In this document: piece after piece, positions 1 to 64,000 of the stretch
How the letters are laid out: the number at the start of each line of letters is the position of its first letter
How positions within the stretch are numbered: the first letter of the stretch is position 1
DNA from: Geodermatophilus bullaregiensis
GTDB lineage: Bacteria > Actinomycetota > Actinomycetes > Mycobacteriales > Geodermatophilaceae
Direction: 5' to 3'
DNA length: 64,000 nucleotides
Assembly (NCBI RefSeq): GCF_016907675.1
Contig: NZ_JAFBCJ010000001.1
Location: 1 to 64,000, forward strand
The notes under the pieces: model-generated
What the model was told of the DNA's origin: nothing
Database searches by the model: none
The model's input: only the letters and a program-made list of their open reading frames with translations
Position numbers and translations under genes: made by a program

Positions 1-609
1 GGTCACCAGGACGGGGGCGTGCCGGCTGGCCCGCAGCAGCCATTCGTGGTCCTCGGCGTATCCGCCGGGGATGGCCTCGTCGATCAGGCCCACCTGGTCG
101 AGCAGCGCCGAGCGGCGGATGAGCAGGGTCGAGGAGTGCACCTCCATGACCCGTGAGCGCAGGAACGACTCGTGCGGGACCTCGCGCAGTCCCAGCACGC
201 GCTCCCGCCGGTGGCCCTGCACCTCGATGACGATCCCCGTCGACGCGACGATGTGGTCCGTCGAACCGATCAGGTCCGCCACCTGGCGGGTGAGCTTGGG
301 AGGAAGCCACTCGTCGTCGTCGTCGCAGAAGGCGACGAGCTCGCCCCTCCCGGCCAGGATGCCGGTGTTCCGGGCGCCGGGGAGGCCGGGTGTGCGCGCG
401 TTGGGGATGGCGCGCACGGAGCGACCGGGGGGCACGACGAGATCCGGGGGGAGCGCCGGGGTCGACTGGTCGAAGACCACGATGCACTCCATCGAGCCGG
501 GGTAGTCCTGCGCCAGGATCGAGGTCAGCGCGCGGGTCAGCATCTGCGGTCGATCACGAGTGGGGACGACGACGGTGACCATCGGCTGTCGGGCGGGCCG
601 GATGGTCAT
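1..609 (-). CDS. Family 2 glycosyltransferase, C-terminus beyond the left edge
   Basis: This is a GT-A fold glycosyltransferase that would transfer a sugar from a nucleotide-sugar donor, probably at the inner face of the membrane during surface polysaccharide synthesis. The start is ATG at 609. No in-frame start lies close upstream, and the first residues lead directly into the fold-opening motif VTVVVPTRDRP (residues 11-21). The PGARNTGI segment and the metal-binding acidic run CDDDDEW (about residues 94-100) are present. The frame is still open at base 1, with about 203 residues visible, so the acceptor half is missing from this window. It is divergent from the relic and deacetylase that follow. 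The donor sugar cannot be predicted. Confidence 0.9.
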   Translation of the reverse strand, partial: MTIRPARQPMVTVVVPTRDRPQMLTRALTSILAQDYPGSMECIVVFDQSTPALPPDLVVPPGRSVRAIPNARTPGLPGARNTGILAGRGELVAFCDDDDEWLPPKLTRQVADLIGSTDHIVASTGIVIEVQGHRRERVLGLREVPHESFLRSRVMEVHSSTLLIRRSALLDQVGLIDEAIPGGYAEDHEWLLRASRHAPVLVT

Positions 610-683
610 CTCCGCATTCTTCGCCCGCTCGAGGGTGCGCGCGCATCCCTCCCGCGGGTCGTTCCTGCGTGCTAGGCAGGAGC

Positions 684-1106
684 ATGACGACAGCGGGGCG
701 CGCGGTCGTGACCGGCGGGGCCGGTCTCCTCGGCAGCCACCTCTGCACCCGCCTGCCCGAGGACGGGTGCGACGTCGCCTGCTCCGACGACTCCCTCACC
801 GGCGGGCCCGAGGACGTGCAGCACCTGCTGCCCCTCGCGTCGACCAGTGAGACGTACGGGGATCTCCTGGCCCACCCGCAGCCCGAGGACGACCCCGCCG
901 TGCGGCGGCCGGACACCACGCCGGCGCGGACGGCGCTGGGACGGCAGCCCGAGGTCCCGCTGCGCGACGGCCTCCTCCGGACCAACGCGCGGTTCCGCGA
1001 GCAGCTCCCGACCACCACCGCGCGGGTCGGCGCCGTGCGGAACGGCGGTGAGGGGCCACGCGCGGCCGGCCGACGGGCTCCCGACCGGGGCACCGGCCCG
1101 TGCTGA
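684..1106 (+). pseudogene. Internally deleted UDP-glucuronate decarboxylase/epimerase-type SDR
   Basis: The 140-residue frame (ATG 684, preceded by AGGCAGGA) is a patchwork of an extended short-chain dehydrogenase of the UDP-glucuronate decarboxylase type. The N-terminal Rossmann start with GGAGLLGSHL is present, then the text jumps to ASTSETYGD and HPQPE. It then jumps to the C-terminal DDPAVRRPD...LRTNARFREQL block. Two large internal parts are missing, including the catalytic YxxxK motif, yet the frame stays open across both joins. A normal enzyme of this family has about 310-330 residues. It cannot be a working enzyme of this type. It overlaps the start of the next gene by 7 bases. Confidence 0.75.
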
Positions 1107-1786
1107 CACCGGGGAGGGTGGCGGGCGCGGTGGCCGTCCGGAGTTCGCGGCTGCGCTGGCGGGCCGAGGACTCCGTGGCGCAGGTGCACCGGCGAGCGCC
1201 GGAGGGCAGTGTGGCCCTGACCTTCGACGACGGCCCCCACCCCGGCTCGACCGACCGGATCCTCGAGGTGCTGTCCGAGCTCGACGTCCGGGCCACGTTC
1301 TTCTGCGTCGGCCGCAACGCCCGCGCCCATCCCCACCTCGTTCGGGGGATCCGGGCGGAGGGCCACGCCGTGGGGTCCCACAGCCTGACCCACCCCCACC
1401 CGCGGGAGACCGCTCCGCAGGACCTCCGGGCGGAGTACCAGCAGGGCAGAGGAGCGGTGGCGGAGGCCCTGGGGGCGGACACCCCTCTGTTCCGCCCGCC
1501 GCACGGGCACCTGGGTCCGGTCGGCGCAGTGGTGATCCGGCGCCTGGGCCTGACGACCTGGCTGTGGACCGTGGACCCCCGGGACTGGCGGCCCGGAGCG
1601 ACGGTGGACGAGATCGTCTCGGTGGCGGCTCGCGCCGTCTCCGGGGACGTCGTGCTGCTCCACGACTGGGTCGAGCAGGCGGTGGCTCCGGAGGCGCTCG
1701 ACCGGTCGGCCACCGTGGCGGCCCTTCCCCTGATCGTCCGGGCCATCCGGGAGCGGGGTCTCCGGCTGGAGGCGCTGGACGCATGA
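1100..1786 (+). CDS. Polysaccharide deacetylase, NodB-type
   Basis: A 228-residue carbohydrate esterase 4 protein that would remove N- or O-acetyl groups from a polysaccharide. Visible motifs, in order, are TFDDGPH (residues about 40-46, catalytic base and metal Asp), HSLTH (about 94-98, metal His pair), RPPHGH (about 131-136) and LLHDW near residue 186. No convincing signal peptide or membrane anchor is seen, so it may act inside the cell or the true start may differ. The GTG at 1100 lies inside the tail of the preceding relic. Its stop overlaps the ATG of the next glycosyltransferase (ATGA at 1783-1786), so the two are translationally coupled. Confidence 0.88.
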   Translation: MLTPGRVAGAVAVRSSRLRWRAEDSVAQVHRRAPEGSVALTFDDGPHPGSTDRILEVLSELDVRATFFCVGRNARAHPHLVRGIRAEGHAVGSHSLTHPHPRETAPQDLRAEYQQGRGAVAEALGADTPLFRPPHGHLGPVGAVVIRRLGLTTWLWTVDPRDWRPGATVDEIVSVAARAVSGDVVLLHDWVEQAVAPEALDRSATVAALPLIVRAIRERGLRLEALDA

Positions 1787-2736
1787 CGCCTGTCGTGTCG
1801 GTGGTGACCATCTTCCTGAACGCCGAGCGGTACCTCGACGAGGCCGTCCGGAGCGTGGTCGCCCAGTCCTTCCCGCGCTGGGAGCTGCTCCTGGTCGACG
1901 ACGGGTCGGAGGACAGGAGCAGCGCGATCGCGCGGGACTGGGCAGGGCGGGAACCCGAGCGGGTGCGGTGTCTGGCCCACCCCGGACGGGTGAACCGGGG
2001 CATGAGCGCGTCCCGCAACCTGGGCGTCGCGCACGCCCGCGGCAGTCTGGTGGCCTTCCTCGACGCCGACGACGTGTGGCTGCCGGAGAAGCTGGCGACG
2101 CAGGTGCGGCTCGCCGAGGACCATCCGGAGGTCGGCATGGTCTGCGGACCCACGCAGTACTGGCACAGCTGGCGAGACGACCAGGCCGGCCGGCCGGACG
2201 AGCTCCGGGAGATCGGCGTGCCGGGAGACACCGTCATCCGGCCGCCCCTGCTCCTGACCGGCATGCTGCGGGAGGTGGTCAACGCCCCCGCGACCTGCAC
2301 CGCCGTGCTGCGCCGGGAGACCGTCGAGAGCGTGGGCGGGTTCGAGGAGTCCTTCCGCGGCATGTTCGAGGATCGCGCCTTCTTCGGGAAGGTCTACCGG
2401 AGCGTCCCGGTGTACGTCGCCGGCTCGTGCCTCGACCGTTACCGGCAGCACGAGGCCTCGGCATCCGCCCGGGCGATCCGGGCCGGCACCTTCCACCCCG
2501 CGGAACCCAGCCCGGCGCACCGGGTGTTCCTGGACTGGTTCGACAGGTACCTCCGGGACGACGGCGAGCGGCGGCCCGAGGTGCTGGCAGCGATGGAGGC
2601 GGCGCTGTGGCCGTACCGGCATCCCGTGCGGTACCGGATCCGCCGGGAGGTGCACGCCGGCCGCTCGCGCGCGTCACGGTGGAGGGGACGGGTGACCGCG
2701 TTCGGCGCGCGGGCCAGGACCGGGGGAACGGGGTGA
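1783..2736 (+). CDS. Family 2 glycosyltransferase
   Basis: A 317-residue GT-A enzyme. The protein opens with VVSVVTIFLNAERYLDEAV and has the LLLVDDGSED nucleotide-binding segment, RGMSASRNLG and the metal motif FLDADDVW (around residues 93-98). The C-terminal third contains a RYRQHEASAS element typical of GT2 proteins of envelope clusters. It closely resembles the protein encoded at 7276-8271, which shares the NRGMSA(S/T)RNLG and FxDADDVW blocks, so the two are probably paralogues. The start is the ATG overlapping the deacetylase stop. Its own stop overlaps the GTG of the next gene (GTGA at 2733). Its donor and acceptor are unknown. Confidence 0.9.
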   Translation: MTPVVSVVTIFLNAERYLDEAVRSVVAQSFPRWELLLVDDGSEDRSSAIARDWAGREPERVRCLAHPGRVNRGMSASRNLGVAHARGSLVAFLDADDVWLPEKLATQVRLAEDHPEVGMVCGPTQYWHSWRDDQAGRPDELREIGVPGDTVIRPPLLLTGMLREVVNAPATCTAVLRRETVESVGGFEESFRGMFEDRAFFGKVYRSVPVYVAGSCLDRYRQHEASASARAIRAGTFHPAEPSPAHRVFLDWFDRYLRDDGERRPEVLAAMEAALWPYRHPVRYRIRREVHAGRSRASRWRGRVTAFGARARTGGTG

Positions 2737-3986
2737 ACACGGGCCGGCGCCGTCTCCGGGCCCCGCCGCGCCCGCTCGCCCCCAGGCCGATCCTCGACGT
2801 CGACCTCGACGCGGATCCCGCGCGCGCGCCGGCCGCCATCTCGCCCGCCGGAGCGCTGCTCGTCTTCTGGTCGGCGGGCGTCCCCGTCGGGCAACGTGTC
2901 GTCGCGGCCACGGAGCTCCCCTCGTCCCCGGCGAATGCGTCACCGGCGGGAGCCCGGCACGGCATCGGCCCAGCCGCCGGCTCCGGCTCGCGACCCGGGC
3001 TGGTACCGGCCGCTGCGGACGACGTCACGGTCGTCGTGTGCACGCGCGACCGGCCGGAGGGGCTGGCCCGCTGCCTCGCGGCCATCGGCCGCTCCACGGC
3101 ACCGCCCCGCGAGGTCGTGGTCGTCGACAACGCGCCCTCGTCGGAGGCCACCCGGTTGGTGGTCAGCCGGCTCCCGGGCGTCCGGTACGTCCGCGAGCCA
3201 CGACCGGGTCTCGACATCGCCCGCAACACCGGCCTGCTCGCCGTGACGACGGAGTTCGTGGCCTACACCGATGACGACGCCGTGCCGCACCCGGACTGGA
3301 CCTGGCGGATCCGGCAGGCCTTCGACGCAGCGTCGATCGTCGGCGTGACCGGGCTGGTCCTGCCGGCGGAGCTCGACACCGAGGCGCAGGTCCTCTTCGA
3401 GGACCACGCGGGGTTCGGCCGCGGCTGCGTCCGACGGGACTTCGACGCGGGGTTCCTCACCCGCCACAGGCGGTGGGGAGCGCCGGTCTGGGAGATCGGG
3501 GCCGGGGCGAACATGGCGTTCCGTCGCAGCGCTGTCGAGGAGGTGGGTGGGTTCGACGAGCGCCTGGACGTGGGAGCTGCGGGCTGCAGCGGCGACTCGG
3601 AGATGTGGTACCGGCTGCTCGCGTCCGGCGGGCGGTGCCGCTACGACCCCGCAGCCGTCGTGCACCACCACCACCGGCGCGACCTCGACGCGCTGCGCCG
3701 GCAGATGTACTCCTACATGCGCGGGCACGCCTGCGCCCTGCTCGTGCAGTTCGAACGGCACAGGGACCCGGGCAACATCCGGCGGCTGCTGCTCAGCCTG
3801 CCGCGGTACTACGGCAGGCGAGTCCCGGGGCTCCTGGTACGGCGACTGCTGGGGTCAGCCCGGCCGGCCGATGCACTTCTCGGGCCGCAGCTGCGCGGGT
3901 GGCTCGCCGGGATCCTGTTCTATGCGAGGGCGCGGGGCCACGGCCGTGGCGGGGCCGGACACGCCGAGCGGCGGGTCACGCGATGA
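2733..3986 (+). CDS. Family 2 glycosyltransferase with low-complexity N-terminus
   Basis: A 417-residue protein. The first 95 or so residues are Ala/Pro/Gly/Arg-rich and do not match the fold. The GT-A domain begins at VTVVVCTRDRPEGL (about residue 98), followed by VVVVDNAPSS, GLDIARNTGL and the acidic motif YTDDDAVPHPDW (about residue 180). Later EVGGFDERLD and GDSEMWYRL are the usual acceptor-side blocks. A His-rich VVHHHHRRD segment follows. The GTG start at 2733 overlaps the previous stop, and the stop at 3984-3986 overlaps the ATG of the methyltransferase. The N-terminal part may contact other cluster proteins (inference). Confidence 0.88.
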   Translation: MNTGRRRLRAPPRPLAPRPILDVDLDADPARAPAAISPAGALLVFWSAGVPVGQRVVAATELPSSPANASPAGARHGIGPAAGSGSRPGLVPAAADDVTVVVCTRDRPEGLARCLAAIGRSTAPPREVVVVDNAPSSEATRLVVSRLPGVRYVREPRPGLDIARNTGLLAVTTEFVAYTDDDAVPHPDWTWRIRQAFDAASIVGVTGLVLPAELDTEAQVLFEDHAGFGRGCVRRDFDAGFLTRHRRWGAPVWEIGAGANMAFRRSAVEEVGGFDERLDVGAAGCSGDSEMWYRLLASGGRCRYDPAAVVHHHHRRDLDALRRQMYSYMRGHACALLVQFERHRDPGNIRRLLLSLPRYYGRRVPGLLVRRLLGSARPADALLGPQLRGWLAGILFYARARGHGRGGAGHAERRVTR

Positions 3987-4789
3987 CGGGAGATGCCATG
4001 ACCGACGCTCGCCGGTGGCCACGACGGGCTGTCCGTCTGCTGCCGGGCGCGCTGCAGCGCCGGTTGCGCGCCACGGTGCTCGGCCGGTACCACCGGCCGC
4101 CGGTGGGGGAGGTCGACTTCGGTGACCTGCGGCGGACGGCCCCGGTGAGCCGGAACTTCGGCTACGACCGCGGGCTGCCCGTGGACCGCTACTACATCGA
4201 GGAGTGGCTCGCCAAGCGCGCCACCGACATCCGGGGGCGCGTGCTGGAGGTCGGTGACGACAGCTACACCCGGCGGTTCGGCGGGGACGCGGTCACCGCG
4301 CCCGAGGTCCTGCACCTGCACGCGGGCAATCCGAAGGCCACCTACGTCACCGACCTCAGGTCCGGCGAGGGGCTCCCCGACGCGCACTTCGACTGCCTGG
4401 TGCTGACCCAGACGCTGCACCTCGTCTACGACGTCCCTGCCGCGCTGCGGACCGCCTACCGCGTGCTGCGGCCGGGCGGAGTGCTCCTGGCGACCTTCCC
4501 GGGGATCAGCCAGCGCAGCGAGGACGAGTGGGCCCCGTACTGGTGCTGGGCGTTCACGAGTCTCTCGGCGACCCGGCTGTTCCACGAGTGCTTCCCCCCG
4601 GCGAGCGTGACGGTGGAGAGCCACGGCAACGTCTTGGCCGCCGTGTCGTTCCTCGAGGGCATCGCGGCAGAGGAACTGGAGGCGGAGGAACTCGCTCTCA
4701 GGGACCCGAGCTACGAACTGCTGATCACGGTCCGCGCCGTCAAGCAGTCGGACCCGGTCCGGGCCGACGCCCGGGCGCAGTCGACATGA
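3983..4789 (+). CDS. Class I SAM-dependent methyltransferase
   Basis: A 268-residue methyltransferase, probably modifying a sugar or lipid carrier product of the neighbouring glycosyltransferases. The SAM-binding loop is degenerate (RVLEVGDDSYTRRFGG, about residues 82-97). The later motif RVLRPGGVLLATFPGI (about residues 158-173) is clear and typical of sugar-cluster methyltransferases. Two starts are possible: ATG 3983, which overlaps the previous stop, and ATG 3998, which follows a GGGAG sequence at a better spacing. The stop overlaps the next ATG (ATGA at 4786). The substrate cannot be read from the sequence. Confidence 0.85.
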   Translation: MTGDAMTDARRWPRRAVRLLPGALQRRLRATVLGRYHRPPVGEVDFGDLRRTAPVSRNFGYDRGLPVDRYYIEEWLAKRATDIRGRVLEVGDDSYTRRFGGDAVTAPEVLHLHAGNPKATYVTDLRSGEGLPDAHFDCLVLTQTLHLVYDVPAALRTAYRVLRPGGVLLATFPGISQRSEDEWAPYWCWAFTSLSATRLFHECFPPASVTVESHGNVLAAVSFLEGIAAEELEAEELALRDPSYELLITVRAVKQSDPVRADARAQST

Positions 4790-5436
4790 TCACGCGCAGG
4801 GTGGAGCGCGCACTGGTCCGGGCCGGCAACCGGGGCAGGAGACTCCTCTCGATCCTGAAGCCCTACGAGCCGATGGGGCAGGGAAAGGAGCTGCTCGACA
4901 GTCAGTACGCGAGCGCGGAGTGGGACTACCTCCGCTCGATCGGGGAGGCGCCGAGGTTCGGTGTCGTGTCCGCGTACTGCCGCCTGCTGGCGTCGGGAGG
5001 CTCCATCCTCGAGATCGGCTGCGGGGAGGGCATCCTGCTGGAGCACCTCGACCGCGGTCGCTTCCGGCGCTTCGCCGGCGTCGACATCTCCTCGGTCGCG
5101 GTCGACCGTGCCCGCGTGCTCGAGGACGACCGGACCACGTTCACCTGCGCCGACGCCGAAGCCCACGTCCCGGACCGCGCCTTCGACCTCGTCGTGTTCA
5201 ACGAGGTCCTGGAGTACTTCGACGACCCGCTGGCGCTGGTGCGGCGGTACGAGCCCTTCGTCGAGCCGGGAGGGCACTTCATCGTGTCGATGTTCGCCGG
5301 GATCCACACGGCACGCACCCGATCGATCTGGAGATGGCTGGAGAGCCGGTACGCAGTGGTCGCCCACACCAGGGTCGCCACCCACCGGGACCACCTGTGG
5401 AACGTCAAGGTGCTCCGCGTGCCCACGCCCGCGTGA
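4786..5436 (+). CDS. Class I SAM-dependent methyltransferase
   Basis: A 216-residue methyltransferase with a canonical motif I, ILEIGCGEGILL (about residues 74-85). An acidic ribose-binding strand follows, FAGVDISSVAVDRAR. Motif IV is FDLVVFNEVLEYFDD (about residues 134-148), and EPGGHFIVSMF comes after it. It is the last gene in a chain of overlapping genes from 1100 to 5436. The next gene begins only 6 bases after its stop. The two adjacent methyltransferases are not close copies of each other, so they probably act on different positions. Their place among glycosyltransferases suggests sugar O-methylation (inference). Confidence 0.87.
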   Translation: MITRRVERALVRAGNRGRRLLSILKPYEPMGQGKELLDSQYASAEWDYLRSIGEAPRFGVVSAYCRLLASGGSILEIGCGEGILLEHLDRGRFRRFAGVDISSVAVDRARVLEDDRTTFTCADAEAHVPDRAFDLVVFNEVLEYFDDPLALVRRYEPFVEPGGHFIVSMFAGIHTARTRSIWRWLESRYAVVAHTRVATHRDHLWNVKVLRVPTPA

Positions 5437-5442
5437 CCCGGG

Positions 5443-7374
5443 ATGCGCCGTTCGCGGCTCGAGCAGGGCGCGGCCGTGGACGATCCTGAGGCCGTCGGGT
5501 CCGGTACCCGGCCCGGCGCTGACCGGCTCCGCTTCAGCGTCGTCCTGCCGACCTACCAGCGTCGCGAGCTCGTGACGACAGCGGTGCGTGCGCTCGTGCA
5601 CCAGACGTTCGACCAGCCGTTCGAGGTGATCGTCACCGTCGACGGGTCCACGGACGGGACGGCCGACGCCCTGCGCGCCATGCCGCTCCCGTTCCCCTTG
5701 ACGGTCCTCGAACAGCCGAATGCCGGGGCAGCGGCTGCGCGCAACCGCGGCGCCCGGCACGCCAGGGGCGACATCCTGCTGTTCCTCGACGACGACATGG
5801 AAGCCGCTCCCGGTCTCCTCGCCGAGCACGAGCGCTCCCACCGGCAGGGAGCCGATGCAGTCCTGGGACACCTGCCGCTGCACCCGAGCTCCGTCCCCAG
5901 CGCTCTCAGCGATGCCGTCGCCCAGTGGTCCGAGGAACGCCTCACGCGGCTGTCCCAGCCGGGTGCGCCGCTGACGCTGCACGACCTGTTGACCGGGCAG
6001 CTCTCGGTGGCGGCGGCCGTCTTCGACGCGATCGGCGGCTTCGACCCCGCCTTCACCCACCGGGGAGCGTTCGGCAACGAGGACGTGGACTTCGGTCACC
6101 GGCTCCTCCGCGGCGGGTACGACATCCGGTTCAACCCCGCCGCGGTCAGTTCCCAGCGGTACGTGGTCACACCGCGGCAGCACCTCCGGCAGTGGCGGCA
6201 GGCCGGGCACGCGGACGTGCTCTTCGCCCGCAGGCACCCCCAGGAGGCCTTGAGCCTCTTCGAGCTCAACGGCCTGCACACACCCTTCGCCAGGCGCATC
6301 GCGCGCCCGCTGGCGCGGGCACCGCTGTGGGGCCTGATCACGCGCCCGGTCCGTGCGCTGGCTGCCGGCATCGGGGACCGGCGCGGCGGGGTGCCGGAGT
6401 ACGTCTTCTTCCGAGTCCGGGCCCTCGAGTACTGGCGCGGCGTGAGCGAGGCCGGTGGCATCCCCCGGCGGACGACCCTGCGGATCTTGGTCTACCACGC
6501 GATCTCGGATCTGCGGGACCGCGGCCCCCTGACCGACTACGGGGTGCCGCCCGAGCAGTTCCGTCGCCAGCTCACCGCGCTCCGGTCGACCGGCTTCCAC
6601 CCGATCACCCCGGAGGAGTTCGCCGCCTTCGCCGAAGGGCGGGGCGCTCTCCCTCGACGAGCGGTGCTGCTGACCTTCGACGACGGCTACCGCGACCTGC
6701 TCGACGCGGCAGCCGAGCTGCGGGCCGAGGGTGTCGGCGCCGTGGTGTTCGCCGTCACCGGTCTGCTGGGTCGCGAGAACGAGTGGGACCGGGTCCACGG
6801 TGGCCGACCCCTGCGCCTGCTGGACGCCGCGGATCTGCACCGGTTGCGGGAGTACGGCTTCGAGGTCGGTGCGCACTCGCGAACCCATCCCACCCTCCCG
6901 ACCCTGTCGCCACCGGTGCTCACGGCCGAGGTCCGGGGGAGTGTCGACGACCTCGCAGGGGTCGGGCTGGGACCGGTCCGCTTCTTCGCCTACCCGTACG
7001 GACTGAACGACCGCCGCGTGCACGAGGCGGTGCGCCGAGCCGGCATCACCGCGGCCTTCACGACAGACCCCGGCGTGATGGACCCTCGCACCGACCGCAT
7101 GCGGATCCCGCGGGTGGAGATCGGGCGCCGCGACGAGGGCGCCCGTTTCCTCACCAGAGTGCTCCTCGCCCGCGAGCTGGGTGTCCTCGTCCCGTTCGTC
7201 CACCGGATCCACGCCGGCGGCCGACGGGGTCTGCGGCGGGGCAGTCGGCGGCTTCGGCGCGTCCTCACCGCGCGGTCACCCACCGGCGCCCGACGTCCCG
7301 CGGACCCGTCGACGGAGTGCTCGGCGAAGTCGCCGGAGCCGCCGGTGGCAGGCGGTGGCCAAGCGGCCGGGTGA
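5443..7374 (+). CDS. Glycosyltransferase family 2 fused to polysaccharide deacetylase
   Basis: A 643-residue two-domain protein. Residues about 30-290 form a GT2 domain (FSVVLPTYQRRELV, VTVDGSTDGT, AAAARNRGARHARGD, LFLDDDMEAAP, GGFDPAFTHRGAFGNEDVDF). Residues about 345-560 form a NodB-type deacetylase (RILVYHAI, VLLTFDDGYRDLL near residue 409, HSRTHPTL near 479, FFAYPYG). The Arg-rich tail (about residues 590-643) overlaps the end of the convergent gene by 99 bases. A single chain that both adds and deacetylates a sugar would suit an N-acetylhexosamine step (inference). It starts at ATG 5443, 6 bases after the methyltransferase stop. Confidence 0.88.
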   Translation: MRRSRLEQGAAVDDPEAVGSGTRPGADRLRFSVVLPTYQRRELVTTAVRALVHQTFDQPFEVIVTVDGSTDGTADALRAMPLPFPLTVLEQPNAGAAAARNRGARHARGDILLFLDDDMEAAPGLLAEHERSHRQGADAVLGHLPLHPSSVPSALSDAVAQWSEERLTRLSQPGAPLTLHDLLTGQLSVAAAVFDAIGGFDPAFTHRGAFGNEDVDFGHRLLRGGYDIRFNPAAVSSQRYVVTPRQHLRQWRQAGHADVLFARRHPQEALSLFELNGLHTPFARRIARPLARAPLWGLITRPVRALAAGIGDRRGGVPEYVFFRVRALEYWRGVSEAGGIPRRTTLRILVYHAISDLRDRGPLTDYGVPPEQFRRQLTALRSTGFHPITPEEFAAFAEGRGALPRRAVLLTFDDGYRDLLDAAAELRAEGVGAVVFAVTGLLGRENEWDRVHGGRPLRLLDAADLHRLREYGFEVGAHSRTHPTLPTLSPPVLTAEVRGSVDDLAGVGLGPVRFFAYPYGLNDRRVHEAVRRAGITAAFTTDPGVMDPRTDRMRIPRVEIGRRDEGARFLTRVLLARELGVLVPFVHRIHAGGRRGLRRGSRRLRRVLTARSPTGARRPADPSTECSAKSPEPPVAGGGQAAG

Positions 7375-8271
7375 GGACAGCAGGGCGTGTGCCACCGGTC
7401 TCCGGTAGGGCCGGAGAGCACGGGAGACCGCCACCCGCACGGCGTGCGGCGGCTCATCCGGAAGACGGCGGAGGTGACCGTCGAACCAGGTGAGGAAGTA
7501 GCGCCGGACCTCGTCGTAGCGCCCGTCACGGGTCACGGTGGTCACCCAGGAGTCGGGGTGCTGCCGGTAGTCCAGCCACACCGCGTCCGAGAAGAAGACC
7601 GGTCGGGCCAGGTACAGCTTCGCGAGGAAGCCCTGGTCCTCGTAGATCTGGCGAGCTCCGGTGAAGTGCTCCTCGAAGCCGCCGACGGCGTCGACGGCGT
7701 CGCGACGCAGCAGGATGTCGGAGGGACACGGGGCGGGCGCCGACCCCAGCGGATACACGGCGAGGGACGCCTCCGGCGGTCGCACGACCCGGTTCTGCAC
7801 GTGCCCGGTCGGCACGAGGACGTCCTCACCGCCGGCCCATGACCGCCAGTAGCGGACCGTTCCGCCGACCAGTGCGAGCTCGGCATGGGCCTCCATGACG
7901 GCGATCTGCTCGGCGAGCTTCCGAGGACGCCAGACGTCGTCGGCGTCGATGAAGGCGACGAACTCGCCACGCGCGGCGGCGAGCCCCAGGTTCCGGGTGG
8001 CGCTCATGCCCCGGTTGGCGTGGCCCTCGTGCTGCAGGTACCGGACCCTCCCGGGGTGCTGGGACGCCCAGTGCCGGGCGATGGCCGTGCTCCCGTCGGT
8101 CGATCCGTCGTCGCACAGCAGCAGCTCGAAGTCCTGCATGCTCTGTGCCATGACGCTGGTGATCGCCTCGTCGATGAACGCCTCGCCATCGAGGAAGATC
8201 ATGATCACCGACACCCGGGGTGGTGCCCCAGCGGCCCGGGTGTCCCTCTGGTGCACCGTTCGGTCGGTCAC
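7276..8271 (-). CDS. Family 2 glycosyltransferase
   Basis: A 331-residue GT-A glycosyltransferase. Visible blocks are VSVIMIFLDGEAFIDEAI, LLLCDDGSTDGST, RGMSATRNLGLAAARGE and the metal-binding FIDADDVW (about residue 108). DAVGGFEEHF and YEDQGFLAKLYL follow. The start is a GTG at 8271 that overlaps the stop of the upstream ABC ATPase (GTGA), so it belongs to the exporter operon 10304-7276. The C-terminus is a basic Arg-rich tail encoded antisense to the tail of the convergent fusion gene. It resembles the product of 1783-2736 and is probably its paralogue. Confidence 0.9.
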   Translation of the reverse strand: MTDRTVHQRDTRAAGAPPRVSVIMIFLDGEAFIDEAITSVMAQSMQDFELLLCDDGSTDGSTAIARHWASQHPGRVRYLQHEGHANRGMSATRNLGLAAARGEFVAFIDADDVWRPRKLAEQIAVMEAHAELALVGGTVRYWRSWAGGEDVLVPTGHVQNRVVRPPEASLAVYPLGSAPAPCPSDILLRRDAVDAVGGFEEHFTGARQIYEDQGFLAKLYLARPVFFSDAVWLDYRQHPDSWVTTVTRDGRYDEVRRYFLTWFDGHLRRLPDEPPHAVRVAVSRALRPYRRPVAHALLSSPGRLATACHRRLRRLRRALRRRVRGTSGAGG

Positions 8272-9464
8272 GGGACCGACGGAACCGGACGGACGACGAG
8301 GGGGAGCCTCAGGACGAGCAGCCGGTCGGGGCGGTCGTGACCACTGCCACCGAGCGTGAAGGAGCCGGCCGCAGGCTCGTGGACGAGGTCCTCCTGAGCG
8401 GTGCCGATCCAGAGACCCACGGAGAACTCGCCGACGTTGAGGAGCGGAGGAACCGCCAGGTCGGCGCAGTACGCGCCAGGCGGCAGACGCTCCACGCCGT
8501 GGTCGCTCAGTGCTTCGTCGAACACCCTCACCCCGCCGCGCGTGGTCACGTAGAGAGCGAGGTCCAGCCCGGGGACGTGCTCGCGGACGGCGAACTCCGC
8601 CTGGATGTGCAGCGGCTCGTCGCGCATCAGGGCCGTGCTCGGCAGGCCGTCGGCCGACAGGACCCGAACGGCTCTGACCGACACGGGACCGGAGTGCACC
8701 GACGTCTCCTCCGAGCCGTGGGACGACAGCCCCGAGGCCAGGTAGGTGCGCACGACCTCCCCGGTGGGCCCGGAGTGCCGGATCCTCCCCGCGTCGAGCC
8801 ACAGGGAACGCCGGCAGATCCGGGTCAGCGTCTCGAGGTCGTGACTGACGAAGACGACGGTCCGTCCCTCCTCTTCGGCCTCCGCCATCCGTCCCACGCA
8901 CTTGCGCTGGAACTCGGCGTCCCCGACCGCGAGGACCTCGTCGACCAACAGCACGTCGGGTTCCAGGTGCGCGGCCACCGCGAAAGCCAGCCTCAACTGC
9001 ATGCCCGACGAGTAGCGCTTGATCGGGGTGTCGAGGAAGCGCTCCGTCCCGGAGAAGTCGACGATCTGGTCGAACCTCCGGGTGGTGTCGCGACGGCTCA
9101 TGCCGAGGATGGCGCCGTTGAGGAAGACGTTCTCCCGGCCGGTGAGCTCCGGGTGGAAGCCGGTGCCCACCTCCAGCAGGGTGGCCACTCGTCCGCGTGT
9201 CCTCGAGGCGCCTCGCGTGGGTGAGGTGATCCCGGCCAGGATCTTGAGGACGGTGCTCTTTCCCGCACCGTTGCGTCCGACGATGCCCAGCGCCTCGCCG
9301 TCGCCGACCGTGAAGCTCACGTCCCGAAGGGGCCACAACACCTGCTCGTCGTCCCGGTGACGGCGGACCAGTCGCCGGCCGGCGGCGGTCAACGCCTCGC
9401 GGGCGTTGACGTGCTCGCCCAGGACGTAGCGCTTGCTCACGCGGTCGAACTGGACCCGGTCCAT
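8268..9464 (-). CDS. ABC exporter ATPase with carbohydrate-binding tail, Wzt/TagH type
   Basis: A 398-residue ATPase that would power export of a lipid-linked polysaccharide or teichoic-acid-like polymer. The Walker A is GRNGAGKST (about residues 63-71), the signature region is YSSGMQLRLAF (about 150), and the Walker B LLVDEVLAVGD is near 170. These spacings and the SGMQ signature are typical of the Wzt/TagH group. Residues about 250-398 form an extra C-terminal domain. In Wzt proteins this part binds the capped end of the polymer, so it may decide substrate choice here. It lies 3 bases downstream of the permease gene and overlaps the glycosyltransferase gene. Confidence 0.92.
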   Translation of the reverse strand: MDRVQFDRVSKRYVLGEHVNAREALTAAGRRLVRRHRDDEQVLWPLRDVSFTVGDGEALGIVGRNGAGKSTVLKILAGITSPTRGASRTRGRVATLLEVGTGFHPELTGRENVFLNGAILGMSRRDTTRRFDQIVDFSGTERFLDTPIKRYSSGMQLRLAFAVAAHLEPDVLLVDEVLAVGDAEFQRKCVGRMAEAEEEGRTVVFVSHDLETLTRICRRSLWLDAGRIRHSGPTGEVVRTYLASGLSSHGSEETSVHSGPVSVRAVRVLSADGLPSTALMRDEPLHIQAEFAVREHVPGLDLALYVTTRGGVRVFDEALSDHGVERLPPGAYCADLAVPPLLNVGEFSVGLWIGTAQEDLVHEPAAGSFTLGGSGHDRPDRLLVLRLPLVVRPVPSVP

Positions 9465-9467
9465 GGC

Positions 9468-10304
9468 TCAGATCACGTCAGCGAAGAAGCGCTCCGCGCG
9501 CCGGAAGTACCACGATCCTCCGGTCAGGAGAACAGCAGCCACGGCAACGGAGACGGCGAGTGGCCAGCCGGGCCACGGCGCTCCCAACAGCGACCACCGA
9601 CCGAACTCGATGACTCCCGTCATGGGGTTCAGTGCGAAGGCGAGTCCACGCCAGCCGGAGAGCAGGCTGCTCGGGTAGGCAACCGGGCTCAGGAACAGCC
9701 ACAGCTGCAGCAGCGGTACGACCGCGTGCTGCACGTCCCGGTACCGGACGTTGAGCGCCGACAGCCACAACGAGACGCCGGACGCGGTCAGGACCAGCAG
9801 GAACAGCCAGACCGGCACGGCGAGCAGCTGCCAGGAGGGCGCGGTGTCGAAGTAGGACATGAAGAGGACGACCAGGACCAGTGACACTCCGAGATCGACC
9901 AGCGGGGGCAGGAGAGCGCCGGTGGGTGCCGCGAGCCGGGGGAAGTAGACCTTCGTGATCAAGGAGGGGTCCGCGACGAGCACGGTGCTCGCCCGGGACA
10001 CCGCGCTGGAGAAGTAGGTCCAGGTGATCAGCCCGGTCAGGGCGAAGAGGGGATAGGGGATCCCCTGGCTCCCGATGCCGGCGAGGTCGTCGAACACGAG
10101 CGTGAACGCGGCAACCGTCGCGAGCGGCTGCACGAGGACCCAGGCAGCGCCCAGGGCGGCCTGCTTGTACCGTGCCTTCAGGTCGCGCAGGGCGAAGAAG
10201 CCCACCAGCTCGCGGGCGTGCCAGAGCTCCGTCCCGTGACGCGTGCGGGCGCGCGAGCCCGGCGCGTTCTCCACCCACTCCGCCGACCCGTCGGTGGTGC
10301 GCAC
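9468..10304 (-). CDS. ABC-2 type polysaccharide exporter permease, Wzm/TagG type
   Basis: A 278-residue integral membrane protein with about six hydrophobic segments. It opens with a short cytoplasmic stretch, then LVGFFALRDLKARYKQAALGAAW, the conserved amphipathic entry of Wzm/TagG permeases. The later SLWLSALNVRYRDV block is also characteristic. It pairs with the ATPase encoded just downstream to form the exporter half-transporter set. The start is GTG 10304. A 181-base divergent intergenic stretch separates it from the next glycosyltransferase and probably carries both promoters. Confidence 0.92.
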   Translation of the reverse strand: MRTTDGSAEWVENAPGSRARTRHGTELWHARELVGFFALRDLKARYKQAALGAAWVLVQPLATVAAFTLVFDDLAGIGSQGIPYPLFALTGLITWTYFSSAVSRASTVLVADPSLITKVYFPRLAAPTGALLPPLVDLGVSLVLVVLFMSYFDTAPSWQLLAVPVWLFLLVLTASGVSLWLSALNVRYRDVQHAVVPLLQLWLFLSPVAYPSSLLSGWRGLAFALNPMTGVIEFGRWSLLGAPWPGWPLAVSVAVAAVLLTGGSWYFRRAERFFADVI

Positions 10305-10485
10305 GCCGAAGACTAGAACGGCTGACGCGCCTGGGAGCAGCGATCGACGTCGCCCGACCGTGGGTCGTCACGAGCCGCGGACGCCGGTGAGCCCGTGCCC
10401 GGAGCCTTGCTGCCGTCCCTCCGCACCCAGCACTGGCGCGCAGCCGGGACTGCGTCGTCGGAGGCCGGGTCGCCATACTGGCCGG

Positions 10486-11583
10486 ATGCCGGCCGACACG
10501 GCTCGGGACACGCCTGACGCCCTCCCCTCGGTCGGCGTCGTGATCCCGACGAGGAACCGGAAGGCGCTCCTCATGACCAGCCTGGCCGGCGTGCTGGCCC
10601 AGCGGGACGTCGAGCTCGAGGTCGTCGTCGTGGACGACGGTTCGACGGACGGCACGGCCGAGGCCGTCAGGGCGCTGGCGGATCCGCGCGTCCGCGTGCT
10701 GCGCAACCCCGCGTCGCAGGGGGTCGTCGCCGCCCGCAATCGTGGAGTGGCTGCGACGGGGAGCGGCTGGGTCGGCTTCTGCGACGACGACGACCTCTGG
10801 GCCGCCGACAAGCTGGCGTCCCAGATCGACGCCGCCCGGAGCACCGGCCGCCGGTGGGCGGTCACCGGGGCGGTGGGCTTCGAGTCCGACGGCACCGCCC
10901 GCTACCTGACGCTGCCGCAGGCGGGAGACCGGCTGGCGGCGGAGCTGCCGTGGCGCAACGGGGTCCCGGGGGGGTGTTCGAACGTCGTGGCGGAACGACG
11001 GCTGTTCCAGGACGCCGGGGGCTTCGATCCGCGGCTGCGGGTCCTGGCGGACTGGGAGCTGTGGATCCGTCTCGCTCGGCTGTGCGCACCGGCGACGGTG
11101 CCCAGGGCTCTGGTGGGCTACCGCATGCACGGATCCAACATGTCCACCTCGTCCCAGGGTGTCCTGGACGAACTGCACCTGGTGGAGATGCTCTCGGCCG
11201 ACCTCCGCGCGGGGTGCCGGCTGGAGCCGGCCTGGTTCCACACCTGGATGGCCGCGTCGATGCTGCGGGGCGGCGACAGCCGAGGGGCTGCCGCGGCCTT
11301 CTGGCGCGCGGCGTCGCTGCGGCATCCGGCTCCGGCGTTGCGCTCACTGGCCTGCCTCGTCGTGCCTGCCCCTGGCCGGGCTCTCGCGCGACGCATCAAG
11401 AACCGCGGCGCGGCGCCGCTCACCGCACCGCCCTGGCTGCTCGACCTCCTGGACGAGGCGCCCGGAGAAGCCGACGCGATCCAGGCTCGCGACCCCTCCC
11501 GGCACCGCACGGGGCCTGACCGGGCGACGTCACCGGAGGGACCACCGGGGACGGACTGGAGCCCGCAGACGAGACTCGAGTAG
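10486..11583 (+). CDS. Family 2 glycosyltransferase
   Basis: A 365-residue GT-A glycosyltransferase that starts at ATG 10486. Motifs are VGVVIPTRNRKALL, VVVDDGSTDGTAEA, GVVAARNRGVAATG and the acidic motif FCDDDDLWAADKL (around residue 100). A VPGGCSNVVAERRLF stretch and GYRMHGSNMS near the C-terminal part match the common envelope GT2 layout. The last 40 residues are hydrophilic and poorly conserved in appearance. The CATACT box a few bases upstream of ATG could be a -10 element of a near-leaderless transcript (weak). Confidence 0.9.
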   Translation: MPADTARDTPDALPSVGVVIPTRNRKALLMTSLAGVLAQRDVELEVVVVDDGSTDGTAEAVRALADPRVRVLRNPASQGVVAARNRGVAATGSGWVGFCDDDDLWAADKLASQIDAARSTGRRWAVTGAVGFESDGTARYLTLPQAGDRLAAELPWRNGVPGGCSNVVAERRLFQDAGGFDPRLRVLADWELWIRLARLCAPATVPRALVGYRMHGSNMSTSSQGVLDELHLVEMLSADLRAGCRLEPAWFHTWMAASMLRGGDSRGAAAAFWRAASLRHPAPALRSLACLVVPAPGRALARRIKNRGAAPLTAPPWLLDLLDEAPGEADAIQARDPSRHRTGPDRATSPEGPPGTDWSPQTRLE

Positions 11584-12314
11584 GGCTGCCAGGCTGCGTC
11601 CTCCCTGGTTGCGTCCTCCACAGGCACTCACTCGTCCACAGGTCGCCGGTCCGGCCCCGGGGAGCTGCCTCCGGCGGTAGGCCGTCATGGGGACGGCAGC
11701 GGCGCCGTGCCGAGTCCCTCGACGCACGACGACGGGGAGGCGGTCGGTGGCGACTGTTGGCTGAGCGCTTCCTGCATCGCGCCTTCGGGGACGTGGTGTG
11801 CTCCGCACGGCCTGACGTCCGGTGCCCGACCGCCAGACCCTGGGCTCCGAGAGCGGCGTGTCGGTGCCTTCGTGACCGTTGGCGGACGGATCGGTTCGCC
11901 CTCGCGCGCAGGTGACGCCGACCATCCGCCGGTGGAGCCGCCGGCCACCCGGCTCCGTCCGCAGTTCCTGCAGCACCTCCGGTGCCGCGGTGGTCTCGCC
12001 GAGGACGGCTGACACCTCGCCGATGCCGACGGTGGCACGCACGCGGCCGAAGGCCCGGCTGTGTCGCCAGGTACGGCTGCGGGACGGCCCGCAGGCCCGG
12101 CGGGACCGGCGGTCGGCGCCAGGGGATCTCGGTGGCTGACGGCCAGCCGACCGGCAGCGGCGCCCGGGCCTGCCGCAGCTAGGGCACCGGCGGGCGTCCT
12201 CGCCGGCGGTCGGGGGGAGACGCCGGCGGCCGCGCGGCTCGGCGTCGGACCGGTCCCGGGCGTCGGTCGACAGGTCGGTGCAGCTGTCGGTGAGGACCTG
12301 CCGCGAGCCGCCGT
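11584..12314. other. Intergenic stretch without a credible gene
   Basis: About 730 bases between a glycosyltransferase and the DoxX-like gene. Several long open frames exist on both strands, but their translations are Arg/Pro/Gly-rich without recognisable motifs, as expected by chance at this GC content. No tRNA, hairpin terminator or repeat was found by eye. It may be decayed DNA. Confidence 0.5.
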
Positions 12315-12752
12315 TTACGGTACGGCCGCCTCGTGGTCGCGTCGGCCGCCCCGGCGTCGCCGGGTGTGCTGCAACCAGCCGCCGCCGAACAGGGCCAGGA
12401 GCGCGAGCACGGGCTGGAAGAACAGTCGGATGAGTCGCTCCTGGTCGGTGTCGAGGCCGAAGGCGTCGGTGCCCTCGAGGTACTGGGCGATGTTGCCGGG
12501 GAAGATCACCACGAAGAACGCCGCCAGCAGCGCTCCGACGAGCCGCCGTCTCCGCGGGAAAGCGACGAATGCCGCGCCCAGGCTGATCTCGGCGACGCCC
12601 GAGGCGAGCACCGTCAGGTCCTGGTCGACGGGGAACCAGTCGGGCACCTGGGCCTGGAACTGCTGCCGCTGGGTCGTCAGGTGGAGTACGCCTGCGCCCA
12701 CCATCCCCGCACCGAGCAGGAGACGCGTGGCGGTGCGGGCGACGGAGGCCAT
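12315..12752 (-). CDS. DoxX-like small membrane protein
   Basis: A 145-residue protein with about four membrane segments. It reads as LLLGAGMVGAGVLHL, then a loop with a PDWFP motif, LTVLASGVAEISLGAAF, VGALLAAFFVVIFPGNIAQYLEG and LIRLFFQPVLALLALFGGGWL. The AGVLH, SGVAEI and FPGNI pieces are characteristic of DoxX-like proteins of actinobacteria, whose exact role is unsettled (redox or membrane stress roles have been proposed). The ATG at 12752 is chosen because it opens directly into the first hydrophobic segment. An extension to 12839 would add only low-complexity residues. The C-terminus is basic, suggesting a cytoplasmic tail. Confidence 0.75.
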   Translation of the reverse strand: MASVARTATRLLLGAGMVGAGVLHLTTQRQQFQAQVPDWFPVDQDLTVLASGVAEISLGAAFVAFPRRRRLVGALLAAFFVVIFPGNIAQYLEGTDAFGLDTDQERLIRLFFQPVLALLALFGGGWLQHTRRRRGGRRDHEAAVP

Positions 12753-13241
12753 GACCGCACGGTAGGCGGGCGTGCTGCCGTCGGTCCGGCGGTCGTGCCC
12801 GGTCGGGGGCGCGAGCGGCCCGGGCTCCTGAGCCGGCAACTACCCGCCTCGGCGCCGCCGCGCCGGCCTCCCGCTGGTGACCACGGTTCGCGGCGAGGCC
12901 CGGCCACGACCGGCGCCCGGTCACGTGGACACCCCGGCAGGGCACCGCGTCGCCCTGGTCCGCACCGCGAGGTGGACCGGGCGGCGAAGGACCACGGTGG
13001 TGTCACCAGCGCCTGCCAGCCGGACACGGAAACGCCCCGGGCTCCTGACCTGCAGGAACACCGGGGCGATGCTGTGTCCGAGGGGGGACTCGCTACATGG
13101 GCACACGGTTACGGAAGTCGTGAGACGACCGCCGCACGGCACGGCACGGCCTCGGCGAGGACGGCGCCGCCCCGACAGGGCTCGTCGTGGTACGGGCGCC
13201 TCCAACCCTGGCACACGAGGGTGTGCAGAAGCCGATCGAGA
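12753..13241. other. Intergenic stretch carrying one copy of a 48-bp repeat
   Basis: No credible gene is seen between the DoxX-like gene and the reductase. The stretch holds the first copy of the att-like repeat (13044-13091). Nothing upstream of that copy reads as a recombinase remnant, unlike the second copy near 16321. Confidence 0.5.
13044..13091. repeat. 48-bp direct repeat, copy 1, possible att remnant
   Basis: This copy begins CCTGACCTGCAG and ends GTGTCCGAGGGGGGACTC. It matches 16321-16368 at 46 of 48 positions, the difference being GA versus AG after CTGCAG. The last 17 bases, read on the minus strand, look like the 3' half of a tRNA T-arm plus acceptor stem (GAGTCCCCCC then TCGGACA). 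The rest of the tRNA is absent. Tyrosine recombinases often use tRNA 3' ends as attachment sites, so this is probably an old att site (inference). Confidence 0.65.
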
Positions 13242-14330
13242 TCAGTGTGGGGGCGGTAGGACCTTGCGATCCTGGAGGACCTCCAGCCAGTACAGGAAGG
13301 ACGCCTCGGTGTCGTAGGTCTCGCAGAAGCCAGCCTGCTTGATCTTCACCGTGCTGACGAACGCGGGCGGAGGTTGTTCGGTCGCGCCGTAGGCGAAGCA
13401 GAAGTCGGCGTAGAAGTGGGACTCGCCGAGGAGCTGCTCCATGGAGATGGGACGCAGGCCGTGCTGCTGCACGATCCGGTCCCACACGTCTGCCCTCGCG
13501 GGCAGGAAGTCGGCCAGGCTGAGTGGCTCGTCCGGCCCGACGTCCACTCCGAGGACCGCGGCCATCGACGGCCACAGGTCGCGCCAGGAGAACACCTCGC
13601 CGTTGGTCAGGTTGAAGTGCTGTCCATCGGCCTCGGGCGTCGTCGCGGCCCAGCGGATGGCGTGCGCGACCAGGCGGGTGTCCACCGCTTCCCATACGTA
13701 GGGGACGCCTCCCGGGAAGGAGAAGGGCCGACCCTCCTCTCGGCACACGGCTGCATAGGCACCGATGACCGGCGGCAGGTTCATCACGACGCCGTAGTTC
13801 GGGCCGACGACGAGTTGCGGGCGGAAGATGGTGTGACGGAAGCCCCGCTCGGCGGCCTTCTCCTTGAGATAGTCCTCCTGCAACCAGTAAAAGTTCTCGT
13901 GCTCGTCACGGGGATGCCTCTCCCGTGCCGGGACGCGCATCGGGTGCAGGTGGATGCCGTAGGCCTTCGTCCCCTGCATGAGCGTGACGTGTTGCAGTGC
14001 CGCGTCTCCCGACAGCGGCTCGACGAGGTTGCGCAGCATCGCGAGGTTCGTCTGCATCTGGTCTCGCTCGGCCCACCCGGCGATGAGCCCGGGCTTCTCG
14101 AACACCGCGGTGTAGACGACGTGGCTCACGTCGCGGATGTCGGAGAACGCGGCCTTGCACGCCGCCTCGTCCTGCAGGTCCACCGAGAGATGCTGGAAGG
14201 ACCGATCGCTGAAGACCTCGGGCTTGCGCCGCGAGACCGCGACCACTCCCCAACCATCGTCGAGGAAGGCGTCCACGACGGCCGCGCCGACGAGACCGCT
14301 CGCCCCGGCAACAAGCACCTTCTCGGCCAT
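13242..14330 (-). CDS. PRISE-type NAD(P)H-dependent reductase (extended SDR)
   Basis: A 362-residue extended short-chain dehydrogenase. The N-terminus has the Rossmann motif VLVAGASGLVGAAVVDAF (residues 5-22). Later features are SHVVYTAVFEKPG, TLMQGTKAYGIHL, ENFYWLQEDYLKEKA and FRPQLVVGPNYG. The NFYWLQEDYL block is characteristic of the PRISE group (progesterone 5-beta-reductase / iridoid-synthase-like), which reduces enone substrates, and a Lys follows the Tyr as usual. The natural substrate in bacteria is generally unknown. The start is ATG 14330. It stands alone, with no close operon partner. Confidence 0.82.
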   Translation of the reverse strand: MAEKVLVAGASGLVGAAVVDAFLDDGWGVVAVSRRKPEVFSDRSFQHLSVDLQDEAACKAAFSDIRDVSHVVYTAVFEKPGLIAGWAERDQMQTNLAMLRNLVEPLSGDAALQHVTLMQGTKAYGIHLHPMRVPARERHPRDEHENFYWLQEDYLKEKAAERGFRHTIFRPQLVVGPNYGVVMNLPPVIGAYAAVCREEGRPFSFPGGVPYVWEAVDTRLVAHAIRWAATTPEADGQHFNLTNGEVFSWRDLWPSMAAVLGVDVGPDEPLSLADFLPARADVWDRIVQQHGLRPISMEQLLGESHFYADFCFAYGATEQPPPAFVSTVKIKQAGFCETYDTEASFLYWLEVLQDRKVLPPPH

Positions 14331-14813
14331 CGTTCCCCCTTACAGGCGGACGTCCGGTACTCGTCTCCTACGCTGGCAGAGGGCAACTCCACGGAGAAGA
14401 CCAGGCAGCGCCAGCCGGCCGGGCCCCTCAGGGATCAGTGGTGTTCCTGACGCTGTGGCGCCGAGTCGCCACCTGCCGCAGTCCGACGCGGCCAACCCCG
14501 CGCCGCGGGAGATCTGCAGGCGTCATCCGCGGTTCGGGAGTGGGACGGGCCGATCGGGCCTGGTCCGCTCCCGGTGCCTCCTCACCGGGGACTCGTCACC
14601 ACTGTCGCGCCGACGGGTGCCACGACCCGAGCGCCACGGTCAGCGCCCCGGCCCTCCTCGAGAAGTGCCCGAGGGGGATCCGGCACACGATCCGAAGCGC
14701 TCCCCGGTTCCCTGTAGAGCCCGCGGCCGACACGTGGTCGAGCCGAACCCCGGTGCCGGCCGACGCCGGGGCCGGCAGCGATCCGCCACGCCGTCGTCAG
14801 GCTCGCCGGGAGG
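14331..14813. other. Intergenic stretch without a credible gene
   Basis: About 480 bases between two leftward genes. Frames in it are proline- and arginine-rich chance frames. It should contain the promoter of the reductase on its left end. No repeat or RNA gene was recognised. Confidence 0.45.
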
Positions 14814-15833
14814 CTAGCCCGGGAGAACGGCGTCGACCTCGTCGAGGAAGCGGGCCCGCAGCGTCGGCGGCAGCCAGGCCATCTCGAACGAGTTGCGTGC
14901 CAGGGTACGGACCTCGGCGATGCTCAACGGCGTCTCCTGGTGCACCCGCAGGAAGCAGTCGGCAACGTAGCCGTCGAAGTACGCAGGGTCGTCGGAGTTC
15001 ACGCTCACCAGCACGCCCGCGTCGAGCAGTCGCTTGGTCGCGCCGTCCCAGGCGGAGCCACGGACGAAGCTGTTGGAGATCGGACAGACAGTGAGACCGA
15101 TCTCGCGCTCGACGACCTCCGCGAGCAGCGCTGGGTCCTCCAGCACGTTCACGCCATGATCGATCCGATCGACGCCGATGACGTCCAGCGCCTGGCGAAT
15201 GTGGTCATGCGTGCCCGGCTGGTCGAGGTCGCAGTGCATGGTCAACAGGTAGCCCTCCGCGCGGGCCCGGGCGAAGACCTTCTCGAACTTGACCGGCGGG
15301 TTGCCCCGCTCGTCGGAGTCGAGCCCCACGCCCACGATCCAGTCCTTGTACGGCAACGACTCCATGAGGGTTGCCATCGCGTACTCCGCGGAGAAGTCGC
15401 GCAGGAAGCACATGATCAGCGAGACGCGCAGGTCGAGGGTGCGGCGCGCGTCGACGACGGCCCGGCGCAACCCACGCAGGACGGTGCCGAACTCCACGCC
15501 GCGCGACGTGTGCGCCTGGGGATCGAAGAAGATCTCGGCGTAGCGGACGTTCTGCGCGGTGGCCCGGGTGAAGTAGGCGGTGGCCAGGTCGTAGAAGTCC
15601 TGTTCGGTGATCAACACCTGCATGTTGCGGTAGTAGCCGACCAAGAAGCTGGCCAGGTCGTGGAAGGGGCTCTCCCGCTTCATCTCGGCGGCGTCGGCGT
15701 AGGGCAGGTTGATGCCGTTGCGCCGGGCGAGCTCGAAGACGAGCTCGCCCTCCAGCGTGCCCTCGATGTGCAGGTGCAGCTCACACTTCGGCACCGCCGC
15801 GATCAAACTCGCCACGTCCAGGTCAGTGGTCAT
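14814..15833 (-). CDS. Adenosine/adenine deaminase family enzyme
   Basis: A 339-residue metal-dependent deaminase of the adenosine deaminase family, which hydrolyses an amino group from a purine or related base. The N-terminal metal site CELHLHIEGTLEGE (about residues 18-31) is intact. DHGVNVLEDP, LTVCPISNSFV and VSVNSDDPAYF follow in family order. The usual HAGE motif is replaced by TMHCDLDQPGTHDHI, so the catalytic Glu position differs, as in a known ADA-like subgroup. The substrate is therefore uncertain. The ATG at 15833 is chosen because the family begins just before the HLH motif. The open frame extends upstream only into recombinase-relic DNA. Confidence 0.82.
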   Translation of the reverse strand: MTTDLDVASLIAAVPKCELHLHIEGTLEGELVFELARRNGINLPYADAAEMKRESPFHDLASFLVGYYRNMQVLITEQDFYDLATAYFTRATAQNVRYAEIFFDPQAHTSRGVEFGTVLRGLRRAVVDARRTLDLRVSLIMCFLRDFSAEYAMATLMESLPYKDWIVGVGLDSDERGNPPVKFEKVFARARAEGYLLTMHCDLDQPGTHDHIRQALDVIGVDRIDHGVNVLEDPALLAEVVEREIGLTVCPISNSFVRGSAWDGATKRLLDAGVLVSVNSDDPAYFDGYVADCFLRVHQETPLSIAEVRTLARNSFEMAWLPPTLRARFLDEVDAVLPG

Positions 15834-15984
15834 GATCGGAGTCTTGCCCCATCCCATCGGCCCGTCGAGCCGTCCCACTCCGGGGACCGGCCCGGTCTGG
15901 TCGGAACAGGTGGCCCACCAGGACCGGTCAGAGCCTGGTCGCCCTCGACCTCGTCCGGGACTCCGCGCTCGGCTGCGTGAGCTC

Positions 15985-16264
15985 GACGGCGACTTCCGCC
16001 ATCCGAAGCGGTTCTCCCGCTGCTCCGCCGGCCAGGTGGCCCGAGTGCCCAGGGAGATGGGGGAGGACCAGCTGCCGGTGATCCGGCTGCCTGCCTCCGG
16101 CCCACTCACGTCACCTGCTGCTCGCCGACGGCGTGCCGGTGGAGGTCGTCTCGGAGCGACTGGGGCACGCGAGCGCCACCATCACGCTCACCGTCCACCA
16201 GCACGTGCACCCGGGCACGGGCAGGCAGGACGCCGACCGCTTCGCTGCCCTGCTGGAGGGCTGA
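15985..16264 (+). pseudogene. Tyrosine recombinase C-terminal relic
   Basis: The DNA reads as the end of an actinobacterial phage-type integrase. In one frame it gives FRHPKRFSR, then AGQVARVPREMGEDQLPVIRL. Near 16100 the LR-THVT remnant of the HDLRHTHAT box runs into a one-base frameshift. Reading then continues in another frame as LLLADGVPVEVVSERLGHASATITLTVHQHVHPGTGR...FAALLEG and stops at 16264. The catalytic tyrosine of TVYQH appears as histidine. The N-terminal two thirds are missing. It lies 56 bases before the second 48-bp repeat, the usual place of an att site. Confidence 0.75.
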
Positions 16265-16320
16265 GGCCTGGTGATGAGCATCAAGAGGCCGTCGAGCCTG
16301 AATGCCGAACGCCACGGGCG

Positions 16321-16368
16321 CCTGACCTGCAGAGACACCGGGGCGATGCTGTGTCCGAGGGGGGACTC
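16321..16368. repeat. 48-bp direct repeat, copy 2, possible att site
   Basis: Second copy of the repeat at 13044-13091, with the same tRNA-3'-like end. It sits between the relic recombinase on its left and the complete recombinase 16484-17656, whose stop is 116 bases to its right. That position fits an att site used by one or both recombinases (inference). Sequence to the right is accessory in character. Confidence 0.65.
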
Positions 16369-16483
16369 AGACTCCGACTCTGGGGTTGATGCCCCCGTGA
16401 CCGGGGCGGGAGCCCGGCGGCCGGTGTCTTGGCCGGTTGACGGCGCGTCCCCATTGGGGCGTCCGCCCGGGTCTGGTCGAAGG

Positions 16484-17656
16484 TCATCGCGGGTCGCTCC
16501 CGGGGCCGAGACCGGTGAGGCGGTAGATGAGATCAGTCTCCGGCAGGTCGGGCCAGCCGTCGAGGGGCCCGAAGGCGGCCTCGACGGCGGCGCACCGCTG
16601 CGGGAAAGGGTCTTCGTCAGGCAGATAGATGCCGGTGGTGCTGAAGATCTGGGCACGGCTGTGCCCCAAGACCAGTCCGTCGGCGACCGGGCCTGCCGCG
16701 GTATTGATGGCGGCGGAGCCGGTGTGTCGCAGGGTGTGGACGCGGATTTCGTGGCCCTGAGCCCACGCCCAGCGGTCATGGAGCACAGCCGACCAGCGCT
16801 CGACCTGTCGGACGCGAATCCGGTGGCCGTTGCGGGTGCGGAACAGTGGTTCCTCCTGATCGGTATCGGCAGGGACCGGCCGCCCGGTCGCCAAGTCCAC
16901 CACCGCGTCGAGTAGGCGGGAGTGCACGGGGAGTTCGCGGACGCGGCCGCCCTTGCCGCCGACGGATAGGGACGGTCGAGCCCTGTTGACGCTGGCCAGG
17001 TCGGCATGGCGCAGTTCGCTACCGCGCGCGAGAGTGATCCGGTAGCAGAGCCAGAGGAGGGCATCCAGCCGCGGATCGGGGCTGGTCCACAGCACCGTGT
17101 TCACATAGTCGAGTAGCTCCTGCTCGGTCAGGTTCTTGCTACGGCTCGGGCCGGGGCGGCGCGGCTCGGGAAGTTCGCCCAGCTTGGGGGCGCGTAGATA
17201 GCCGGCTCTGCACAGCTGGCGGTCGACCTCCTTGGCCGCCCAGAGGTACTGGCGTCCTGACCCACTGCCATGACACTTCGGATTGGCGTCGGCGAAGGGA
17301 TGCCCGCGGGCCCGCGCCCGGGCCACCTCCTGAGCGCCGCTGGCCTCCACGAGCCGGTCGAGGTCAGCCTGAACGCTCAGCGGTTCCAGCGCCGTGTAGG
17401 GCAGGTCGCCGTAGGGGGTCAGCTTGACGAGCCAGTCACCGGGGAGATGACCTTCCAGCAACCGGGCCCTTCCCTGTCTATAGCGGTCGGCGACGGGACG
17501 CTTGGTCTTGCTCTCGATCTTGTCGAGCGCCTCGCGCAGGGTGTCAGCCCCGTGCCTGAGCTCGGCGGCGAGCTGATACAGGTCGTCCGGCGTGGCACGC
17601 CAGGCCCGGGCGACGTCGAGCAGAGCGGCGCGGGCGTCGAAAGGGTCGGTGGTCAT
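16484..17656 (-). CDS. Tyrosine site-specific recombinase/integrase
   Basis: A 390-residue recombinase that would integrate or excise a mobile element. The catalytic residues are readable: Arg in ARGSELRHADL (about 212), the box II HTLRHTG (about 309), LGHSRAQ (about 329) and the nucleophile in TTGIYLPDE (about 342). The N-terminal 180 residues form a helical core-binding region with a Cys/His-containing loop (NPKCHGSGSG). ATG 17656 follows a GGAG sequence at good spacing, and an upstream extension has no such support. The unknown gene 17682-18461 ends 25 bases before this start, so the two probably share a transcript. The att-like repeat lies just beyond its stop. Confidence 0.88.
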   Translation of the reverse strand: MTTDPFDARAALLDVARAWRATPDDLYQLAAELRHGADTLREALDKIESKTKRPVADRYRQGRARLLEGHLPGDWLVKLTPYGDLPYTALEPLSVQADLDRLVEASGAQEVARARARGHPFADANPKCHGSGSGRQYLWAAKEVDRQLCRAGYLRAPKLGELPEPRRPGPSRSKNLTEQELLDYVNTVLWTSPDPRLDALLWLCYRITLARGSELRHADLASVNRARPSLSVGGKGGRVRELPVHSRLLDAVVDLATGRPVPADTDQEEPLFRTRNGHRIRVRQVERWSAVLHDRWAWAQGHEIRVHTLRHTGSAAINTAAGPVADGLVLGHSRAQIFSTTGIYLPDEDPFPQRCAAVEAAFGPLDGWPDLPETDLIYRLTGLGPGSDPR

Positions 17657-17681
17657 GAGTAGCTCCAGGTGTAGGCGTGAA

Positions 17682-18461
17682 TCAGATCGACCAGCGGCTC
17701 GGCCAGTCGGCGGCATGCTGCGGAAGGACGACGTCCAGCAGCGCCGGAAGCAGCTCCGTGGTGAGAACGTCGACGTAGGTCTGCCAGCCGCGGGCAGTCG
17801 CGTGCCGTTGCACGACGACGAGTGCGTCGTCGTGCCCGTGCGCAGCTTCCCGCCAGCGCTCTCGCACCAGTCCGGGCGGGAGCTGGACCCGTTGGCGAGT
17901 GCCTACGGTGATGACGGTGCGGCTGCCGGCCAGAGCAAGTTCGGCGTGATCGGTCAACTTGACCCACCCCGGGCCGAGAGCTCCGACGTACAGAGACCTG
18001 TGGGCCTGCACGAAGGGCAACTGCATGCGTGGAGAGCGCACGACGGCTGCCCACACCTCAACTGGATGGAGAGGCTCGGGAAGGACGTGCCTGGGCTGCG
18101 CGGTGAGAGAGGTGCCGACCGCTGTCTCCCGGATCAGGGGTGCACCCTCGGGTGTCCAGGTCAGGAAGCGCGGGCTCGCCGGGAACGCGACCTGCGCCGC
18201 CCGCCGCGACTGGCTGTTGCCGGCGGCGGTTGGTTCCGGAGCCGGAGGCCGTGCCGGCTCGGGGCCGCCACTAGTAGGGCTCCAGGGAGGTCCGGCCGTC
18301 GGCTCCTTGTCGTCACGGCTTCGGTTCCGCGGCGTAGAGGGCACCCGCGGCGCGGTGGGGGTTCGGTCGTCGGGTGCGGTGATGGGTCGTCGACGCCGTC
18401 GGGGCACCAAGCCTGGTGCTCCGACACCTACCGTCGGAGAGAGAGGGGATTGCTCGGCCAT
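17682..18461 (-). CDS. Unknown protein with LYVGALGPGW motif, paired with integrase
   Basis: A 259-residue protein of unknown function. The first 80 residues are Pro/Arg-rich and look disordered. The rest appears globular and shares an obvious motif with the product of 36502-36903: LYVGALGPGWVKLTDH here versus LYVAAIGPGWCELTDQ there. In both, an Arg-rich strand and an Ala/Leu-rich end containing a Trp-Pro segment follow. The two are thus distant paralogues. It lies directly upstream of the recombinase in the same direction. ATG 18461 is preferred over GTG 18464, with GAGGGG just upstream. A role in control of the element is possible but not shown. Confidence 0.7.
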   Translation of the reverse strand: MAEQSPLSPTVGVGAPGLVPRRRRRPITAPDDRTPTAPRVPSTPRNRSRDDKEPTAGPPWSPTSGGPEPARPPAPEPTAAGNSQSRRAAQVAFPASPRFLTWTPEGAPLIRETAVGTSLTAQPRHVLPEPLHPVEVWAAVVRSPRMQLPFVQAHRSLYVGALGPGWVKLTDHAELALAGSRTVITVGTRQRVQLPPGLVRERWREAAHGHDDALVVVQRHATARGWQTYVDVLTTELLPALLDVVLPQHAADWPSRWSI

Positions 18462-18999
18462 CACGGGCCCCTCGCGAGGAGATCGTGCTAAGAGCCGCTG
18501 CTCGGCTCAGGTACTTGAACACCCGTCACTCTAGGGCACAGATCGCGGCGTGTCCTCACCCCTTGTGCATACAACGTGTCAAGGAGTCACAGTCCGTGGG
18601 GCGAGCGGAACGTCCTGCAGGTACACGCCGCGACTTGCCCGTCGGCAATCGGGCCCCAGCCCGGACTTGCACAATGAATCTTGTGGCGGCCCGTCACACG
18701 GTCGCCTGGGCGGGTGGATGCGACCTGCCAGGCGGAGGCCCGCCCGAGCGCCTTGCTACCGACCGGTCTACCGACGTGGAGGGTCCGTGCGGCGCTCCGG
18801 CGATCCCGTGCAGGCTCCGGCCGGAGTCCGCCCCCTAGATCGCGCGAGGTAGCGCTGCACCGGCGGAGCACGGCTGGTCATCGGTCCCGGGATCGGCGAA
18901 CCGCACGAAGGCGTCTCCCGCTGCATATGCCTGGCTGGGGCATGTGCCGGTCCAACGCTACGCAAGCATCTGCCGCTGGCTTCGCAACCTCCCTGGATG

Positions 19000-19029
19000 C
19001 GGCTTAGCCGCCTGCATGCGGCTAAGCCG
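19000..19029. repeat. Inverted repeat whose arms are themselves near-palindromic
   Basis: The arms CGGCTTAGCCG (19000-19010) and CGGCTAAGCCG (19019-19029) are exact reverse complements with an 8-base loop. Each arm is also almost its own palindrome. It could be a terminator, a protein-binding site or the end of a small mobile repeat. No T-run follows it on either strand. Confidence 0.6.
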
Positions 19030-19307
19030 TTATGAACAGCTCCCCGAGGACGTGGAACTGGAGCGGCCCGTCAATAAGGCGTTGCCGAGTGTCTGAGGCG
19101 ACGACCGGTTCCGCGTGGTCTTCCTGCCACCCTGCGGCTTGAGAGGCGGATCTTGTGTTTCTCAGTAGAGGCCGTGCCCCCCGGGCAGGTCGACTCGCTT
19201 ACGAAAACACGGTGAACCGGCCTCTACATCCCACACCAGGCTTGGAGGCAGACCTGACACCCACATTGCAGGGACGCATGCTGCAATCTGCGAAGGGCTG
19301 CAGGCCC

Positions 19308-19348
19308 ACGGGCTCACGGGCTCACGGGCTCACGGGCTCACGGGCTCA
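19308..19348. repeat. 8-bp tandem repeat ACGGGCTC, five copies
   Basis: The unit ACGGGCTC is repeated about five times head to tail, then breaks into ACAAAGC. It is upstream of the small gene at 19461 and outside its likely coding part. Copy number could vary by slippage. Confidence 0.75.
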
Positions 19349-19460
19349 CAAAGCATTCTCCGCTGCATCTCATGAAAAGACCCCGAGCATACTGTCCGAA
19401 CCGTCCGAACATCTGCCGATGTCCCCGTTGTCCCTGCTCCCGTTGAAAGGACAACAGGCC

Positions 19461-19850
19461 ATGTACCAGAACATCGACCCAGGGCAGGTCGTCGTGGATT
19501 TCGTCCTCCTGCATTCCGCGCGTCAAGCCTCCGGAGGGGATCAGTGCGACCTGGGTCCTCTTGAGGACCGGTATCAGGATGCGCTTCAGACCATGCGAGA
19601 ACTGGCGCGGGAGGACCTCTCGTTGTGCCTGCTGCTCCTAGCCGATCTCGCCTGCCACTACGCCTCGACGCTCGAGGACAAAGCCGGCTTTGGTGTCGTC
19701 GACGCGGTAACGAGTGACTGGCCCGGCCGAGGGTGGTCGGTTCGCTTCGCACGTGCCGGCAGCATTCCATCGCCGTTCAGGGTTGCTCGCCGAGCCTCTA
19801 CCGGGCCTTCGGGTCGAGGTTACCTCCCGGGTGATGAGCCGCCCTTCTAG
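19461..19850 (+). CDS. Small hypothetical protein
   Basis: A 129-residue frame starting at ATG 19461 behind GAAAGGA. The first 80 residues look protein-like: IDPGQVVVDFVLLHSARQA, then a leucine-rich helical stretch (REDLSLCLLLLADLACHYAS). The last 35 residues are Arg/Ser/Pro-rich. No family was recognised. The open frame extends upstream through the tandem repeat, but that part is low complexity. A strong hairpin follows the stop (19920-19952), which supports a real transcription unit. Confidence is limited by size and lack of homology. Confidence 0.45.
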   Translation: MYQNIDPGQVVVDFVLLHSARQASGGDQCDLGPLEDRYQDALQTMRELAREDLSLCLLLLADLACHYASTLEDKAGFGVVDAVTSDWPGRGWSVRFARAGSIPSPFRVARRASTGPSGRGYLPGDEPPF

Positions 19851-20210
19851 GGGACACAGCAGTCGGGAAGTCGGGCCACAGCGGGCAGTGCGCGGCAACA
19901 ACTGCCCTCAAGGACCCCTGCAGCGCCTCGCCACTCGATGGCGAGGCGCTGCGGTGTGTGCGGGTAGGCGCCGCCATTGGCGCTCCAGGTCAGCAGATCG
20001 CCAGTCCCGCGGTGCCAAGTCAACGACGCGAAGGACTGTGCGAGGACGATGGCCGGAACCTATTGGCACAGGCCGTGTGCGCCTGACGCAGCGGTTGCGT
20101 TGCGGCCCCTTTGGCACGAAGGAGGCGGTTACGCAACACCCTTCTCGTCTACATGTCCCCCGTCGGCGGGACTATGCGTTCGCGGAACTCTGCACCTTGG
20201 AAGGGGAGAC
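19851..20210. other. Intergenic stretch with a terminator-like hairpin
   Basis: No credible gene. It contains the 13-bp stem hairpin at 19920-19952 and the presumed promoter of the small gene at 20211. Confidence 0.45.
19920..19952. terminator. GC-rich hairpin, likely terminator
   Basis: The arms GCAGCGCCTCGCC (19920-19932) and GGCGAGGCGCTGC (19940-19952) are exact reverse complements around a 7-base loop. It lies 69 bases after the stop of the small gene 19461-19850. It lacks a T-run, which is common for actinobacterial terminators. Confidence 0.6.
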
Positions 20211-20495
20211 GTGGAGTACACGGAGTACTTGCAGGAGATCGACCGGGCGGCTGGTGCCACTGGCGGGAAGGTGGTTTCGCTCGCTGGCGGCTACTTCGGG
20301 GTACAGCTCAACACGGACGGGGCCAACATCCTCCTGGCACTGGACCTCGATTGCGACCAGGGCTGGGTCGTTTGGAGTGAGGACCAGGACGGTGAACGTT
20401 GCTGCGATGCGGGGGAGGAAATCATCGGGCACCTCCCGCTCGATGTGCTGCGTAAGCAGGCTGTCGGTGCGATCGCCTGTCACGTCCATGGTTGA
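20211..20495 (+). CDS. Small hypothetical protein
   Basis: A 94-residue acidic protein beginning at GTG 20211, with AAGGGGAGA directly before it as a ribosome binding site. The sequence alternates strands and turns (GGKVVSLAGGYFGVQLNTDG, ILLALDLDCDQGWVVWSED). It looks like a small folded domain rather than a chance frame, because it is rich in Asp, Gly and aliphatic residues and poor in Arg/Pro. No family was recognised. A perfect 12-base palindrome (CCAATCGATTGG, 20508-20519) lies just after the stop. Confidence 0.5.
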   Translation: MEYTEYLQEIDRAAGATGGKVVSLAGGYFGVQLNTDGANILLALDLDCDQGWVVWSEDQDGERCCDAGEEIIGHLPLDVLRKQAVGAIACHVHG

Positions 20496-20663
20496 CGAGA
20501 CGCTGATCCAATCGATTGGCAGGCGCCAGGGTCGTCGGGGCTGCCCATGGCGAGCCTCCTGGTCCTCCGTGCCACGGGCCAGGTAGGCCCGGTACCGCAC
20601 GGTAGGTCCAGGTATCGACAGCCCGTCTGCCCTGCCGCGGAATCCGTTGAGCGCGGTCGGCAA

Positions 20664-21014
20664 CTAGGACTGCAATTCTCCGGTCTGTCTGATGACGACT
20701 CCCTTCGCGACAGGCTTCAGAGGACGCCAGTCGACGCCGCTACCCTGCCAGTAACGGTCATAGTCCGCTTCTAGCTCGGACTGCAGTTCGTCCAGCTGGG
20801 CGTAGATCGCCTGTTGGGCCTTGGTCAGGCCGGGACCCTTCATCTGCTCCTTGAGGGCGTCGATTCTCGCGTGGATACGGCGGAGGCTGATGCCAGCGGC
20901 GGAGGTAAAGCCTCTTCGGTGCTCGTCGTCACCGTGATCGTGCAACGTCTGTCGAGCGGACTCCCGTACGGTGCCCTTCAAAAACTGGCCCGCCTCTCGG
21001 ATGCGATCGTTCAC
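20664..21014 (-). CDS. Small helical hypothetical protein
   Basis: A 116-residue protein starting at GTG 21014. A near-perfect ribosome binding site, AAAGGAGG, lies a few bases upstream and fixes this start. The protein is highly charged and helical: an N-terminal AGQFLKGTVRESARQTLHDHGDD, then IHARIDALKEQMKGPGLTKAQQAIYAQLDELQSELEADYDRYW, which should form a coiled coil. No family is recognised. It is convergent with the gene at 20211 and has no obvious operon partner. Confidence 0.65.
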   Translation of the reverse strand: MNDRIREAGQFLKGTVRESARQTLHDHGDDEHRRGFTSAAGISLRRIHARIDALKEQMKGPGLTKAQQAIYAQLDELQSELEADYDRYWQGSGVDWRPLKPVAKGVVIRQTGELQS

Positions 21015-21167
21015 TCCGGCTCCTCCTTTCGTTCCGTGCAGGTTGGTGAGATCCAGAGTAGGGCTGTCTTCGCAGGTCGGGCTCCGCCCTGCTCGGCGCC
21101 TTGCCGTCGTGCCGCAAATCCTGCTCGAATGTCTCGACTGTGAGCCGCTTCGGATGGACGTCACTGT

Positions 21168-21262
21168 TAGAGCCTGGTCGCGAGCAGGAAGCCGATCGCG
21201 AGGGCGGGACCGTAGGGCAACGTGCTGCGGCGGTATCCGCCGCGCATCAGGGTGATCGCGGC
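21168..21262 (-). pseudogene. Possible prepilin-peptidase C-terminal relic
   Basis: About 30 codons in a frame ending in TAA read AAITLMRGGYRRSTLPYGPALAIGFLLATRL. The PYGPALAIG-hydrophobic ending resembles the last membrane segment of type IV prepilin peptidases (A24). Nothing upstream matches the rest of such an enzyme, so it would be a small fragment. The match is short and could be chance. Confidence 0.3.
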
Positions 21263-21306
21263 CTCCGGCGATCCGGTGCGCGGGGGCTCGGCCGCGGGTG
21301 TACCGC

Positions 21307-21564
21307 GCGCTCGACGTGCCAGGCCTCGACGACGATCCCGCCGGCGGGGTGGCCGGCGTCCTCAACCAGTCGCAGCGCGTCGGAGGCGGTGGGGACGTGG
21401 GACCAGGGCAGGAACTCGATGCCGAGGCGTGCCCCGGCATCGGCGGCCTGTCCGGCGACCACGGCGAACTCGAAAGCCCAGTGCCCGGCGTCCCACGGCT
21501 TCCCGCTGGTGTGGGGGGTGACCTTGAGGTGACGGGCGGCGAGCGCTTCCGCGGCGGTCAGCAT
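21307..21564 (-). pseudogene. Sugar phosphate isomerase/epimerase (TIM barrel) fragment
   Basis: About 86 codons read as the middle of a xylose-isomerase-like TIM barrel. ARHLKVTPHTSGKPWD comes first, then a WAFEFAVVAGQAADAGARLGIEF segment, LPWSHVPTASDALRLVEDAGHP and VVEAWHVER. The EF(L)P and (D/E)AWH positions match metal-site strands of this family. Both ends are missing, and the frame decays into Arg/Pro-rich sequence after VER. It is probably a remnant of a longer gene left by recombination. Confidence 0.55.
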
Positions 21565-22236
21565 GAACTGCCGCTGCTTCGCCGCTCGGCCCCGCTCGGG
21601 GCCGGCGCTCCACCAGTCGGGCCGTCATCGTCGTGCCGCGGGCGGCCTGCTGCGCGGCGAGGCGCCCAATGGACAGTGGCCGCGGCGTCGTGGAGCCAGG
21701 CGGCACTGCGGCGCCGACGTCGAGGAGGGGACGGGCCTCGCTTCGGCGTGATAGGTCGGCGAAGGGGTTCGGCCGGGGACGGCTGGCCAGAGGCGTCGGC
21801 CTGCGCCGCAAGGCTCCGCGTCAAAGACCGCCCTGGCGGTGATGTCCTTGCGGAACGACGCCCACAGCGCCCGCCTCGCGTCATGCCCCGTCTGACATGA
21901 CACCGCGAAGGCGGTCACGCCATCCGATCAGCGCTGGTTGGGTGAGGTGAACGCCAGGGAGTCGGCGCGGTCAGTCGACGCCCTCCACCGCTCGCCTCGC
22001 TACGGCCGGCCGCGAGCAACCGACCTGGCCAAGAACCCGACCACGTAGGACACGAACATGGTCGTGGGCAATACCCGCTGGCCAGCCCCACCCGTTGGCG
22101 ATCTCGATTCAGGTCGCGTAGCAAATCGCGCTTCACGCCCCGCAGCCGGTTAGGCTCCCTCTCCGGTCGTCCCCGGAGGCCCCCAGACCCAAGCGTCCTC
22201 GCGTGCACCTCGTAGTCCCAGGAGGGTTCTGCCTTG
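21565..22236. other. Intergenic stretch without a credible gene
   Basis: About 670 bases of chance frames. It should contain the promoter of the vWA/PP2C/kinase operon at its right end. Base composition becomes visibly less GC-rich from here on. Confidence 0.45.
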
Positions 22237-22980
22237 ATGTCCACCCTGTCGTCATACGGCGAGGAGACCCCCGAGGACGACGACACTTTCGATATCGCAA
22301 CCTTCGAGAGCGGCGTTGAAAAGCGTGTGTCAATAATCTTGCTTCTCGACACTTCGAGCAGCATGGCTCCCCAGGACGAGGAGCCGCCCTGGCCAATTCA
22401 CCAACTTAACGACGCCCTCCGGGACTGGTCAGAGGCCCTGCGCACCAACTCCCGACTCATGCATCGCGCCGAGGTCGCCATCATAACGTTCGGCAAAGGT
22501 GGTGTTACCACACACGATCTTGGCGACGGGCAGACGTTCGCTCCAGCGGCAACGTTGCAGCCCCCACAGCTTGAGGCCGGCGGCGTGACGCCGATGATGC
22601 CGGCGATCAAGACGGCTATTGAGCTGGCGGAATCGCGGAAGCGACAGCTCGACGAGTTGCGCATCATGCGGTTCCGCCCCCTAGTCTTCATGATCACCGA
22701 CGGCGCACCCACGGACTCGGAAGGAAAGGTCTTACCGGAAGCGGGCTGGGCGCCAACCGGAGACGAGATTGCCGCATTGGAAGAGCGCAAGAAGCTGGCA
22801 TTCTTCGGTGTCGGCGTAAGGGGTTCCAATAATTCCGTACTGCAGCGCATAGCGCGCAATGGATTTTGGCACCTAGGCGACGGTGATTTCAGCGAGTTCC
22901 TCCGGCTCGTGTCATCAAGTGCGAGTGCAGCCGACCCGATCACGGCTGCGCGAGAGCACCTGGCGCGACTGCACGGGTAA
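22237..22980 (+). CDS. vWA domain protein, TerY-like
   Basis: A 247-residue von Willebrand A protein. The MIDAS metal site is complete: IILLLDTSSSM (about residues 33-43), the Thr of GGVTPMMPAI (about 112-121) and FMITDGAPTDSEG (about 150-162). After an insert come FFGVGVRGSN and FSEFLRLVSSSAS, as in TerY-type proteins. The ATG at 22237 follows AGGAGG at 22220-22225; a TTG lies directly before it. It is the first gene of a three-gene operon with the phosphatase and kinase. In TerY-P triads such a protein is thought to be a scaffold or a phosphorylation target (family knowledge). It is probably cytoplasmic. Confidence 0.88.
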   Translation: MSTLSSYGEETPEDDDTFDIATFESGVEKRVSIILLLDTSSSMAPQDEEPPWPIHQLNDALRDWSEALRTNSRLMHRAEVAIITFGKGGVTTHDLGDGQTFAPAATLQPPQLEAGGVTPMMPAIKTAIELAESRKRQLDELRIMRFRPLVFMITDGAPTDSEGKVLPEAGWAPTGDEIAALEERKKLAFFGVGVRGSNNSVLQRIARNGFWHLGDGDFSEFLRLVSSSASAADPITAAREHLARLHG

Positions 22981-22987
22981 AGGGCGC

Positions 22988-23902
22988 ATGCACATGCTGC
23001 CGTGGCGCCGCTCGCCCGCACCGTCTACTCGTGGCGCGCCGACCCCTCTAGCACCCTTCGCAGCCGAGTCGCGCGCATGGTGCTTCGCAGCCGCGTCAGC
23101 TACCGGAGCGGGGCACCTCGATGGCGACTTGCCGTGTCAGGACGCGTTCCAGACAAACTTCACGCAACAGCGCAATCCGATTGAACGGGCGAAGGGGACT
23201 GCACCCCTTCTTGTCACAGTGGCAGATGGCGCAGGCTCATCCGCGTTCGGCGCAGCCGGTGCACAGATGGCCACATCGATCTCCTTCTCGATCACTTCAG
23301 CTCTCCTCGACCAAGTCAACTGGGCCAACGCTGGAGCGGCGCTTGAACACGTACTTCTCTCAGCAATGTGGCGCACTAGACTTGCACTGCTGGCGGCACT
23401 GGACGGTGCGAGTCGTCACACGCAACGGGTCCTGGACCATCGGCTCTTTCATACAACTCTGCAGATCGTCGTTGCGCATCACCAGTGGCTCGGTGTTGCG
23501 CAGATCGGAGACGGCTTCGTTGTCGCTGAGACCGATAAGTCCATAGTGCAACTCATCACGCCAAGGCGCGAGGTGGAGTATGCCAACGAGACGGAGTTCA
23601 TTACCGACCAACGACTCCGCCACCCGACTATTACCATCATCGAGGACGCTCAACTCAGTGGGTTTGCAGTGGCCACTGACGGGCTAGCGCAGATAGCGCT
23701 CGAGTACGAAGGTCACATTCCGTGTCGGCCAAAGGCGGGATTCTTCTCACCGCTCTTTGACGGCGTCGGCTCGCGCACGCACGATAGTGCGCGACTCATG
23801 CGGATCCTGCGGTCGCCCCAGATGGTTCAAGAATGCGATGATGACCTCACGCTCATCGTGGCCACCCTGCCACGCGGTGCCGCATCACGGATCACGACGT
23901 GA
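22988..23902 (+). CDS. PP2C-family serine/threonine phosphatase
   Basis: A 304-residue metal-dependent phosphatase. The motifs are GDLPCQDAFQ (family motif DxNQD, here CQDA), VTVADGAGSSAFG with the metal Asp-Gly, GVAQIGDGFVV, and a C-terminal DDDLTLIVATL with the second metal Asp. ATG 22988 is 8 bases after the vWA stop. The stop overlaps the kinase ATG (ATGA at 23899-23902). It probably reverses phosphorylation made by the neighbouring kinase. This ordered vWA-PP2C-kinase set is the TerY-P triad arrangement known from comparative genomics. The N-terminal 30 residues are Pro/Ala-rich. Confidence 0.88.
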   Translation: MHMLPWRRSPAPSTRGAPTPLAPFAAESRAWCFAAASATGAGHLDGDLPCQDAFQTNFTQQRNPIERAKGTAPLLVTVADGAGSSAFGAAGAQMATSISFSITSALLDQVNWANAGAALEHVLLSAMWRTRLALLAALDGASRHTQRVLDHRLFHTTLQIVVAHHQWLGVAQIGDGFVVAETDKSIVQLITPRREVEYANETEFITDQRLRHPTITIIEDAQLSGFAVATDGLAQIALEYEGHIPCRPKAGFFSPLFDGVGSRTHDSARLMRILRSPQMVQECDDDLTLIVATLPRGAASRITT

Positions 23903-26043
23903 CGCTCTACACCGCTGACCTCATGAACGGCACCACCTTTCAGTTCTCGATGACTGGCGACCTCATCGGGGACGGCCAGCAGGGGCGGGTATACACACTG
24001 CCGGAGGACCCCAGCTTCTGCGTCAAAATTTATGCCGACCCGGCGAGTATTCCTGACCTTGATTCCCGACTCCGGGAACTAGCGCGCTTTGGAACTAGGC
24101 ACTGGCACGTCAACGGTAATCACCCGGAGATCGCCTACCCCATCGCCGTCTGCCGCGACGTATCGGGCGCCGCTTCAGGGTTCATTATGCAACGCCTACA
24201 CGGCGGGTACGCGAGGTTCCAAGAAGGTCTGTTCAAGCAGAACTCTAAGCTGCGACGCAGCGGGCTCCTGACATATGAGCATTTCATAGCTTTCGCGGCG
24301 GATCTCGCGCGCGTCGTGGCCAAACTGCACGCGGAAAGCTTTGTGATCGGCGACCTGAGCCTGGACAATCTCTTTGCGCATCGGCGACACGCCAGGATCA
24401 CAATTATAGACGTCGATTCTTTCCAGTTCGTGGGATCGACCGGACAACGCTTCGGATCGCGGATGTGGCGACCCGAGAACAGTCCCCCCGAGGTCGCAGG
24501 TTCGGGATCGATGGCCTGGCGCACGCGACATGCCGACGAGTTCTCGCTGGCAGTAGTCATCTGCCAGCTTCTGCTCGAGGGGCACTCGCCGTTCGCCGGC
24601 TTCCCCGCTGACTATGACCCAGATGGCGATGACGATGACCAGCGGGAGGTCTCGAATATCGCTGCGGGTCGCTCCTGGGTTCTACCTCAACCCACGCTCG
24701 TCGTCGGGCGTACCGTGCCCAGCCCTACATTGTTGCCGCCCAGACTGCGCCGCCTCGCCGAGCAATGCTTTGTGGCGGGACGGCTGGAGCCTACACAGCG
24801 ACCAAGCGCCGACCTGTGGTATCGCGCGCTAATACACCTGGGCGCGAATCTGAAACGGTGCTCCGCGAACCGGAATCACCAGTACCGCGGGGGACTGCGC
24901 AACTGCCCCTGGTGTGAACGGGCGGCCACGGAGCATCGCGATCCATATCCCCTAAGAGATGATGGATCCGCCGCTCCGGCGACATGGCTCGCAGAGACTG
25001 GAGCGCCGTCCTCTTTTCAGATCCCTGCGCCGCGCCCACGCATCGACCGCATGCAAGGGCCACCTCGTCCGCATGACGATCAAATTCCCGACCCTGAGCG
25101 CTCCAACGGGACATTGCAGATCAAAGACCAACAGGGCCCCTCGAAGACGAGCGGATCGCCGCCTCCGCTGGGCGGCCCCCAATCCGTTGGGACACAGCCC
25201 CGGGCCACCGCTCCCACCACACCCCAGTCGGTCCCAACGCGACCAAGTCGACTAATTCGAAGTGTCGCCGGTCTGGAAGGAACGGTCGGTGTAGCGCTCT
25301 TTTTATGGGTTGCGGTCTCCTTTATTCCATTATTGTGGCATGGGTACACGTGGTTTTCGCCGGCTCGCCCCGTGCTCGGATGGGCCTGGCGTTCCATCCA
25401 TGCACTATTCGACAAAGTCAACCTGGCGCTGCATCCAGGTATCTCATGGACGTGCGCAACGGTGACACTCGCCATACTAATACGGCTCATTCTCCGTCCA
25501 CTTACGATCACCACGGCTCACAATCGTGCCCTTGGAAGACACGTGCGGCCTCAGATCGACACGCTCAGGAAGCGGCATCAGGGAGATCGAGAACAGTTCG
25601 CACAAGAAGTAATGGAGCTCCAAAAGCGCCTTGGCTACAACCCTCTGGGCAGGTTCCCCCATGCCGCAGTCCAATTAGCCCTACTCGTTAGCGTGATGCA
25701 AGTCGCTTTCGGCGCCGGATCCCAGTCGGCGAATGAGTTAAGCCCGACGGGCAACGACCTTGCCGCCCTTCGATCGTCGTCCGCCGATTACTGGCTGATA
25801 GTTCAGTTGATTGTGGGTCTGCTTATTGCGATTCTACTGATCGATTTGGCTCGTCGTCGGGGCTACATGTCATATCCCGGCCCAGCTGCATATTGCTTGA
25901 TCGTCGCTACTGGTGCCCTCCTGTTCGTTGTCTTCAATGCGTTCATGGTGGGCCCCTACGTTCTTCCGCAGTTGGTGTCAGCGTGGTTGGGCGAAACCAT
26001 CGCATTGAGGGACAGGTTCCTCGTAACTGGTCGCCACAGGTGA
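23899..26043 (+). CDS. Protein kinase fused to a YidC/Oxa1-like membrane domain
   Basis: A 714-residue protein. Residues 15-270 are a protein-kinase-like domain: a Gly-rich loop LIGDGQQGRVY, CVKIY with the ATP Lys, the catalytic loop VIGDLSLDNLF (about 147) and IIDVDSFQF (about 170). This is the variant seen in TerY-P kinases. A zinc-finger-like Cys/His cluster follows (RCSANRNHQY...NCPWCERA, about 320-342), as in that family. A Pro-rich linker runs about 370-455. The rest has five membrane segments. ILIRLILRPLT is followed by a charged hairpin (VRPQIDTLRKRHQGDREQF), then MELQKRLGYNPLG, the hallmark core of YidC/Oxa1 insertases including the groove Arg. I know of no such fusion. Confidence 0.85.
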   Translation: MTLYTADLMNGTTFQFSMTGDLIGDGQQGRVYTLPEDPSFCVKIYADPASIPDLDSRLRELARFGTRHWHVNGNHPEIAYPIAVCRDVSGAASGFIMQRLHGGYARFQEGLFKQNSKLRRSGLLTYEHFIAFAADLARVVAKLHAESFVIGDLSLDNLFAHRRHARITIIDVDSFQFVGSTGQRFGSRMWRPENSPPEVAGSGSMAWRTRHADEFSLAVVICQLLLEGHSPFAGFPADYDPDGDDDDQREVSNIAAGRSWVLPQPTLVVGRTVPSPTLLPPRLRRLAEQCFVAGRLEPTQRPSADLWYRALIHLGANLKRCSANRNHQYRGGLRNCPWCERAATEHRDPYPLRDDGSAAPATWLAETGAPSSFQIPAPRPRIDRMQGPPRPHDDQIPDPERSNGTLQIKDQQGPSKTSGSPPPLGGPQSVGTQPRATAPTTPQSVPTRPSRLIRSVAGLEGTVGVALFLWVAVSFIPLLWHGYTWFSPARPVLGWAWRSIHALFDKVNLALHPGISWTCATVTLAILIRLILRPLTITTAHNRALGRHVRPQIDTLRKRHQGDREQFAQEVMELQKRLGYNPLGRFPHAAVQLALLVSVMQVAFGAGSQSANELSPTGNDLAALRSSSADYWLIVQLIVGLLIAILLIDLARRRGYMSYPGPAAYCLIVATGALLFVVFNAFMVGPYVLPQLVSAWLGETIALRDRFLVTGRHR

Positions 26044-26051
26044 CGCGGACG

Positions 26052-29000
26052 TTATGGCCGTTGGACGATGATAACGGCGTTCGGCTCGACCGAAAGTTTC
26101 AGTTCGAGCGCCATTGCAATGCCAGCGAGATAGTAGTATAGGGAATCCCGCACTTGCTCTTCCGCGCTTGAAACATCCGCGGCGATTGATGACCCGAGGC
26201 GAAGAGCCCGCGCCATGCTCTCCAGCTGATGATCCCAGGTTGAGACCTCGTAGGTAGTCAGGTGACCGTCGAAGGCGACTGGCGGACGGGCCGGGACATC
26301 AGGCCAGCGAACGACGAAGCTGAGTGAATCCGGTGTTACATCGACGGTGGCTCGATGATGGGCGCCAGCGAGCCCATACAAGTAGGACGCGACCCGTGAT
26401 CGAAGCGATGGGCTGAGGGGGGTTGTATCGGCCCTCACCGACAGCGTTCGCCGCAGACTGGAAAGCAGGAGGTGAAAGTCGTCCTCACTCAGTACGCTGA
26501 CGTCCGATGGAGAGTCCGGCCCCGGGTCAGTCGACCGCGAAGCAACAGCGGCGCTCGTCGGTCGCAAATTAAATATTGGTTGTTCGGTGCGCCAGGCTCT
26601 TGCGGCGAAACGCCCGAAAGCGTGGGCGCGCCAGTCGCTGACAAGACGGCCCGCGGCTAGGTCATACACGTCGGCTTCCTCAGCGCCCTCGACGCGCAAC
26701 GTGCAGCCGTGAACTCGTTGGTTTGCGAGTTCGACGAACCGTTCCAAGGCCTGTTGCGAACCCGCGCCAAGGGTCCATTCGGGTGAGCCACCTTGCCCTG
26801 CATTGGCGTCGCGGCAACCGGATTCGCGCTTCAGCTCCTTGACGATGCTCCCGCCCGGTCCGATGAGCGCGCCGTTCTTCCCCGGCGGCACCGTCATGCG
26901 TCCTCGGATCAGGCGCGCCGGACTAATCGCGACGTCGAGGCAAGCCTTGAGTGCTGCATCCGACACGGCCGAAACGATGAGCTGGCCGTCTGCAATGTCA
27001 CAGCGGAGCACGCCCTGGATCGCCTTCGCGGCGTCGATGTTGGCACCCTGCTTGCCGATGACCGTACCCACCCTGTCGGCTGGAACATCTACGGCCGCGG
27101 CCGGGCTGTTCAGGAGCGCAGGTAGAGCACGGACGAGCGCATCGGCCTCCGCCTCCGTGGCAGCATGCGCGGTCAAAGTTGCTCCGGACGACTGGACAGT
27201 CGACCCGAGAATCTCGGCAATCTTTCGGCGCCGCTCCCCGCTCCTCATGATGGGCAGCCAGTGTGGCGGTAGTTCGGCATGAACCGCGAAGCCCACATTG
27301 AGGTCGAGCGTGAGCCGGCGCTCCCCGGGGCTGACGTGATGGACCCGGCATCTCACGTCGTCGCCAGGGACGAATACGCGTCCGCGCGGCAGATGGTCGG
27401 CCGTCGAGAAGCCGGTCGCCCCGGTGGCGAAGCGGACGCGCACCCCTGCATCCGTCGACTCATCGACCACGCCGAGGACGATCGCGTCCTTGGCGAAGGC
27501 TTCGTAGGCTTCGACAGGGGCCTCCGGCCGGGGCAGCGGCACTGGAGAACGGGTTGTCGTCTCGTTGGGCTCCAGGCCCTCGACTGTCCTCGTGTGCGAG
27601 CTCAGATAGAAGTCCCACACTCTGAGCTGCCAGTTCCGCGACCGATCGGCATTGAGTAGGTCGTCGCGTGCTGCGTCCGTTAGCGGCCTACCGGCGGAGA
27701 GGTAAACTCGCCCGCGGTCGTCCCTATTGACGTGAAGAGCACCCCTGTGGCGCTGAGCGATCTCTTCCAGCTTTGCGTCGTCGAGCGTCGGGACCAGTCG
27801 CATCCTGAAGTTGCCACGAAGGCTCAGCCTGACCGGCGTCGTCTCGTGCTCGACAAGCTTCGCCAGAGGCGATCCGGGGTCGATGCGCATGCCGAACCGA
27901 TGCGTTATCCGGAGCACGGGATCGTGGGGGAGAACCTCTAGCGTTGCGTAGTTGCTGCCGTTCGGGGTCGCGTGCACGGTGGCGTCCCAAAAGGGGCGAC
28001 GCTTCCCCATAGCGTCGGCTGTCGGGGCACCCCATCGCCGCACGCTGTTGTGGTCGAGGTGGCGACTCAATAGCGGAACTAGGGTGGCCGCTGCAGTTCC
28101 GTAGCGCGTCGGGACGACCATCACGGGTAGCCGTTCACCGATCTGTAGGTCTTCTACGATGTGCTGGTTGAAGGGATCGAGTGCCACCAGGGGGTTGCCC
28201 GTCCCCGGCCGACCCGCGGCGAGCAGGAACCGCCCCTTGCCGTCGGCGCGGTGGAGGACCCGCAGTGCTTGCCCGCGAACCTGAAGCAGTTCTCTGACGA
28301 TGGTGTCCACATAGCTGCCGTACGTGAGATCGGGGTGCTGCGCCGGATCGGAGACGCCTTCCGCTGCGGCTTTGACGCGATCCAGCAGCACCGCGACTTC
28401 CTCGCCCTGCAGTTCGTATCCCGCGCAACGGTAGATGCCGGTCTCGCGCAACGGCTGAGTGCCGGCCATGAGGCGGTACCGGGGGTGCAGGCGCTCGTCA
28501 TTCTTGTCGTCTTGGAGGATATCGACGACCCGTCCATGGCCGACGGGCTCGTCGTCGTTGAGCTCGATGCCCAGTGAATGGCCCGTGGATGTATCGCGGC
28601 TGTCGTCGTCGGGCTCCTCCAACCGGCGGGCCTCGAGGGCATCTTCGTCCTCGTGCGGGGTGCGGTTCCCGCCTGGCCAGGCCGTACTGCCCGTCGCGTC
28701 ATCGTCGGCGGCCGTCTCCGTCTGAGCGGCCAGGGGCTCCTGGAGAAGTTCCTCGTCAGCCTCGGCGATGGTCTCGCCGGGGAAGGCGAAGGCGTCGTGG
28801 CGGTGAACGCTGGAGACGGCGTTGTCGGCGCCGACCTGTACGTCGAGGTGCGCACCAACTGGGAACATCTCGATGGTGCTGAGCGCGTGGTCGATGTCGG
28901 TCCGGGCGAGGTCGCGCGCAGCGGCGTGGTCCATGCACTGTAGAAGAAGGTCCAGGGCGCTGAGGGAATCGTTCGCCGCCCACGGAGTCGTGGCCACGAC

Positions 29001-31832
29001 GTTACGAATCTCAGGATTGCCGCTGCGCAGATCTCGGGCGCGTGTCAGCGCAATAATGTCGTCGGGATAGCGGGCCAGCCGTGAGGCTGCGGCAAGTGAG
29101 ACCGGATCCGCTTCGGGCTGGTTCGCCGCCTGGTAGTACCCGTCGTCGAGCTGGACATAGCGCATGCCGACGTAGGCGCGGCTGATGACGGCGCGTGCCC
29201 GCGGAGCCAGCCGAGGGTCGAGCAAGCGCTTGACTTCTTCCTTCATGGCTGTGGACAAGCTCTCGAGCACCGATCGGCGCAGTTCGGCAAACTTCAGGAG
29301 GATGTCGTGGTCGAGCCACCAGCGGTGAGCCCACGCTTCCCGCTCGGCCGATGGCTCCCAGGGGCGTCGGCCTCGGTCGGCTCGTTCCCACAGGCCGACG
29401 ATGCGGAGGACAAGGTCCACGTCATCTCGACAGCCCACCTGGATTTGCTGCCAGGCGCGGTCGGCCATCAACCGCCACTCGCCGGGCCAGTCCCTGTTGA
29501 ACAGCGCCAGGTTTCGTAGGTCGACCGATTCGTTGCCCTGTGGCTTGGCGTCCTCAAGCAGGCAGAGCGCGGTTACGACCTCTGGAACGCAGGCCAGTTG
29601 GTCGGCGATCATGGTGGCCACGGCGAACGCGGTGGAGTGCTTCCCGAACCGCTCTAATTCTTTGCCGAACGGCGTTAGGTGTCCGTCAGCGTCGACGCTT
29701 CCATTGGTGACGAGTGCCTTGTCGGCGCGCCGAAGCTCGGCTTCGAAAATGTCGATCGCGTTGAGAGCGCTCTCGTCGAGGTCGCCGAAGCGGTGCGCCG
29801 CGGGCCACTTGAAGCTCGTGACGTCGTCTATACCTCCCGCCTTGGCTTTCATGACGAGTTGTTCGAGGTTATCCCGAGTGGAGCCGGGCGGTGTATCACG
29901 CGGCAGAAGATCGAACTGCGACCTGGTGTAGAGCGGGAAGACCCAGCCGGGCGCGTCACGTCCGACGCGTCCCCAACGCTGGCGCACGCCCGCTTGGCTG
30001 TGCAGCGTGGTAGGAACAGACTTCGACGCAAGTACTGGGTCCCACGCCCCTTGGGTTGTTAACGCGCAGTCCACGACAAAGCGCACGCCGCTCACTGTCA
30101 GGGAGGTTTCGGCCAAGTTGGTCGATACGACGATCTTTCGCTTGGAGCCCCGTGGTCGCGATTCGAGGGCGGCTTGCTTCTGTTCGGTGGATGCGGACTG
30201 AATCAGCGCGAAGACGTCCGCATTGTCGGGGTCGACGCGCGACTCGATCTGACAGACCGCGTCGTCGATTAGCTTCTGATTGGGGAGGAAGGCAAGGATG
30301 TCTCCCCAGATCTGTCGCTCATCGAGCGCATTCGCCAGCGTGACGACGTGTTCGGCGAGATCGCGCCCGAGTCGCGTCTTGGCCTGATTGGAGATGTCGA
30401 CCTGCCATTCAGGCATCGGCAGCGGCTTGGGGAAGCGGAGATCGTGCAGCTTGGCTGTCGTCTCCCACAGGTCCTCGGCCGGAGAGCCGTCGTCGGGTAC
30501 CGGCCCGATACGGTTGGCTTCCGGCCAATGCTCCCGTAGCCATTCGTCGAAATCGCTGGTTTCGGGGTGTGGCAGTGCCCCACGCCTGTCCCGCTCGCAG
30601 CCGCATTCGAGGACGCCGTTGGTGATGGGGAATAGGGGAGCCCCGAAGCCGAATGTCTTCTCCGCGGGGACATCCATCTTGTGGACGCGTTCGGGGCCGC
30701 CGAAGTAGTCTTCGTAGAAGTCGACATCGAAGGTGGCGCTGGTGATGATCACGCGAAGGTGCGGGTAGCGGTCAATCTCGCGCCGCAGGTACCCCATGAT
30801 GAAGTCGATGTTGGTGCTGCGTTCATGCGCTTCGTCGACGATGACCGTGCCGATATTGGCGAGGCGCCCCTCGCGTAACCAGTTGATCATCGTGCCATCG
30901 GTAACGTAGACGAGTTCGCAGGCGTCATCGTGATTCTTGTCGCCCGCTACTTGATAGCCCACCCGGTAACCCGGTCCGATGTGGCGGGCGCAGTCTGACA
31001 CAGTGCAGCAGGCGCAATCGACCGCGTGGCCTGCCTGGCCGACGCACGCCGGGTCCTCCTGCTTGGGGCCCGGATGGTCACCGACGTGCGGCCGGGTGCA
31101 CTCCTCATCCGGGCAGGATGGACCGGCCGGCGCATTCGGATCATCAACGTGCGCCCTGGGGTTGAACGAGCCATGCACGCTGCATTCCATCAGCGGGCAG
31201 CCCATAACCAGGCGCTCCCCGACGTAGCGCGCCACGCCGATCGTCGCCTGAACGCGCGGCTCAGTCACGACTATCGGGCCGCGGTCTGTGAAGCTGAAAT
31301 CCACCCCCTCCGGCGGCACGAGAAGCCGAAAGGGCCCAAACGTAGACTTCCCGGTTCCTGTGCCCGCCTTCAAGACGAGCACTCGTTTGTTCGGGTCGGT
31401 CATCTTCTGGAAGATCTCGCGGACGTGGTGGTCCTTCATGCCGAACTTCGAGAACGGAATTCTCGGCTCTTTTGGGATCGGCGTGTGCACGTCCGGCAGC
31501 GGACCAAGCCCGCCGAGGGCCCCCATGGGGGAGTCGCGGTCGACGACTTCGCCTATGGTCTTCAGGTCGATGTACGCGACCGCCAGCCCCTGGATAGCCT
31601 TGTTGTGCAGCCGTCGATGGCGGGTGCAACGGTCCGTGCGGCTGCCACCCCGCTCGAGCAGGCGCTGCGCCCAAGCCTCGTTGTACTCGAAATGCTCATC
31701 GGCTTCCGACTTCGGCGCTTCTGGATCCAGCGAAGTGCCGCGGGCACGCTCTTTGAGACAGTCCTTGCAGCGAACTTCGCGCAGCGTAGTGGGAGCCTCG
31801 GCGGACTGCGGCGGCGGCGTCAGATTGTCCAC
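26052..31832 (-). CDS. Giant DEAH-box helicase with S1 and two KH domains
   Basis: A 1926-residue HrpA-like helicase. The N-terminus has a Cys/His cluster (RCKDCLKE...DRCTRHRRLH). Walker A AGTGTGKST is near residue 155, with a Cys-rich insert (CPLMECS...ACCTVSDCARH) after it. DEAH lies in VIVDEAHERSTN (about 331), motif III is ITSATFD, motif V is STNLAETSLTV, and motif VI is QRWGRVGRDAPG. The C-terminal half has an S1-like segment (about 1450), then KH motifs VIGKQGANI (about 1592) and LIGPGGSIV (about 1657). These suggest RNA binding and unwinding. The GTG start overlaps the upstream gene by 13 bases. Its stop is 8 bases from the convergent kinase stop. Confidence 0.88.
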   Translation of the reverse strand: MDNLTPPPQSAEAPTTLREVRCKDCLKERARGTSLDPEAPKSEADEHFEYNEAWAQRLLERGGSRTDRCTRHRRLHNKAIQGLAVAYIDLKTIGEVVDRDSPMGALGGLGPLPDVHTPIPKEPRIPFSKFGMKDHHVREIFQKMTDPNKRVLVLKAGTGTGKSTFGPFRLLVPPEGVDFSFTDRGPIVVTEPRVQATIGVARYVGERLVMGCPLMECSVHGSFNPRAHVDDPNAPAGPSCPDEECTRPHVGDHPGPKQEDPACVGQAGHAVDCACCTVSDCARHIGPGYRVGYQVAGDKNHDDACELVYVTDGTMINWLREGRLANIGTVIVDEAHERSTNIDFIMGYLRREIDRYPHLRVIITSATFDVDFYEDYFGGPERVHKMDVPAEKTFGFGAPLFPITNGVLECGCERDRRGALPHPETSDFDEWLREHWPEANRIGPVPDDGSPAEDLWETTAKLHDLRFPKPLPMPEWQVDISNQAKTRLGRDLAEHVVTLANALDERQIWGDILAFLPNQKLIDDAVCQIESRVDPDNADVFALIQSASTEQKQAALESRPRGSKRKIVVSTNLAETSLTVSGVRFVVDCALTTQGAWDPVLASKSVPTTLHSQAGVRQRWGRVGRDAPGWVFPLYTRSQFDLLPRDTPPGSTRDNLEQLVMKAKAGGIDDVTSFKWPAAHRFGDLDESALNAIDIFEAELRRADKALVTNGSVDADGHLTPFGKELERFGKHSTAFAVATMIADQLACVPEVVTALCLLEDAKPQGNESVDLRNLALFNRDWPGEWRLMADRAWQQIQVGCRDDVDLVLRIVGLWERADRGRRPWEPSAEREAWAHRWWLDHDILLKFAELRRSVLESLSTAMKEEVKRLLDPRLAPRARAVISRAYVGMRYVQLDDGYYQAANQPEADPVSLAAASRLARYPDDIIALTRARDLRSGNPEIRNVVATTPWAANDSLSALDLLLQCMDHAAARDLARTDIDHALSTIEMFPVGAHLDVQVGADNAVSSVHRHDAFAFPGETIAEADEELLQEPLAAQTETAADDDATGSTAWPGGNRTPHEDEDALEARRLEEPDDDSRDTSTGHSLGIELNDDEPVGHGRVVDILQDDKNDERLHPRYRLMAGTQPLRETGIYRCAGYELQGEEVAVLLDRVKAAAEGVSDPAQHPDLTYGSYVDTIVRELLQVRGQALRVLHRADGKGRFLLAAGRPGTGNPLVALDPFNQHIVEDLQIGERLPVMVVPTRYGTAAATLVPLLSRHLDHNSVRRWGAPTADAMGKRRPFWDATVHATPNGSNYATLEVLPHDPVLRITHRFGMRIDPGSPLAKLVEHETTPVRLSLRGNFRMRLVPTLDDAKLEEIAQRHRGALHVNRDDRGRVYLSAGRPLTDAARDDLLNADRSRNWQLRVWDFYLSSHTRTVEGLEPNETTTRSPVPLPRPEAPVEAYEAFAKDAIVLGVVDESTDAGVRVRFATGATGFSTADHLPRGRVFVPGDDVRCRVHHVSPGERRLTLDLNVGFAVHAELPPHWLPIMRSGERRRKIAEILGSTVQSSGATLTAHAATEAEADALVRALPALLNSPAAAVDVPADRVGTVIGKQGANIDAAKAIQGVLRCDIADGQLIVSAVSDAALKACLDVAISPARLIRGRMTVPPGKNGALIGPGGSIVKELKRESGCRDANAGQGGSPEWTLGAGSQQALERFVELANQRVHGCTLRVEGAEEADVYDLAAGRLVSDWRAHAFGRFAARAWRTEQPIFNLRPTSAAVASRSTDPGPDSPSDVSVLSEDDFHLLLSSLRRTLSVRADTTPLSPSLRSRVASYLYGLAGAHHRATVDVTPDSLSFVVRWPDVPARPPVAFDGHLTTYEVSTWDHQLESMARALRLGSSIAADVSSAEEQVRDSLYYYLAGIAMALELKLSVEPNAVIIVQRP

Positions 31833-32881
31833 GGCGTGCCCTCCACAAAGGTCGACTGCGGTTCGTACCCGCCGACTGACCGATCCACGGCCGCGCCCTC
31901 ACGCCGGCGGCGGAAGAACATCGGCACAACAGCCAGGCTGTCCGGACGACTCATGAGGTGCTCTGTCACTGCGCGGTAGAACCCGAGGATGGCCGTATCC
32001 AGCCCCGTCTGATACAGGTAGATCAGCGCCGGGCCCGACTCGCACACCTTGGTGAGCTGCGTTTGGGACAGCTTGTATGCCAATTCATCGGTCTGTCCAG
32101 CAGGCCGCGGACGGGAGATGTCCGTGTTGCGGAACCATGCGCCGTCGACCTCCACATCCATCTCGGTGTGCCGGATCGAGAGCAGGGCGAACCGGTGCGT
32201 GCGCCAGCCAACCGGGATCTCGTCCCGGAGCGCCACAGAACGGAGCGGGAAGGCTGGGCCGGCCGAGCCATCCCTGTAGATGACCGGAACCCAGGCAGGC
32301 GTACCAGCCTGAGCCACAAACTCGCGAAGGCCTTCGGTCAATACGCGGTTCGAAACACCACTGGGACTGAGCGCCGCCCCGTCCTCGCCGTCGACTGCGG
32401 CCTGGGCCTGCTGGCGGAAGCGCGCGGCGATGGCGGCGGTGCCGAAAAGCGGCCGACCGCGGTCGTCGAACGCCTCCCAGGGGTCTTCGGGTTCCGGCGC
32501 CGGGGCGGCGAACGCGCTGTGGACGGTTTGACCCGAGGCGAACGGGTCGCGCAACTCGACGGCGACGTCGCCCGCCGTGAGCCAGGCTCTGGCCGCGTCG
32601 GCGCCAGCGGGCAGCCGGTCTGCGTCGTCTCGGTCGAACACCGAATCGCCAGGCGCATCGATCATGTCGATCTCGACGTACTGCGCACCGGCACGCGCCA
32701 AGTGCCGCCGCGCGGCTTGCTCCAGTCGGCTCGACAGACCCTCGTATCGGATGATGTCGGTGCGCTCGCCCGGTAACGCCTTGCCGACTCGGGCCGCTGC
32801 TGAACGGATGTCTCCCACCAACGTCCGGATCCCTAGCTGATCGACTGGCAAACGCACCAGAATGCTGCGCTCGACGCTCAT
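31820..32881 (-). CDS. Unknown protein in helicase operon
   Basis: A 353-residue protein of no recognised family. It has a helical N-terminus (SILVRLPVDQLGIRTLVGDI, LEQAARRHLARAG), a Pro/Glu-rich middle (PAPEPEDPWEAFDD), and a more globular C-terminal half (TPAWVPVIYRDG, VGWRTHRFALLSIRHTEMDVEV, SGPALIYLYQTGLDTAILGFYRAV). No signal peptide or membrane segment is seen. ATG 32881 overlaps the stop of the upstream gene (ATGA), and its own end overlaps the helicase start. It is thus translationally coupled on both sides and probably works with the helicase. Confidence 0.8.
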   Translation of the reverse strand: MSVERSILVRLPVDQLGIRTLVGDIRSAAARVGKALPGERTDIIRYEGLSSRLEQAARRHLARAGAQYVEIDMIDAPGDSVFDRDDADRLPAGADAARAWLTAGDVAVELRDPFASGQTVHSAFAAPAPEPEDPWEAFDDRGRPLFGTAAIAARFRQQAQAAVDGEDGAALSPSGVSNRVLTEGLREFVAQAGTPAWVPVIYRDGSAGPAFPLRSVALRDEIPVGWRTHRFALLSIRHTEMDVEVDGAWFRNTDISRPRPAGQTDELAYKLSQTQLTKVCESGPALIYLYQTGLDTAILGFYRAVTEHLMSRPDSLAVVPMFFRRRREGAAVDRSVGGYEPQSTFVEGTPWTI

Positions 32882-34455
32882 GCCCTGGAGATCCTTGCGC
32901 TCAAGAGCTTGCGTTCGATGGCCTGATCGAGTTCGCCGAGACGGTCCGGGCAGCGCAGCAGGAGGACCCCTGCGCGGTTCGCCTCGTCTGGATCACTATC
33001 GCTGTCCGACGGGGTAACCACCGCGACGAGGCCCTCGCGCGCCAATTCCGAAGCCATGTGCAACGTCGTCGAGTCCAGAATCGCGCGCGGTAGGACGGTA
33101 ATGGTAGCTGCTCCTTCGATCGCGGCGCGCCCATTGGACAGAGGCGGCTGCCAAGGCACCGGCCCGGCGCGCACGCCAAAGAAGCGGATTGCGGCGACAT
33201 CGGGCAAAATCTGCCAGGTGACGCCAACCCGGTTGTCCTCGAGTACGCGCGCCGGACTAGAGGTGTCTCCGGCCCCGTCCTTCGTATCGAGTCGACGGTA
33301 GAGCATGCCGATCATTAACGCCGCCCGGGCGATCTCCGACTCGGCTTGTCGTTGACCTCGGCACCGCCAATCCGCGCCTCCACGCAAGATTGAACCAGTG
33401 CGGTCCGAGACGGCGAGCATGAAGTCAAGCTCTGGCTCACGCCAGATCTGCGAGAGCAGCACAAAACACAGGCGTTCCGGGCTGGCCACTCCTCGCCGGT
33501 AGGCCTCATGGACCCGGGCTCCAAGATCGGCCGGCATCGGCGTGACAGCGAGGAACAGGTCGCGCGCCTCACGCGGTGAGATGGCATGGATGTCATCCAT
33601 GCCCAGGAAGACACCGACCGACCGACCGTAGCGCCGGAGACCTGCCGGCACTCTGCCGCCCTCGGGATGCCCGCGGTAGGTCACGTCGACGTCGACGCGT
33701 TCACCCGATTTCGCAGTGATCCCGTGGGCCGTGAGATTAGCCGGTCGATCGAACCGGATCTCCATCGTGCCACCGCTTGCGAACGCGTCGCACAGCATTA
33801 ATGCGGCCAGTGCTCGGTTGGCCTCATGCGTGGCAACATGCGGCACTTCGCAGGTCTGCCACGCCAAGACCGACATGCCGTCGATCGAGGGCTCGTGGGC
33901 GAAGGCCGCAAGTCCTACGATCACGTTCTGGCAGGCAATGCGCACGGGGCGGATCACGAAATCGCGCGGCCGTTTGTCGGCTTCGAGATACTGCAACTCG
34001 TACGCCGGCCCAACCTCGTCGAGCATGCGATAGAGCCCAGCGTCCCGCGCCTCTAACTCCTCGGCTACCGACTCGGCGTACAGCAGTGCATCGAAGTCCA
34101 GGACAGCGGCCTGTAGATCATCTCTCTGTGTGTCGAGATGCCAGCGCACCACGGAGCCATGTCCGGGGAGCTTTGGGCCGTCGGCGTCCGACACTACGAC
34201 GCAGGCAAAGGACTTTTCGTCGACTGCTAGAAATGGGACTAGGTTTCGGTGGGGTGGCCATCTGCTGGTCTCGATTATTGACTCAGCCCACGCGATGGTC
34301 ATCGGCTGGGAGGCCGGACCGGGGACACACAAGACGCCTTGCAGTCTACTGGGAAGATCTGACTCGTAGATATCCAAGAACCGCGGAGGTGCGCTTAGTC
34401 CTCGCGCATGGAAGTGGTCGCGCAGCGCGAGGCTCGCGCCCATCGGATGCGTCAC
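32878..34455 (-). CDS. Unknown protein, first gene of helicase operon
   Basis: A 525-residue protein without a recognised domain. Short hydrophobic strands alternate with charged helices (NLVPFLAVDEKSFACVVVSD, YELQYLEADKRPRDFVIRPV, ANRALAALMLCDAF). The C-terminal third reads ITVLPRAILDSTTLHMASELAREGLVAVVTPSDSDSD, which could be a Rossmann-like end. GTG 34455 or ATG 34443 may be the start. It leads the operon 34455-26052. About 200 bases separate GTG 34455 from the divergent nuclease-like gene start at ATG 34656 and must hold promoters for both directions. Function unknown. Confidence 0.78.
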   Translation of the reverse strand: MTHPMGASLALRDHFHARGLSAPPRFLDIYESDLPSRLQGVLCVPGPASQPMTIAWAESIIETSRWPPHRNLVPFLAVDEKSFACVVVSDADGPKLPGHGSVVRWHLDTQRDDLQAAVLDFDALLYAESVAEELEARDAGLYRMLDEVGPAYELQYLEADKRPRDFVIRPVRIACQNVIVGLAAFAHEPSIDGMSVLAWQTCEVPHVATHEANRALAALMLCDAFASGGTMEIRFDRPANLTAHGITAKSGERVDVDVTYRGHPEGGRVPAGLRRYGRSVGVFLGMDDIHAISPREARDLFLAVTPMPADLGARVHEAYRRGVASPERLCFVLLSQIWREPELDFMLAVSDRTGSILRGGADWRCRGQRQAESEIARAALMIGMLYRRLDTKDGAGDTSSPARVLEDNRVGVTWQILPDVAAIRFFGVRAGPVPWQPPLSNGRAAIEGAATITVLPRAILDSTTLHMASELAREGLVAVVTPSDSDSDPDEANRAGVLLLRCPDRLGELDQAIERKLLSARISRA

Positions 34456-34655
34456 AGTGCCCCCGCGATCCTACGTCTTGCGAACGAATCCGTCAGACGC
34501 TGCCTCAACTCGTGCAGCGGAAGCCGAGCCTGCCTGGCGATGGGTGACTACTGCAAGCATCGCGTGCTATGAATCGGGTGTAACGCCCCGTGGCCGGTGA
34601 CGGTTTGCTGTCGACTGGGCACCGAGGCTGCTTCGCGACGGCGAGGGGACACTTC

Positions 34656-35966
34656 ATGGCCTGCGGCAACCACGACGTGTCTGCCAGGACCGTGCGCCTA
34701 CTCGGACGGGTTGCTCTAGCCGGCGGAGGGTCGCATCGGGCCGCCTACGCCAATGCTGTCAGCCATGGGCTGCAGGGTATCGCTCGGACCATCGACCAGG
34801 CGCAGCGCGTCGCGATTGCCGACCAGCAGCGCGCCCGCAGTCAGGCGAGCGTCGAGGAGGCGGAGCGTGCCATCGCGTCGGCGAGTTCCAAGTCAGAGAT
34901 CTCCTCAGCGCTGCGCGATGCCCAGCGAGCGCTGCTGGAAGTCCGACGAAGCGGCGGCGACAGGCAGGCACGGGACCGTGCCGTCCGTGCACTGGAGCAG
35001 AAGGTCGGCAAGTTGCTCGATACGGCCAAGATCAGGCAGGCCGAGATCGACCAGCAGGGTCAGTACGCGGGACAGCGGTCCTCGATCGAGGAGCGACCGT
35101 CGTCTGTGCTCGACCGACTTGCACCCATCAATCTCGGAATGAGGCCCCCCTCGGCTACCACTTCTTCAGGTGAACAGTCCGTATGGCAGGGGGAGGTGAA
35201 GGCGCCTAGCCGGAGTGCGATGTCTGCCGTCGATGCAGTACTTGCGTCCCGCGCGGTCCCTCTCGACATCGCCGCGCTCCTGGAGCCTGCGCTCCGAAAC
35301 GCAGCAATCCCCCAATATTTGAGAGATGAACTGCCTGCTGCGATGGAGAAAATTCAGGCCGTCACCTCACACGCGCCCGGAATTGCAACGGAGCATATCG
35401 CTGGCCTCGAACTCGGTCGATCGTCAAGAGGGCACGGAGGAACAGTGTGGGTGTCAACCGTGGCGGGAAGCGGACAAGTTCATGGATACGCATATGAGAT
35501 CATTGCAGCCTCACGCTTCATCGACGAGGCTAAAACGCCAGGGAACGGCGGCAATCCTGTTCGCATCAATCAGGGATCGGATGAGTTGATCTTTGGCCAG
35601 AAACTCCCTTCTGCGCCGGGGCGAAGGACGGTCGAGGCCGACATCCTGGTGGTAAAGGGCGATGGCCACAAAATCGGCATCGATTCGAAGAACTACTCAC
35701 GCGCCTTCGGACCCTCAGAAGATCTACGGAGCCAATTAGAGGGCGTCAAGGAGGCGATCCGTCAGGGCGAGGTTCATGAGTACCACTTTGCGGTCCGCGG
35801 CCGAATAACGCAGACCGCAAAGGACCTGATCCAACAGGCAGACATTCAGGTGCGGGCCGAGCTTCGTGGGGCGCATCCAAGTTCAGACCCGACGATCAGT
35901 GAGTTGCAGTCCCGAAGCGTGGACGTCTCCCTACCAGTGATTTGTTGGCACGAGGATCTCGGATAG
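34656..35966 (+). CDS. Coiled-coil protein with PD-(D/E)XK-like nuclease domain
   Basis: A 436-residue protein. Residues about 25-140 are helical and charged (QQRARSQASVEEAERAIASA, RDAQRALLEVRRSGGDRQAR) and should form coiled coil. The C-terminal part (about 275-400) has the pattern of a restriction-endonuclease fold: Glu in YAYEIIAASRF, Asp in VEADILVVKGD, then IGIDSKNYS with the D-x-K and a later helix (SQLEGVKEAIRQ). This is read from motif order only. The ATG at 34656 has GAGGGGAC before it; an upstream GTG at 34590 is possible. It may be an effector or toxin of the neighbouring system (inference). AT-richer codons appear in its C-terminal half. Confidence 0.65.
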   Translation: MACGNHDVSARTVRLLGRVALAGGGSHRAAYANAVSHGLQGIARTIDQAQRVAIADQQRARSQASVEEAERAIASASSKSEISSALRDAQRALLEVRRSGGDRQARDRAVRALEQKVGKLLDTAKIRQAEIDQQGQYAGQRSSIEERPSSVLDRLAPINLGMRPPSATTSSGEQSVWQGEVKAPSRSAMSAVDAVLASRAVPLDIAALLEPALRNAAIPQYLRDELPAAMEKIQAVTSHAPGIATEHIAGLELGRSSRGHGGTVWVSTVAGSGQVHGYAYEIIAASRFIDEAKTPGNGGNPVRINQGSDELIFGQKLPSAPGRRTVEADILVVKGDGHKIGIDSKNYSRAFGPSEDLRSQLEGVKEAIRQGEVHEYHFAVRGRITQTAKDLIQQADIQVRAELRGAHPSSDPTISELQSRSVDVSLPVICWHEDLG

Positions 35967-36079
35967 GCGGCTCGGCCCGCGCCGCTTCAGCCTCCGCCTG
36001 TGCGGCCGCAACCCACAGTTGGACGCTCTCCCCATCCTGCAGATCGTCGAGGCGGCATGTAGCGCCGCCAGTACGTCGG

Positions 36080-36421
36080 TCACCGCGGTGAGCGCCTGGC
36101 AAGTGGAGCGGTGAAGGCGGGCAGGAGTTCGAGCGTCTGCTGCAGTCGGTCCTGCGGCTGTGCGACCTCCCGCGCGATCTGCTCCAGGGATCCGCCGATC
36201 CGGCCGACGAGCGACCGCGCCTCGCGTACCCGGCCGTCCCTGGCCTTCTGTGGGTTGTGCAACACCTCGCCCACGACTTGATTGCAGTACTGCGGCGTCT
36301 GGCCACCGCCCTTGGCGGCCGCGACGGGGTTGGTGCAGGCGCCCCACCTCTCCGGCCAACTGCATGTCACCGGCGCCGCCTCGTGCGGCGATCCAGTCCC
36401 GGCACCGCTGAGGGCGCGCAT
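36080..36421 (-). CDS. Small Cys-rich protein of mobile regions
   Basis: A 113-residue protein. The N-terminal half has a zinc-ribbon-like pattern, CSWPERWGACTNPVAAAKGG followed by PQYCNQVV and a His in HNPQKARDG. This resembles small actinobacterial plasmid/element proteins with a C..C..YC..H arrangement. The rest is helical (LVGRIGGSLEQIAREVAQPQ) and may be DNA-binding or dimerising. ATG 36421 is chosen because the Cys pattern follows shortly after. It lies 80 bases downstream of 36502-36903 in the same direction, so the two may form an operon. Function unknown. Confidence 0.5.
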   Translation of the reverse strand: MRALSGAGTGSPHEAAPVTCSWPERWGACTNPVAAAKGGGQTPQYCNQVVGEVLHNPQKARDGRVREARSLVGRIGGSLEQIAREVAQPQDRLQQTLELLPAFTAPLARRSPR

Positions 36422-36501
36422 GTCATGCGCCGTAGACGTGTGCCGGCGCCCGGCCCTGCGTGTGCACGCGCAGGCACGCGCAGGCACGCATGCCACGGTC
36501 C

Positions 36502-36903
36502 TCACAGTGCTGCCCAGGAAGTCGGAACCCAGTCGTCCGCTATCAGGAGCGGTGGGTGGGCTCCCTCGTGGCGCAGGGCCTCGACTGCCAAGGCCAGCTC
36601 CACCAGCAGGATTCGGGGATGGCCGCCTGCCGTCGCAGCGCTGGCCGCCAGCACGGGCACCCCGTTCGGCACGGCCCACCGCAGGTGATAGGCGCGGTGC
36701 TCAGGTAGCGAGCAGCGTCGCCGCTCGCTCACGTGTACCGCGCCGTCCGGCAGGCTGTGCGACTGCTGATCAGTCAACTCGCACCATCCCGGGCCGATTG
36801 CCGCCACGTACAGCGGGTGGGACGGTGTCACGGTCTGGGGCAGACGAAAGCGCGGCCCCTTGGTTACTTGCGCGGCCATCGGGGGTCTCGTCGGTGCCGC
36901 CAC
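36502..36903 (-). CDS. Unknown protein, paralogue of 17682-18461
   Basis: A 133-residue protein sharing LYVAAIGPGWCELTD with the integrase-linked protein at 17682-18461. A similar pattern follows: VHVSERRRCSLPEHRAYHLRW, an Ala-rich strand, LLVELALAVEALR and a Trp-Pro end (DDWVPTSW). It lacks the long disordered N-terminus of its paralogue. Start GTG 36903 or ATG 36879. It is followed by the Cys-rich gene at 36421. Two copies of the same unknown family in one accessory region suggest a mobile-element function (inference). Confidence 0.6.
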   Translation of the reverse strand: MAAPTRPPMAAQVTKGPRFRLPQTVTPSHPLYVAAIGPGWCELTDQQSHSLPDGAVHVSERRRCSLPEHRAYHLRWAVPNGVPVLAASAATAGGHPRILLVELALAVEALRHEGAHPPLLIADDWVPTSWAAL

Positions 36904-37358
36904 CTAGCACCCGTCCTCTCGGTGCCCCGGCATCGTCGCGGGCCGAGGACGCCGCGAAACCACATCTGTGTCGATGACCTGCATGTCCGCCTCCGGCCGC
37001 ACAGTAGCAAGCCAGGCGGAAGCCGTCAAACAGGCAAGGATATGCGATTTTTATACGCTGCGTCAAGAGATCGGTGTTGAATTTCGTGGCCATGGGTCCC
37101 CGCTCGGGAAAGCCCCGGATCAGACGCCGGAAGCGTGGCTAGGTGCCGCTGCCCCCTCCGCCCACGAGCGACGCCGGTCGGGCTGCCGGTCGGTCCTGCG
37201 CGTGGGGCGCATCGCCTCGCCCGCTCCTGCCCCCGCAGGCGAGGTCGCGCGTGCAGGTCCTGCCAAGGATTCAGACCCCCGCGAGAGATTACCGAGGCGG
37301 CGCGGGTGCCGGGACCGGCGCGGAGCCGTGCCGATCGCCGCGAGCGCACACTGGGTGA
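36904..37358. other. Intergenic stretch, AT-rich patch near 37040
   Basis: No convincing gene. An unusually AT-rich patch (GCGATTTTTATACGCTG near 37042-37058) could be a promoter for the leftward genes 36903-36080 or a recombination scar. The rest is GC-rich chance frame. Confidence 0.4.
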
Positions 37359-37565
37359 ATGGCGGAGAGGAACAGTGAACCCGCTGAGCCGGGTCCGGAC
37401 GCGGTGTTGGACCGGATAGGCAAGCGCGGCGGAGGGCACGCCCCCCTCGGCGACGTGGTCCGGGCCCTGCGCGAGGACCGCCGGCGCGAGGAGCCTGAGG
37501 AGGGCATCGAACCGCCGATCCGTCTGCGCGGCTCTCAACCCGGTCCGCGGGACAACCGCCCGTAG
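37359..37565 (+). CDS. Possible small acidic/basic protein
   Basis: A 68-residue frame starting at ATG 37359. The sequence is charged and helical in its middle (GGGHAPLGDVVRALREDRRREEPEEG) with no hydrophobic core. There is no clear ribosome binding site. It could be a small regulator or a chance frame; no family is recognised. Confidence 0.25.
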   Translation: MAERNSEPAEPGPDAVLDRIGKRGGGHAPLGDVVRALREDRRREEPEEGIEPPIRLRGSQPGPRDNRP

Positions 37566-37692
37566 GCCGAGCGCGGGAGTGTCGGTCCGCCCAACCGATC
37601 CAGAAGCGGACGGAGTAACCGACCCGAAGGGATCCCGAGTCTCGGCGCAGTGCAAGTCCAGTGTGGGTGGGGAGACCTATCGTTCCTAGGCG

Positions 37693-37730
37693 CTGGCTCC
37701 CAGGGCGAGTGGCCGCGCCCTGGGAGCCAG
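37693..37730. repeat. Perfect 15-bp inverted repeat (hairpin)
   Basis: The arms CTGGCTCCCAGGGCG (37693-37707) and CGCCCTGGGAGCCAG (37716-37730) are exact reverse complements with an 8-base loop. No T-run follows. It stands about 130 bases after the small frame 37359-37565 and could be its terminator, or the end of a mobile repeat. Confidence 0.75.
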
Positions 37731-37885
37731 GGGGCGAGCCGGAAACAAGCCAGTCCCTGAAAGGTCGTCCAAGGTGCCGCGCCGCCGGCCGCCTGGCTCC
37801 TACACGGCGGACCCAGGCGGGCAGGTCCCCGCGGTCGGTCCTCTCGCATCGAAAAAGCGCCAGGTCAGCCTCAGGCGGGACGCAA

Positions 37886-37915
37886 TGCGTACTTTGTGAT
37901 CGAGGTGCGTACTTT
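37886..37915 (+). promoter_or_regulatory. Two TGCGTACTTT repeats, candidate operator
   Basis: TGCGTACTTT occurs at 37886-37895 and again at 37906-37915, exactly 20 bases apart, so both copies lie on the same face of the DNA. They sit 36 bases before the GTG of a protein with an N-terminal winged-helix-like region. They could be its own binding sites (inference). Confidence 0.5.
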
Positions 37916-37950
37916 TGTTTTTGTCCGCGACGACACCTGGAGGGACTGGC

Positions 37951-38595
37951 GTGGATCTCAGTCTTCCCTTGCGGGCCGTCGTGCCGACTCTCGACGGGCC
38001 GGTCCTGCGTGTCCTGGCGGGTACCACGCGACCACTCACCGGGCGAGAGATCGCGCGGCTGGCCAGCCGCGGCAGTGAACCAGGCGTACGCCGCGTCCTG
38101 CATCGGCTCGTCGATCACGGTCTCGTATGCGTGACCACCGCCGGGGCCGCGTGCCTCTACACCGCCAACCGCACCCACCTGGCCTGGCCCGCGGTCGAGA
38201 CGCTGGTCGGCATGCCTCAGCAGTTGCGCACCCGTCTGAGCGGCCTGCTCGCCGCCTGGTACCCGGCACCGGCCCTGGCCGGGCTGTTCGGATCGGCCGC
38301 TCGTGGGGACGGTGCTACCGACAGCGACATCGACCTACTCCTGGTCCGCCCCGACGACGTCCCAAGTCCGCTCGACGGTGCTAGCACGCCGCCAGCCGTC
38401 GCCTGGTCGGAACAAGTCGAGAGGCTACGCACCGCCGTGCAGGCGATGACCGGCAACGCCGCCCAGATCTACGAGATCTCCCTCAGTGAGCTCATCGAGA
38501 GCGTCCGCGCTGGCGACCACTTGGCCGAGGCGTGGCGCCGCGAACTGGTCGTGCTCGCGGGGCCTGCAGCATGGGAGCAGCTGGCGCTCCGGTGA
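37951..38595 (+). CDS. Nucleotidyltransferase-domain protein with N-terminal wHTH
   Basis: A 214-residue protein. Residues 1-70 look like a winged helix (VLRVLAGTTRPLTGREIARLA, GVRRVLHRLVDHGLV). The nucleotidyltransferase core follows with LAGLFGSAARGDGATDSDIDLLLV (about 109-130), the GSxARG...SDxDL signature of MNT/Pol-beta-type enzymes. These transfer AMP or other nucleotides to a target, and some act as antitoxins to HEPN toxins. No HEPN partner is adjacent. The GTG at 37951 follows GGAGGGAC. It is convergent with the XRE gene 43 bases away. Confidence 0.82.
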   Translation: MDLSLPLRAVVPTLDGPVLRVLAGTTRPLTGREIARLASRGSEPGVRRVLHRLVDHGLVCVTTAGAACLYTANRTHLAWPAVETLVGMPQQLRTRLSGLLAAWYPAPALAGLFGSAARGDGATDSDIDLLLVRPDDVPSPLDGASTPPAVAWSEQVERLRTAVQAMTGNAAQIYEISLSELIESVRAGDHLAEAWRRELVVLAGPAAWEQLALR

Positions 38596-38638
38596 GGGCC
38601 CGCTCACTGGGAGGTCCTAGTAGGCTCGGCCGGGATCT

Positions 38639-38962
38639 TCAGGGCTGGCGAGACCGCAGCGACCGGCGGTCGGGAACCTGAACCGGTCGCCGCTGGGGGC
38701 GTTGGCGGGTGCCGTAGGGATAGACGCCGTCCAGGAGTTCGGTCAGAAGGAGGCCGTATCCGCGCGCAATGGCGTCCAACGTCGACAGCGTCGGTTGCTT
38801 CCCGACGCCGCGCTCGAGTTGCGCCAGATAGGGATAGGAAACGCCGCTTCGTTCCGCTGCTACGGCCAGGTCGATCCCCTGGGTGGCGCGGATCGATCGC
38901 AGGCGCTGGGCCAGCCACAACAGCCCGTCGTCTCGGGAGTCGGGCTCCTCGTTGGCGGCCAC
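38639..38962 (-). CDS. XRE-family helix-turn-helix regulator
   Basis: A 107-residue DNA-binding protein. The HTH runs about residues 12-70: LAQRLRSIRATQGIDLAVAA, then ERSGVSYPYLAQLERGVGKQ, then PTLSTLDAIARGYGLLLTEL. The tail is basic. It starts at GTG 38962, 22 bases after the stop of the upstream gene, and is the last gene of the operon 40518-38639. A perfect palindrome in the operon promoter (40544-40556) is a natural candidate for its operator (inference). Confidence 0.85.
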   Translation of the reverse strand: MAANEEPDSRDDGLLWLAQRLRSIRATQGIDLAVAAERSGVSYPYLAQLERGVGKQPTLSTLDAIARGYGLLLTELLDGVYPYGTRQRPQRRPVQVPDRRSLRSRQP

Positions 38963-38984
38963 TCGGGCAGCGTAGTGCCGCCAA

Positions 38985-39593
38985 TCAGTGCTCTCGGCCC
39001 GGCGGGGCAGCCAGTCGGGCCAAGCGGAAGAGGCCGGAGGCGGCGGGGGCGCCCAGGATGCGTTGACGCTGCTTCGCCGGTAGGTCGTTGAGCAGACCTA
39101 GTGCGTCACGGGCAGCGGCGCGGTCACGTCGGCCGGCGGCGACGGCCTCGGCCAGCGTCGCTCGGAAGTCGGCCATCACACCCTCGAGGGAGGCGCTCGC
39201 CGCCTCTCGTACCGCCCCACGTGCCGCACTCGTCGAACGCTCCGAGTGGGCCAAGCGCTCGGCGGCCAGATCCGCGATCCGGGTGGCGAGGGCCTCGACG
39301 TCGTAGGCGACCGCCGGGTCGGGAACAGTGATCGGCTCCCCGACGCTCTCCACCCAGAGGAGATCGATCTCGGAGTAGTCCCAGTGGACGCGGCCATGCC
39401 AGATGGTCTCGCCCCATGCGGCGATCACGATGGTCCCCGGCCGGAACAGCACTCCTGGCAGGATCTCGTCGGCACGCGTCCACACGCCCTCGGCAGCGGT
39501 CTGTAGCGGGTCGGCGAGGATTTCCGGCCAGGCGAGCCATTGCCTGAGCGCCTTGGCCACAGGGGTGTCCACAGTGTCGTCCGGCTCAGCCAC
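38985..39593 (-). CDS. Unknown protein between recombinase and XRE regulator
   Basis: A 202-residue protein of no recognised family. The N-terminal half has strand-like segments (PGTIVIAAWGETIWHGRVHWDYSEIDLLWV). The C-terminal half is a long Ala/Arg-rich helical region (ATRIADLAAERLAHSERSTS, LAEAVAAGRRDRAAARDALG). GTG 39593 overlaps the recombinase stop by 8 bases. Its coupling to recombinase and XRE genes suggests an accessory of the element, for example a directionality or silencing factor (inference). Confidence 0.65.
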   Translation of the reverse strand: MAEPDDTVDTPVAKALRQWLAWPEILADPLQTAAEGVWTRADEILPGVLFRPGTIVIAAWGETIWHGRVHWDYSEIDLLWVESVGEPITVPDPAVAYDVEALATRIADLAAERLAHSERSTSAARGAVREAASASLEGVMADFRATLAEAVAAGRRDRAAARDALGLLNDLPAKQRQRILGAPAASGLFRLARLAAPPGREH

Positions 39594-40518
39594 GGGGGCC
39601 GAACACCCTCTCGTAGGCCGCGACGAGGTCCTCGAACGTCACTTGCGTGTAGCGGCCAATCACACCCAGTGATCCAGGAGCGTGGCCGGCGAAGGCGGCC
39701 GCGACCCGGATGTCGGAGACGGCTGCGATGTCGGCAAGGGTCGTGTGTCGGATCCAGTGGGTCGCCACGTCGAGAGCTTCCGTCCAGCCCAGGTGCCGGT
39801 CGATGCGGTCGAAGAGGGCATTGAAGTGGCGCCGTGTAAGGGGCGCACCGGTCCGGTACCGGAAGACGGAGGAGCCAGGACCCACCGCGCCACGGGCGCG
39901 AGCCAGGCTGTCGAGTCGAACCAGGATCCACGCGGCCAGCGGCAGTTCGCGCGCCTCCCCACCCTTCTCAGTCAGCGTGATGCTGCGGCGATCGTGGTGG
40001 AGCTGGTCCAGCGAAAGGTTGAGGCATCCCTCTCGTCGAGCGGCGGTGTGGCGAAGGAACGTGAGTAGTAGCTCGTCCAACTGGGGATCCTTGCCCGTGT
40101 GGACTGCCACGTCCCAGATCTGGATCAGCTCCGATTCGGTCAAGGGGCGCTCAGGGGCTCGCCGGCGTCGTGGGGGCTTGAGCTCAATGGCCGGGGACTG
40201 CGACAAGAGACCGGCCTTGCACGCGTAGCGGAAGAAGAACCTGGCGGCGCGCACGAAGTTCTCGGCAGCGCCCTTGCCGTGGGCATCGGGGTCATACGCG
40301 AGCAACCGGCGACCAACAGCGCGGGCGCGTTTCACCGTCGCCACGCCGACCTCCGATTGAAGCCGGTCGCGCAGCCGCTCCAGGTCGGTGAGCCGGACAT
40401 CTGCTAGCTCGTATCCACCCAGCTCCGCGTCGAGCAGGCGAATGCCGCGCGCATAGGTGGGACGGCTCTTGTCCGACATGGCAGAGAGGACCTCGGGCAC
40501 CAGCTCGTGGACCCTCAT
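39586..40518 (-). CDS. Tyrosine recombinase
   Basis: A 310-residue recombinase. Catalytic blocks are RHTAARREGCLNL (Arg, about 160), HWIRHTTLADIA (about 252), AFAGHAPGS (about 275) and the nucleophile in GRYTQVTFEDL (about 290). The N-terminal 110 residues form a SAM-like core-binding domain (TYARGIRLLDAEL, RFFFRYACKAGLLSQSP). ATG 40518 follows GGGAGG at ideal spacing. It leads the operon with 38985-39593 and 38639-38962. It is not similar in detail to the recombinase at 16484. No flanking direct repeats were found by eye. Confidence 0.85.
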   Translation of the reverse strand: MRVHELVPEVLSAMSDKSRPTYARGIRLLDAELGGYELADVRLTDLERLRDRLQSEVGVATVKRARAVGRRLLAYDPDAHGKGAAENFVRAARFFFRYACKAGLLSQSPAIELKPPRRRRAPERPLTESELIQIWDVAVHTGKDPQLDELLLTFLRHTAARREGCLNLSLDQLHHDRRSITLTEKGGEARELPLAAWILVRLDSLARARGAVGPGSSVFRYRTGAPLTRRHFNALFDRIDRHLGWTEALDVATHWIRHTTLADIAAVSDIRVAAAFAGHAPGSLGVIGRYTQVTFEDLVAAYERVFGPRG

Positions 40519-40543
40519 GGCAACCTCCCGTGCATCAGGTATG

Positions 40544-40556
40544 ATGCTGACAGCAT
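40544..40556 (-). promoter_or_regulatory. Perfect palindrome ATGCTG-A-CAGCAT in recombinase promoter
   Basis: A 6+1+6 palindrome lies 26 bases upstream of the recombinase ATG. On the minus strand the flanking sequence reads TATTATGCTGTCAGCATCATACC, where TATTAT and CATACC resemble -10 boxes. A repressor bound here would block transcription. The XRE protein encoded at the end of this operon is the likely ligand (inference). Confidence 0.6.
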
Positions 40557-40745
40557 AATACACGCAGCGCGGACATCGCCGGCCCCACTGGGGCAGCGGC
40601 GTCGCCGCCAAACGGAACCGTCGGGATAGGCACGGCGAGCAGTCCGGCGAGGAGGTAGTGGACCGGTTGGCGGCAGGGGACTGTGCCGAGGCAACTTCGG
40701 GCCGTGACACGGCTGGCCACCGTGTGCGCACGAACAAGGATTTCG

Positions 40746-41009
40746 ATGGCTTACGACCCTGACAGCCTCGCTGTCGTCCTCGCCCTCACGGGCGGCAACT
40801 TCGTCAGTGACGATGGCGTAGCTGCAACCCGCCGGCTCCCCGCTTGGGCCGCGGAGCTCTTCGGCGGGCACTGGGAGGGGGTCTGTCTGCTGTGTCCGCC
40901 ACCGCCGACCAATCACGCGTCGCGATCGGTGGCGCCGGCTGCCTCACGGTGGATCCTGCAGAGCCTTCGCGAGGTCCTGCACTTCCTCATCGCCCACGAC
41001 CACCCATGA
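40746..41009 (+). CDS. Small hypothetical protein
   Basis: An 87-residue frame from ATG 40746. It reads AYDPDSLAVVLALTGGNFVSDDG, then LPAWAAELFGGHWEGVCLLC with a Pro run, and ends SLREVLHFLIAHDHP. The hydrophobic pattern is plausible for a small protein, but no ribosome binding site is clear and no family is recognised. Confidence 0.35.
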   Translation: MAYDPDSLAVVLALTGGNFVSDDGVAATRRLPAWAAELFGGHWEGVCLLCPPPPTNHASRSVAPAASRWILQSLREVLHFLIAHDHP

Positions 41010-41759
41010 ACCGAGCGGACTGATTCGCCGGGGGGTCCGCGCCTGACATTTTCATGGCCGATCGCTCGCGGGTGGGGGCACCCGGGCCCTTGAATAGCTG
41101 TGGCTCGCACGGCTCCTGCAGTTCCGGATGCCTCGTCCGACGGGCTAGCGGGTCGTGCAAGAAGGTTGCACAGGATCATCGCGGGCGTAGCACTACCCTG
41201 GTGTTGATCCTGGGTTCTTTGAGCCCCACCGGCCCGCTAAGGGCTAACCAGTAACGACCTTGTATCCGGTGAGCCGGACGGGACCGCTTGGACGGGCGGA
41301 GCAAGGTCGTGGGTGTCGTAGCAACGGCTCCGGCCGAGCTCAGTTCGTGTCAGACAGCACTCCTGAGGGAGCCATCTTCAAGGATCCGCCTTCACGATGC
41401 AGCGGTATGGGGAACACGTCCTTGGCCGTGCGATCGAAATGTGGATGCGGCGATTACGGCCGGGCAGGAAGCGCGGCTGGCTTGGTGCTTCCCGTCATGT
41501 CCCATCAGGGGTGGGCTGCATCGCCGCTGGCCGCACCGGGGCCGTCCTCACGGCCTCAGCCATCTGTCCGGACGCAAGGTGAACGTCGCCATCGCCGATA
41601 CGTGCCCTGATGCACGGCATCAGCGGGGCCAACTTCTGGCCTACCTCCAACAAGACCGATGCTCAGACAACGATGAAGACGCCATAGCCACGATCACCTG
41701 CAACGACACCCCGTCGATGACTCAACGGTGCTGTCCCGCGGATCGTGTAGACACTCGGT
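41010..41759. other. 750 bases without a credible gene
   Basis: Frames here are mixed and motif-free. The right end should carry the promoter of the GIY-YIG-like gene. No tRNA was recognised. A weak GCCC/GGGC inverted pair near 41222-41248 is the only structure noted. Confidence 0.4.
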
Positions 41760-42905
41760 GTGGTGACGCGAACGGACTACCTCTACATCGTCGAGGCGGG
41801 TGCCACTCGCTATGCCGGACAGGCTACGACGCCCGCGCGCGCGTTGAATCACTGGTTTGGAACGCACAACGCGACTCTGAACGAGGCGGTGCGGACGACG
41901 GTCAACGAAGGACGTTGGCCTCGTCTCCTCATACTCCCGCTTCCCGAGCCGAACCTCGAGGACCTCGCAAATGCCGAGAGGCTGCTCATCGAGGTGCTGC
42001 TGTGGGACGAGGGCCTGCGCTCGGCGACCTGCAACAAGAGCACCGGCAATGACCTGTTCGCTCCGGTACAGGTGGACGCTTCACCGGCTTCCGATGGGCC
42101 AAACGGACAGGTTCTTCGCCTGGCTTGGGCACATGGGGCCGTCGAGGGTGACCCTGGGTCACGCACGGCCTATCGCCTGCTGTCGGTCGACTACCTGGGC
42201 ATGGGGCCCGAACGCCAACTTCCCGATGACGCTACTTGGGTAGAGGTGAGCCAACCCTTCATCTCAGCGGCCAACGCGCTCGCCGTTGCGGCGGGGCTGG
42301 AGCAGTTGAATTCGGTCGGCGACTCCCTAGCGGCGCCATGGACCAGCTTCTTCAACCACGTTCGTGACTTCCTGCCCGGGGTCACCGAGCTCCCATACCG
42401 AGCGAAACAGACCTTCCAACAGCTGGCCGGCACGCTGGGCGCACCCTTCGTCCTGGTGAACCTGACCCGCGATCGCCTCGACGATCGGGGTGCAATCGGA
42501 GTAGGGCTGACGGAGCCGGTGATCCGCGCGCGCGCCTCGAGATGGTGGGACAAGGGTTCCCGGTCCTACAGCCGAACGAGCGGTCGGACACTCCAAGGTG
42601 CCATGGCGGCTCCAAAATCGATCCGGCCCAAGTTCGTCGTGGCGACGACGTCCGGAGCGAAGGGCAAACGTGTGGTCTTGGCGGCATGGCCGTTGAGGGA
42701 CCGATCGTTCACCGTCGAGGACGGCAAGCTGGTCTTCGAGCTGGAGCCGCCGAATCTGCAGTCACCTCTCACCCAGCGTGCGGCGCGGATCATCGGCACT
42801 CACCTCGTCGACCCCTACGCGGAATTCGGCGGTAGGGGAGCCCTCTGGGTGGACGTCCCCGCACAGGCCTCGACGACGGCTGGATCGGATACCGGCAACG
42901 ACTGA
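41760..42905 (+). CDS. GIY-YIG-like protein of unknown function
   Basis: A 381-residue protein. The N-terminal 90 residues resemble a degenerate GIY-YIG nuclease: YLYIVEAGATRYAGQATTPARALNHW (strands with Tyr, Gly and Arg/His positions), then LNEAVRTTVNEGRWPRLLIL and NAERLLIEVLLW with the Glu. The remaining 290 residues are not recognised and contain a Trp/Arg-rich block (RARASRWWDKGSRSYSRTSGR) that might bind nucleic acid. The start is GTG 41760 or GTG 41763. It stands alone between the recombinase operon and the PRTase operon. It could be a nuclease effector (inference). Confidence 0.55.
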   Translation: MVTRTDYLYIVEAGATRYAGQATTPARALNHWFGTHNATLNEAVRTTVNEGRWPRLLILPLPEPNLEDLANAERLLIEVLLWDEGLRSATCNKSTGNDLFAPVQVDASPASDGPNGQVLRLAWAHGAVEGDPGSRTAYRLLSVDYLGMGPERQLPDDATWVEVSQPFISAANALAVAAGLEQLNSVGDSLAAPWTSFFNHVRDFLPGVTELPYRAKQTFQQLAGTLGAPFVLVNLTRDRLDDRGAIGVGLTEPVIRARASRWWDKGSRSYSRTSGRTLQGAMAAPKSIRPKFVVATTSGAKGKRVVLAAWPLRDRSFTVEDGKLVFELEPPNLQSPLTQRAARIIGTHLVDPYAEFGGRGALWVDVPAQASTTAGSDTGND

Positions 42906-43026
42906 CCGATGGGTTGTGGGCTGATCCAGGGATCTGTGGGAACGGCCCGTCCGGACGAATCACGCGACGGCTCGCGTAAATGAGTCGGCACCGCGCTCCT
43001 GCGGTGAGCCGGTCGGGCCTGTGTCG

Positions 43027-44133
43027 CTAGTTCGACATCTCGGTCAGTGACGGCTGGAACAGGGCCCGGTCGTCCGCGATCGCGTCCCGAACGGTCATCT
43101 GGCCGGCGGTGGCCGCGACCAGTTCCGCTTCGACACCCGCGGCGCGCAACGCGGCCGCGACAGCGGCCAGGGTGTTTCCGTACGTGCAGACGTCGTCGAC
43201 GACGATGATCCGTTCCAGGGCCGCGAGGTCTGGGGAGACCGAGAGCAGCGCCGAGTAGTCCTCGCGGAACTGTTCGAAGCTCTCGCCGGCGTTCTGCGCG
43301 GCGCGCTTCCCCTTAGGAGCCGTGAGCGCCAGGCCGTCGATCACGGGGACCTGGATGAGCCGACCGAGGCTCCGAGACAACAGCAGTGTCCGGTGGATCT
43401 CCCCCGATGCGATCTTCTCCGGGCTGAGCGGCACGGGCACGATAGCGTCCGCTTCCAGGAGGCGCTGCTTAGCGAGGGCCGCCACGATCCCCTTGGCCAA
43501 GGGGTAGGCAAGTGCGGCCTCGCCTGTCTTGAAGCGGTAGAACATCCTGTTGGTGGCGTGAATCCCCGGACGGAGCCTGTAGCTGTTGTTCCAGCCGTAC
43601 GAGCGGTTGGCGATGACCCAGTACGCCGGGGCGAACGCCGAAAAGTCGTCCTCGATCAGCTCGGGCATGTAGACGTGAGTAGGTTTGATCTGCGGCAGGT
43701 CGGCCCAGTGGGTGCAGTGGTCGCAGCGCCGCGCGGCGCAGCTGGGTGCTCCCGTCAGTGCGGCTGTGCAGTGCTCGAAGCGGCGGAAGTCCTCGGGGAG
43801 GACGAACACCTGCCGGTTGCGCGGCGCGACCACACCTGCGAGGACGGCATGTTCGTCGGACGTGGTCAGGGGATGGGCGTCGCTCCACTCCTGGGTCTGC
43901 AACACGATCTGCTGCGCGACGGGGTCGATCGACTCGACGATGCCCTTGACGTACACCCCAGGCGTGAAGCGGTTGCCCTCGTGGAACCACACCCAGACGT
44001 CATCGCCGGGCTCGGCGACGTCGGCGTACCTGGCCCACCCGAGATTCAGTTCGCCGCCGGGCAGCATCCGGGCGGGGATCTGGGACGGCCGGAAACCGTC
44101 GTACCCGCCCCAGATCTTGTAGACCCACTTCAT
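43027..44133 (-). CDS. Phosphoribosyltransferase with N-terminal PUA/EVE-like and Cys region
   Basis: A 368-residue protein. The C-terminal part is a type I PRTase (ComF-like): ADAIVPVPLSPEKIASG, then the PRPP loop RIIVVDDVCTYGNTLAAVAAAL (about 310-331). The N-terminal 100 residues (MKWVYKIWGGYDGFRP, DDVWVWFHEGNRFTPGVYVKGIV) look like an EVE/PUA-type fold. A CAARRCDHC cluster (about 132-140) may bind zinc. It is the last gene of the operon DprA-HAD-PRTase. ATG 44133 overlaps the HAD stop (ATGA). PRTases of such cassettes are thought to make or break nucleotide N-glycosidic bonds; the substrate is unknown. Confidence 0.82.
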   Translation of the reverse strand: MKWVYKIWGGYDGFRPSQIPARMLPGGELNLGWARYADVAEPGDDVWVWFHEGNRFTPGVYVKGIVESIDPVAQQIVLQTQEWSDAHPLTTSDEHAVLAGVVAPRNRQVFVLPEDFRRFEHCTAALTGAPSCAARRCDHCTHWADLPQIKPTHVYMPELIEDDFSAFAPAYWVIANRSYGWNNSYRLRPGIHATNRMFYRFKTGEAALAYPLAKGIVAALAKQRLLEADAIVPVPLSPEKIASGEIHRTLLLSRSLGRLIQVPVIDGLALTAPKGKRAAQNAGESFEQFREDYSALLSVSPDLAALERIIVVDDVCTYGNTLAAVAAALRAAGVEAELVAATAGQMTVRDAIADDRALFQPSLTEMSN

Positions 44134-44720
44134 GCCAGTTCTCCCACGTCCATCCAGCTGCTGGCCCGGTCCACCGGGGTGAGGATCTCGTCATAGCCCC
44201 AAGCGGCCCAGCGAAAGGGAACCGGCGCAGCCATCGCGGCCGCCAGATCAGTCCGGGCGTCGCCGAGGTAGACGACGTCGGCGGGCGGCACTGCCAGCGC
44301 CGCGACGGCGTGGCGGATCCCGGCCGGATGCGGTTTGGAGGGCACGCCCCACTTTGCCGTCTGAACGACCGTGAACAGGTCGTCGAGCCCGTGGGCGGCG
44401 AGCATGGGATGGGTCATCCAGCCCGGCAGGCTGGTCACCACCCCAAGCGCGATCCGCCGGCGCAGCCGGCGCAAAACCTCTTCTGCACCCGGGTAGAGGC
44501 GCAGGCGGGCACCTCTCTGCATGCAGGCCGTCGTGAAGCCGGCCGCGCTGTATCGCTCGCGTAGGAGGGGAGCGGCCCGGAGCCCGGCCGACGAGTCGCG
44601 GAGCTGTTCCGCCAGCCGTTGACGCCGTCTCCGGTCATCTGGTTCCAGCAGGGAGGCGTACCAGGGGGCGCTGTCCCAGAGCGTGCCGTCGAGATCGATC
44701 AGGAGAGCCGAGACAGCCAT
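44130..44720 (-). CDS. HAD-superfamily hydrolase
   Basis: A 196-residue phosphatase-like enzyme. Motif I is LIDLDGTLWDS (residues 7-17), motif II is the Thr/Ser of VVTSLPGW, motif III the Lys of PSKPHPAG, and motif IV is VVYLGDARTDLAAA. The alpha-helical cap between motifs I and II is of the phosphoglycolate-phosphatase type. ATG 44720 lies 22 bases inside the end of the DprA-like gene, and its stop overlaps the PRTase ATG. It probably removes phosphate from a nucleotide or sugar phosphate made by its partners (inference). Confidence 0.87.
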   Translation of the reverse strand: MAVSALLIDLDGTLWDSAPWYASLLEPDDRRRRQRLAEQLRDSSAGLRAAPLLRERYSAAGFTTACMQRGARLRLYPGAEEVLRRLRRRIALGVVTSLPGWMTHPMLAAHGLDDLFTVVQTAKWGVPSKPHPAGIRHAVAALAVPPADVVYLGDARTDLAAAMAAPVPFRWAAWGYDEILTPVDRASSWMDVGELA

Positions 44721-46093
44721 GCGTCCCAGGCCTCCGGATTGGTTTCGGTCGGGAAGGCCACCGTCGGCACCTTGGTCTCCGCCTCGATCTGCTGGTTCCC
44801 GCTCGTGTCGCCGGTGCCATCCGACAGGAAGGTCGCGACCGGCTTGCGTTGCTCGAGGGCGAAGCGGAAGGCGTTCATGGCGCCGCCGTCGCTGGAGCTC
44901 TGCCCGATGAACACCCCAGCTGCGGCGGCGACGATGAGCTTGTTGCGCTTGCGGAGATTCATCCCGGACGCGCCCGTGCCGAACGGGAACTCGCTCAGGA
45001 ACGCAACCTTCGGCGTCTTCACGAGCTGTTCGAACAGCTCCTTGTTCTCTGGGGGGAAGGGACGGTCGAGCCCGCCCGGCATGACGCAGACCGTGGCGCC
45101 GCCGGCTTCCACCGCGGCTCGATGAGCGACCGTGTCGGCGCCCAACGCAAACCCTGAAACGATCACCGCACCGGCGCCCGCTGCGTGGGCGGCGAACCGG
45201 CTCTGCAGCCCGGAGTACGGCTCCCTGATGTTCCGCGAGCCGACGCACGCCACGGCCTTGCCCCCGTTCCAGGCCTGGACGTCACCGCGGGCGTACAGCA
45301 CGGGGACGGGGTTGTTGCTGACGAAGACCTTGCGTGGGTAGGCGGGATGGTCGTAGGTGAGAATCTGCGCCCCGCGGTCGGCCGCGCTGACCAGTTGCCG
45401 AGCGGCGCGGTCGTGGGCGAGCACACGCTCGGCATCGGTCAGCCCGGCAAGGGCCTGTCGCAGTTGGTCGCCGGTCTTGCCAGGGAGCGGGAGATGCTCA
45501 GGGTTCCGCACCACTGCCTCGACATCCACGGCATGGTCGTGGAGGGCCTTGAACTTCTGAGGGCCGAATCCCTTGAGCCCGTCGAGTATGAACAGCAGCG
45601 TCAGTCGATCATGCGTCACCCCGACCTGAGCCTCCAGCTCGGGCGACACACGGGCGAGATCGTCCTCGACTGATCGCCTCTGGCGCCTAGGAGCGTGCTT
45701 TGTAGTCGGGGGGGCGTCGGCGCCTGCGATTCGAGCAGACTGAACGAGTCGAACAAGATCGTCCGCGGCGGCACGCACGGCCTTGGTTCTCGCAGGCGAC
45801 AGATCCTCGAAGCGGACTTCGTCCGTCCAAGGGCTGAGGAACCGCTGCGCAGCCCGGCGGAGCTCCAGCAGAAACTCTGCCGGGAGGGGCTCTGTCGCGG
45901 GGGGCTCTGTCGCGGGGGGCTCTGTCGCGGGGGGCTCTGTCGCGGGGGGCTCTGTCGCGGGGGGCTCTGTCGCGGGGGGCTCTGTCGCCCGGGGCTCCGC
46001 GGGTGGGGACGCCGTGGGAGGCTCTGCCGAGGGCGACTGCCCCGAGAGGGACTCTGCGGATACGGACTCCGCCTCCATGCCGTCGTCTGCCAC
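44699..46093 (-). CDS. DprA/SMF-like (SLOG family) nucleotide-binding protein
   Basis: A 464-residue protein. Residues about 34-69 are a repetitive EPPAT run encoded by a 15-bp tandem repeat. A helical region and an HhH-like stretch (ILDGLKGFGPQKFKALHDH) follow. The SMF/DprA Rossmann core is clear: AVACVGSRNIREPYSGLQSRFA (about 282-303), VIVSGFALGADTVAHRAAVEAGG, CVMPGGLD (about 337) and LRKRNKLIVAAAAGVFIGQS. Classical DprA loads RecA on incoming DNA. The partners here (HAD, two PRTases) suggest a nucleotide-based conflict role instead (inference). The GTG at 46093 is one of several possible starts; none has a good ribosome binding site. Confidence 0.85.
   Translation of the reverse strand: MADDGMEAESVSAESLSGQSPSAEPPTASPPAEPRATEPPATEPPATEPPATEPPATEPPATEPPATEPLPAEFLLELRRAAQRFLSPWTDEVRFEDLSPARTKAVRAAADDLVRLVQSARIAGADAPPTTKHAPRRQRRSVEDDLARVSPELEAQVGVTHDRLTLLFILDGLKGFGPQKFKALHDHAVDVEAVVRNPEHLPLPGKTGDQLRQALAGLTDAERVLAHDRAARQLVSAADRGAQILTYDHPAYPRKVFVSNNPVPVLYARGDVQAWNGGKAVACVGSRNIREPYSGLQSRFAAHAAGAGAVIVSGFALGADTVAHRAAVEAGGATVCVMPGGLDRPFPPENKELFEQLVKTPKVAFLSEFPFGTGASGMNLRKRNKLIVAAAAGVFIGQSSSDGGAMNAFRFALEQRKPVATFLSDGTGDTSGNQQIEAETKVPTVAFPTETNPEAWDAWLSRLS
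45886..45990. repeat. 15-bp tandem repeat, seven copies, inside the DprA-like gene
   Basis: The unit GGGGCTCTGTCGCGG is repeated seven times (the last copy imperfect), in frame with the DprA-like gene, and encodes repeated Ala-Thr-Glu-Pro-Pro. A 15-base unit changes length by five residues without a frameshift, so the linker could vary between strains. Confidence 0.9.
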
Positions 46094-46286
46094 ACCACGA
46101 TTTTGCCGTGGGGCTTCCAGCGCTGGACCGATTGACGGCCGGTTCTGACCCAAAAGAATCGCCATGTGCGGCCAGGGCGACAGACCACGACAAGGCATCG
46201 TGGGAGCGGACTCTCGTCACGCGGCTGGGCGAGACGCACTGAAGGGGTCGAGACCCGCACGTGCACTGCGGCATAGGTTCGCCAAC

Positions 46287-47192
46287 ATGACCGCGTCATT
46301 GGTGGCCCTGTCGGTGGCTCAAGCGGCGACCGCGTTGGCCGGTGGCGACGCCGCCGCGGCATGGCAGTGGCTAGAGGCGCTTGCTCCCGCCGATCGACCA
46401 GCGGCGCTGGCGGCGGCCTGTCAGGACGCGCTCTCGCGGGAGCACGTGAACGCCCGGCGGTGGGGAGCGGCGGAGGACGCTGCCGCCGAGGCCGCGCGGT
46501 ACGAGCCCACCCCGGCGCGTCAGGAGCGGCTCGGGCTGCTGCGGAGACGGGAACCGCTCCTGCCCGAGGCGCGCTTCAGCGTCATCGCGGCGAAGGTGCC
46601 GCCTCCGTCCTGGCTGCGCCCGAACCGACTGCGCCCGGACGTGCACGCGGTCTACGCCTGCGGTGCGTACTACGCCTGGGGGAACCGCGCCGAGGCGCCG
46701 TGGTCGCAGTACCTGAGGATGAGCAAGGCCCCGCCGGAGGAGGAGGCCGAACGCGAGGCGATCTACCGGCTGGCCGTGGGGTACTTCTGCCGGTATCTCA
46801 TCGAGATCACCGATCTGCCGAAGGCGGCCGAGATGGTCGTGCCCGTGCCGCCGAACCCGACGCGTTACGCCAACCGGATGGCCAGCCTCCCCGATGAGCT
46901 CGCCAGCGGCGTTCAGTGCATGCTCGCCATGCCACAGGCACCGGAGGCGCTGATGTGGCGGCCCGACAAGGCGCACATCGAAATGAAGAAGCTGCACCGC
47001 GAGGAGCGCCGGCAGGCGGCCCAGGAGGCATTCACGTTAGGGCGCCAGGCGGACCGGGTCCGCGGCCGGGTTGTGCTGTTGGTCGACGACATCACCACCA
47101 CGGGCGGCACCCTGGTCGCCTGTGCCAAGGCACTCCGCGACGCGGGCGCAGCACGGGTCCTGGCCTGCTGCCTCGCCCAAACCGAGGGCTGA
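46287..47192 (+). CDS. Phosphoribosyltransferase, divergent from DprA-like operon
   Basis: A 301-residue PRTase. The N-terminal 110 residues are helical and Ala/Glu-rich (WQWLEALAPADRPAALAAAC, NARRWGAAEDAAAEAARYEP). The catalytic half has MVVPVPPNPTRYANRMASLPDEL and the PRPP loop VVLLVDDITTTGGTLVACAKAL (about 261-282). It is not a close copy of the PRTase at 43027. ATG 46287 is close to a GCATAGGT element that may be a -10. A TTGACG...AGAAT pair at 46132-46160 is another promoter candidate. Divergence from the DprA operon suggests a four-gene cassette. Confidence 0.85.
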   Translation: MTASLVALSVAQAATALAGGDAAAAWQWLEALAPADRPAALAAACQDALSREHVNARRWGAAEDAAAEAARYEPTPARQERLGLLRRREPLLPEARFSVIAAKVPPPSWLRPNRLRPDVHAVYACGAYYAWGNRAEAPWSQYLRMSKAPPEEEAEREAIYRLAVGYFCRYLIEITDLPKAAEMVVPVPPNPTRYANRMASLPDELASGVQCMLAMPQAPEALMWRPDKAHIEMKKLHREERRQAAQEAFTLGRQADRVRGRVVLLVDDITTTGGTLVACAKALRDAGAARVLACCLAQTEG

Positions 47193-47348
47193 ATGCGCCT
47201 ACGCGGTGGAGGCGTGCATGCCTCGCTGCTCGACCTCGGCCAACAAGAGGCAGCGATTGGCCGCCGATGCCAGTCCGTAAGGCGAGCGACGCCCGTCATG
47301 CCTTGACGTGCGGGGAGCCGCCGGCTTGAGCGCGACCGGTCGGTTGGT

Positions 47349-48518
47349 CTACAGGGGCGTCTCGGCGATTAGGGTCAGCCCCGTCTGGAGTCGCTCCTCG
47401 TCCAGGCACTTGAGGTGAGCCACGTCGTTCCGTGCGTCGCGCAGCCACGTCACCAGGGCCATCTGCGGGCGTTTGTCCATGCCGGCTCGCTTGCGCATGT
47501 AGTACCAGAGGTCCGCGATTTCGATCAGGTCACCACGGGCCTCCTGGCGCAGACGTTGTGCATGCCCCTGACGGTCGAGCCAAGCCAGCACGCGTTCCCG
47601 CTGTTGATCTAGCAGCGGGAGCAGCGTCGCGGCTTGGGCACGCCAGAGCGCTCGCTGGAGTTGGTCCGGGTCGTGCTTGGCGACGGCGCTGGCGTGCCAG
47701 GTGACGCCCTCGCCGTCCCAGCGGTCGCAGGCACCTGAGGCCCACGCCTCCATGAGCTCCGTGCCCGGTCGATCGTCAGGCGCCGTCCGCACTGCAGGCG
47801 CGGCCGCCAGCAGCTCGGGCTTGGAGCCCGAGTAGTCCAACAGGACGCCGCAGAGGGACTGAGGGCAGCCGTCCCATGCATCGAGAAGGTGCAGCGCCAA
47901 GGTCAGGTCGAAGCGCGCGACCTCCAGGATGGCCGTCTGGCGGGTTGCGTCGGAGCGACGTGGGCTATTGGCGGTGCGCAGCAATAGCGCCGTGTCTAGG
48001 CGGCTGAGGCGACCCCACCAGTGAAGGACGGTCAGGCCGGGAATCTCCGCTGCGTCTCGCGCGTGCCGGCCGGAAGCGACGGTAACGACCTGCACAGGCA
48101 TCGATCCCGCAGGGGCGTTGTGCGCCAAAGCTGCTGCGGCAGCCATGACCAGATTGAGCTCGGCCATCTGCTCCGAGCTCAGCGATGTCGCGTCGATCAC
48201 GAGCAGATGCTCCGCGAGATCAGCTGTGACGAAGTCCTGGACACTGGGGACGTGGTCGGGCAGGGGATGGCCTGCCGCCTTCAGACACTCGGCGACTACG
48301 CAGTCGGTGTCGTCGCGTGTCAGCCGGACCTCGACGAGGCGCCGTGGTGACGGCCGCGTCACCAACTCGGAGAAGAGGTCGGGAGGGCCTCCGTAGTCGG
48401 GAATCGCTACGACGACTGGCTGCCGCCAGCCGGCTTCTCTCAGCGCGCGGTCCACATCCTTGAGGAAATCGCGAGGACCGGGTAACGCCCAGTAGCCGGT
48501 GATGGGGGAGTTGGTCAT
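47349..48518 (-). CDS. Unknown protein coupled to the giant ATPase
   Basis: A 389-residue protein with no recognised domain. The first 150 residues have a Rossmann-like feel (VVVAIPDYGGPPDLFSELV, LLVIDATSLSSEQMAELNLV, MPVQVVTVASGRHARD). They are followed by a helical region (TAILEVARFDLTLALHLLDA, RALWRAQAATLLPLLDQQRE) and a helical C-terminus with LVTWLRDARNDVAHLKCLD, reminiscent of helical domains with an RN...H pattern. ATG 48518 overlaps the stop of the giant ATPase (ATGA). It is the last gene of the leftward operon and probably its partner protein. Confidence 0.75.
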   Translation of the reverse strand: MTNSPITGYWALPGPRDFLKDVDRALREAGWRQPVVVAIPDYGGPPDLFSELVTRPSPRRLVEVRLTRDDTDCVVAECLKAAGHPLPDHVPSVQDFVTADLAEHLLVIDATSLSSEQMAELNLVMAAAAALAHNAPAGSMPVQVVTVASGRHARDAAEIPGLTVLHWWGRLSRLDTALLLRTANSPRRSDATRQTAILEVARFDLTLALHLLDAWDGCPQSLCGVLLDYSGSKPELLAAAPAVRTAPDDRPGTELMEAWASGACDRWDGEGVTWHASAVAKHDPDQLQRALWRAQAATLLPLLDQQRERVLAWLDRQGHAQRLRQEARGDLIEIADLWYYMRKRAGMDKRPQMALVTWLRDARNDVAHLKCLDEERLQTGLTLIAETPL

Positions 48519-51500
48519 CGGCTGCGGTTCCTGAGGGCCGCGGCGAGGAACGGCTCGAGCTCGAACCGCTGATCCTCGCGCGCCGTCGTGAGCTGCAGCG
48601 CGGCGAGGGCCTCGCGGGTGTCCTCACTGGCCGCGTCGCCCACGAGGTCCGACAAGAGCTCCCAGGTGACCGGCTCGCCGATCTCGAGGAGGGCCCGGAC
48701 CACCTCCTGAACGCTCGATGGGCCCCCGAGCGCATCCTCGGGAAAGCGTCCTGCCGCGAGGATCTCGTCCCGTGCTCCCGAGGCGGCAACCGCCCAGGGG
48801 ATCCTCGGTGCCTTCCGTAGGACGCGGTTGAGCACCGCAGGCCAGCCGCCTGTGGCGTTCAGGAGGACCGTGCAGGATGCGCGGTCGAGGTCGAGACGTT
48901 CCTCGCCGACCCACGCCTCGAGTGCCCCTCGATCGAGACGCCGGAGCCCCAACCGAGTGGTGCGCTCAAGGCCCGGCCGCGACGGAGCGAAGTCTGCCCA
49001 GAGGGCAAGCTGCCCAGGGCCGAGCACCATGATCGCGCGCCGCATCGCGGTCCGGGACGACATCTTGTCGACCACCGCCTGCGTCTCCTGCGCGACCTTG
49101 GCTGCCTCCTCCAGGCTCAGGCCTCGGCAGTCTGCTGCGAGGACGACGCGGTCCTCCGCGGCCGCCAGACGTGCCGCCAGCTCGTCCGGGGGGACGTCCG
49201 CGGCGAATGTGATTTCGGACCGGCGAGCTCCGATCTTGGCGGCGACGGCCGCCGCCACCTGCTCGATGCCCAGGGCTGTGCTCCCGCCGACGAGGGTAAG
49301 ACCGGGGGCGTCGACCTCTACGAGGGCGGCCAGTTCCTCCTCGCTCAGCGGGCTGCGGCCACCGTCGGGGAGTGGACGCCGATACAAAGACGCCTGGAAG
49401 CCAGGGGACGGTTGGTGCCCTTCGAAGTCGAGTAGTTCGGCCTCGATGTGAGGTCGACTGCCGAGAAGACGGACGACATTGGGGTTTCGTATGCGCAGGC
49501 GCCCCTCGACTTGGATGACGACGCCCAGACCCAGCATCTCCTCGACCAGCCCGGCGAAGAGGGCCGGCCGCATCGACGAGAAGCCCTCGGGCCACCAGTA
49601 CGCGCAGGCGTCCCGGAGCTCGCCTTCCTCGTAGTCGGCGTTCATCCCCTGCTGCAGGTTGCGCAGAGCCAGTACGAAGGCGATGCAGCGATAACGGTCG
49701 TCGAGATTGATGGTGAGCATGAAGCGCCGGCGCATCTGCTCGCCCAGGTCGGCGTCCTTGTAGACCCGCTCGACGTCCGACCGCTCGATCACCGTCGGTA
49801 TGACACCGCCGCGCCGAGGTGTGGAGAGGAGGTCGCGCAGCAGTGCCTGGCCGAACACCTGGACCATTCCGGCCTGGTAATTCGTCTCCGAGAGCAGGTG
49901 CCACGTGGCGGCGTCACTCAAGGTGTATCCGAGGGCCGAGAGCGGTACTCCCAGCAGTTCTACTGCGTCGGCAGGATCTAGCGGACCGACGTTGACCGGC
50001 TGCTGGGCGAAGTGAGCAAGGGGAACGTTCCTTTGCCGCTCGAACCGTTGCACCTGGTGGAGCCCGGCGAGCACAACCTTGAAGCGTCTGTCCGTGACGT
50101 TCATCAAGCCCCGCAGGCGCTCGACGATGGGAAAGTCCTTGCGAGCGTCGGCGTCGAGGAGGTCGTCGCACTCGTCGAGGAGGACCAGCAGTGTCCTGCC
50201 TTCGACAGCCTGCAGCCAGTTGCGAATGTGCGAGACGGCCGCTTCGCCACGGGCGGTCTTGCTGGAACGTTCGGTAACGACGCCGACGCGCTGCAGCTCC
50301 TCGAGCAGGTCGAGCCAGAACTCGTCAGGATCCCGCCACAGCCCGAGTCCGAGACTCCGGACGTCCATGTAGACCGCGCGCCGATCCCGATCGCGTGCGC
50401 CCTCTACTTCGCGGGCAGCAGCGCGCAGGAGCGCGCTCTTGCCCACCTGGCGGCCGCCGTAGACGAAGCTGCTGCCGCGCGGGTCGAGGACTGCTTCCAG
50501 CTCTCGGCGGCGTCCCCGGAAGAGTTCGGGCGGCACGTTGCCGGCCACGTCGGGCGTGAACGCCGACACGCGCGCGAAGGGCAGTACCAGGTGCTCCAGG
50601 AGCGCGAACGTCGGCGCAGGATAAAAGGCCATCGTCAGGACGACTGCCTCGTCGACGACGAGTATTCGACGCGATGATGCGCCCTCGTCTCGCGCCGCGA
50701 CAGCCAGAGCGTGACGCTGATTGCGGGTGAGCACTCCCCGGTAGAGGACGAGGTGGGGAGAGGCCTTGCGATCGCTGAGGGCGAGACTGACGAGCCGATC
50801 TGCCGACATCTCGCCCCAGACGACGTGGACTCGATAGCGGCCCGCGGCGCCGGATCCCAGCTCGTGCATGACCACCGGCAGGACGGGGCGAGCCTCGAGG
50901 ACGTCGACCGCCAGGTCGGTTCCCTGGGGGCGAGCACCGGGATCGCTCCTCGGCGTGGGGCCCTGCAGTGCCAGGAGCGCCAGGACGGCGCGCAGTCGCC
51001 CGTCGAAGTCGCCCGCCCGCTTGTCGCGGAAGAGGGCACGCCAGGCGTCGAGGGCCTCCGCGTGGCCGCGGCGCATGGCCGCTTCGGCCGGCCCCGGGCC
51101 GAAGGGCTCCAAGGACCTTCCCTCGGTGAGAGCAGCGATCGCCCGATCGAAGGTGTCCGCCCTAGTGGCAGCTTCGATACCGCTCGACCAAAGCTCGCGC
51201 TGCAGTCGCTGATACCCCTCCATGGGCCCGGCGCTGCGCAAGACGCGACCGCGCGACGCGTCCAGGCGCTCGTGGGCGGCTGCGAGGGCGCCGTGTGCCA
51301 GTAGGTCGAGTACCGCTCGCTCGTTGTCCTCGTCGAGTTCCGCGGAGCCGAGCTCGTTGAGCAGGTCGGCCGTGACGTGCTCACGAGCGCGGTCCAGCAC
51401 GACCTCGCTCTCGTCGAGCCGGGTCGAGGCCTTCAGCAGGTCGTCGTCGACGGGGTGCTCGGCGTCGAGGAGCAGCCCGCGGAGGACGACGGCCTGCCCT

Positions 51501-54436
51501 TCCTCGATGGCTCCGGGATACGCCTCCAACTCGGCGAACGTCGACCGGAGGCGGTGGAGCCGGCGACCGATTGCCGCATGGGCAGCGCGGAGGTCGAGCT
51601 CTCTCCGTTCAGCCAGCCGGGTCAGCAGCTCGGGGCTCTCGTCGTGCAGCGCATCGAGCAGTCGGCGGCTTCCGGCGTGGTCCATACGAGCGGCGAAGCC
51701 CTCGTACGCGGTCAAGGCTGTCCTGTACGGCGCCGCCAGCAGGCCGGGGACCGCCGCCTCGGGCACCGCGGACCAGGAGGTCCGGTCGAGGGACACCTCG
51801 AAGACGTACGGGAGCCATTCGTCGAGCACCTGCTCCGGCGAGCGCTCCTCCGCCCCGGGTACTCCTTCGTCGAGACGCCGGACGAGTAGCTCCGTGCCCA
51901 GGACGACTGCGCGGTGCGCGACAGTCTCCTCGGTGCCTGCGTTACCGACGGAGTCTTCGCCCCGGAACTCCTCCAACACCGACGTAGCTGACCGGCGAAT
52001 CTCGACGGCGATGCTGTCGGGACGTCGCTGCGAGTCACTGCTTCTGAGAGCGGCGACCGCACGACACCAGACGTCGACGACGGCCAGCGCCTCCCGGGCG
52101 AGCTCGATGAGCTTGAGTCGGGGATCAGCCACGATCCTCGTGGTGGCTTGCGGACCTCGGAGGCGGCCGTCGGTCTCGTCGATCGCCCGCTCCAGCGTCC
52201 GGTCGTCCTGAAGGGCGAGGGCCGCCCGACGGACACCGTCCATCTGGGCTCGCTGATCGTCGCGGACGGCGACGAGCAGCTTCCCGAGCAGGCCGCCCTC
52301 GGCCATCCAGTCCTGGTACACCCGCGTCGCCCGGTGGAATTTCAGGGTCCGGGCAGGGGCGGTGTCCAGCTGTGCCTCGGCAGCCGATCGGGCATCCATC
52401 ACCTGCCCATCTGCATCCGCTGCATCCGCGGCACCGGGGTGGACAGCGGGGGCAAGCCCCAGGACGAGGCCCTTACGGGCGGCCGCCACGACTGCAGTCG
52501 ACAACTCCCGGAGGGAGGACTCCTTGGGTAGCTGCGGCCCGAGGAGTTCAAGCACGTCCGCTGCGCCGGCAAAGGGTGCGATCGGAGCGGCAAGACACAA
52601 ACCGGCCGCCAGGGCTTTAGCAGCGGATCCAGTGGGCAGATCGACCCAGGCCTGGGTGCGGGTCCACAACGCCGCCGACAGCGGCCCTGCATCGCTTCGC
52701 AGGGCAGCGGCCAGAGCAAGTACTTCCAGTGATGCACCCCAGGCCGCCTCGTGGCCGCGCGCGGCCCATGCGGCGGCACCCATGTGGCCGTCTCCGATCA
52801 GGCGATGCAGGCCCGCCCAGATCGCGGCGGTGGATGGCGGAGCTTCCGTATCACGGACGCTCGAACCCTGTGTCGAAGGCGATTCCGACACCGGATACGT
52901 GGATGTCGGTGGGAGGTGGTGGTCGCGCCATGCGGCGTCGCCGTCTGACTGGGACTGCCCCTGGTCCTCCGTGCGCGATTGGGTCCCTTCGGATGCCGAG
53001 CACTGGTGTCCTCGGGCTGCTGTCGAAGAAGGGGGGGAAGCGGTGTCCCGGTCGGCAGCACCGACGTCGAGTGCGGCCGGTTCGGCGACTTGAAGCGACG
53101 GGGACGGGAGCGCGTCGATCTCCTGCTGGCCTACCGGATCGCCGGTCGTATCGACGAGCTCAGCCGGCGGTGTTGCCTCCACCATCGGCTCGACCGTCTG
53201 CTCCATCGATCTGCCTTCGTCGCCGTCGCGAGTTGGGGCATCGATCGCTGAGGTCGTGGTCTCCACGGCATCGGACGTCGACGGCCACCCTTCCGGTGGC
53301 GCCTCGTCCGCAGACCGCGGCATGGCCTCCAGCCGGAGCTTGCCGGCGAGAGCCAGGCCCAAAACCAGTGGTGAGGTCAGGTCGGACAGCGCCTCGTAGG
53401 AGCCGGCGTCGAGGGTGCGCTCACCGCGGAGGTGCTCGACCAACATCTGTAGAACGGGCGCGGCCTCCAGCCACGCAAGCAGTTGCTCCTCGTCCTCTGG
53501 CGGCGTAGCCGCGCGCCGCAACCCCTCGACTGCTTCGCTGTACTCGGCTGGCCCCTCCACCGAACGCAACGGACGAGCGGCAGCGGCGACACGGTCGCGA
53601 CGGGACACCAACGCGGCGCGCCGCCTGTCCGCCTCGAGTTGCCGCTCGCGCGCTTCTGCCGCCTCGGTTGCCGACCGGACCGCCTCGCCGAACGATGGCG
53701 TTAGGGGCTCCACCAGTTGCACGTCCAGCTGCGAGGCCGCGAGCAAGCCGGCTGCTTCGGTCACCGCCTGGCGAGCCCTCGTCGCGGCGGCGCCCAATGA
53801 GTCCACGAGCTGCTCAGGCACGAGCGCGTCGCTGTGCACGCTCTCCAGGATCTGCCGCGCATCGTCGCCGACCGCCAGCTGCGCTTCAGCGAGCGCATCG
53901 GCGAGAGCTTGCAGCGTGCGGACCACCTCTTGGGGTTCGAGCACGATCCGCTCCCGTGGCTGCGGAGCCGGCTCCGCCTGCTCCTCGCCGTCAGGGTCGC
54001 GAGGCACCGTGGCCGCGGACTCACCGGCTAGCGCTGTCAGAAATGCCCGCGCGGAGGCGGCAGCAGGCTCGTCGAGGTCTTCGGTCACTAAGAGGCACAG
54101 CCGAGCCAACGCCGGTGTGCACCGGGACGCCCACTCGTCCCAGATACGACGGAAATCCAGCACATCCGGGTCGTCCACGGAGTCGCCCAACAGCTCGACG
54201 GCGACTTGATGTGCCGGCTCACTCAAGACCCGGGCAACCTTGTGCTTACCCGTGTCGCCTAGCGCAGCAGCCTTGAACTGGAGCAGCCCGATCTCCTTGG
54301 CACGCCCGGAGACCGTCGTCTTCAGGATGCTCCCGAGCGCCCGACGACCATCCTGGCCGAGATGATGGAGTGCCTGCTTCCAGTCCTCCTGGGACAAGGC
54401 CGTGACGGCTTGTCCAAGCTCACAACCAGCTGTCAC
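48515..54436 (-). CDS. Giant STAND/ORC-like ATPase of about 1970 residues
   Basis: A 1973-residue protein. The first 400 residues are helical, Ala/Glu/Arg-rich, with coiled-coil stretches (EAAEARERQLEADRRRAALV). A Ser/Pro/Thr-rich linker spans roughly 400-550, and helical repeats fill the middle. The ATPase domain is near 1310-1500, with FRGRRRELEAVL, Walker A VYGGRQVGKSALL (about 1325) and Walker B LLVLLDECDDLLDAD (about 1417). A wHTH-like stretch follows, then a second Rossmann-like part (LTLVGGSTALGIEQVAAAVA). This suits a sensor/signalling ATPase. GTG 54436 is chosen because AAAGGA lies 7 bases upstream. No exact family was recognised. Confidence 0.8.
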   Translation of the reverse strand: MTAGCELGQAVTALSQEDWKQALHHLGQDGRRALGSILKTTVSGRAKEIGLLQFKAAALGDTGKHKVARVLSEPAHQVAVELLGDSVDDPDVLDFRRIWDEWASRCTPALARLCLLVTEDLDEPAAASARAFLTALAGESAATVPRDPDGEEQAEPAPQPRERIVLEPQEVVRTLQALADALAEAQLAVGDDARQILESVHSDALVPEQLVDSLGAAATRARQAVTEAAGLLAASQLDVQLVEPLTPSFGEAVRSATEAAEARERQLEADRRRAALVSRRDRVAAAARPLRSVEGPAEYSEAVEGLRRAATPPEDEEQLLAWLEAAPVLQMLVEHLRGERTLDAGSYEALSDLTSPLVLGLALAGKLRLEAMPRSADEAPPEGWPSTSDAVETTTSAIDAPTRDGDEGRSMEQTVEPMVEATPPAELVDTTGDPVGQQEIDALPSPSLQVAEPAALDVGAADRDTASPPSSTAARGHQCSASEGTQSRTEDQGQSQSDGDAAWRDHHLPPTSTYPVSESPSTQGSSVRDTEAPPSTAAIWAGLHRLIGDGHMGAAAWAARGHEAAWGASLEVLALAAALRSDAGPLSAALWTRTQAWVDLPTGSAAKALAAGLCLAAPIAPFAGAADVLELLGPQLPKESSLRELSTAVVAAARKGLVLGLAPAVHPGAADAADADGQVMDARSAAEAQLDTAPARTLKFHRATRVYQDWMAEGGLLGKLLVAVRDDQRAQMDGVRRAALALQDDRTLERAIDETDGRLRGPQATTRIVADPRLKLIELAREALAVVDVWCRAVAALRSSDSQRRPDSIAVEIRRSATSVLEEFRGEDSVGNAGTEETVAHRAVVLGTELLVRRLDEGVPGAEERSPEQVLDEWLPYVFEVSLDRTSWSAVPEAAVPGLLAAPYRTALTAYEGFAARMDHAGSRRLLDALHDESPELLTRLAERRELDLRAAHAAIGRRLHRLRSTFAELEAYPGAIEEGQAVVLRGLLLDAEHPVDDDLLKASTRLDESEVVLDRAREHVTADLLNELGSAELDEDNERAVLDLLAHGALAAAHERLDASRGRVLRSAGPMEGYQRLQRELWSSGIEAATRADTFDRAIAALTEGRSLEPFGPGPAEAAMRRGHAEALDAWRALFRDKRAGDFDGRLRAVLALLALQGPTPRSDPGARPQGTDLAVDVLEARPVLPVVMHELGSGAAGRYRVHVVWGEMSADRLVSLALSDRKASPHLVLYRGVLTRNQRHALAVAARDEGASSRRILVVDEAVVLTMAFYPAPTFALLEHLVLPFARVSAFTPDVAGNVPPELFRGRRRELEAVLDPRGSSFVYGGRQVGKSALLRAAAREVEGARDRDRRAVYMDVRSLGLGLWRDPDEFWLDLLEELQRVGVVTERSSKTARGEAAVSHIRNWLQAVEGRTLLVLLDECDDLLDADARKDFPIVERLRGLMNVTDRRFKVVLAGLHQVQRFERQRNVPLAHFAQQPVNVGPLDPADAVELLGVPLSALGYTLSDAATWHLLSETNYQAGMVQVFGQALLRDLLSTPRRGGVIPTVIERSDVERVYKDADLGEQMRRRFMLTINLDDRYRCIAFVLALRNLQQGMNADYEEGELRDACAYWWPEGFSSMRPALFAGLVEEMLGLGVVIQVEGRLRIRNPNVVRLLGSRPHIEAELLDFEGHQPSPGFQASLYRRPLPDGGRSPLSEEELAALVEVDAPGLTLVGGSTALGIEQVAAAVAAKIGARRSEITFAADVPPDELAARLAAAEDRVVLAADCRGLSLEEAAKVAQETQAVVDKMSSRTAMRRAIMVLGPGQLALWADFAPSRPGLERTTRLGLRRLDRGALEAWVGEERLDLDRASCTVLLNATGGWPAVLNRVLRKAPRIPWAVAASGARDEILAAGRFPEDALGGPSSVQEVVRALLEIGEPVTWELLSDLVGDAASEDTREALAALQLTTAREDQRFELEPFLAAALRNRSR

Positions 54437-54637
54437 CAACTCGTCCTTTCCCCCGCAGTCAGCGGAGCGTCGCACATGCCGTCCGGAAAACGGAGTACCG
54501 AGACGACCGTGCCTCGCCGGCGGACGCAGTCAGCCGCGAAGCAGACGAGGAAGGGACAACGAGCGCTCAGAGCGCTCGCGAAGGGTGGCTGGCATCCACT
54601 CGACGGTCCTTCCGCTCGACAGCGCCAGGGCCTTCGG

Positions 54638-55885
54638 TCAGGCGTGGTCGAAAGAGCCAGCCGTCGTGACCCATGCCGCCAAGGTTGCGCTTGGGACCAG
54701 GTCGATGGAGCCCAGCGCCGTCATGGTGCGAGTCCCGAGCGGCACCACGCCGTCGGGACCGACGACGGCAACTGCGGCCAGCCGGTTGACCTCGGCCAGT
54801 TCGGCCAGATAGGTCATCCCTTGGTGGTAACCGTCTCTGACGACGTACGACAGGTCATCCGTGTACTTGCACTCGATCGCGAGCGCCGCCTGGCCGGGCA
54901 ACACGACGGCCAGGTCTGCGCCCACGGGTTGCGAGGCTGACGGCAGAGGACGCGTCAGGCGGCGGTAGGGACTGGACCAGCCGTAGTAGCTCCAGAGGCC
55001 CGCGGCTTCGAACCATATGTCCCACGTTCTTCCCCACCGGTCCACGGCCTTGTGGGTTGGTCCGCTACCCAATCCCAGGGGGCGAAGGCTCGTCACCACG
55101 CCGCCTGCCGAGCGCAGCGCGAGCAACACGACCCCGAGACACCCGAGATGGAACAGGCGTCCCCGAACGCCCGGATCCGGCAGGAGCATGCGCCGAGCCA
55201 GCTGTTCGAGATTGCGGTCTTCCTCTCGCAGGACCGCAGCGAGTCGCGCGAGAGCGTTCCACGGGGTTCCGGCTCGACTGGCGGCTGCCACTGTGCCCCG
55301 ATCTGGACGGGCGTCCACTTCCGAGGGCAGGTGCGCCCGCGCGTCCAACAGTGCGCGGACCTGACGTACCACGAGTGCATCCAAGTGGGGAGCAACAGTG
55401 CATGCGTCGACGCGAACTTGCTCCAACCGGTCGGCCGTCCAGCAAAGCACCTCGGCGAGGTTTCGGTCGGGGACCCTGCGGCGTTCACGACCCACGAAGC
55501 CACTGGTGGGTGGCCACCCGGCCAGGCGAGTGCGCGGCCAGTCGGTGCGACCCGAGGGCACAGCGGTGACGCTCCTCGCGGTCAGGACCTCTGCGGGGAG
55601 AGCATCGAGCCACGCAGCCGGCGCGGTCGGCAGGCGTCGCATGAGAGGGATGCACTCTTCGAACAGGTGCCGCCGAGCGCGGCGGCGAACGTCGTCCGGG
55701 CTCCATTCGTCAGGGCCGGGTGCAGCCGCGACTGCGGAGTACAGCTGGCCTTTGCCCGTGTAGCTGCTCAACACCTCCAATAGTCCATGCCAGGGCAGAG
55801 GCGCCCCAGCGTGTAATCCGCCTTCCGCGCCGGTCGAGATGGTGCTCAACGCAGAGCGGTCAGTTGAGAGCGGACCCAGTCCCAC
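54638..55885 (-). CDS. PD-(D/E)XK nuclease, McrC-like partner
   Basis: A 415-residue protein. The C-terminal region has the nuclease pattern VGADLAVVLPGQAALAIECKYTDDLSYV (Asp near 328, E-C-K near 338) followed by the helix GYHQGMTYLAEL, as in McrC-type endonucleases. The N-terminal 280 residues are helical and unrecognised. It lies directly downstream of the McrB-like ATPase and overlaps it by 40 bases if GTG 55885 is used. A TTG at 55849 that overlaps the ATPase stop is an alternative start. A 201-base gap separates it from the giant ATPase gene. The pair is read as McrBC-like. Confidence 0.72.
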   Translation of the reverse strand: MGLGPLSTDRSALSTISTGAEGGLHAGAPLPWHGLLEVLSSYTGKGQLYSAVAAAPGPDEWSPDDVRRRARRHLFEECIPLMRRLPTAPAAWLDALPAEVLTARSVTAVPSGRTDWPRTRLAGWPPTSGFVGRERRRVPDRNLAEVLCWTADRLEQVRVDACTVAPHLDALVVRQVRALLDARAHLPSEVDARPDRGTVAAASRAGTPWNALARLAAVLREEDRNLEQLARRMLLPDPGVRGRLFHLGCLGVVLLALRSAGGVVTSLRPLGLGSGPTHKAVDRWGRTWDIWFEAAGLWSYYGWSSPYRRLTRPLPSASQPVGADLAVVLPGQAALAIECKYTDDLSYVVRDGYHQGMTYLAELAEVNRLAAVAVVGPDGVVPLGTRTMTALGSIDLVPSATLAAWVTTAGSFDHA

Positions 55886-57534
55886 TGTGCGCCCAGTACG
55901 TCCTCGTCAGCGAGGCGGAGGCCGAGAGCGTCGAGCTGCTCTTCTTCGAGACGCGCCAACCAGGTTCCGACTGCTGTCACATAGCCCTCGGCTAGCAGTT
56001 CGGGCACCTCGTGGTACTCCGACTCGTCACCCGCCAGATAACTGGGGATCTCCAGGAATGCGGCGGGCCCGAGGACCGCCCCCTCGACCTCGCGGTGGGC
56101 GGCGTAGATCGCCGTGAGGATGTCAGCGATCTTGACCCGCAGAGCATCGGGCAACACCGAGAGGCGACCGGCAAGGGCCACGCCGAATCCGTCCGTGTCT
56201 GGCGCCCCGACCGGCACATGCGCGAAGCGGCGTCCCAGCGCGAGGCCGAACTTGAACACGCGATGGGCGTCGAGAGCGTTGTAGGTGCCCAGCATTCTCC
56301 ACTCGCTTCCGGCGAGATACTGCACCGGCTCGGGGCTGGGAATGTCTGACCGGAGGTTCTCCGCCCCCGAGACAGCACAGTGCGCTGCCTCGGCCCAGCC
56401 CAAGGTGATCGGGCCGGCATCGGGCTCCCCACTGGTCCGACCCACCTGCACTGGCTGGCCGGACAACCATGTCAGCAGCGGACCGAAGACGCGGTCGAGA
56501 TCGGCGCGGTTGGCCTCGTCCAAGACCAGCCACCTGTCCTCGGCGACGGCACGCAACACCGCCCCGGGGACGAAGCGGAGTCGACCGCGGTCGTCGATCG
56601 TCTCGCCGCCCACCAGTTCGCGCGCTGTCCAGGACTCGTCCGGGGTGACCAGCGTCGCCTCGTGCCCCGTCGCCATGCCCACTACCGAGGGGTCGGCTAC
56701 GACATCGGCGAGGAGTTCGCTCACCAGTTGACTCTTCCCCGTCCCCGGGGGGCCCACCAACATCACCGCGGGCCGGCCGGCGACCGCTCGCCGCAGCATT
56801 CGCCGAGTGCGCGGATCGAGCGTCAGACGTGTGACCGGGACGGAGCCGGGAAGCGTGGGAGGGAGGACGCTGGGACCCGTCGTTAGGTCCTCGACGTGGC
56901 CCTCGACCTCGACCGGCTCGGTTCCCAAGCTGGTGCGAAGCGCTTCCAGGCCATCTGCTGTGGCGCGTCGTTGCTGGACTGCCCACGAGGCGTCCCAGGT
57001 CCCCCCTGACCCGCGGCAGACGAGAAGAACGGAGGGGGAGAGGCCGGCCCTGACCCGGGCAATCGCTGCCCGTTGAGTGGCCGGCACCTCGGCGGATTCG
57101 GGCACCACACCGACGAAGACCTGCGCCGACCGGGCTCGTTGGGACTGGTTGGCGCGCACGCTGAAGTTGCCGGCCTTGCTGATCGTGGCCGCCACGACAT
57201 CGTCGGCGCTCAGTCCCATCAAACTCGCCAGGAAAGTCTCGAGACGCGCGAACTTCGTCGTGCTAGGCGCCGCCAGGTCGACGCTGCCGATCAGCTCGTC
57301 GAGCGTGGACTGTGCGTTGGGCAGCTCGTGCTGCGGTGCCGTCACGGCTGGATCGTCTCCGTTGGTCTCGATGTCGTTCGGCTCGGCGCGGGAGGCCTCT
57401 GGTCGTTGCGCGCGCTGCGACCGGCTATCGCTGGTCTTCGCCGGGACCACGGGAGGCCGGCGGCGGAGGCGACCGACGCGCTCGACTCGATCAGACCCTC
57501 TGTTCGCTGGACGTCGAGCTGCCTGTCCCTCCAT
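55846..57534 (-). CDS. McrB-like AAA+ ATPase
   Basis: A 562-residue AAA+ protein of the MoxR/McrB kind. Walker A is VMLVGPPGTGKSQLV (about 256-270), Walker B is RWLVLDEANRADLDRVFG (about 333-350), and the sensor/arginine region is GTYNALDAHRVFKFGLALGRRF (about 416-437). The McrB-like DEANRAD and GTYN motifs are clear. The N-terminal 200 residues carry a strand-rich part (VRANQSQRARSAQVFVGVVP), possibly a substrate-binding domain. In McrBC the ATPase translocates DNA and activates the nuclease. ATG 57534 is chosen over GTG 57555. It is divergent from the sigma-factor gene. Confidence 0.83.
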   Translation of the reverse strand: MEGQAARRPANRGSDRVERVGRLRRRPPVVPAKTSDSRSQRAQRPEASRAEPNDIETNGDDPAVTAPQHELPNAQSTLDELIGSVDLAAPSTTKFARLETFLASLMGLSADDVVAATISKAGNFSVRANQSQRARSAQVFVGVVPESAEVPATQRAAIARVRAGLSPSVLLVCRGSGGTWDASWAVQQRRATADGLEALRTSLGTEPVEVEGHVEDLTTGPSVLPPTLPGSVPVTRLTLDPRTRRMLRRAVAGRPAVMLVGPPGTGKSQLVSELLADVVADPSVVGMATGHEATLVTPDESWTARELVGGETIDDRGRLRFVPGAVLRAVAEDRWLVLDEANRADLDRVFGPLLTWLSGQPVQVGRTSGEPDAGPITLGWAEAAHCAVSGAENLRSDIPSPEPVQYLAGSEWRMLGTYNALDAHRVFKFGLALGRRFAHVPVGAPDTDGFGVALAGRLSVLPDALRVKIADILTAIYAAHREVEGAVLGPAAFLEIPSYLAGDESEYHEVPELLAEGYVTAVGTWLARLEEEQLDALGLRLADEDVLGAQWDWVRSQLTALR

Positions 57535-57798
57535 CCGCCGGAGATTTAACTGCACGTGGCCGCCGGAGCCGCTGAAGACGCCGCCCGGGCCTCGCCCGGT
57601 GCCTCCGATGTCGCTCGTCGTGCCGGCAACCCGATCGCCCCCGGGACAGCGCCCGCATCATGCGGTGGGCATCAGCTCGACACGGTGACCAGGCGCGGTG
57701 TTTTGGGCCCCTGGTGTCAATTCGTACCTCGGACTGCCGATTCTGTCGGGGAGGGGACTTATGGTCCTCCTCCGTATCGGTGTCCTGAGCGGGGGTGC
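57535..57798. promoter_or_regulatory. Divergent control region of the defence-like array
   Basis: 264 bases separate the leftward McrB-like operon from the rightward sigma-factor operon. A less GC-rich patch with GGTGTTTTGGG and GTCAATTCGTACC (about 57697-57727) is the best promoter candidate. Because a sigma factor is encoded on the right, autoregulation from this region is likely (inference). No clear repeat was seen. Confidence 0.4.
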
Positions 57799-59565
57799 AT
57801 GTTGGACGCTGGGAACAGCCCGCAGCACGCCCGTGCCGCCGAGCAGCTACGCGCGGAGATCGTTCGGCTTGCGGCCGAGCTGGGGCGGATGCCGACCTCG
57901 GCGGAGCTGCGCCACCTGTTGCGTGTCCAGTCGATGGACGCCGAGACATTGGTGGAGACTCTTGCCGCTGCGACCGGCTCTTCCCGGCCAGCGGAGAGCC
58001 GGGCCGGGGTAGGAACTGGGGCCGGCGGACGTGCACGGCCCGTTCAGCCCGCGCTGCCTCCTCGCGCACAGAGGTCGACGCCATCGTCGACCTCGCCTAC
58101 CAATTCGCCCACGTCCTTCACCCCGGCCGTCCTGGACGCGCCGCATCTCGGTGGCGCAGCCGCCGGGAGCAGTGCACCGGAGGCCAAGAGCGACTCGGAC
58201 GTTTGGGACGACGGTGGCGATCCCTTCGCGATCCCGCCGGAGCCGACCCGGGCTACCCGGTCCGACGACGATCCCTTGATCGCCCAGGCTGTCGAGGACC
58301 TCCATGACGACTGGCTGCGCATGGGTGGACAACTCGACGAGCGGACGGTTCAGCAGCTCGTCGTCCGTCGCCAACTGACTGGCGCCCAGGCGAGCGAGGT
58401 GCTCCTGCAGCTCGACGAGCTGGGCGTGGAGGTCAGTTCCAGCAAGGGCCGGCATGCCGACGAGGCCGCCGCAGCTGGAGAGGCCACGGAGACCGGTGTC
58501 AGTGCGCTGAAGGTCTACCTGCGGGAGATCGGTCGGCACCGCCTGCTCTTCGCACACGAGGAAGTGCAGCTCGGAAACGCTATCCGCGCCGGGCAGGAGG
58601 CACGGTCGCGCCTCGCTGCCGCTGACGTCACGCGTCGGGAACTGCCGCACCTTCGTCGTCTGGTGGCCGCAGGAGAGAGAGCCCACGAGGACCTCGTCCG
58701 GGCCAACCTGCGGTTGGTGGTCTCCGTCGCGAAGCACAGACGTTATTCGTCGGCGGGCGTCGAGCTGGAGGACCGCATTCAGGACGGCAACGTGGGTGTG
58801 ATGCGTGCCGCCGAGAAGTTCGACCCCAGCATGGGCAACAAGTTCTCCACGTATGCCACATGGTGGATCAGGCAGTCCATCGAGCGAGGGATCGCAGACC
58901 GTGGAGGACTCGTCCGCCTGCCGGTGCACGCCCATGAGAAGCTCGTCCGCCTTCGCCGTGTCCTACGCGATCTGCGCGTCGAGTTCGGGCGTGTGCCAGA
59001 GCCGGCGGACCTGGCCAGGGAGCTCGACTGCACTGTCGAACTGGCGAAGGATCTTTTGTTCTGGAACCAGGGGCTCGTGAGCCTGGATCAGCCGGTAGGA
59101 GACGAGGACATCACGCTGGGCGACCTGCTCGCGGACGAGGCTGACCAGGACGGACGTGGGGATCCCCAGGAGCGTTTGGTCGCTGTGGCCCTGAAGAAGG
59201 ATGTGGCGGCGCTACTCGCCGCCGGTCTGTCCGACCGGTCGCGGTGGATCATCACCGAGCGCTTCGGTCTGGACACCGGAGACGACGGGCGGACATTGGA
59301 CGAGATCGGGGCCGGCCTGGGGGTCACCCGAGAGCGGGTCCGCCAGATCCAGGGCAAGGCCCTCACGAGGCTGCGAGGGCATCCGAGGTGTCTGGCTCTG
59401 TACGAGTACTTGATCGATCACTCACGGACGACACCCGTCCCCAAGCTGGTCTCGGAGGACGAGGCCGAGGCCGGGGAAGGGGTAAAGCGCAAGCGAGCCC
59501 GTCGAGACGGACGGCCCGACAGCCGGAGCCTGGCGAAGTGGAGAACGGTTGATGGCAACACCTGA
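57799..59565 (+). CDS. RpoD-like sigma-70 factor with extra N-terminal region
   Basis: A 588-residue sigma factor. Region 1.2 (VSALKVYLREIGRHRLLFAH) is near 233, and region 2 is near 297-379 (LVRANLRLVVSVAKHRR, FSTYATWWIRQSIERGIADR, VRLPVHAHEKL). Region 4 is near 479-527 (WIITERFGLDTGDDGRTLDE, GVTRERVRQIQGKALTRLR). Residues 1-230 replace region 1.1: a helical part (AAEQLRAEIVRLAAELGRMP), a Ser/Thr/Pro linker and an acidic helical part. ATG 57799 follows GCGGGGG. The stop lies 14 bases inside the DrmA-like gene, so the two are translationally coupled. A primary-type sigma in this place is very unusual. Confidence 0.9.
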   Translation: MLDAGNSPQHARAAEQLRAEIVRLAAELGRMPTSAELRHLLRVQSMDAETLVETLAAATGSSRPAESRAGVGTGAGGRARPVQPALPPRAQRSTPSSTSPTNSPTSFTPAVLDAPHLGGAAAGSSAPEAKSDSDVWDDGGDPFAIPPEPTRATRSDDDPLIAQAVEDLHDDWLRMGGQLDERTVQQLVVRRQLTGAQASEVLLQLDELGVEVSSSKGRHADEAAAAGEATETGVSALKVYLREIGRHRLLFAHEEVQLGNAIRAGQEARSRLAAADVTRRELPHLRRLVAAGERAHEDLVRANLRLVVSVAKHRRYSSAGVELEDRIQDGNVGVMRAAEKFDPSMGNKFSTYATWWIRQSIERGIADRGGLVRLPVHAHEKLVRLRRVLRDLRVEFGRVPEPADLARELDCTVELAKDLLFWNQGLVSLDQPVGDEDITLGDLLADEADQDGRGDPQERLVAVALKKDVAALLAAGLSDRSRWIITERFGLDTGDDGRTLDEIGAGLGVTRERVRQIQGKALTRLRGHPRCLALYEYLIDHSRTTPVPKLVSEDEAEAGEGVKRKRARRDGRPDSRSLAKWRTVDGNT

Positions 59566-62500
59566 GGACCAGCCGCTGGACGTTGCGGCCGGTCGCTTCC
59601 TCGACTGGCTCGATCAGGCCGTCACGGCAGCCGGCCGCGGCGACGGTCTGGAACGTCTCGACGTCGATCCGGGGGCCACCTTCTGGCTGGGGCGACTCGC
59701 CAGCGAGGAGGAGGTCCAGAACAGCGTTCTGGGCGACCGTGGGGAGCGACTCGACCCCTGTGCCATTGGCATGAGGCTTCGGCCTACCGGCGCCGGTCCC
59801 TGGAGCATGGACGTCACGGTCCAGATGCGCGCTTGGCTGCGCGATCCTCCGGGCGGAGCCGCCGACCCGCGTGGCCCCTGGGTGCGAAGCGACGAGGTCG
59901 CAGTGACTCTGCCTGTCAAGGTCGAGCCGACCGAATCGACCGTCGAAGGCCGTCGGCGGCTCACCCAGGCACTGAGAGACGTCGGAGCCGACGGGTTGTC
60001 TGCCGAGGTCAGGGTCGATGTCGAAGAGCGGGACGGCGTGCTGGAGTTGGTCGTCCAGCTGGTGAACACCAGCCCGGAGCAGCATCCGGTCCTCAAGGAC
60101 ACGCACCTGTACGAGACCGTGCTGCAGGTCCGCGGCCTGGACACAACTCCGTTCGAGCTCGAGCAGCTTCCTGACTCCTTCCGCTACGACCGCCGGATCC
60201 CGGCCTATGGCATCAACGTCGGTATCGCGTTGCTCGACGAGACCCCGCAGGGCTTCCGCACCACTGACACGGTCACTGTCACCACCTATCGGCCGACGTT
60301 CTGGAACAGTTCTCGCCCCGAGCCTGACCTCCGGTTTTCTGTCCTAGCCGAGGACTGCCTTCCGCCGATGCGGGCACTCGTGGCCGCGCTTCGCGAGTAC
60401 GACGAAGAGCACTGGTCCGATCAGACCCTGGAGACCCGGGCGGGGGTCAGCGGTTGGACGGCCGAGACGATCGCGGAGGCCCGGGAAGCAGCCCACGAGG
60501 TCTTGGCCGAGCTCTCTCGCCTGGAAACGGGTCTCCAGTTGCTAGAGCAGGACGCTCAGCTACGTCGGGCCTTCCAGTTGATGAACAACGCCATCGAGCT
60601 GAGTGCCAACGGTCGTGGGTACGACAGGTGGCGTCCGTTCCAGATCGGGTTCCTGCTGCAGACCATCGGCTGTCTCATCGACAGCAACCATGACGCAGAC
60701 GTCGTCGACACGGTCTGGTTCGCCACTGGTGGTGGGAAGACGGAGACCTATCTGGGCCTCCTGGTGACCGCTGCCCTCCACGATCGGATCACCGGCAAGT
60801 CGAGTGGCCTGACCGCCTGGTCCCGCTTCCCCCTGCGCCTGCTGTCCCTTCAGCAGACTCAGCGATTCGCCGACGCACTGGCCGGCGCCGAGTTGGTGCG
60901 TCGGCGCGCCGGAATCCGCGGTGCCCCGATCAGCCTCGGCTTCCTCGTAGGCAAGGGGGGGACGCCTAACAAGATCGTCCCGCAGGCGACCGACGACGAC
61001 CCTGATCCCGACAGCCCGGGGATGCCCGACCGATACCAGGTGCTGTTGCACTGCCCCTTCTGTCGGGGGGACTTGAACATGCGGTTCGACCGCAGGTTCT
61101 GGCGCCTGGCACATGAGTGCCCGAATGAACGTTGCCCGTGGCCTGAGCGCTCGTTGCCTGTCTATGTCGTGGACCAGGAGGTCTTCCGGTTCTTGCCGAC
61201 CGTGGTCCTGGGCACGCTGGACAAGGCCGCCAGCCTTGGGCTCCAGGCGGCCATGCGGGGTCTCGTCGGCCCTCCGTTGGGGATCTGCAGCGAGCCGGGG
61301 CACGGGTACTGCTACGCGCCGCGCAGCGCCCGCCCCAATGGCTGTCTGGTCCCCGATTGCACCGGGCAGCGACGGGAACTCCCCATGCCGAGGAGCCGAT
61401 ATGCGGCCACCCTCCGGTTGCAGGACGAGCTGCATCTCCTGCGGGACAGCCTGGGTGCGGTCGACAGCCACTACGAGAGCCTGCTCGATCACCTGCAAGG
61501 CGACCTGCAGGGTCCGCCGAGCAAGGTGATCGCCTCCAGTGCGACGCTCACCGGCTACCAGCGACAGGTGGAGGTCCTCTACCGGCGTCACGGCAGGGTG
61601 TTCCCGCAACCCGGCCCTAGGACCGGCGAGTCGTTCTGGACCCGACCATCCGTTCAGCCCCTCCGGCGTTTCGTCGCCGTGGCCCCGCGTGGTGTCACGC
61701 TCGAGCACGTCACCGACCGCACGGTCGATGTGATGCAGAAGTCTGTCCGGCGCCTCGTCACCGAGCCCGCTGAGGTCTGTGCAGAAGCCGGCATCGATCC
61801 AGCCCATGCGAGTGCGCTTCTCGGCCTGTACGGCACTGACGTGATCTACGGGTCCACGCTCTACGACGTCGAGGCCGCCGAACGAAGCCTGAGCAGCAAC
61901 AGCACCGTCGAAGGTCCGCTTAACAGCGTCCAGTTGACCGGACAGACCGATTTCGACGACGTCCGACAGATCCTCGATGAACTGGAGAAGCCCCAGGACG
62001 ACTTCTTCCAGCGCATCCACGTGGTGGCGGCGAGCAGCATGCTGTCCCACGGCGTCGACGTCAGCCGCCTGAACGTCATGGTGATGCTCGGCCTGCCCCT
62101 CGGCACAGCGGAGTTCATCCAGACCTCCGCCCGAGTCGGCCGCCGCTATCCGGGGCTAGTCCACGTGCTGCACAAGATCGGGCGCGAGCGGGACGCTCAG
62201 GTGTTCAGGCAGTTCGGCGCGTTCGTCACCCAGGGGGACCGGTTCATCGAGCCGATCCCGATCACACGCCGGAGCCGGCGAGTGCTGCGGCTGACACTGC
62301 CGGGCATAGTCGAGGCGCGCCGCCTCGCCCTGCAGGAGCCTCGTGCAGTCAACCAGCGCCTGACCACCGTGCGGGCTCTGCGTGACTTCGTCCGCGACAA
62401 CGGGATCTCCGCAGCGTCGGAGGCGCAGGTGATCGCGGCGGCGCTCGGGTTCGAGGGGCCCGTCGACGAGCTCCTGCGTGACGAGATCCGCATCTGGTTG

Positions 62501-62623
62501 GGCGGCTACTTCACCAACATGCAGGATCCGGCTCTCGCTTCGAAGCTGTCGCCGGATGTCCTGCCCGACCGCCCCATGATCTCCCTGCGCGACGTCGAAG
62601 CCAGCGCCCCGATCCACGACTGA
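59552..62623 (+). CDS. DrmA-like (DISARM-type) superfamily 2 helicase
   Basis: A 1023-residue helicase. Walker A is VWFATGGGKTETYLGLL (about 390-406), the DEXH box is LQDELHLLRDSLG (about 623-635), motif III is ASSATLTG (about 659), and the C-terminal motifs are SSMLSHGVDVSRLNV (about 828) and QTSARVGRRYPG (about 856). WFxTGGGKTE and DELHLLxxSLG are typical of DISARM DrmA. A Cys cluster (CPFCRG...CPNERCPW, about 505-530) lies between the helicase halves. The N-terminal 380 residues are strand-rich and unrecognised. ATG 59552 overlaps the sigma gene. Likely role: nucleic-acid remodelling in phage defence (inference). Confidence 0.87.
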   Translation: MATPEDQPLDVAAGRFLDWLDQAVTAAGRGDGLERLDVDPGATFWLGRLASEEEVQNSVLGDRGERLDPCAIGMRLRPTGAGPWSMDVTVQMRAWLRDPPGGAADPRGPWVRSDEVAVTLPVKVEPTESTVEGRRRLTQALRDVGADGLSAEVRVDVEERDGVLELVVQLVNTSPEQHPVLKDTHLYETVLQVRGLDTTPFELEQLPDSFRYDRRIPAYGINVGIALLDETPQGFRTTDTVTVTTYRPTFWNSSRPEPDLRFSVLAEDCLPPMRALVAALREYDEEHWSDQTLETRAGVSGWTAETIAEAREAAHEVLAELSRLETGLQLLEQDAQLRRAFQLMNNAIELSANGRGYDRWRPFQIGFLLQTIGCLIDSNHDADVVDTVWFATGGGKTETYLGLLVTAALHDRITGKSSGLTAWSRFPLRLLSLQQTQRFADALAGAELVRRRAGIRGAPISLGFLVGKGGTPNKIVPQATDDDPDPDSPGMPDRYQVLLHCPFCRGDLNMRFDRRFWRLAHECPNERCPWPERSLPVYVVDQEVFRFLPTVVLGTLDKAASLGLQAAMRGLVGPPLGICSEPGHGYCYAPRSARPNGCLVPDCTGQRRELPMPRSRYAATLRLQDELHLLRDSLGAVDSHYESLLDHLQGDLQGPPSKVIASSATLTGYQRQVEVLYRRHGRVFPQPGPRTGESFWTRPSVQPLRRFVAVAPRGVTLEHVTDRTVDVMQKSVRRLVTEPAEVCAEAGIDPAHASALLGLYGTDVIYGSTLYDVEAAERSLSSNSTVEGPLNSVQLTGQTDFDDVRQILDELEKPQDDFFQRIHVVAASSMLSHGVDVSRLNVMVMLGLPLGTAEFIQTSARVGRRYPGLVHVLHKIGRERDAQVFRQFGAFVTQGDRFIEPIPITRRSRRVLRLTLPGIVEARRLALQEPRAVNQRLTTVRALRDFVRDNGISAASEAQVIAAALGFEGPVDELLRDEIRIWLGGYFTNMQDPALASKLSPDVLPDRPMISLRDVEASAPIHD

Positions 62624-62632
62624 GAGCCGATC

Positions 62633-64000
62633 ATGACCGACCTGGGTACGCGCTCCGGATCCCAGATCCTCCGCACCTTCCTGCCCCAGCAGACCGCCGA
62701 CCTCCGCCGGGGCATCTACCGCGTCGTCGAGTGGACCAGCGCCCAGCCGTTGGCAGTCGATCCCGATGTCATTCGCCGCCGTCTCCTCCGAGAGGTCCGG
62801 CCGTGGGAGCAGGCCGGCCTCGACAACGGCGTCGCCGCCGACCTCCGCAGTGGCGCGCGGATCGAGGTCGTCGAACTCGACGAGCGTCGCGGCGTCACCG
62901 TCGAGCGGTATCCCAACGTCTGGGTCTGTGACACGTGCAAGCGCATCGGCAAGCGTGCCGACCGTGCGTGCAAGTGCGGCGCCCAGCGGTGGGGGCAGTT
63001 GCACTTCGTCGGCTTCCACTCTTGTGGGGCAGTTGTCGAGCCCTTCATCCGGCGCTGTCCGGCTCACGACGACGTACGGCTCGTGGCTCCACGCAGCGCC
63101 AAGGCGTCCGACATCCGGTTCGTCTGCCCCACGTGTCAGCAGGAAGTCATGCGAGGGCTCGGCTTCAACCGGTCGTGCCCCGGCTGTGGACAGGGCGCCA
63201 TCTCCTGGAACGTGCACAAGGCCCGCAGCGTCTATGCACCTCGCGGCGCCGTGCTCGTGAATCCGCCGCGCCCCGAGCGCATGCGCGACCTCCTTGCGGC
63301 CGGGGGCGCCCGCAAGTCCCTGGAGTGGGTGGTTCAGGGCATGACGGCACGGAGCCCTGAGACGATGCAGGGCCGTCCGACTCGAGACGCCTTCCTCGCG
63401 AAGTTGCTCAGGGACGGCTTCGGCGAGGCCTTCGCGCGGCAAGCGGCCGACCTGGCACAGACCGGGGGAGAGCTCGCAGCAGACGACGCACCGGAATCCG
63501 TGACCGGCTTGGACGATGCCCAGCGCGCCGAGGCCGAGAACGAGGCCCTCGACATCGCCACGGCCCTGTCCGAGTCACGCATCACCACAGGCGACCTCAT
63601 CGGTGCCCCGGTCGACAGCGTTCTCGCTCATCGCTACGCCGACGACTATCCGGCAGCTCTCAGGACCGCCGGACTCGTGGATGTCGAACTCGTCGAGCGC
63701 TTTCCGGTCCTCAACATCATGTACGGCTACACCCGTGGAGGCGGCGAGGCTGGAGCCACCCACCTCGTGCCCTTCCGCTCTCGCCGGGGGAACGGCTACC
63801 GGTTGCACGGTGATCTCGCTGAGACAGAGGCCTACTTCGTCAGGCTCGACCCGGTGAGGGTCGCGATGTGGCTGTTGCAGCGCGGCCACCAACTGCCGGG
63901 CTTCGATGCGACCGCAGGTCCCGCAGCCGCCAGAGCCGAGCTTTTGCGAGCTACCCGCATGCCGCTGCCTGGCGACCCTCGTCCTCAGCCGACCGTCGGA
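62633..64000 (+). CDS. DrmB-like (DUF1998) zinc protein, cut by the right edge
   Basis: The frame starts at ATG 62633, 9 bases after the helicase stop, and is still open at 64000 (456 codons). Cys pairs CDTCKR and CKCG (about 99-116) and CPTCQQ...CPGCGQ (about 165-187) suggest two zinc ribbons. A DUF1998-like part follows with LVERFPVLNIMYGYTRGGGE (about 352-371). In DISARM, DrmB sits next to DrmA and carries DUF1998. A protein of this kind next to a DrmA-like helicase supports a DISARM-related core. The C-terminus and later genes (for example a DrmC-like or methyltransferase gene) lie beyond the window. Confidence 0.82.
   Translation, partial: MTDLGTRSGSQILRTFLPQQTADLRRGIYRVVEWTSAQPLAVDPDVIRRRLLREVRPWEQAGLDNGVAADLRSGARIEVVELDERRGVTVERYPNVWVCDTCKRIGKRADRACKCGAQRWGQLHFVGFHSCGAVVEPFIRRCPAHDDVRLVAPRSAKASDIRFVCPTCQQEVMRGLGFNRSCPGCGQGAISWNVHKARSVYAPRGAVLVNPPRPERMRDLLAAGGARKSLEWVVQGMTARSPETMQGRPTRDAFLAKLLRDGFGEAFARQAADLAQTGGELAADDAPESVTGLDDAQRAEAENEALDIATALSESRITTGDLIGAPVDSVLAHRYADDYPAALRTAGLVDVELVERFPVLNIMYGYTRGGGEAGATHLVPFRSRRGNGYRLHGDLAETEAYFVRLDPVRVAMWLLQRGHQLPGFDATAGPAAARAELLRATRMPLPGDPRPQPTVG

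What the first reader, a model, noticed from the sequence alone, without database searches (positions are those of the whole stretch)
57799..64000. RpoD-like sigma factor coupled to a DrmA/DrmB-like core
A primary-type sigma-70 with an unusual N-terminal 230 residues overlaps the gene of a DISARM-DrmA-like helicase, which is followed by a DrmB-like DUF1998 protein. Canonical DISARM does not include a sigma factor. A dedicated sigma would allow the array to be transcribed, or phage/host transcription to be redirected, upon infection. The exact layout may be an undescribed DISARM relative.
Basis: partly seen in the sequence, partly recalled or inferred. Interest (0 to 1): 0.92.

Follow-up and report, generated by a model that had tools for sequence, protein, structure and literature searches.

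The report
DISARM-like phage-defence module with sigma factor
This bacterial gene cluster joins a gene-switch protein (a sigma factor) to a known type of anti-virus machine, under what looks like a DNA-damage switch; the same trio recurs in other bacteria, and no description of it was found in the papers searched.

Summary
In detail: a primary-type sigma-70 gene (57799-59565) overlaps a DrmA-like helicase gene (59552-62623), followed by a DrmB-like gene (62633-64372, past the window end). It is not local chance. Of 21 loci found through close DrmA homologues alone, 20 have sigma-DrmA-DrmB in this order. The sigma subfamily scores high only in the genomes that carry this DrmA (3 of 98; 2 of 396; samples overlap), and these DrmAs form one clade across Actinomycetota and Pseudomonadota. 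In five sister loci the slot before drmA holds a DrmE-type gene (3 above Pfam's cut-off), so the sigma seems to take the place of DrmE in a class-2-like DISARM.

New here: 10 of 20 loci, the window included, have a RecA-NDp/PafBC-type damage promoter before sigma; nine of them also a LexA-like box. The window's dcm-vsr genes share this promoter. The sigma keeps core-, -10- and -35-contact residues, so it should read ordinary SigA promoters rather than a private regulon.

Best reading: a damage-inducible DISARM variant whose sigma may load DrmAB at promoters of foreign DNA (mechanism inferred, about 0.35). New variant of a known kind.

The parts
57743..57765 (+). RecA-NDp/PafBC-type DNA-damage promoter (predicted), CTGTCG-N11-TATGGT, 56 nt before the sigma ATG
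   Evidence: one of 30 such sites in this genome against 1 for the reversed control pattern
57799..59565 (+). primary-type sigma-70 factor (588 aa from ATG 57799; ORF open from 57556)
57823..57978 (+). extra N-terminal module of sigma (aa 9-60), three predicted helices, resembles region 1.1
   Evidence: HH probability 86.5; score 28.5 against a maximum of 18.4 in 60 column shuffles
58267..58434 (+). region 1.1 of sigma (aa 157-212)
   Evidence: HH probability 95.9 to the N-terminus of the SigA of a relative, G072
58504..59412 (+). sigma regions 1.2 to 4 (aa 236-538)
59552..62623 (+). DrmA-like SF2 helicase (1023 aa from ATG 59552; 1024 from TTG 59549), overlapping the sigma gene
   Evidence: motifs ATGGGKTE, DELHLL, SSATL, ARVGRR
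62633..64000 (+). DrmB-like protein (579 aa; the gene continues to 64372 outside the window)

Best explanation
A DISARM-type defence module, probably of class-2 ancestry, in which a dedicated primary-type sigma factor has taken the gene slot of DrmE. Steps that sequence supports: (1) sigma, DrmA and DrmB are inherited as one cassette, and the sigma and drmA genes overlap or nearly touch, which suggests translational coupling; (2) in the window and nine other loci the cassette lies behind a DNA-damage promoter of RecA-NDp/PafBC type, and in the window the dcm-vsr genes about 8 kb to the right have the same kind of promoter, so damage from phage infection would raise both; (3) the sigma keeps core-binding, melting, -10 and -35 residues, so it should bind RNA polymerase and open SigA-type promoters. 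Inferred steps: (4) the sigma is made in amounts matched to DrmA and brings DrmAB to promoter complexes, where melted DNA gives the single strands that DrmAB of DISARM needs; (5) cytosine methylation by an associated methylase marks self, and DrmAB, with Vsr where present, attacks unmarked DNA. I give about 0.85 to steps 1-3 plus a defence role, and about 0.35 to step 4; the stated confidence is for the whole.
For: Cassette: sigma directly upstream and DrmB directly downstream of DrmA in 16 of 16 genome-contig loci, in 3 of 3 genomes with a near-full-length DrmA and in 1 of 2 plasmids with a match of 46-51% identity. Reverse test: the sigma profile scores 599-749 bits in exactly these 3 of 98 relatives, next best 411, and 749 and 599 in 2 of 396 genomes of the phylum, next 411, the same two that have this DrmA. 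One DrmA clade, 20 of 45 rows, 100% SH-aLRT. Overlap: a 4-nt start/stop overlap is possible in 13 of 20, and the nearest start is at most 16 nt from the sigma stop in 20 of 20. DrmE slot: DrmE_C above cut-off directly before drmA in L036, L037 and L072, below cut-off in L043 and L074. Promoter: [CT]TGTCR-N11-TANNNT in 10 of 20; at other spacings from 6 to 16 one locus only; 30 genome sites against 1 control, six of them before SRAP, SbcD, a RecQ-like helicase, NAD ligase, a PD-(D/E)XK nuclease and Pup. Sigma residues. DrmAB needs ssDNA: PMC9142583, sections.
Against: No experiment links the cassette to phage; defence is inferred from homology and neighbours. Nothing shows that sigma touches DrmA or DrmB. 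Ten of 20 loci lack the damage promoter and 11 of 20 the LexA-like box; the nine with both lie in one DrmA clade and are not independent, and the pattern was tested on the loci in which it had been noticed. The window's site has C for the first T and lacks the GTG of the consensus. Methylase and Vsr are not always near (15 and 13 of 21); the three Salinispora loci and L034 have neither in the stretch searched, so self-marking by a linked methylase is not general. In the window dcm-vsr are about 8 kb away, with other genes between. In Burkholderia (L042) the sigma is on the other strand behind DrmB and DrmA is broken. PADLOC gave no DrmE match for the five proteins in the sister slot. The DrmA fold prediction failed (mean pLDDT 54.7), so the DNA groove and trigger loop could not be compared.
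Confidence: 0.5

Rival explanations
1. Transcription rival: the sigma is a stand-in for SigA. Phages often disable the host sigma with anti-sigma proteins; a fast-evolving sigma of the same promoter specificity would escape them and keep defence and repair genes transcribed during infection.
For: SigA-like contact residues; core 47-49% identical between three genomes whose SigA cores are 98-100% identical, as expected under conflict; induction by a predicted damage promoter.
Against: Strict tie to one DrmA clade and gene overlap with drmA rather than with varied defence genes; no second conserved promoter was identified as its target (a limited consensus and 8-mer scan upstream of sigma only). 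That phages carry anti-sigma proteins is recalled, not taken from a call.
Confidence: 0.3
2. Repair rival: not an immune system but a damage-inducible repair or mobile-DNA control module; the YprA-family helicase works like MrfA/YprA in mitomycin repair and Vsr in mismatch repair.
For: Predicted damage promoter shared with repair genes; Vsr in 13 of 21 loci; YprA/MrfA act in repair (PMC12458937, introduction read).
Against: DrmA and DrmB match DISARM models best in PADLOC and NCBIfam, though no MrfA/YprA sequence was compared here; the window cassette lies among ShosTA-like, McrBC-like, CHAT and Dcm-Vsr genes; rare distribution, 2 of 396 genomes with this DrmA; presence on a plasmid.
Confidence: 0.15
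3. Regulator rival: the sigma reads a private promoter set and simply switches on its own operon and its neighbours.
Against: Q437, R441, R588 and Q589 invariant in 21 of 21 and R584 in 20 of 21; the operon promoter seen in 10 of 20 loci is of PafBC type, a kind that works with the housekeeping holoenzyme (PMC10693628, passages). Position 440 differs from SigA (E or D in 16 of 21), so some shift of preference is possible.
Confidence: 0.1
4. Chance neighbours: a sigma gene that happens to lie beside drmA.
For: None found.
Against: 20 of 21 loci in Actinomycetota and Pseudomonadota and the reverse test.
Confidence: 0.01

Closest known systems
DISARM (class 2 in particular: DrmA, DrmB, DrmC, DrmE, DrmMII; class content partly recalled)
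   Same: DrmA and DrmB homologues in operon order with a separate DrmB gene; sister DrmA loci carry a DrmE-type gene; the two cytosine methylases scanned from other triads (L052, L041) score on a DrmMII model at 342 and 275 bits
   Different: Sigma factor in the DrmE slot; no DrmC-type or DrmE-type gene found at the triads; Vsr nuclease often nearby; NCBIfam cut-offs for DrmA and DrmB missed
MZA (MzaA-E)
   Same: Primary-type sigma-70 with a long N-terminus inside an anti-phage operon (NF041931 name; PMC9523054 passages)
   Different: Sigma scores 242 bits against a cut-off of 800, less than the genome's own SigA in a genome search with the same model (357 bits); no Mza match shown for the 14 neighbouring proteins scanned
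ARMADA
   Same: YprA-family helicase with Vsr-type nuclease, a BrxHII-like helicase and a large methylase; 10 of 21 triads have a DrmD/BrxHII-like helicase and a type IIG/DrmMI-like methylase downstream (family names from L049 only; homologues by tblastn)
   Different: DrmB is a separate gene and Vsr is not fused; PMC12458937 has the word sigma only in a supplier's name (abstract, introduction and passages seen)
RecA-NDp/PafBC promoters of actinobacteria
   Same: tTGTCRgtg-8nt-TannnT (PMC5656591 passage); the window site fits TGTCR-N11-TANNNT
   Different: The window sigma site has C at the first base and GGG instead of GTG; the dcm site fits fully

Membership tests
DISARM | DrmA-type SF2 helicase | tested here: met
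   PADLOC DrmA E 8e-94; helicase motifs. Curated NCBIfam cut-off not reached: 336 of 950 bits
DISARM | DrmB with DUF1998-type four-cysteine site | tested here: met
   PADLOC DrmB E 7e-31, motif in 20 of 20; but NCBIfam 49.5 of 240 bits and Pfam MZB not matched
DISARM | DNA methyltransferase in the operon | tested here: inconclusive
   Cytosine methylase in the fetched stretch of 15 of 21 loci; in the window about 8 kb right of drmB, best model MTase_II 429 bits, best DrmMII shown 68.5
DISARM | DrmC phospholipase-D nuclease | tested here: not met
   tblastn with one DrmC-type protein hits, among the 21 loci, only L034, in a neighbouring canonical-looking DISARM; a weak test with one query. DrmC is reported to appear non-essential (PMC9142583)
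DISARM | DrmE (class 2) | tested here: not met
   Slot before drmA holds sigma in 20 of 21; tblastn with the DrmE-type protein of L036 hits none of the 21 loci; one query
DISARM | protects against phage | not testable with these tools
   needs a phage assay
MZA | MzaA sigma above the curated cut-off | tested here: not met
   242 of 800 bits; own SigA 357 bits
MZA | MzaB-E partner genes | tested here: not met
   no Mza match shown for 14 neighbouring proteins scanned against PADLOC (for the methylase the best 25 of 54 families are shown)
ARMADA | YprA helicase with fused C-terminal Vsr and DUF1998 | tested here: not met
   DrmB and Vsr are separate genes
PafBC/RecA-NDp regulon | TTGTCRGTG-N8-TANNNT promoter | tested here: inconclusive
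   window sigma site CTGTCGGGG-N8-TATGGT fits the relaxed form; 8 of 20 loci fit TTGTCR-N11-TANNNT strictly
Primary sigma-70 (group 1/2) | regions 1.1, 1.2, 2, 3, 4 and promoter-contact residues | tested here: met
   T440 replaced by E or D in 16 of 21

The most novel reading that the evidence does not exclude
Sigma-guided immunity: the sigma factor is the targeting subunit of a DISARM-type machine. It binds RNA polymerase core and promoter DNA of an incoming genome, opens it, and hands the single strand to DrmAB, so that any replicon transcribed by the host polymerase and lacking the self mark is attacked at its promoters.
Probability: 0.3. Interest if true: 0.93.

Novelty: new variant of a known kind. 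Interest (0 to 1): 0.77.

Why it matters
How DISARM finds foreign DNA without a target sequence is not settled. A variant whose constant partner is a transcription initiation factor with intact polymerase and promoter contacts suggests that host transcription of the invader could be the cue, and makes that testable with three genes. The predicted damage promoter adds a signal (ssDNA through PafBC, and LexA in some) for switching on a defence module in actinobacteria; one paper of 2023 states that no WYL regulator of phage defence had been described in this phylum (PMC10693628, passage). Primary-type sigmas now appear in two apparently separate defence settings, MZA and this one, so their recruitment by immune systems may be a general theme.

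Tried and rejected
MzaA membership: rejected on score. A private promoter set for the sigma: a simple -35/-10 scan and an 8-mer count upstream of sigma gave no sigma-specific motif but led to the LexA-like and RecA-NDp sites. Phage carriage: one scan of viral contigs with the DrmA alignment (two peptide patterns) found no relative. DrmA structure: model too poor to search. Other repeats in 18000-64000 are short two- or four-copy families apart from a 15-nt tandem repeat in a ShosA-like gene; ARAGORN found no tRNA in the window. Region 1.1 against an alignment of three SigAs headed by the own one gave nothing (E 0.49); against the N-terminus of the SigA of G072 alone it matched. Plasmid search with the Roseomonas sigma: 183 records matched; of the 15 listed, two are the known loci and 13 are sigma genes at 36-46% identity whose neighbours were not examined. 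Literature: eight searches in the PMC library (one search listed 25 of 495 papers, one search listed 12 of 49) and passages or sections of eight papers gave no description of a sigma factor with DrmA and DrmB. Subscription journals are mostly not held, and PMC11090510 announces a separate paper on McrBC branches, one of them associated with a DISARM-like system, that I did not find.

Limits of counts: the 16 loci come from two peptide patterns, so more distant triads would be missed. The count 20 of 21 covers close DrmA homologues only; rows dropped before it are the 20 other genomes with weaker DrmA matches, 42 of 44 plasmid records (of which only H3 was opened) and four genomes. These weaker relatives are not triads where looked at: tblastn with three sigma queries finds no sigma in eight such loci (L036-L039, L043, L072-L074; L073 is short), and for the 17 further rows of the tree, all from the 98 relatives, the whole-genome sigma search stands in. 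Searches scored at most 15 candidates a genome, at most 3, at most 2. L071 (G288) has the length of the plasmid of L043 and was left out of the tree as the same record; two tree rows (L009, L038) are identical. Twenty of 27 promoter sites outside the window region were read, six of these checked by Pfam. The 20,000 bases of L096 were fetched and not used.
Full report
What is there. The three genes are real and in the stated places. The sigma gene runs 57799-59565, DrmA-like 59552-62623, and the DrmB-like gene 62633-64372, the last 372 bases beyond the window. Four Pfam sigma-70 regions pass their cut-offs, and the AlphaFold model (good within domains, mean pLDDT 69.5, pTM 0.33) matches SigA chains of transcription complexes by Foldseek, mycobacterial and streptomycete ones among the best. 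DrmA and DrmB match DISARM models strongly in PADLOC but fall short of the NCBIfam curated cut-offs.

The N-terminus. The region 1.1 profile aligns to the N-terminus of a relative's SigA (G072) with HH probability 95.9, though not to an alignment of three SigAs headed by the own one; the extra module resembles region 1.1 itself with probability 86.5, score 28.5 against a maximum of 18.4 in 60 column-shuffled controls. The extra module and most of the linker are absent in the four most distant members (L041, L042, L056, L058), so region 1.1 to region 4 is the common part.

Is the coupling real? Loci were collected by DrmA alone. In 98 relatives, three genomes (window included) carry a near-full-length DrmA above 1400 bits; all three have the sigma upstream and DrmB downstream. 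A scan of genome contigs gave 16 loci from Dactylosporangium, Plantactinospora, Salinispora, Pilimelia, Saccharothrix, Prauserella, Actinopolymorpha, Micromonospora, Kineococcus, Kutzneria, Dietzia and a Rhodanobacteraceae bacterium; all 16 have the trio (in L049 the contig begins just before the sigma). Of two plasmids with a long match at 46-51% identity, Roseomonas has the trio, and Burkholderia has a broken DrmA, an insertion sequence after it and the sigma on the other strand behind DrmB. Together 20 of 21. Weaker DrmA relatives (below about 40% identity) were not counted; where looked at they have no sigma.

A profile of 21 triad sigmas scores 599-749 bits in exactly the three genomes of 98 that have this DrmA; the next best score is 411. 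In 396 genomes of the phylum only G000 and G072 score high, 599 and 749 bits, next 411, and the same two have this DrmA at about 2100 bits, next 372. The two samples share genomes, and the searches score a limited number of candidates a genome. Twenty of the 98 relatives have only other DrmA-like matches, and none of these has a triad-type sigma.

Relation to DISARM. A quick maximum-likelihood tree of 45 DrmA rows puts the 20 intact triads in one clade with 100% SH-aLRT; the two Pseudomonadota rows fall outside a 98% group of the other 18 (the program warns that long branches meet at the join with L036/L037). In the nearest other loci the gene directly before drmA is a DrmE-type gene: DrmE_C is above cut-off in L036 (49.9 bits), L037 (50.7) and L072 (66.6), and below cut-off in L043 (21.4) and L074 (15.2); the sixth, L073, is cut off there, and PADLOC gave no DrmE match for any of the five. 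So the sigma occupies the slot that DrmE has in its sisters. Around the 21 loci tblastn found a cytosine methylase in 15, Vsr in 13, a DrmD-like SNF2 helicase in 11 and a type IIG/DrmMI-like methylase in 10 (family names). The commonest layout is dcm, divergent sigma-drmA-drmB, convergent vsr, drmD-like, IIG. The window has dcm and vsr at 72.4-74.1 kb of the genome, about 8 kb right of drmB; the dcm is 54% and 49% identical to the methylases beside the triads of L055 and L058.

A damage promoter. Comparing upstream regions gave two conserved elements. [CT]TGTCR-N11-TANNNT lies before the sigma gene in 10 of 20 loci (8 of 20 in the strict TTGTCR form); of the other spacings from 6 to 16 only 14 gave a locus, one; elsewhere in the same loci the pattern occurs 5 times in about 1.01 million strand positions. 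The pattern was counted on loci in which it had been noticed, and for some loci the sigma start is uncertain. It equals the published RecA-independent damage promoter, tTGTCRgtg - 8 nt - TannnT (PMC5656591, passage), apart from the gtg; PafBC acts at its promoters by sigma adaptation (PMC10693628, passages). GAACNNNNGTTC, a LexA-like box, lies 24-25 nt further upstream in 9 of 20; about 0.2 would be expected per 23-kb locus. In the window genome the promoter pattern occurs 30 times against once for the reversed control. Of 20 sites whose downstream genes I read, six proteins checked by Pfam are a PD-(D/E)XK nuclease, Pup, SRAP, SbcD, a RecQ-like helicase and NAD-dependent ligase; the other 14 were seen only by eye or not identified. 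Two of the 30 sites precede the sigma (57743-57765) and the dcm-vsr genes (74108-74130, eight bases before an ATG). Tandem WYL genes that fit pafBC lie at 141-142 kb, about 7 kb from the Pup gene. The nine loci with both elements are in one clade and not independent; ten loci, among them L034, L055 and the three distant ones (L041, L056, L058), have neither.

What the sigma can do. Of the residues that contact core, melted DNA, -10 and -35 in E. coli sigma70 (numbering recalled), D403, Q406, Y430, W434, Q437, R441, E585, R588 and Q589 are invariant in 21 of 21, and R584 and W433 hold in 20; T440 is replaced by E or D in 16 of 21; the sigma finger is partly kept. The sigma should therefore make an active holoenzyme with SigA-like promoter choice. 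Between three genomes its core is 47-49% identical, while SigA is 98-100%, DrmA 64-66% and DrmB 57-59%. The sigma and drmA genes can overlap by the 4-nt start/stop type in 13 of 20 (in L049 and L053 an earlier start is also open), and the nearest start is never more than 16 nt from the sigma stop, which favours matched production of the two proteins.

How it most likely works. DrmAB of DISARM binds DNA with 5' overhangs of at least 7 nt without sequence preference and is held back by a trigger loop (PMC9142583: abstract, section 4 and the first third of section 5 seen). Putting this beside a constant sigma partner that can open promoters, I propose that sigma and polymerase provide DrmAB with melted DNA on invading genomes and that methylation protects self. 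This step is inference, about 0.35. The main rival is a phage-proof stand-in for SigA (0.3); a repair role (0.15) and a private regulon (0.1) are less likely. Chance adjacency is excluded.

Novelty. A sigma factor in a defence operon is known from MZA (PMC9523054, passages), but this sigma is not MzaA: it scores 242 bits on that model against a cut-off of 800 and the genome's own SigA scores 357. The 2025 survey of YprA helicases names ARMADA, BRIGADE and TALON and contains the word sigma only in a supplier's name (PMC12458937). Within the eight searches made I found no description of this system. I file it as a new variant of a known kind.

Noticed in passing
window 43027-47192: Two ShosT-like genes (43027-44133, 46164-47192) flank a ShosA-like gene (44699-46198) whose start region holds a 15-nt tandem repeat (45845-46024).
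   Followed up: no
window 48515-54475 (-): A 1986-aa protein with an AAA domain; its last third is 33-37% identical to proteins encoded in the DrmE-DrmA loci L036 and L037, so it may be a DISARM partner that persists near the sigma variant.
   Followed up: partly
window 54638-57555 (-): AAA_5 protein (569 aa) and a 415-aa protein without Pfam match, divergent from the sigma gene; together they look by eye like an McrBC-type pair. A second such pair lies right of the window at 69125-72336.
   Followed up: no
genome 65108-67252 (L002:9108-11252): TPR-CHAT protein downstream of drmB, with a weak match to Csx29 (41 bits of a cut-off of 300).
   Followed up: no
window 20599-20621 (-): Another RecA-NDp-type site in the window; the gene it would serve was not identified.
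   Followed up: partly
L034 and L039 (genome G027): The triad lies directly beside what looks like a class 1 DISARM on the opposite strand (drmC-, drmB-, drmA-, methylase- and drmD-like pieces).
   Followed up: no
L042 (Burkholderia aenigmatica plasmid): DrmA is in two pieces and an IS3 element lies between it and DrmB; a NERD helicase and the sigma follow on the other strand. Described only.
   Followed up: no
L046, L047, L051 (Salinispora): Triads with damage promoter and LexA-like box but without methylase, Vsr or DrmD in the stretch fetched.
   Followed up: no
sigma genes of L048, L049, L050, L053, L057, about +1335 to +1410: A GAACNNNNGTTC sequence recurs inside the sigma coding region; probably coding conservation, not checked.
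   Followed up: no
genome-wide, 30 sites: RecA-NDp sites also precede two near-identical small genes (L104, L113) and DUF222-like genes (L109, L110, L112, read by eye), not followed.
   Followed up: no
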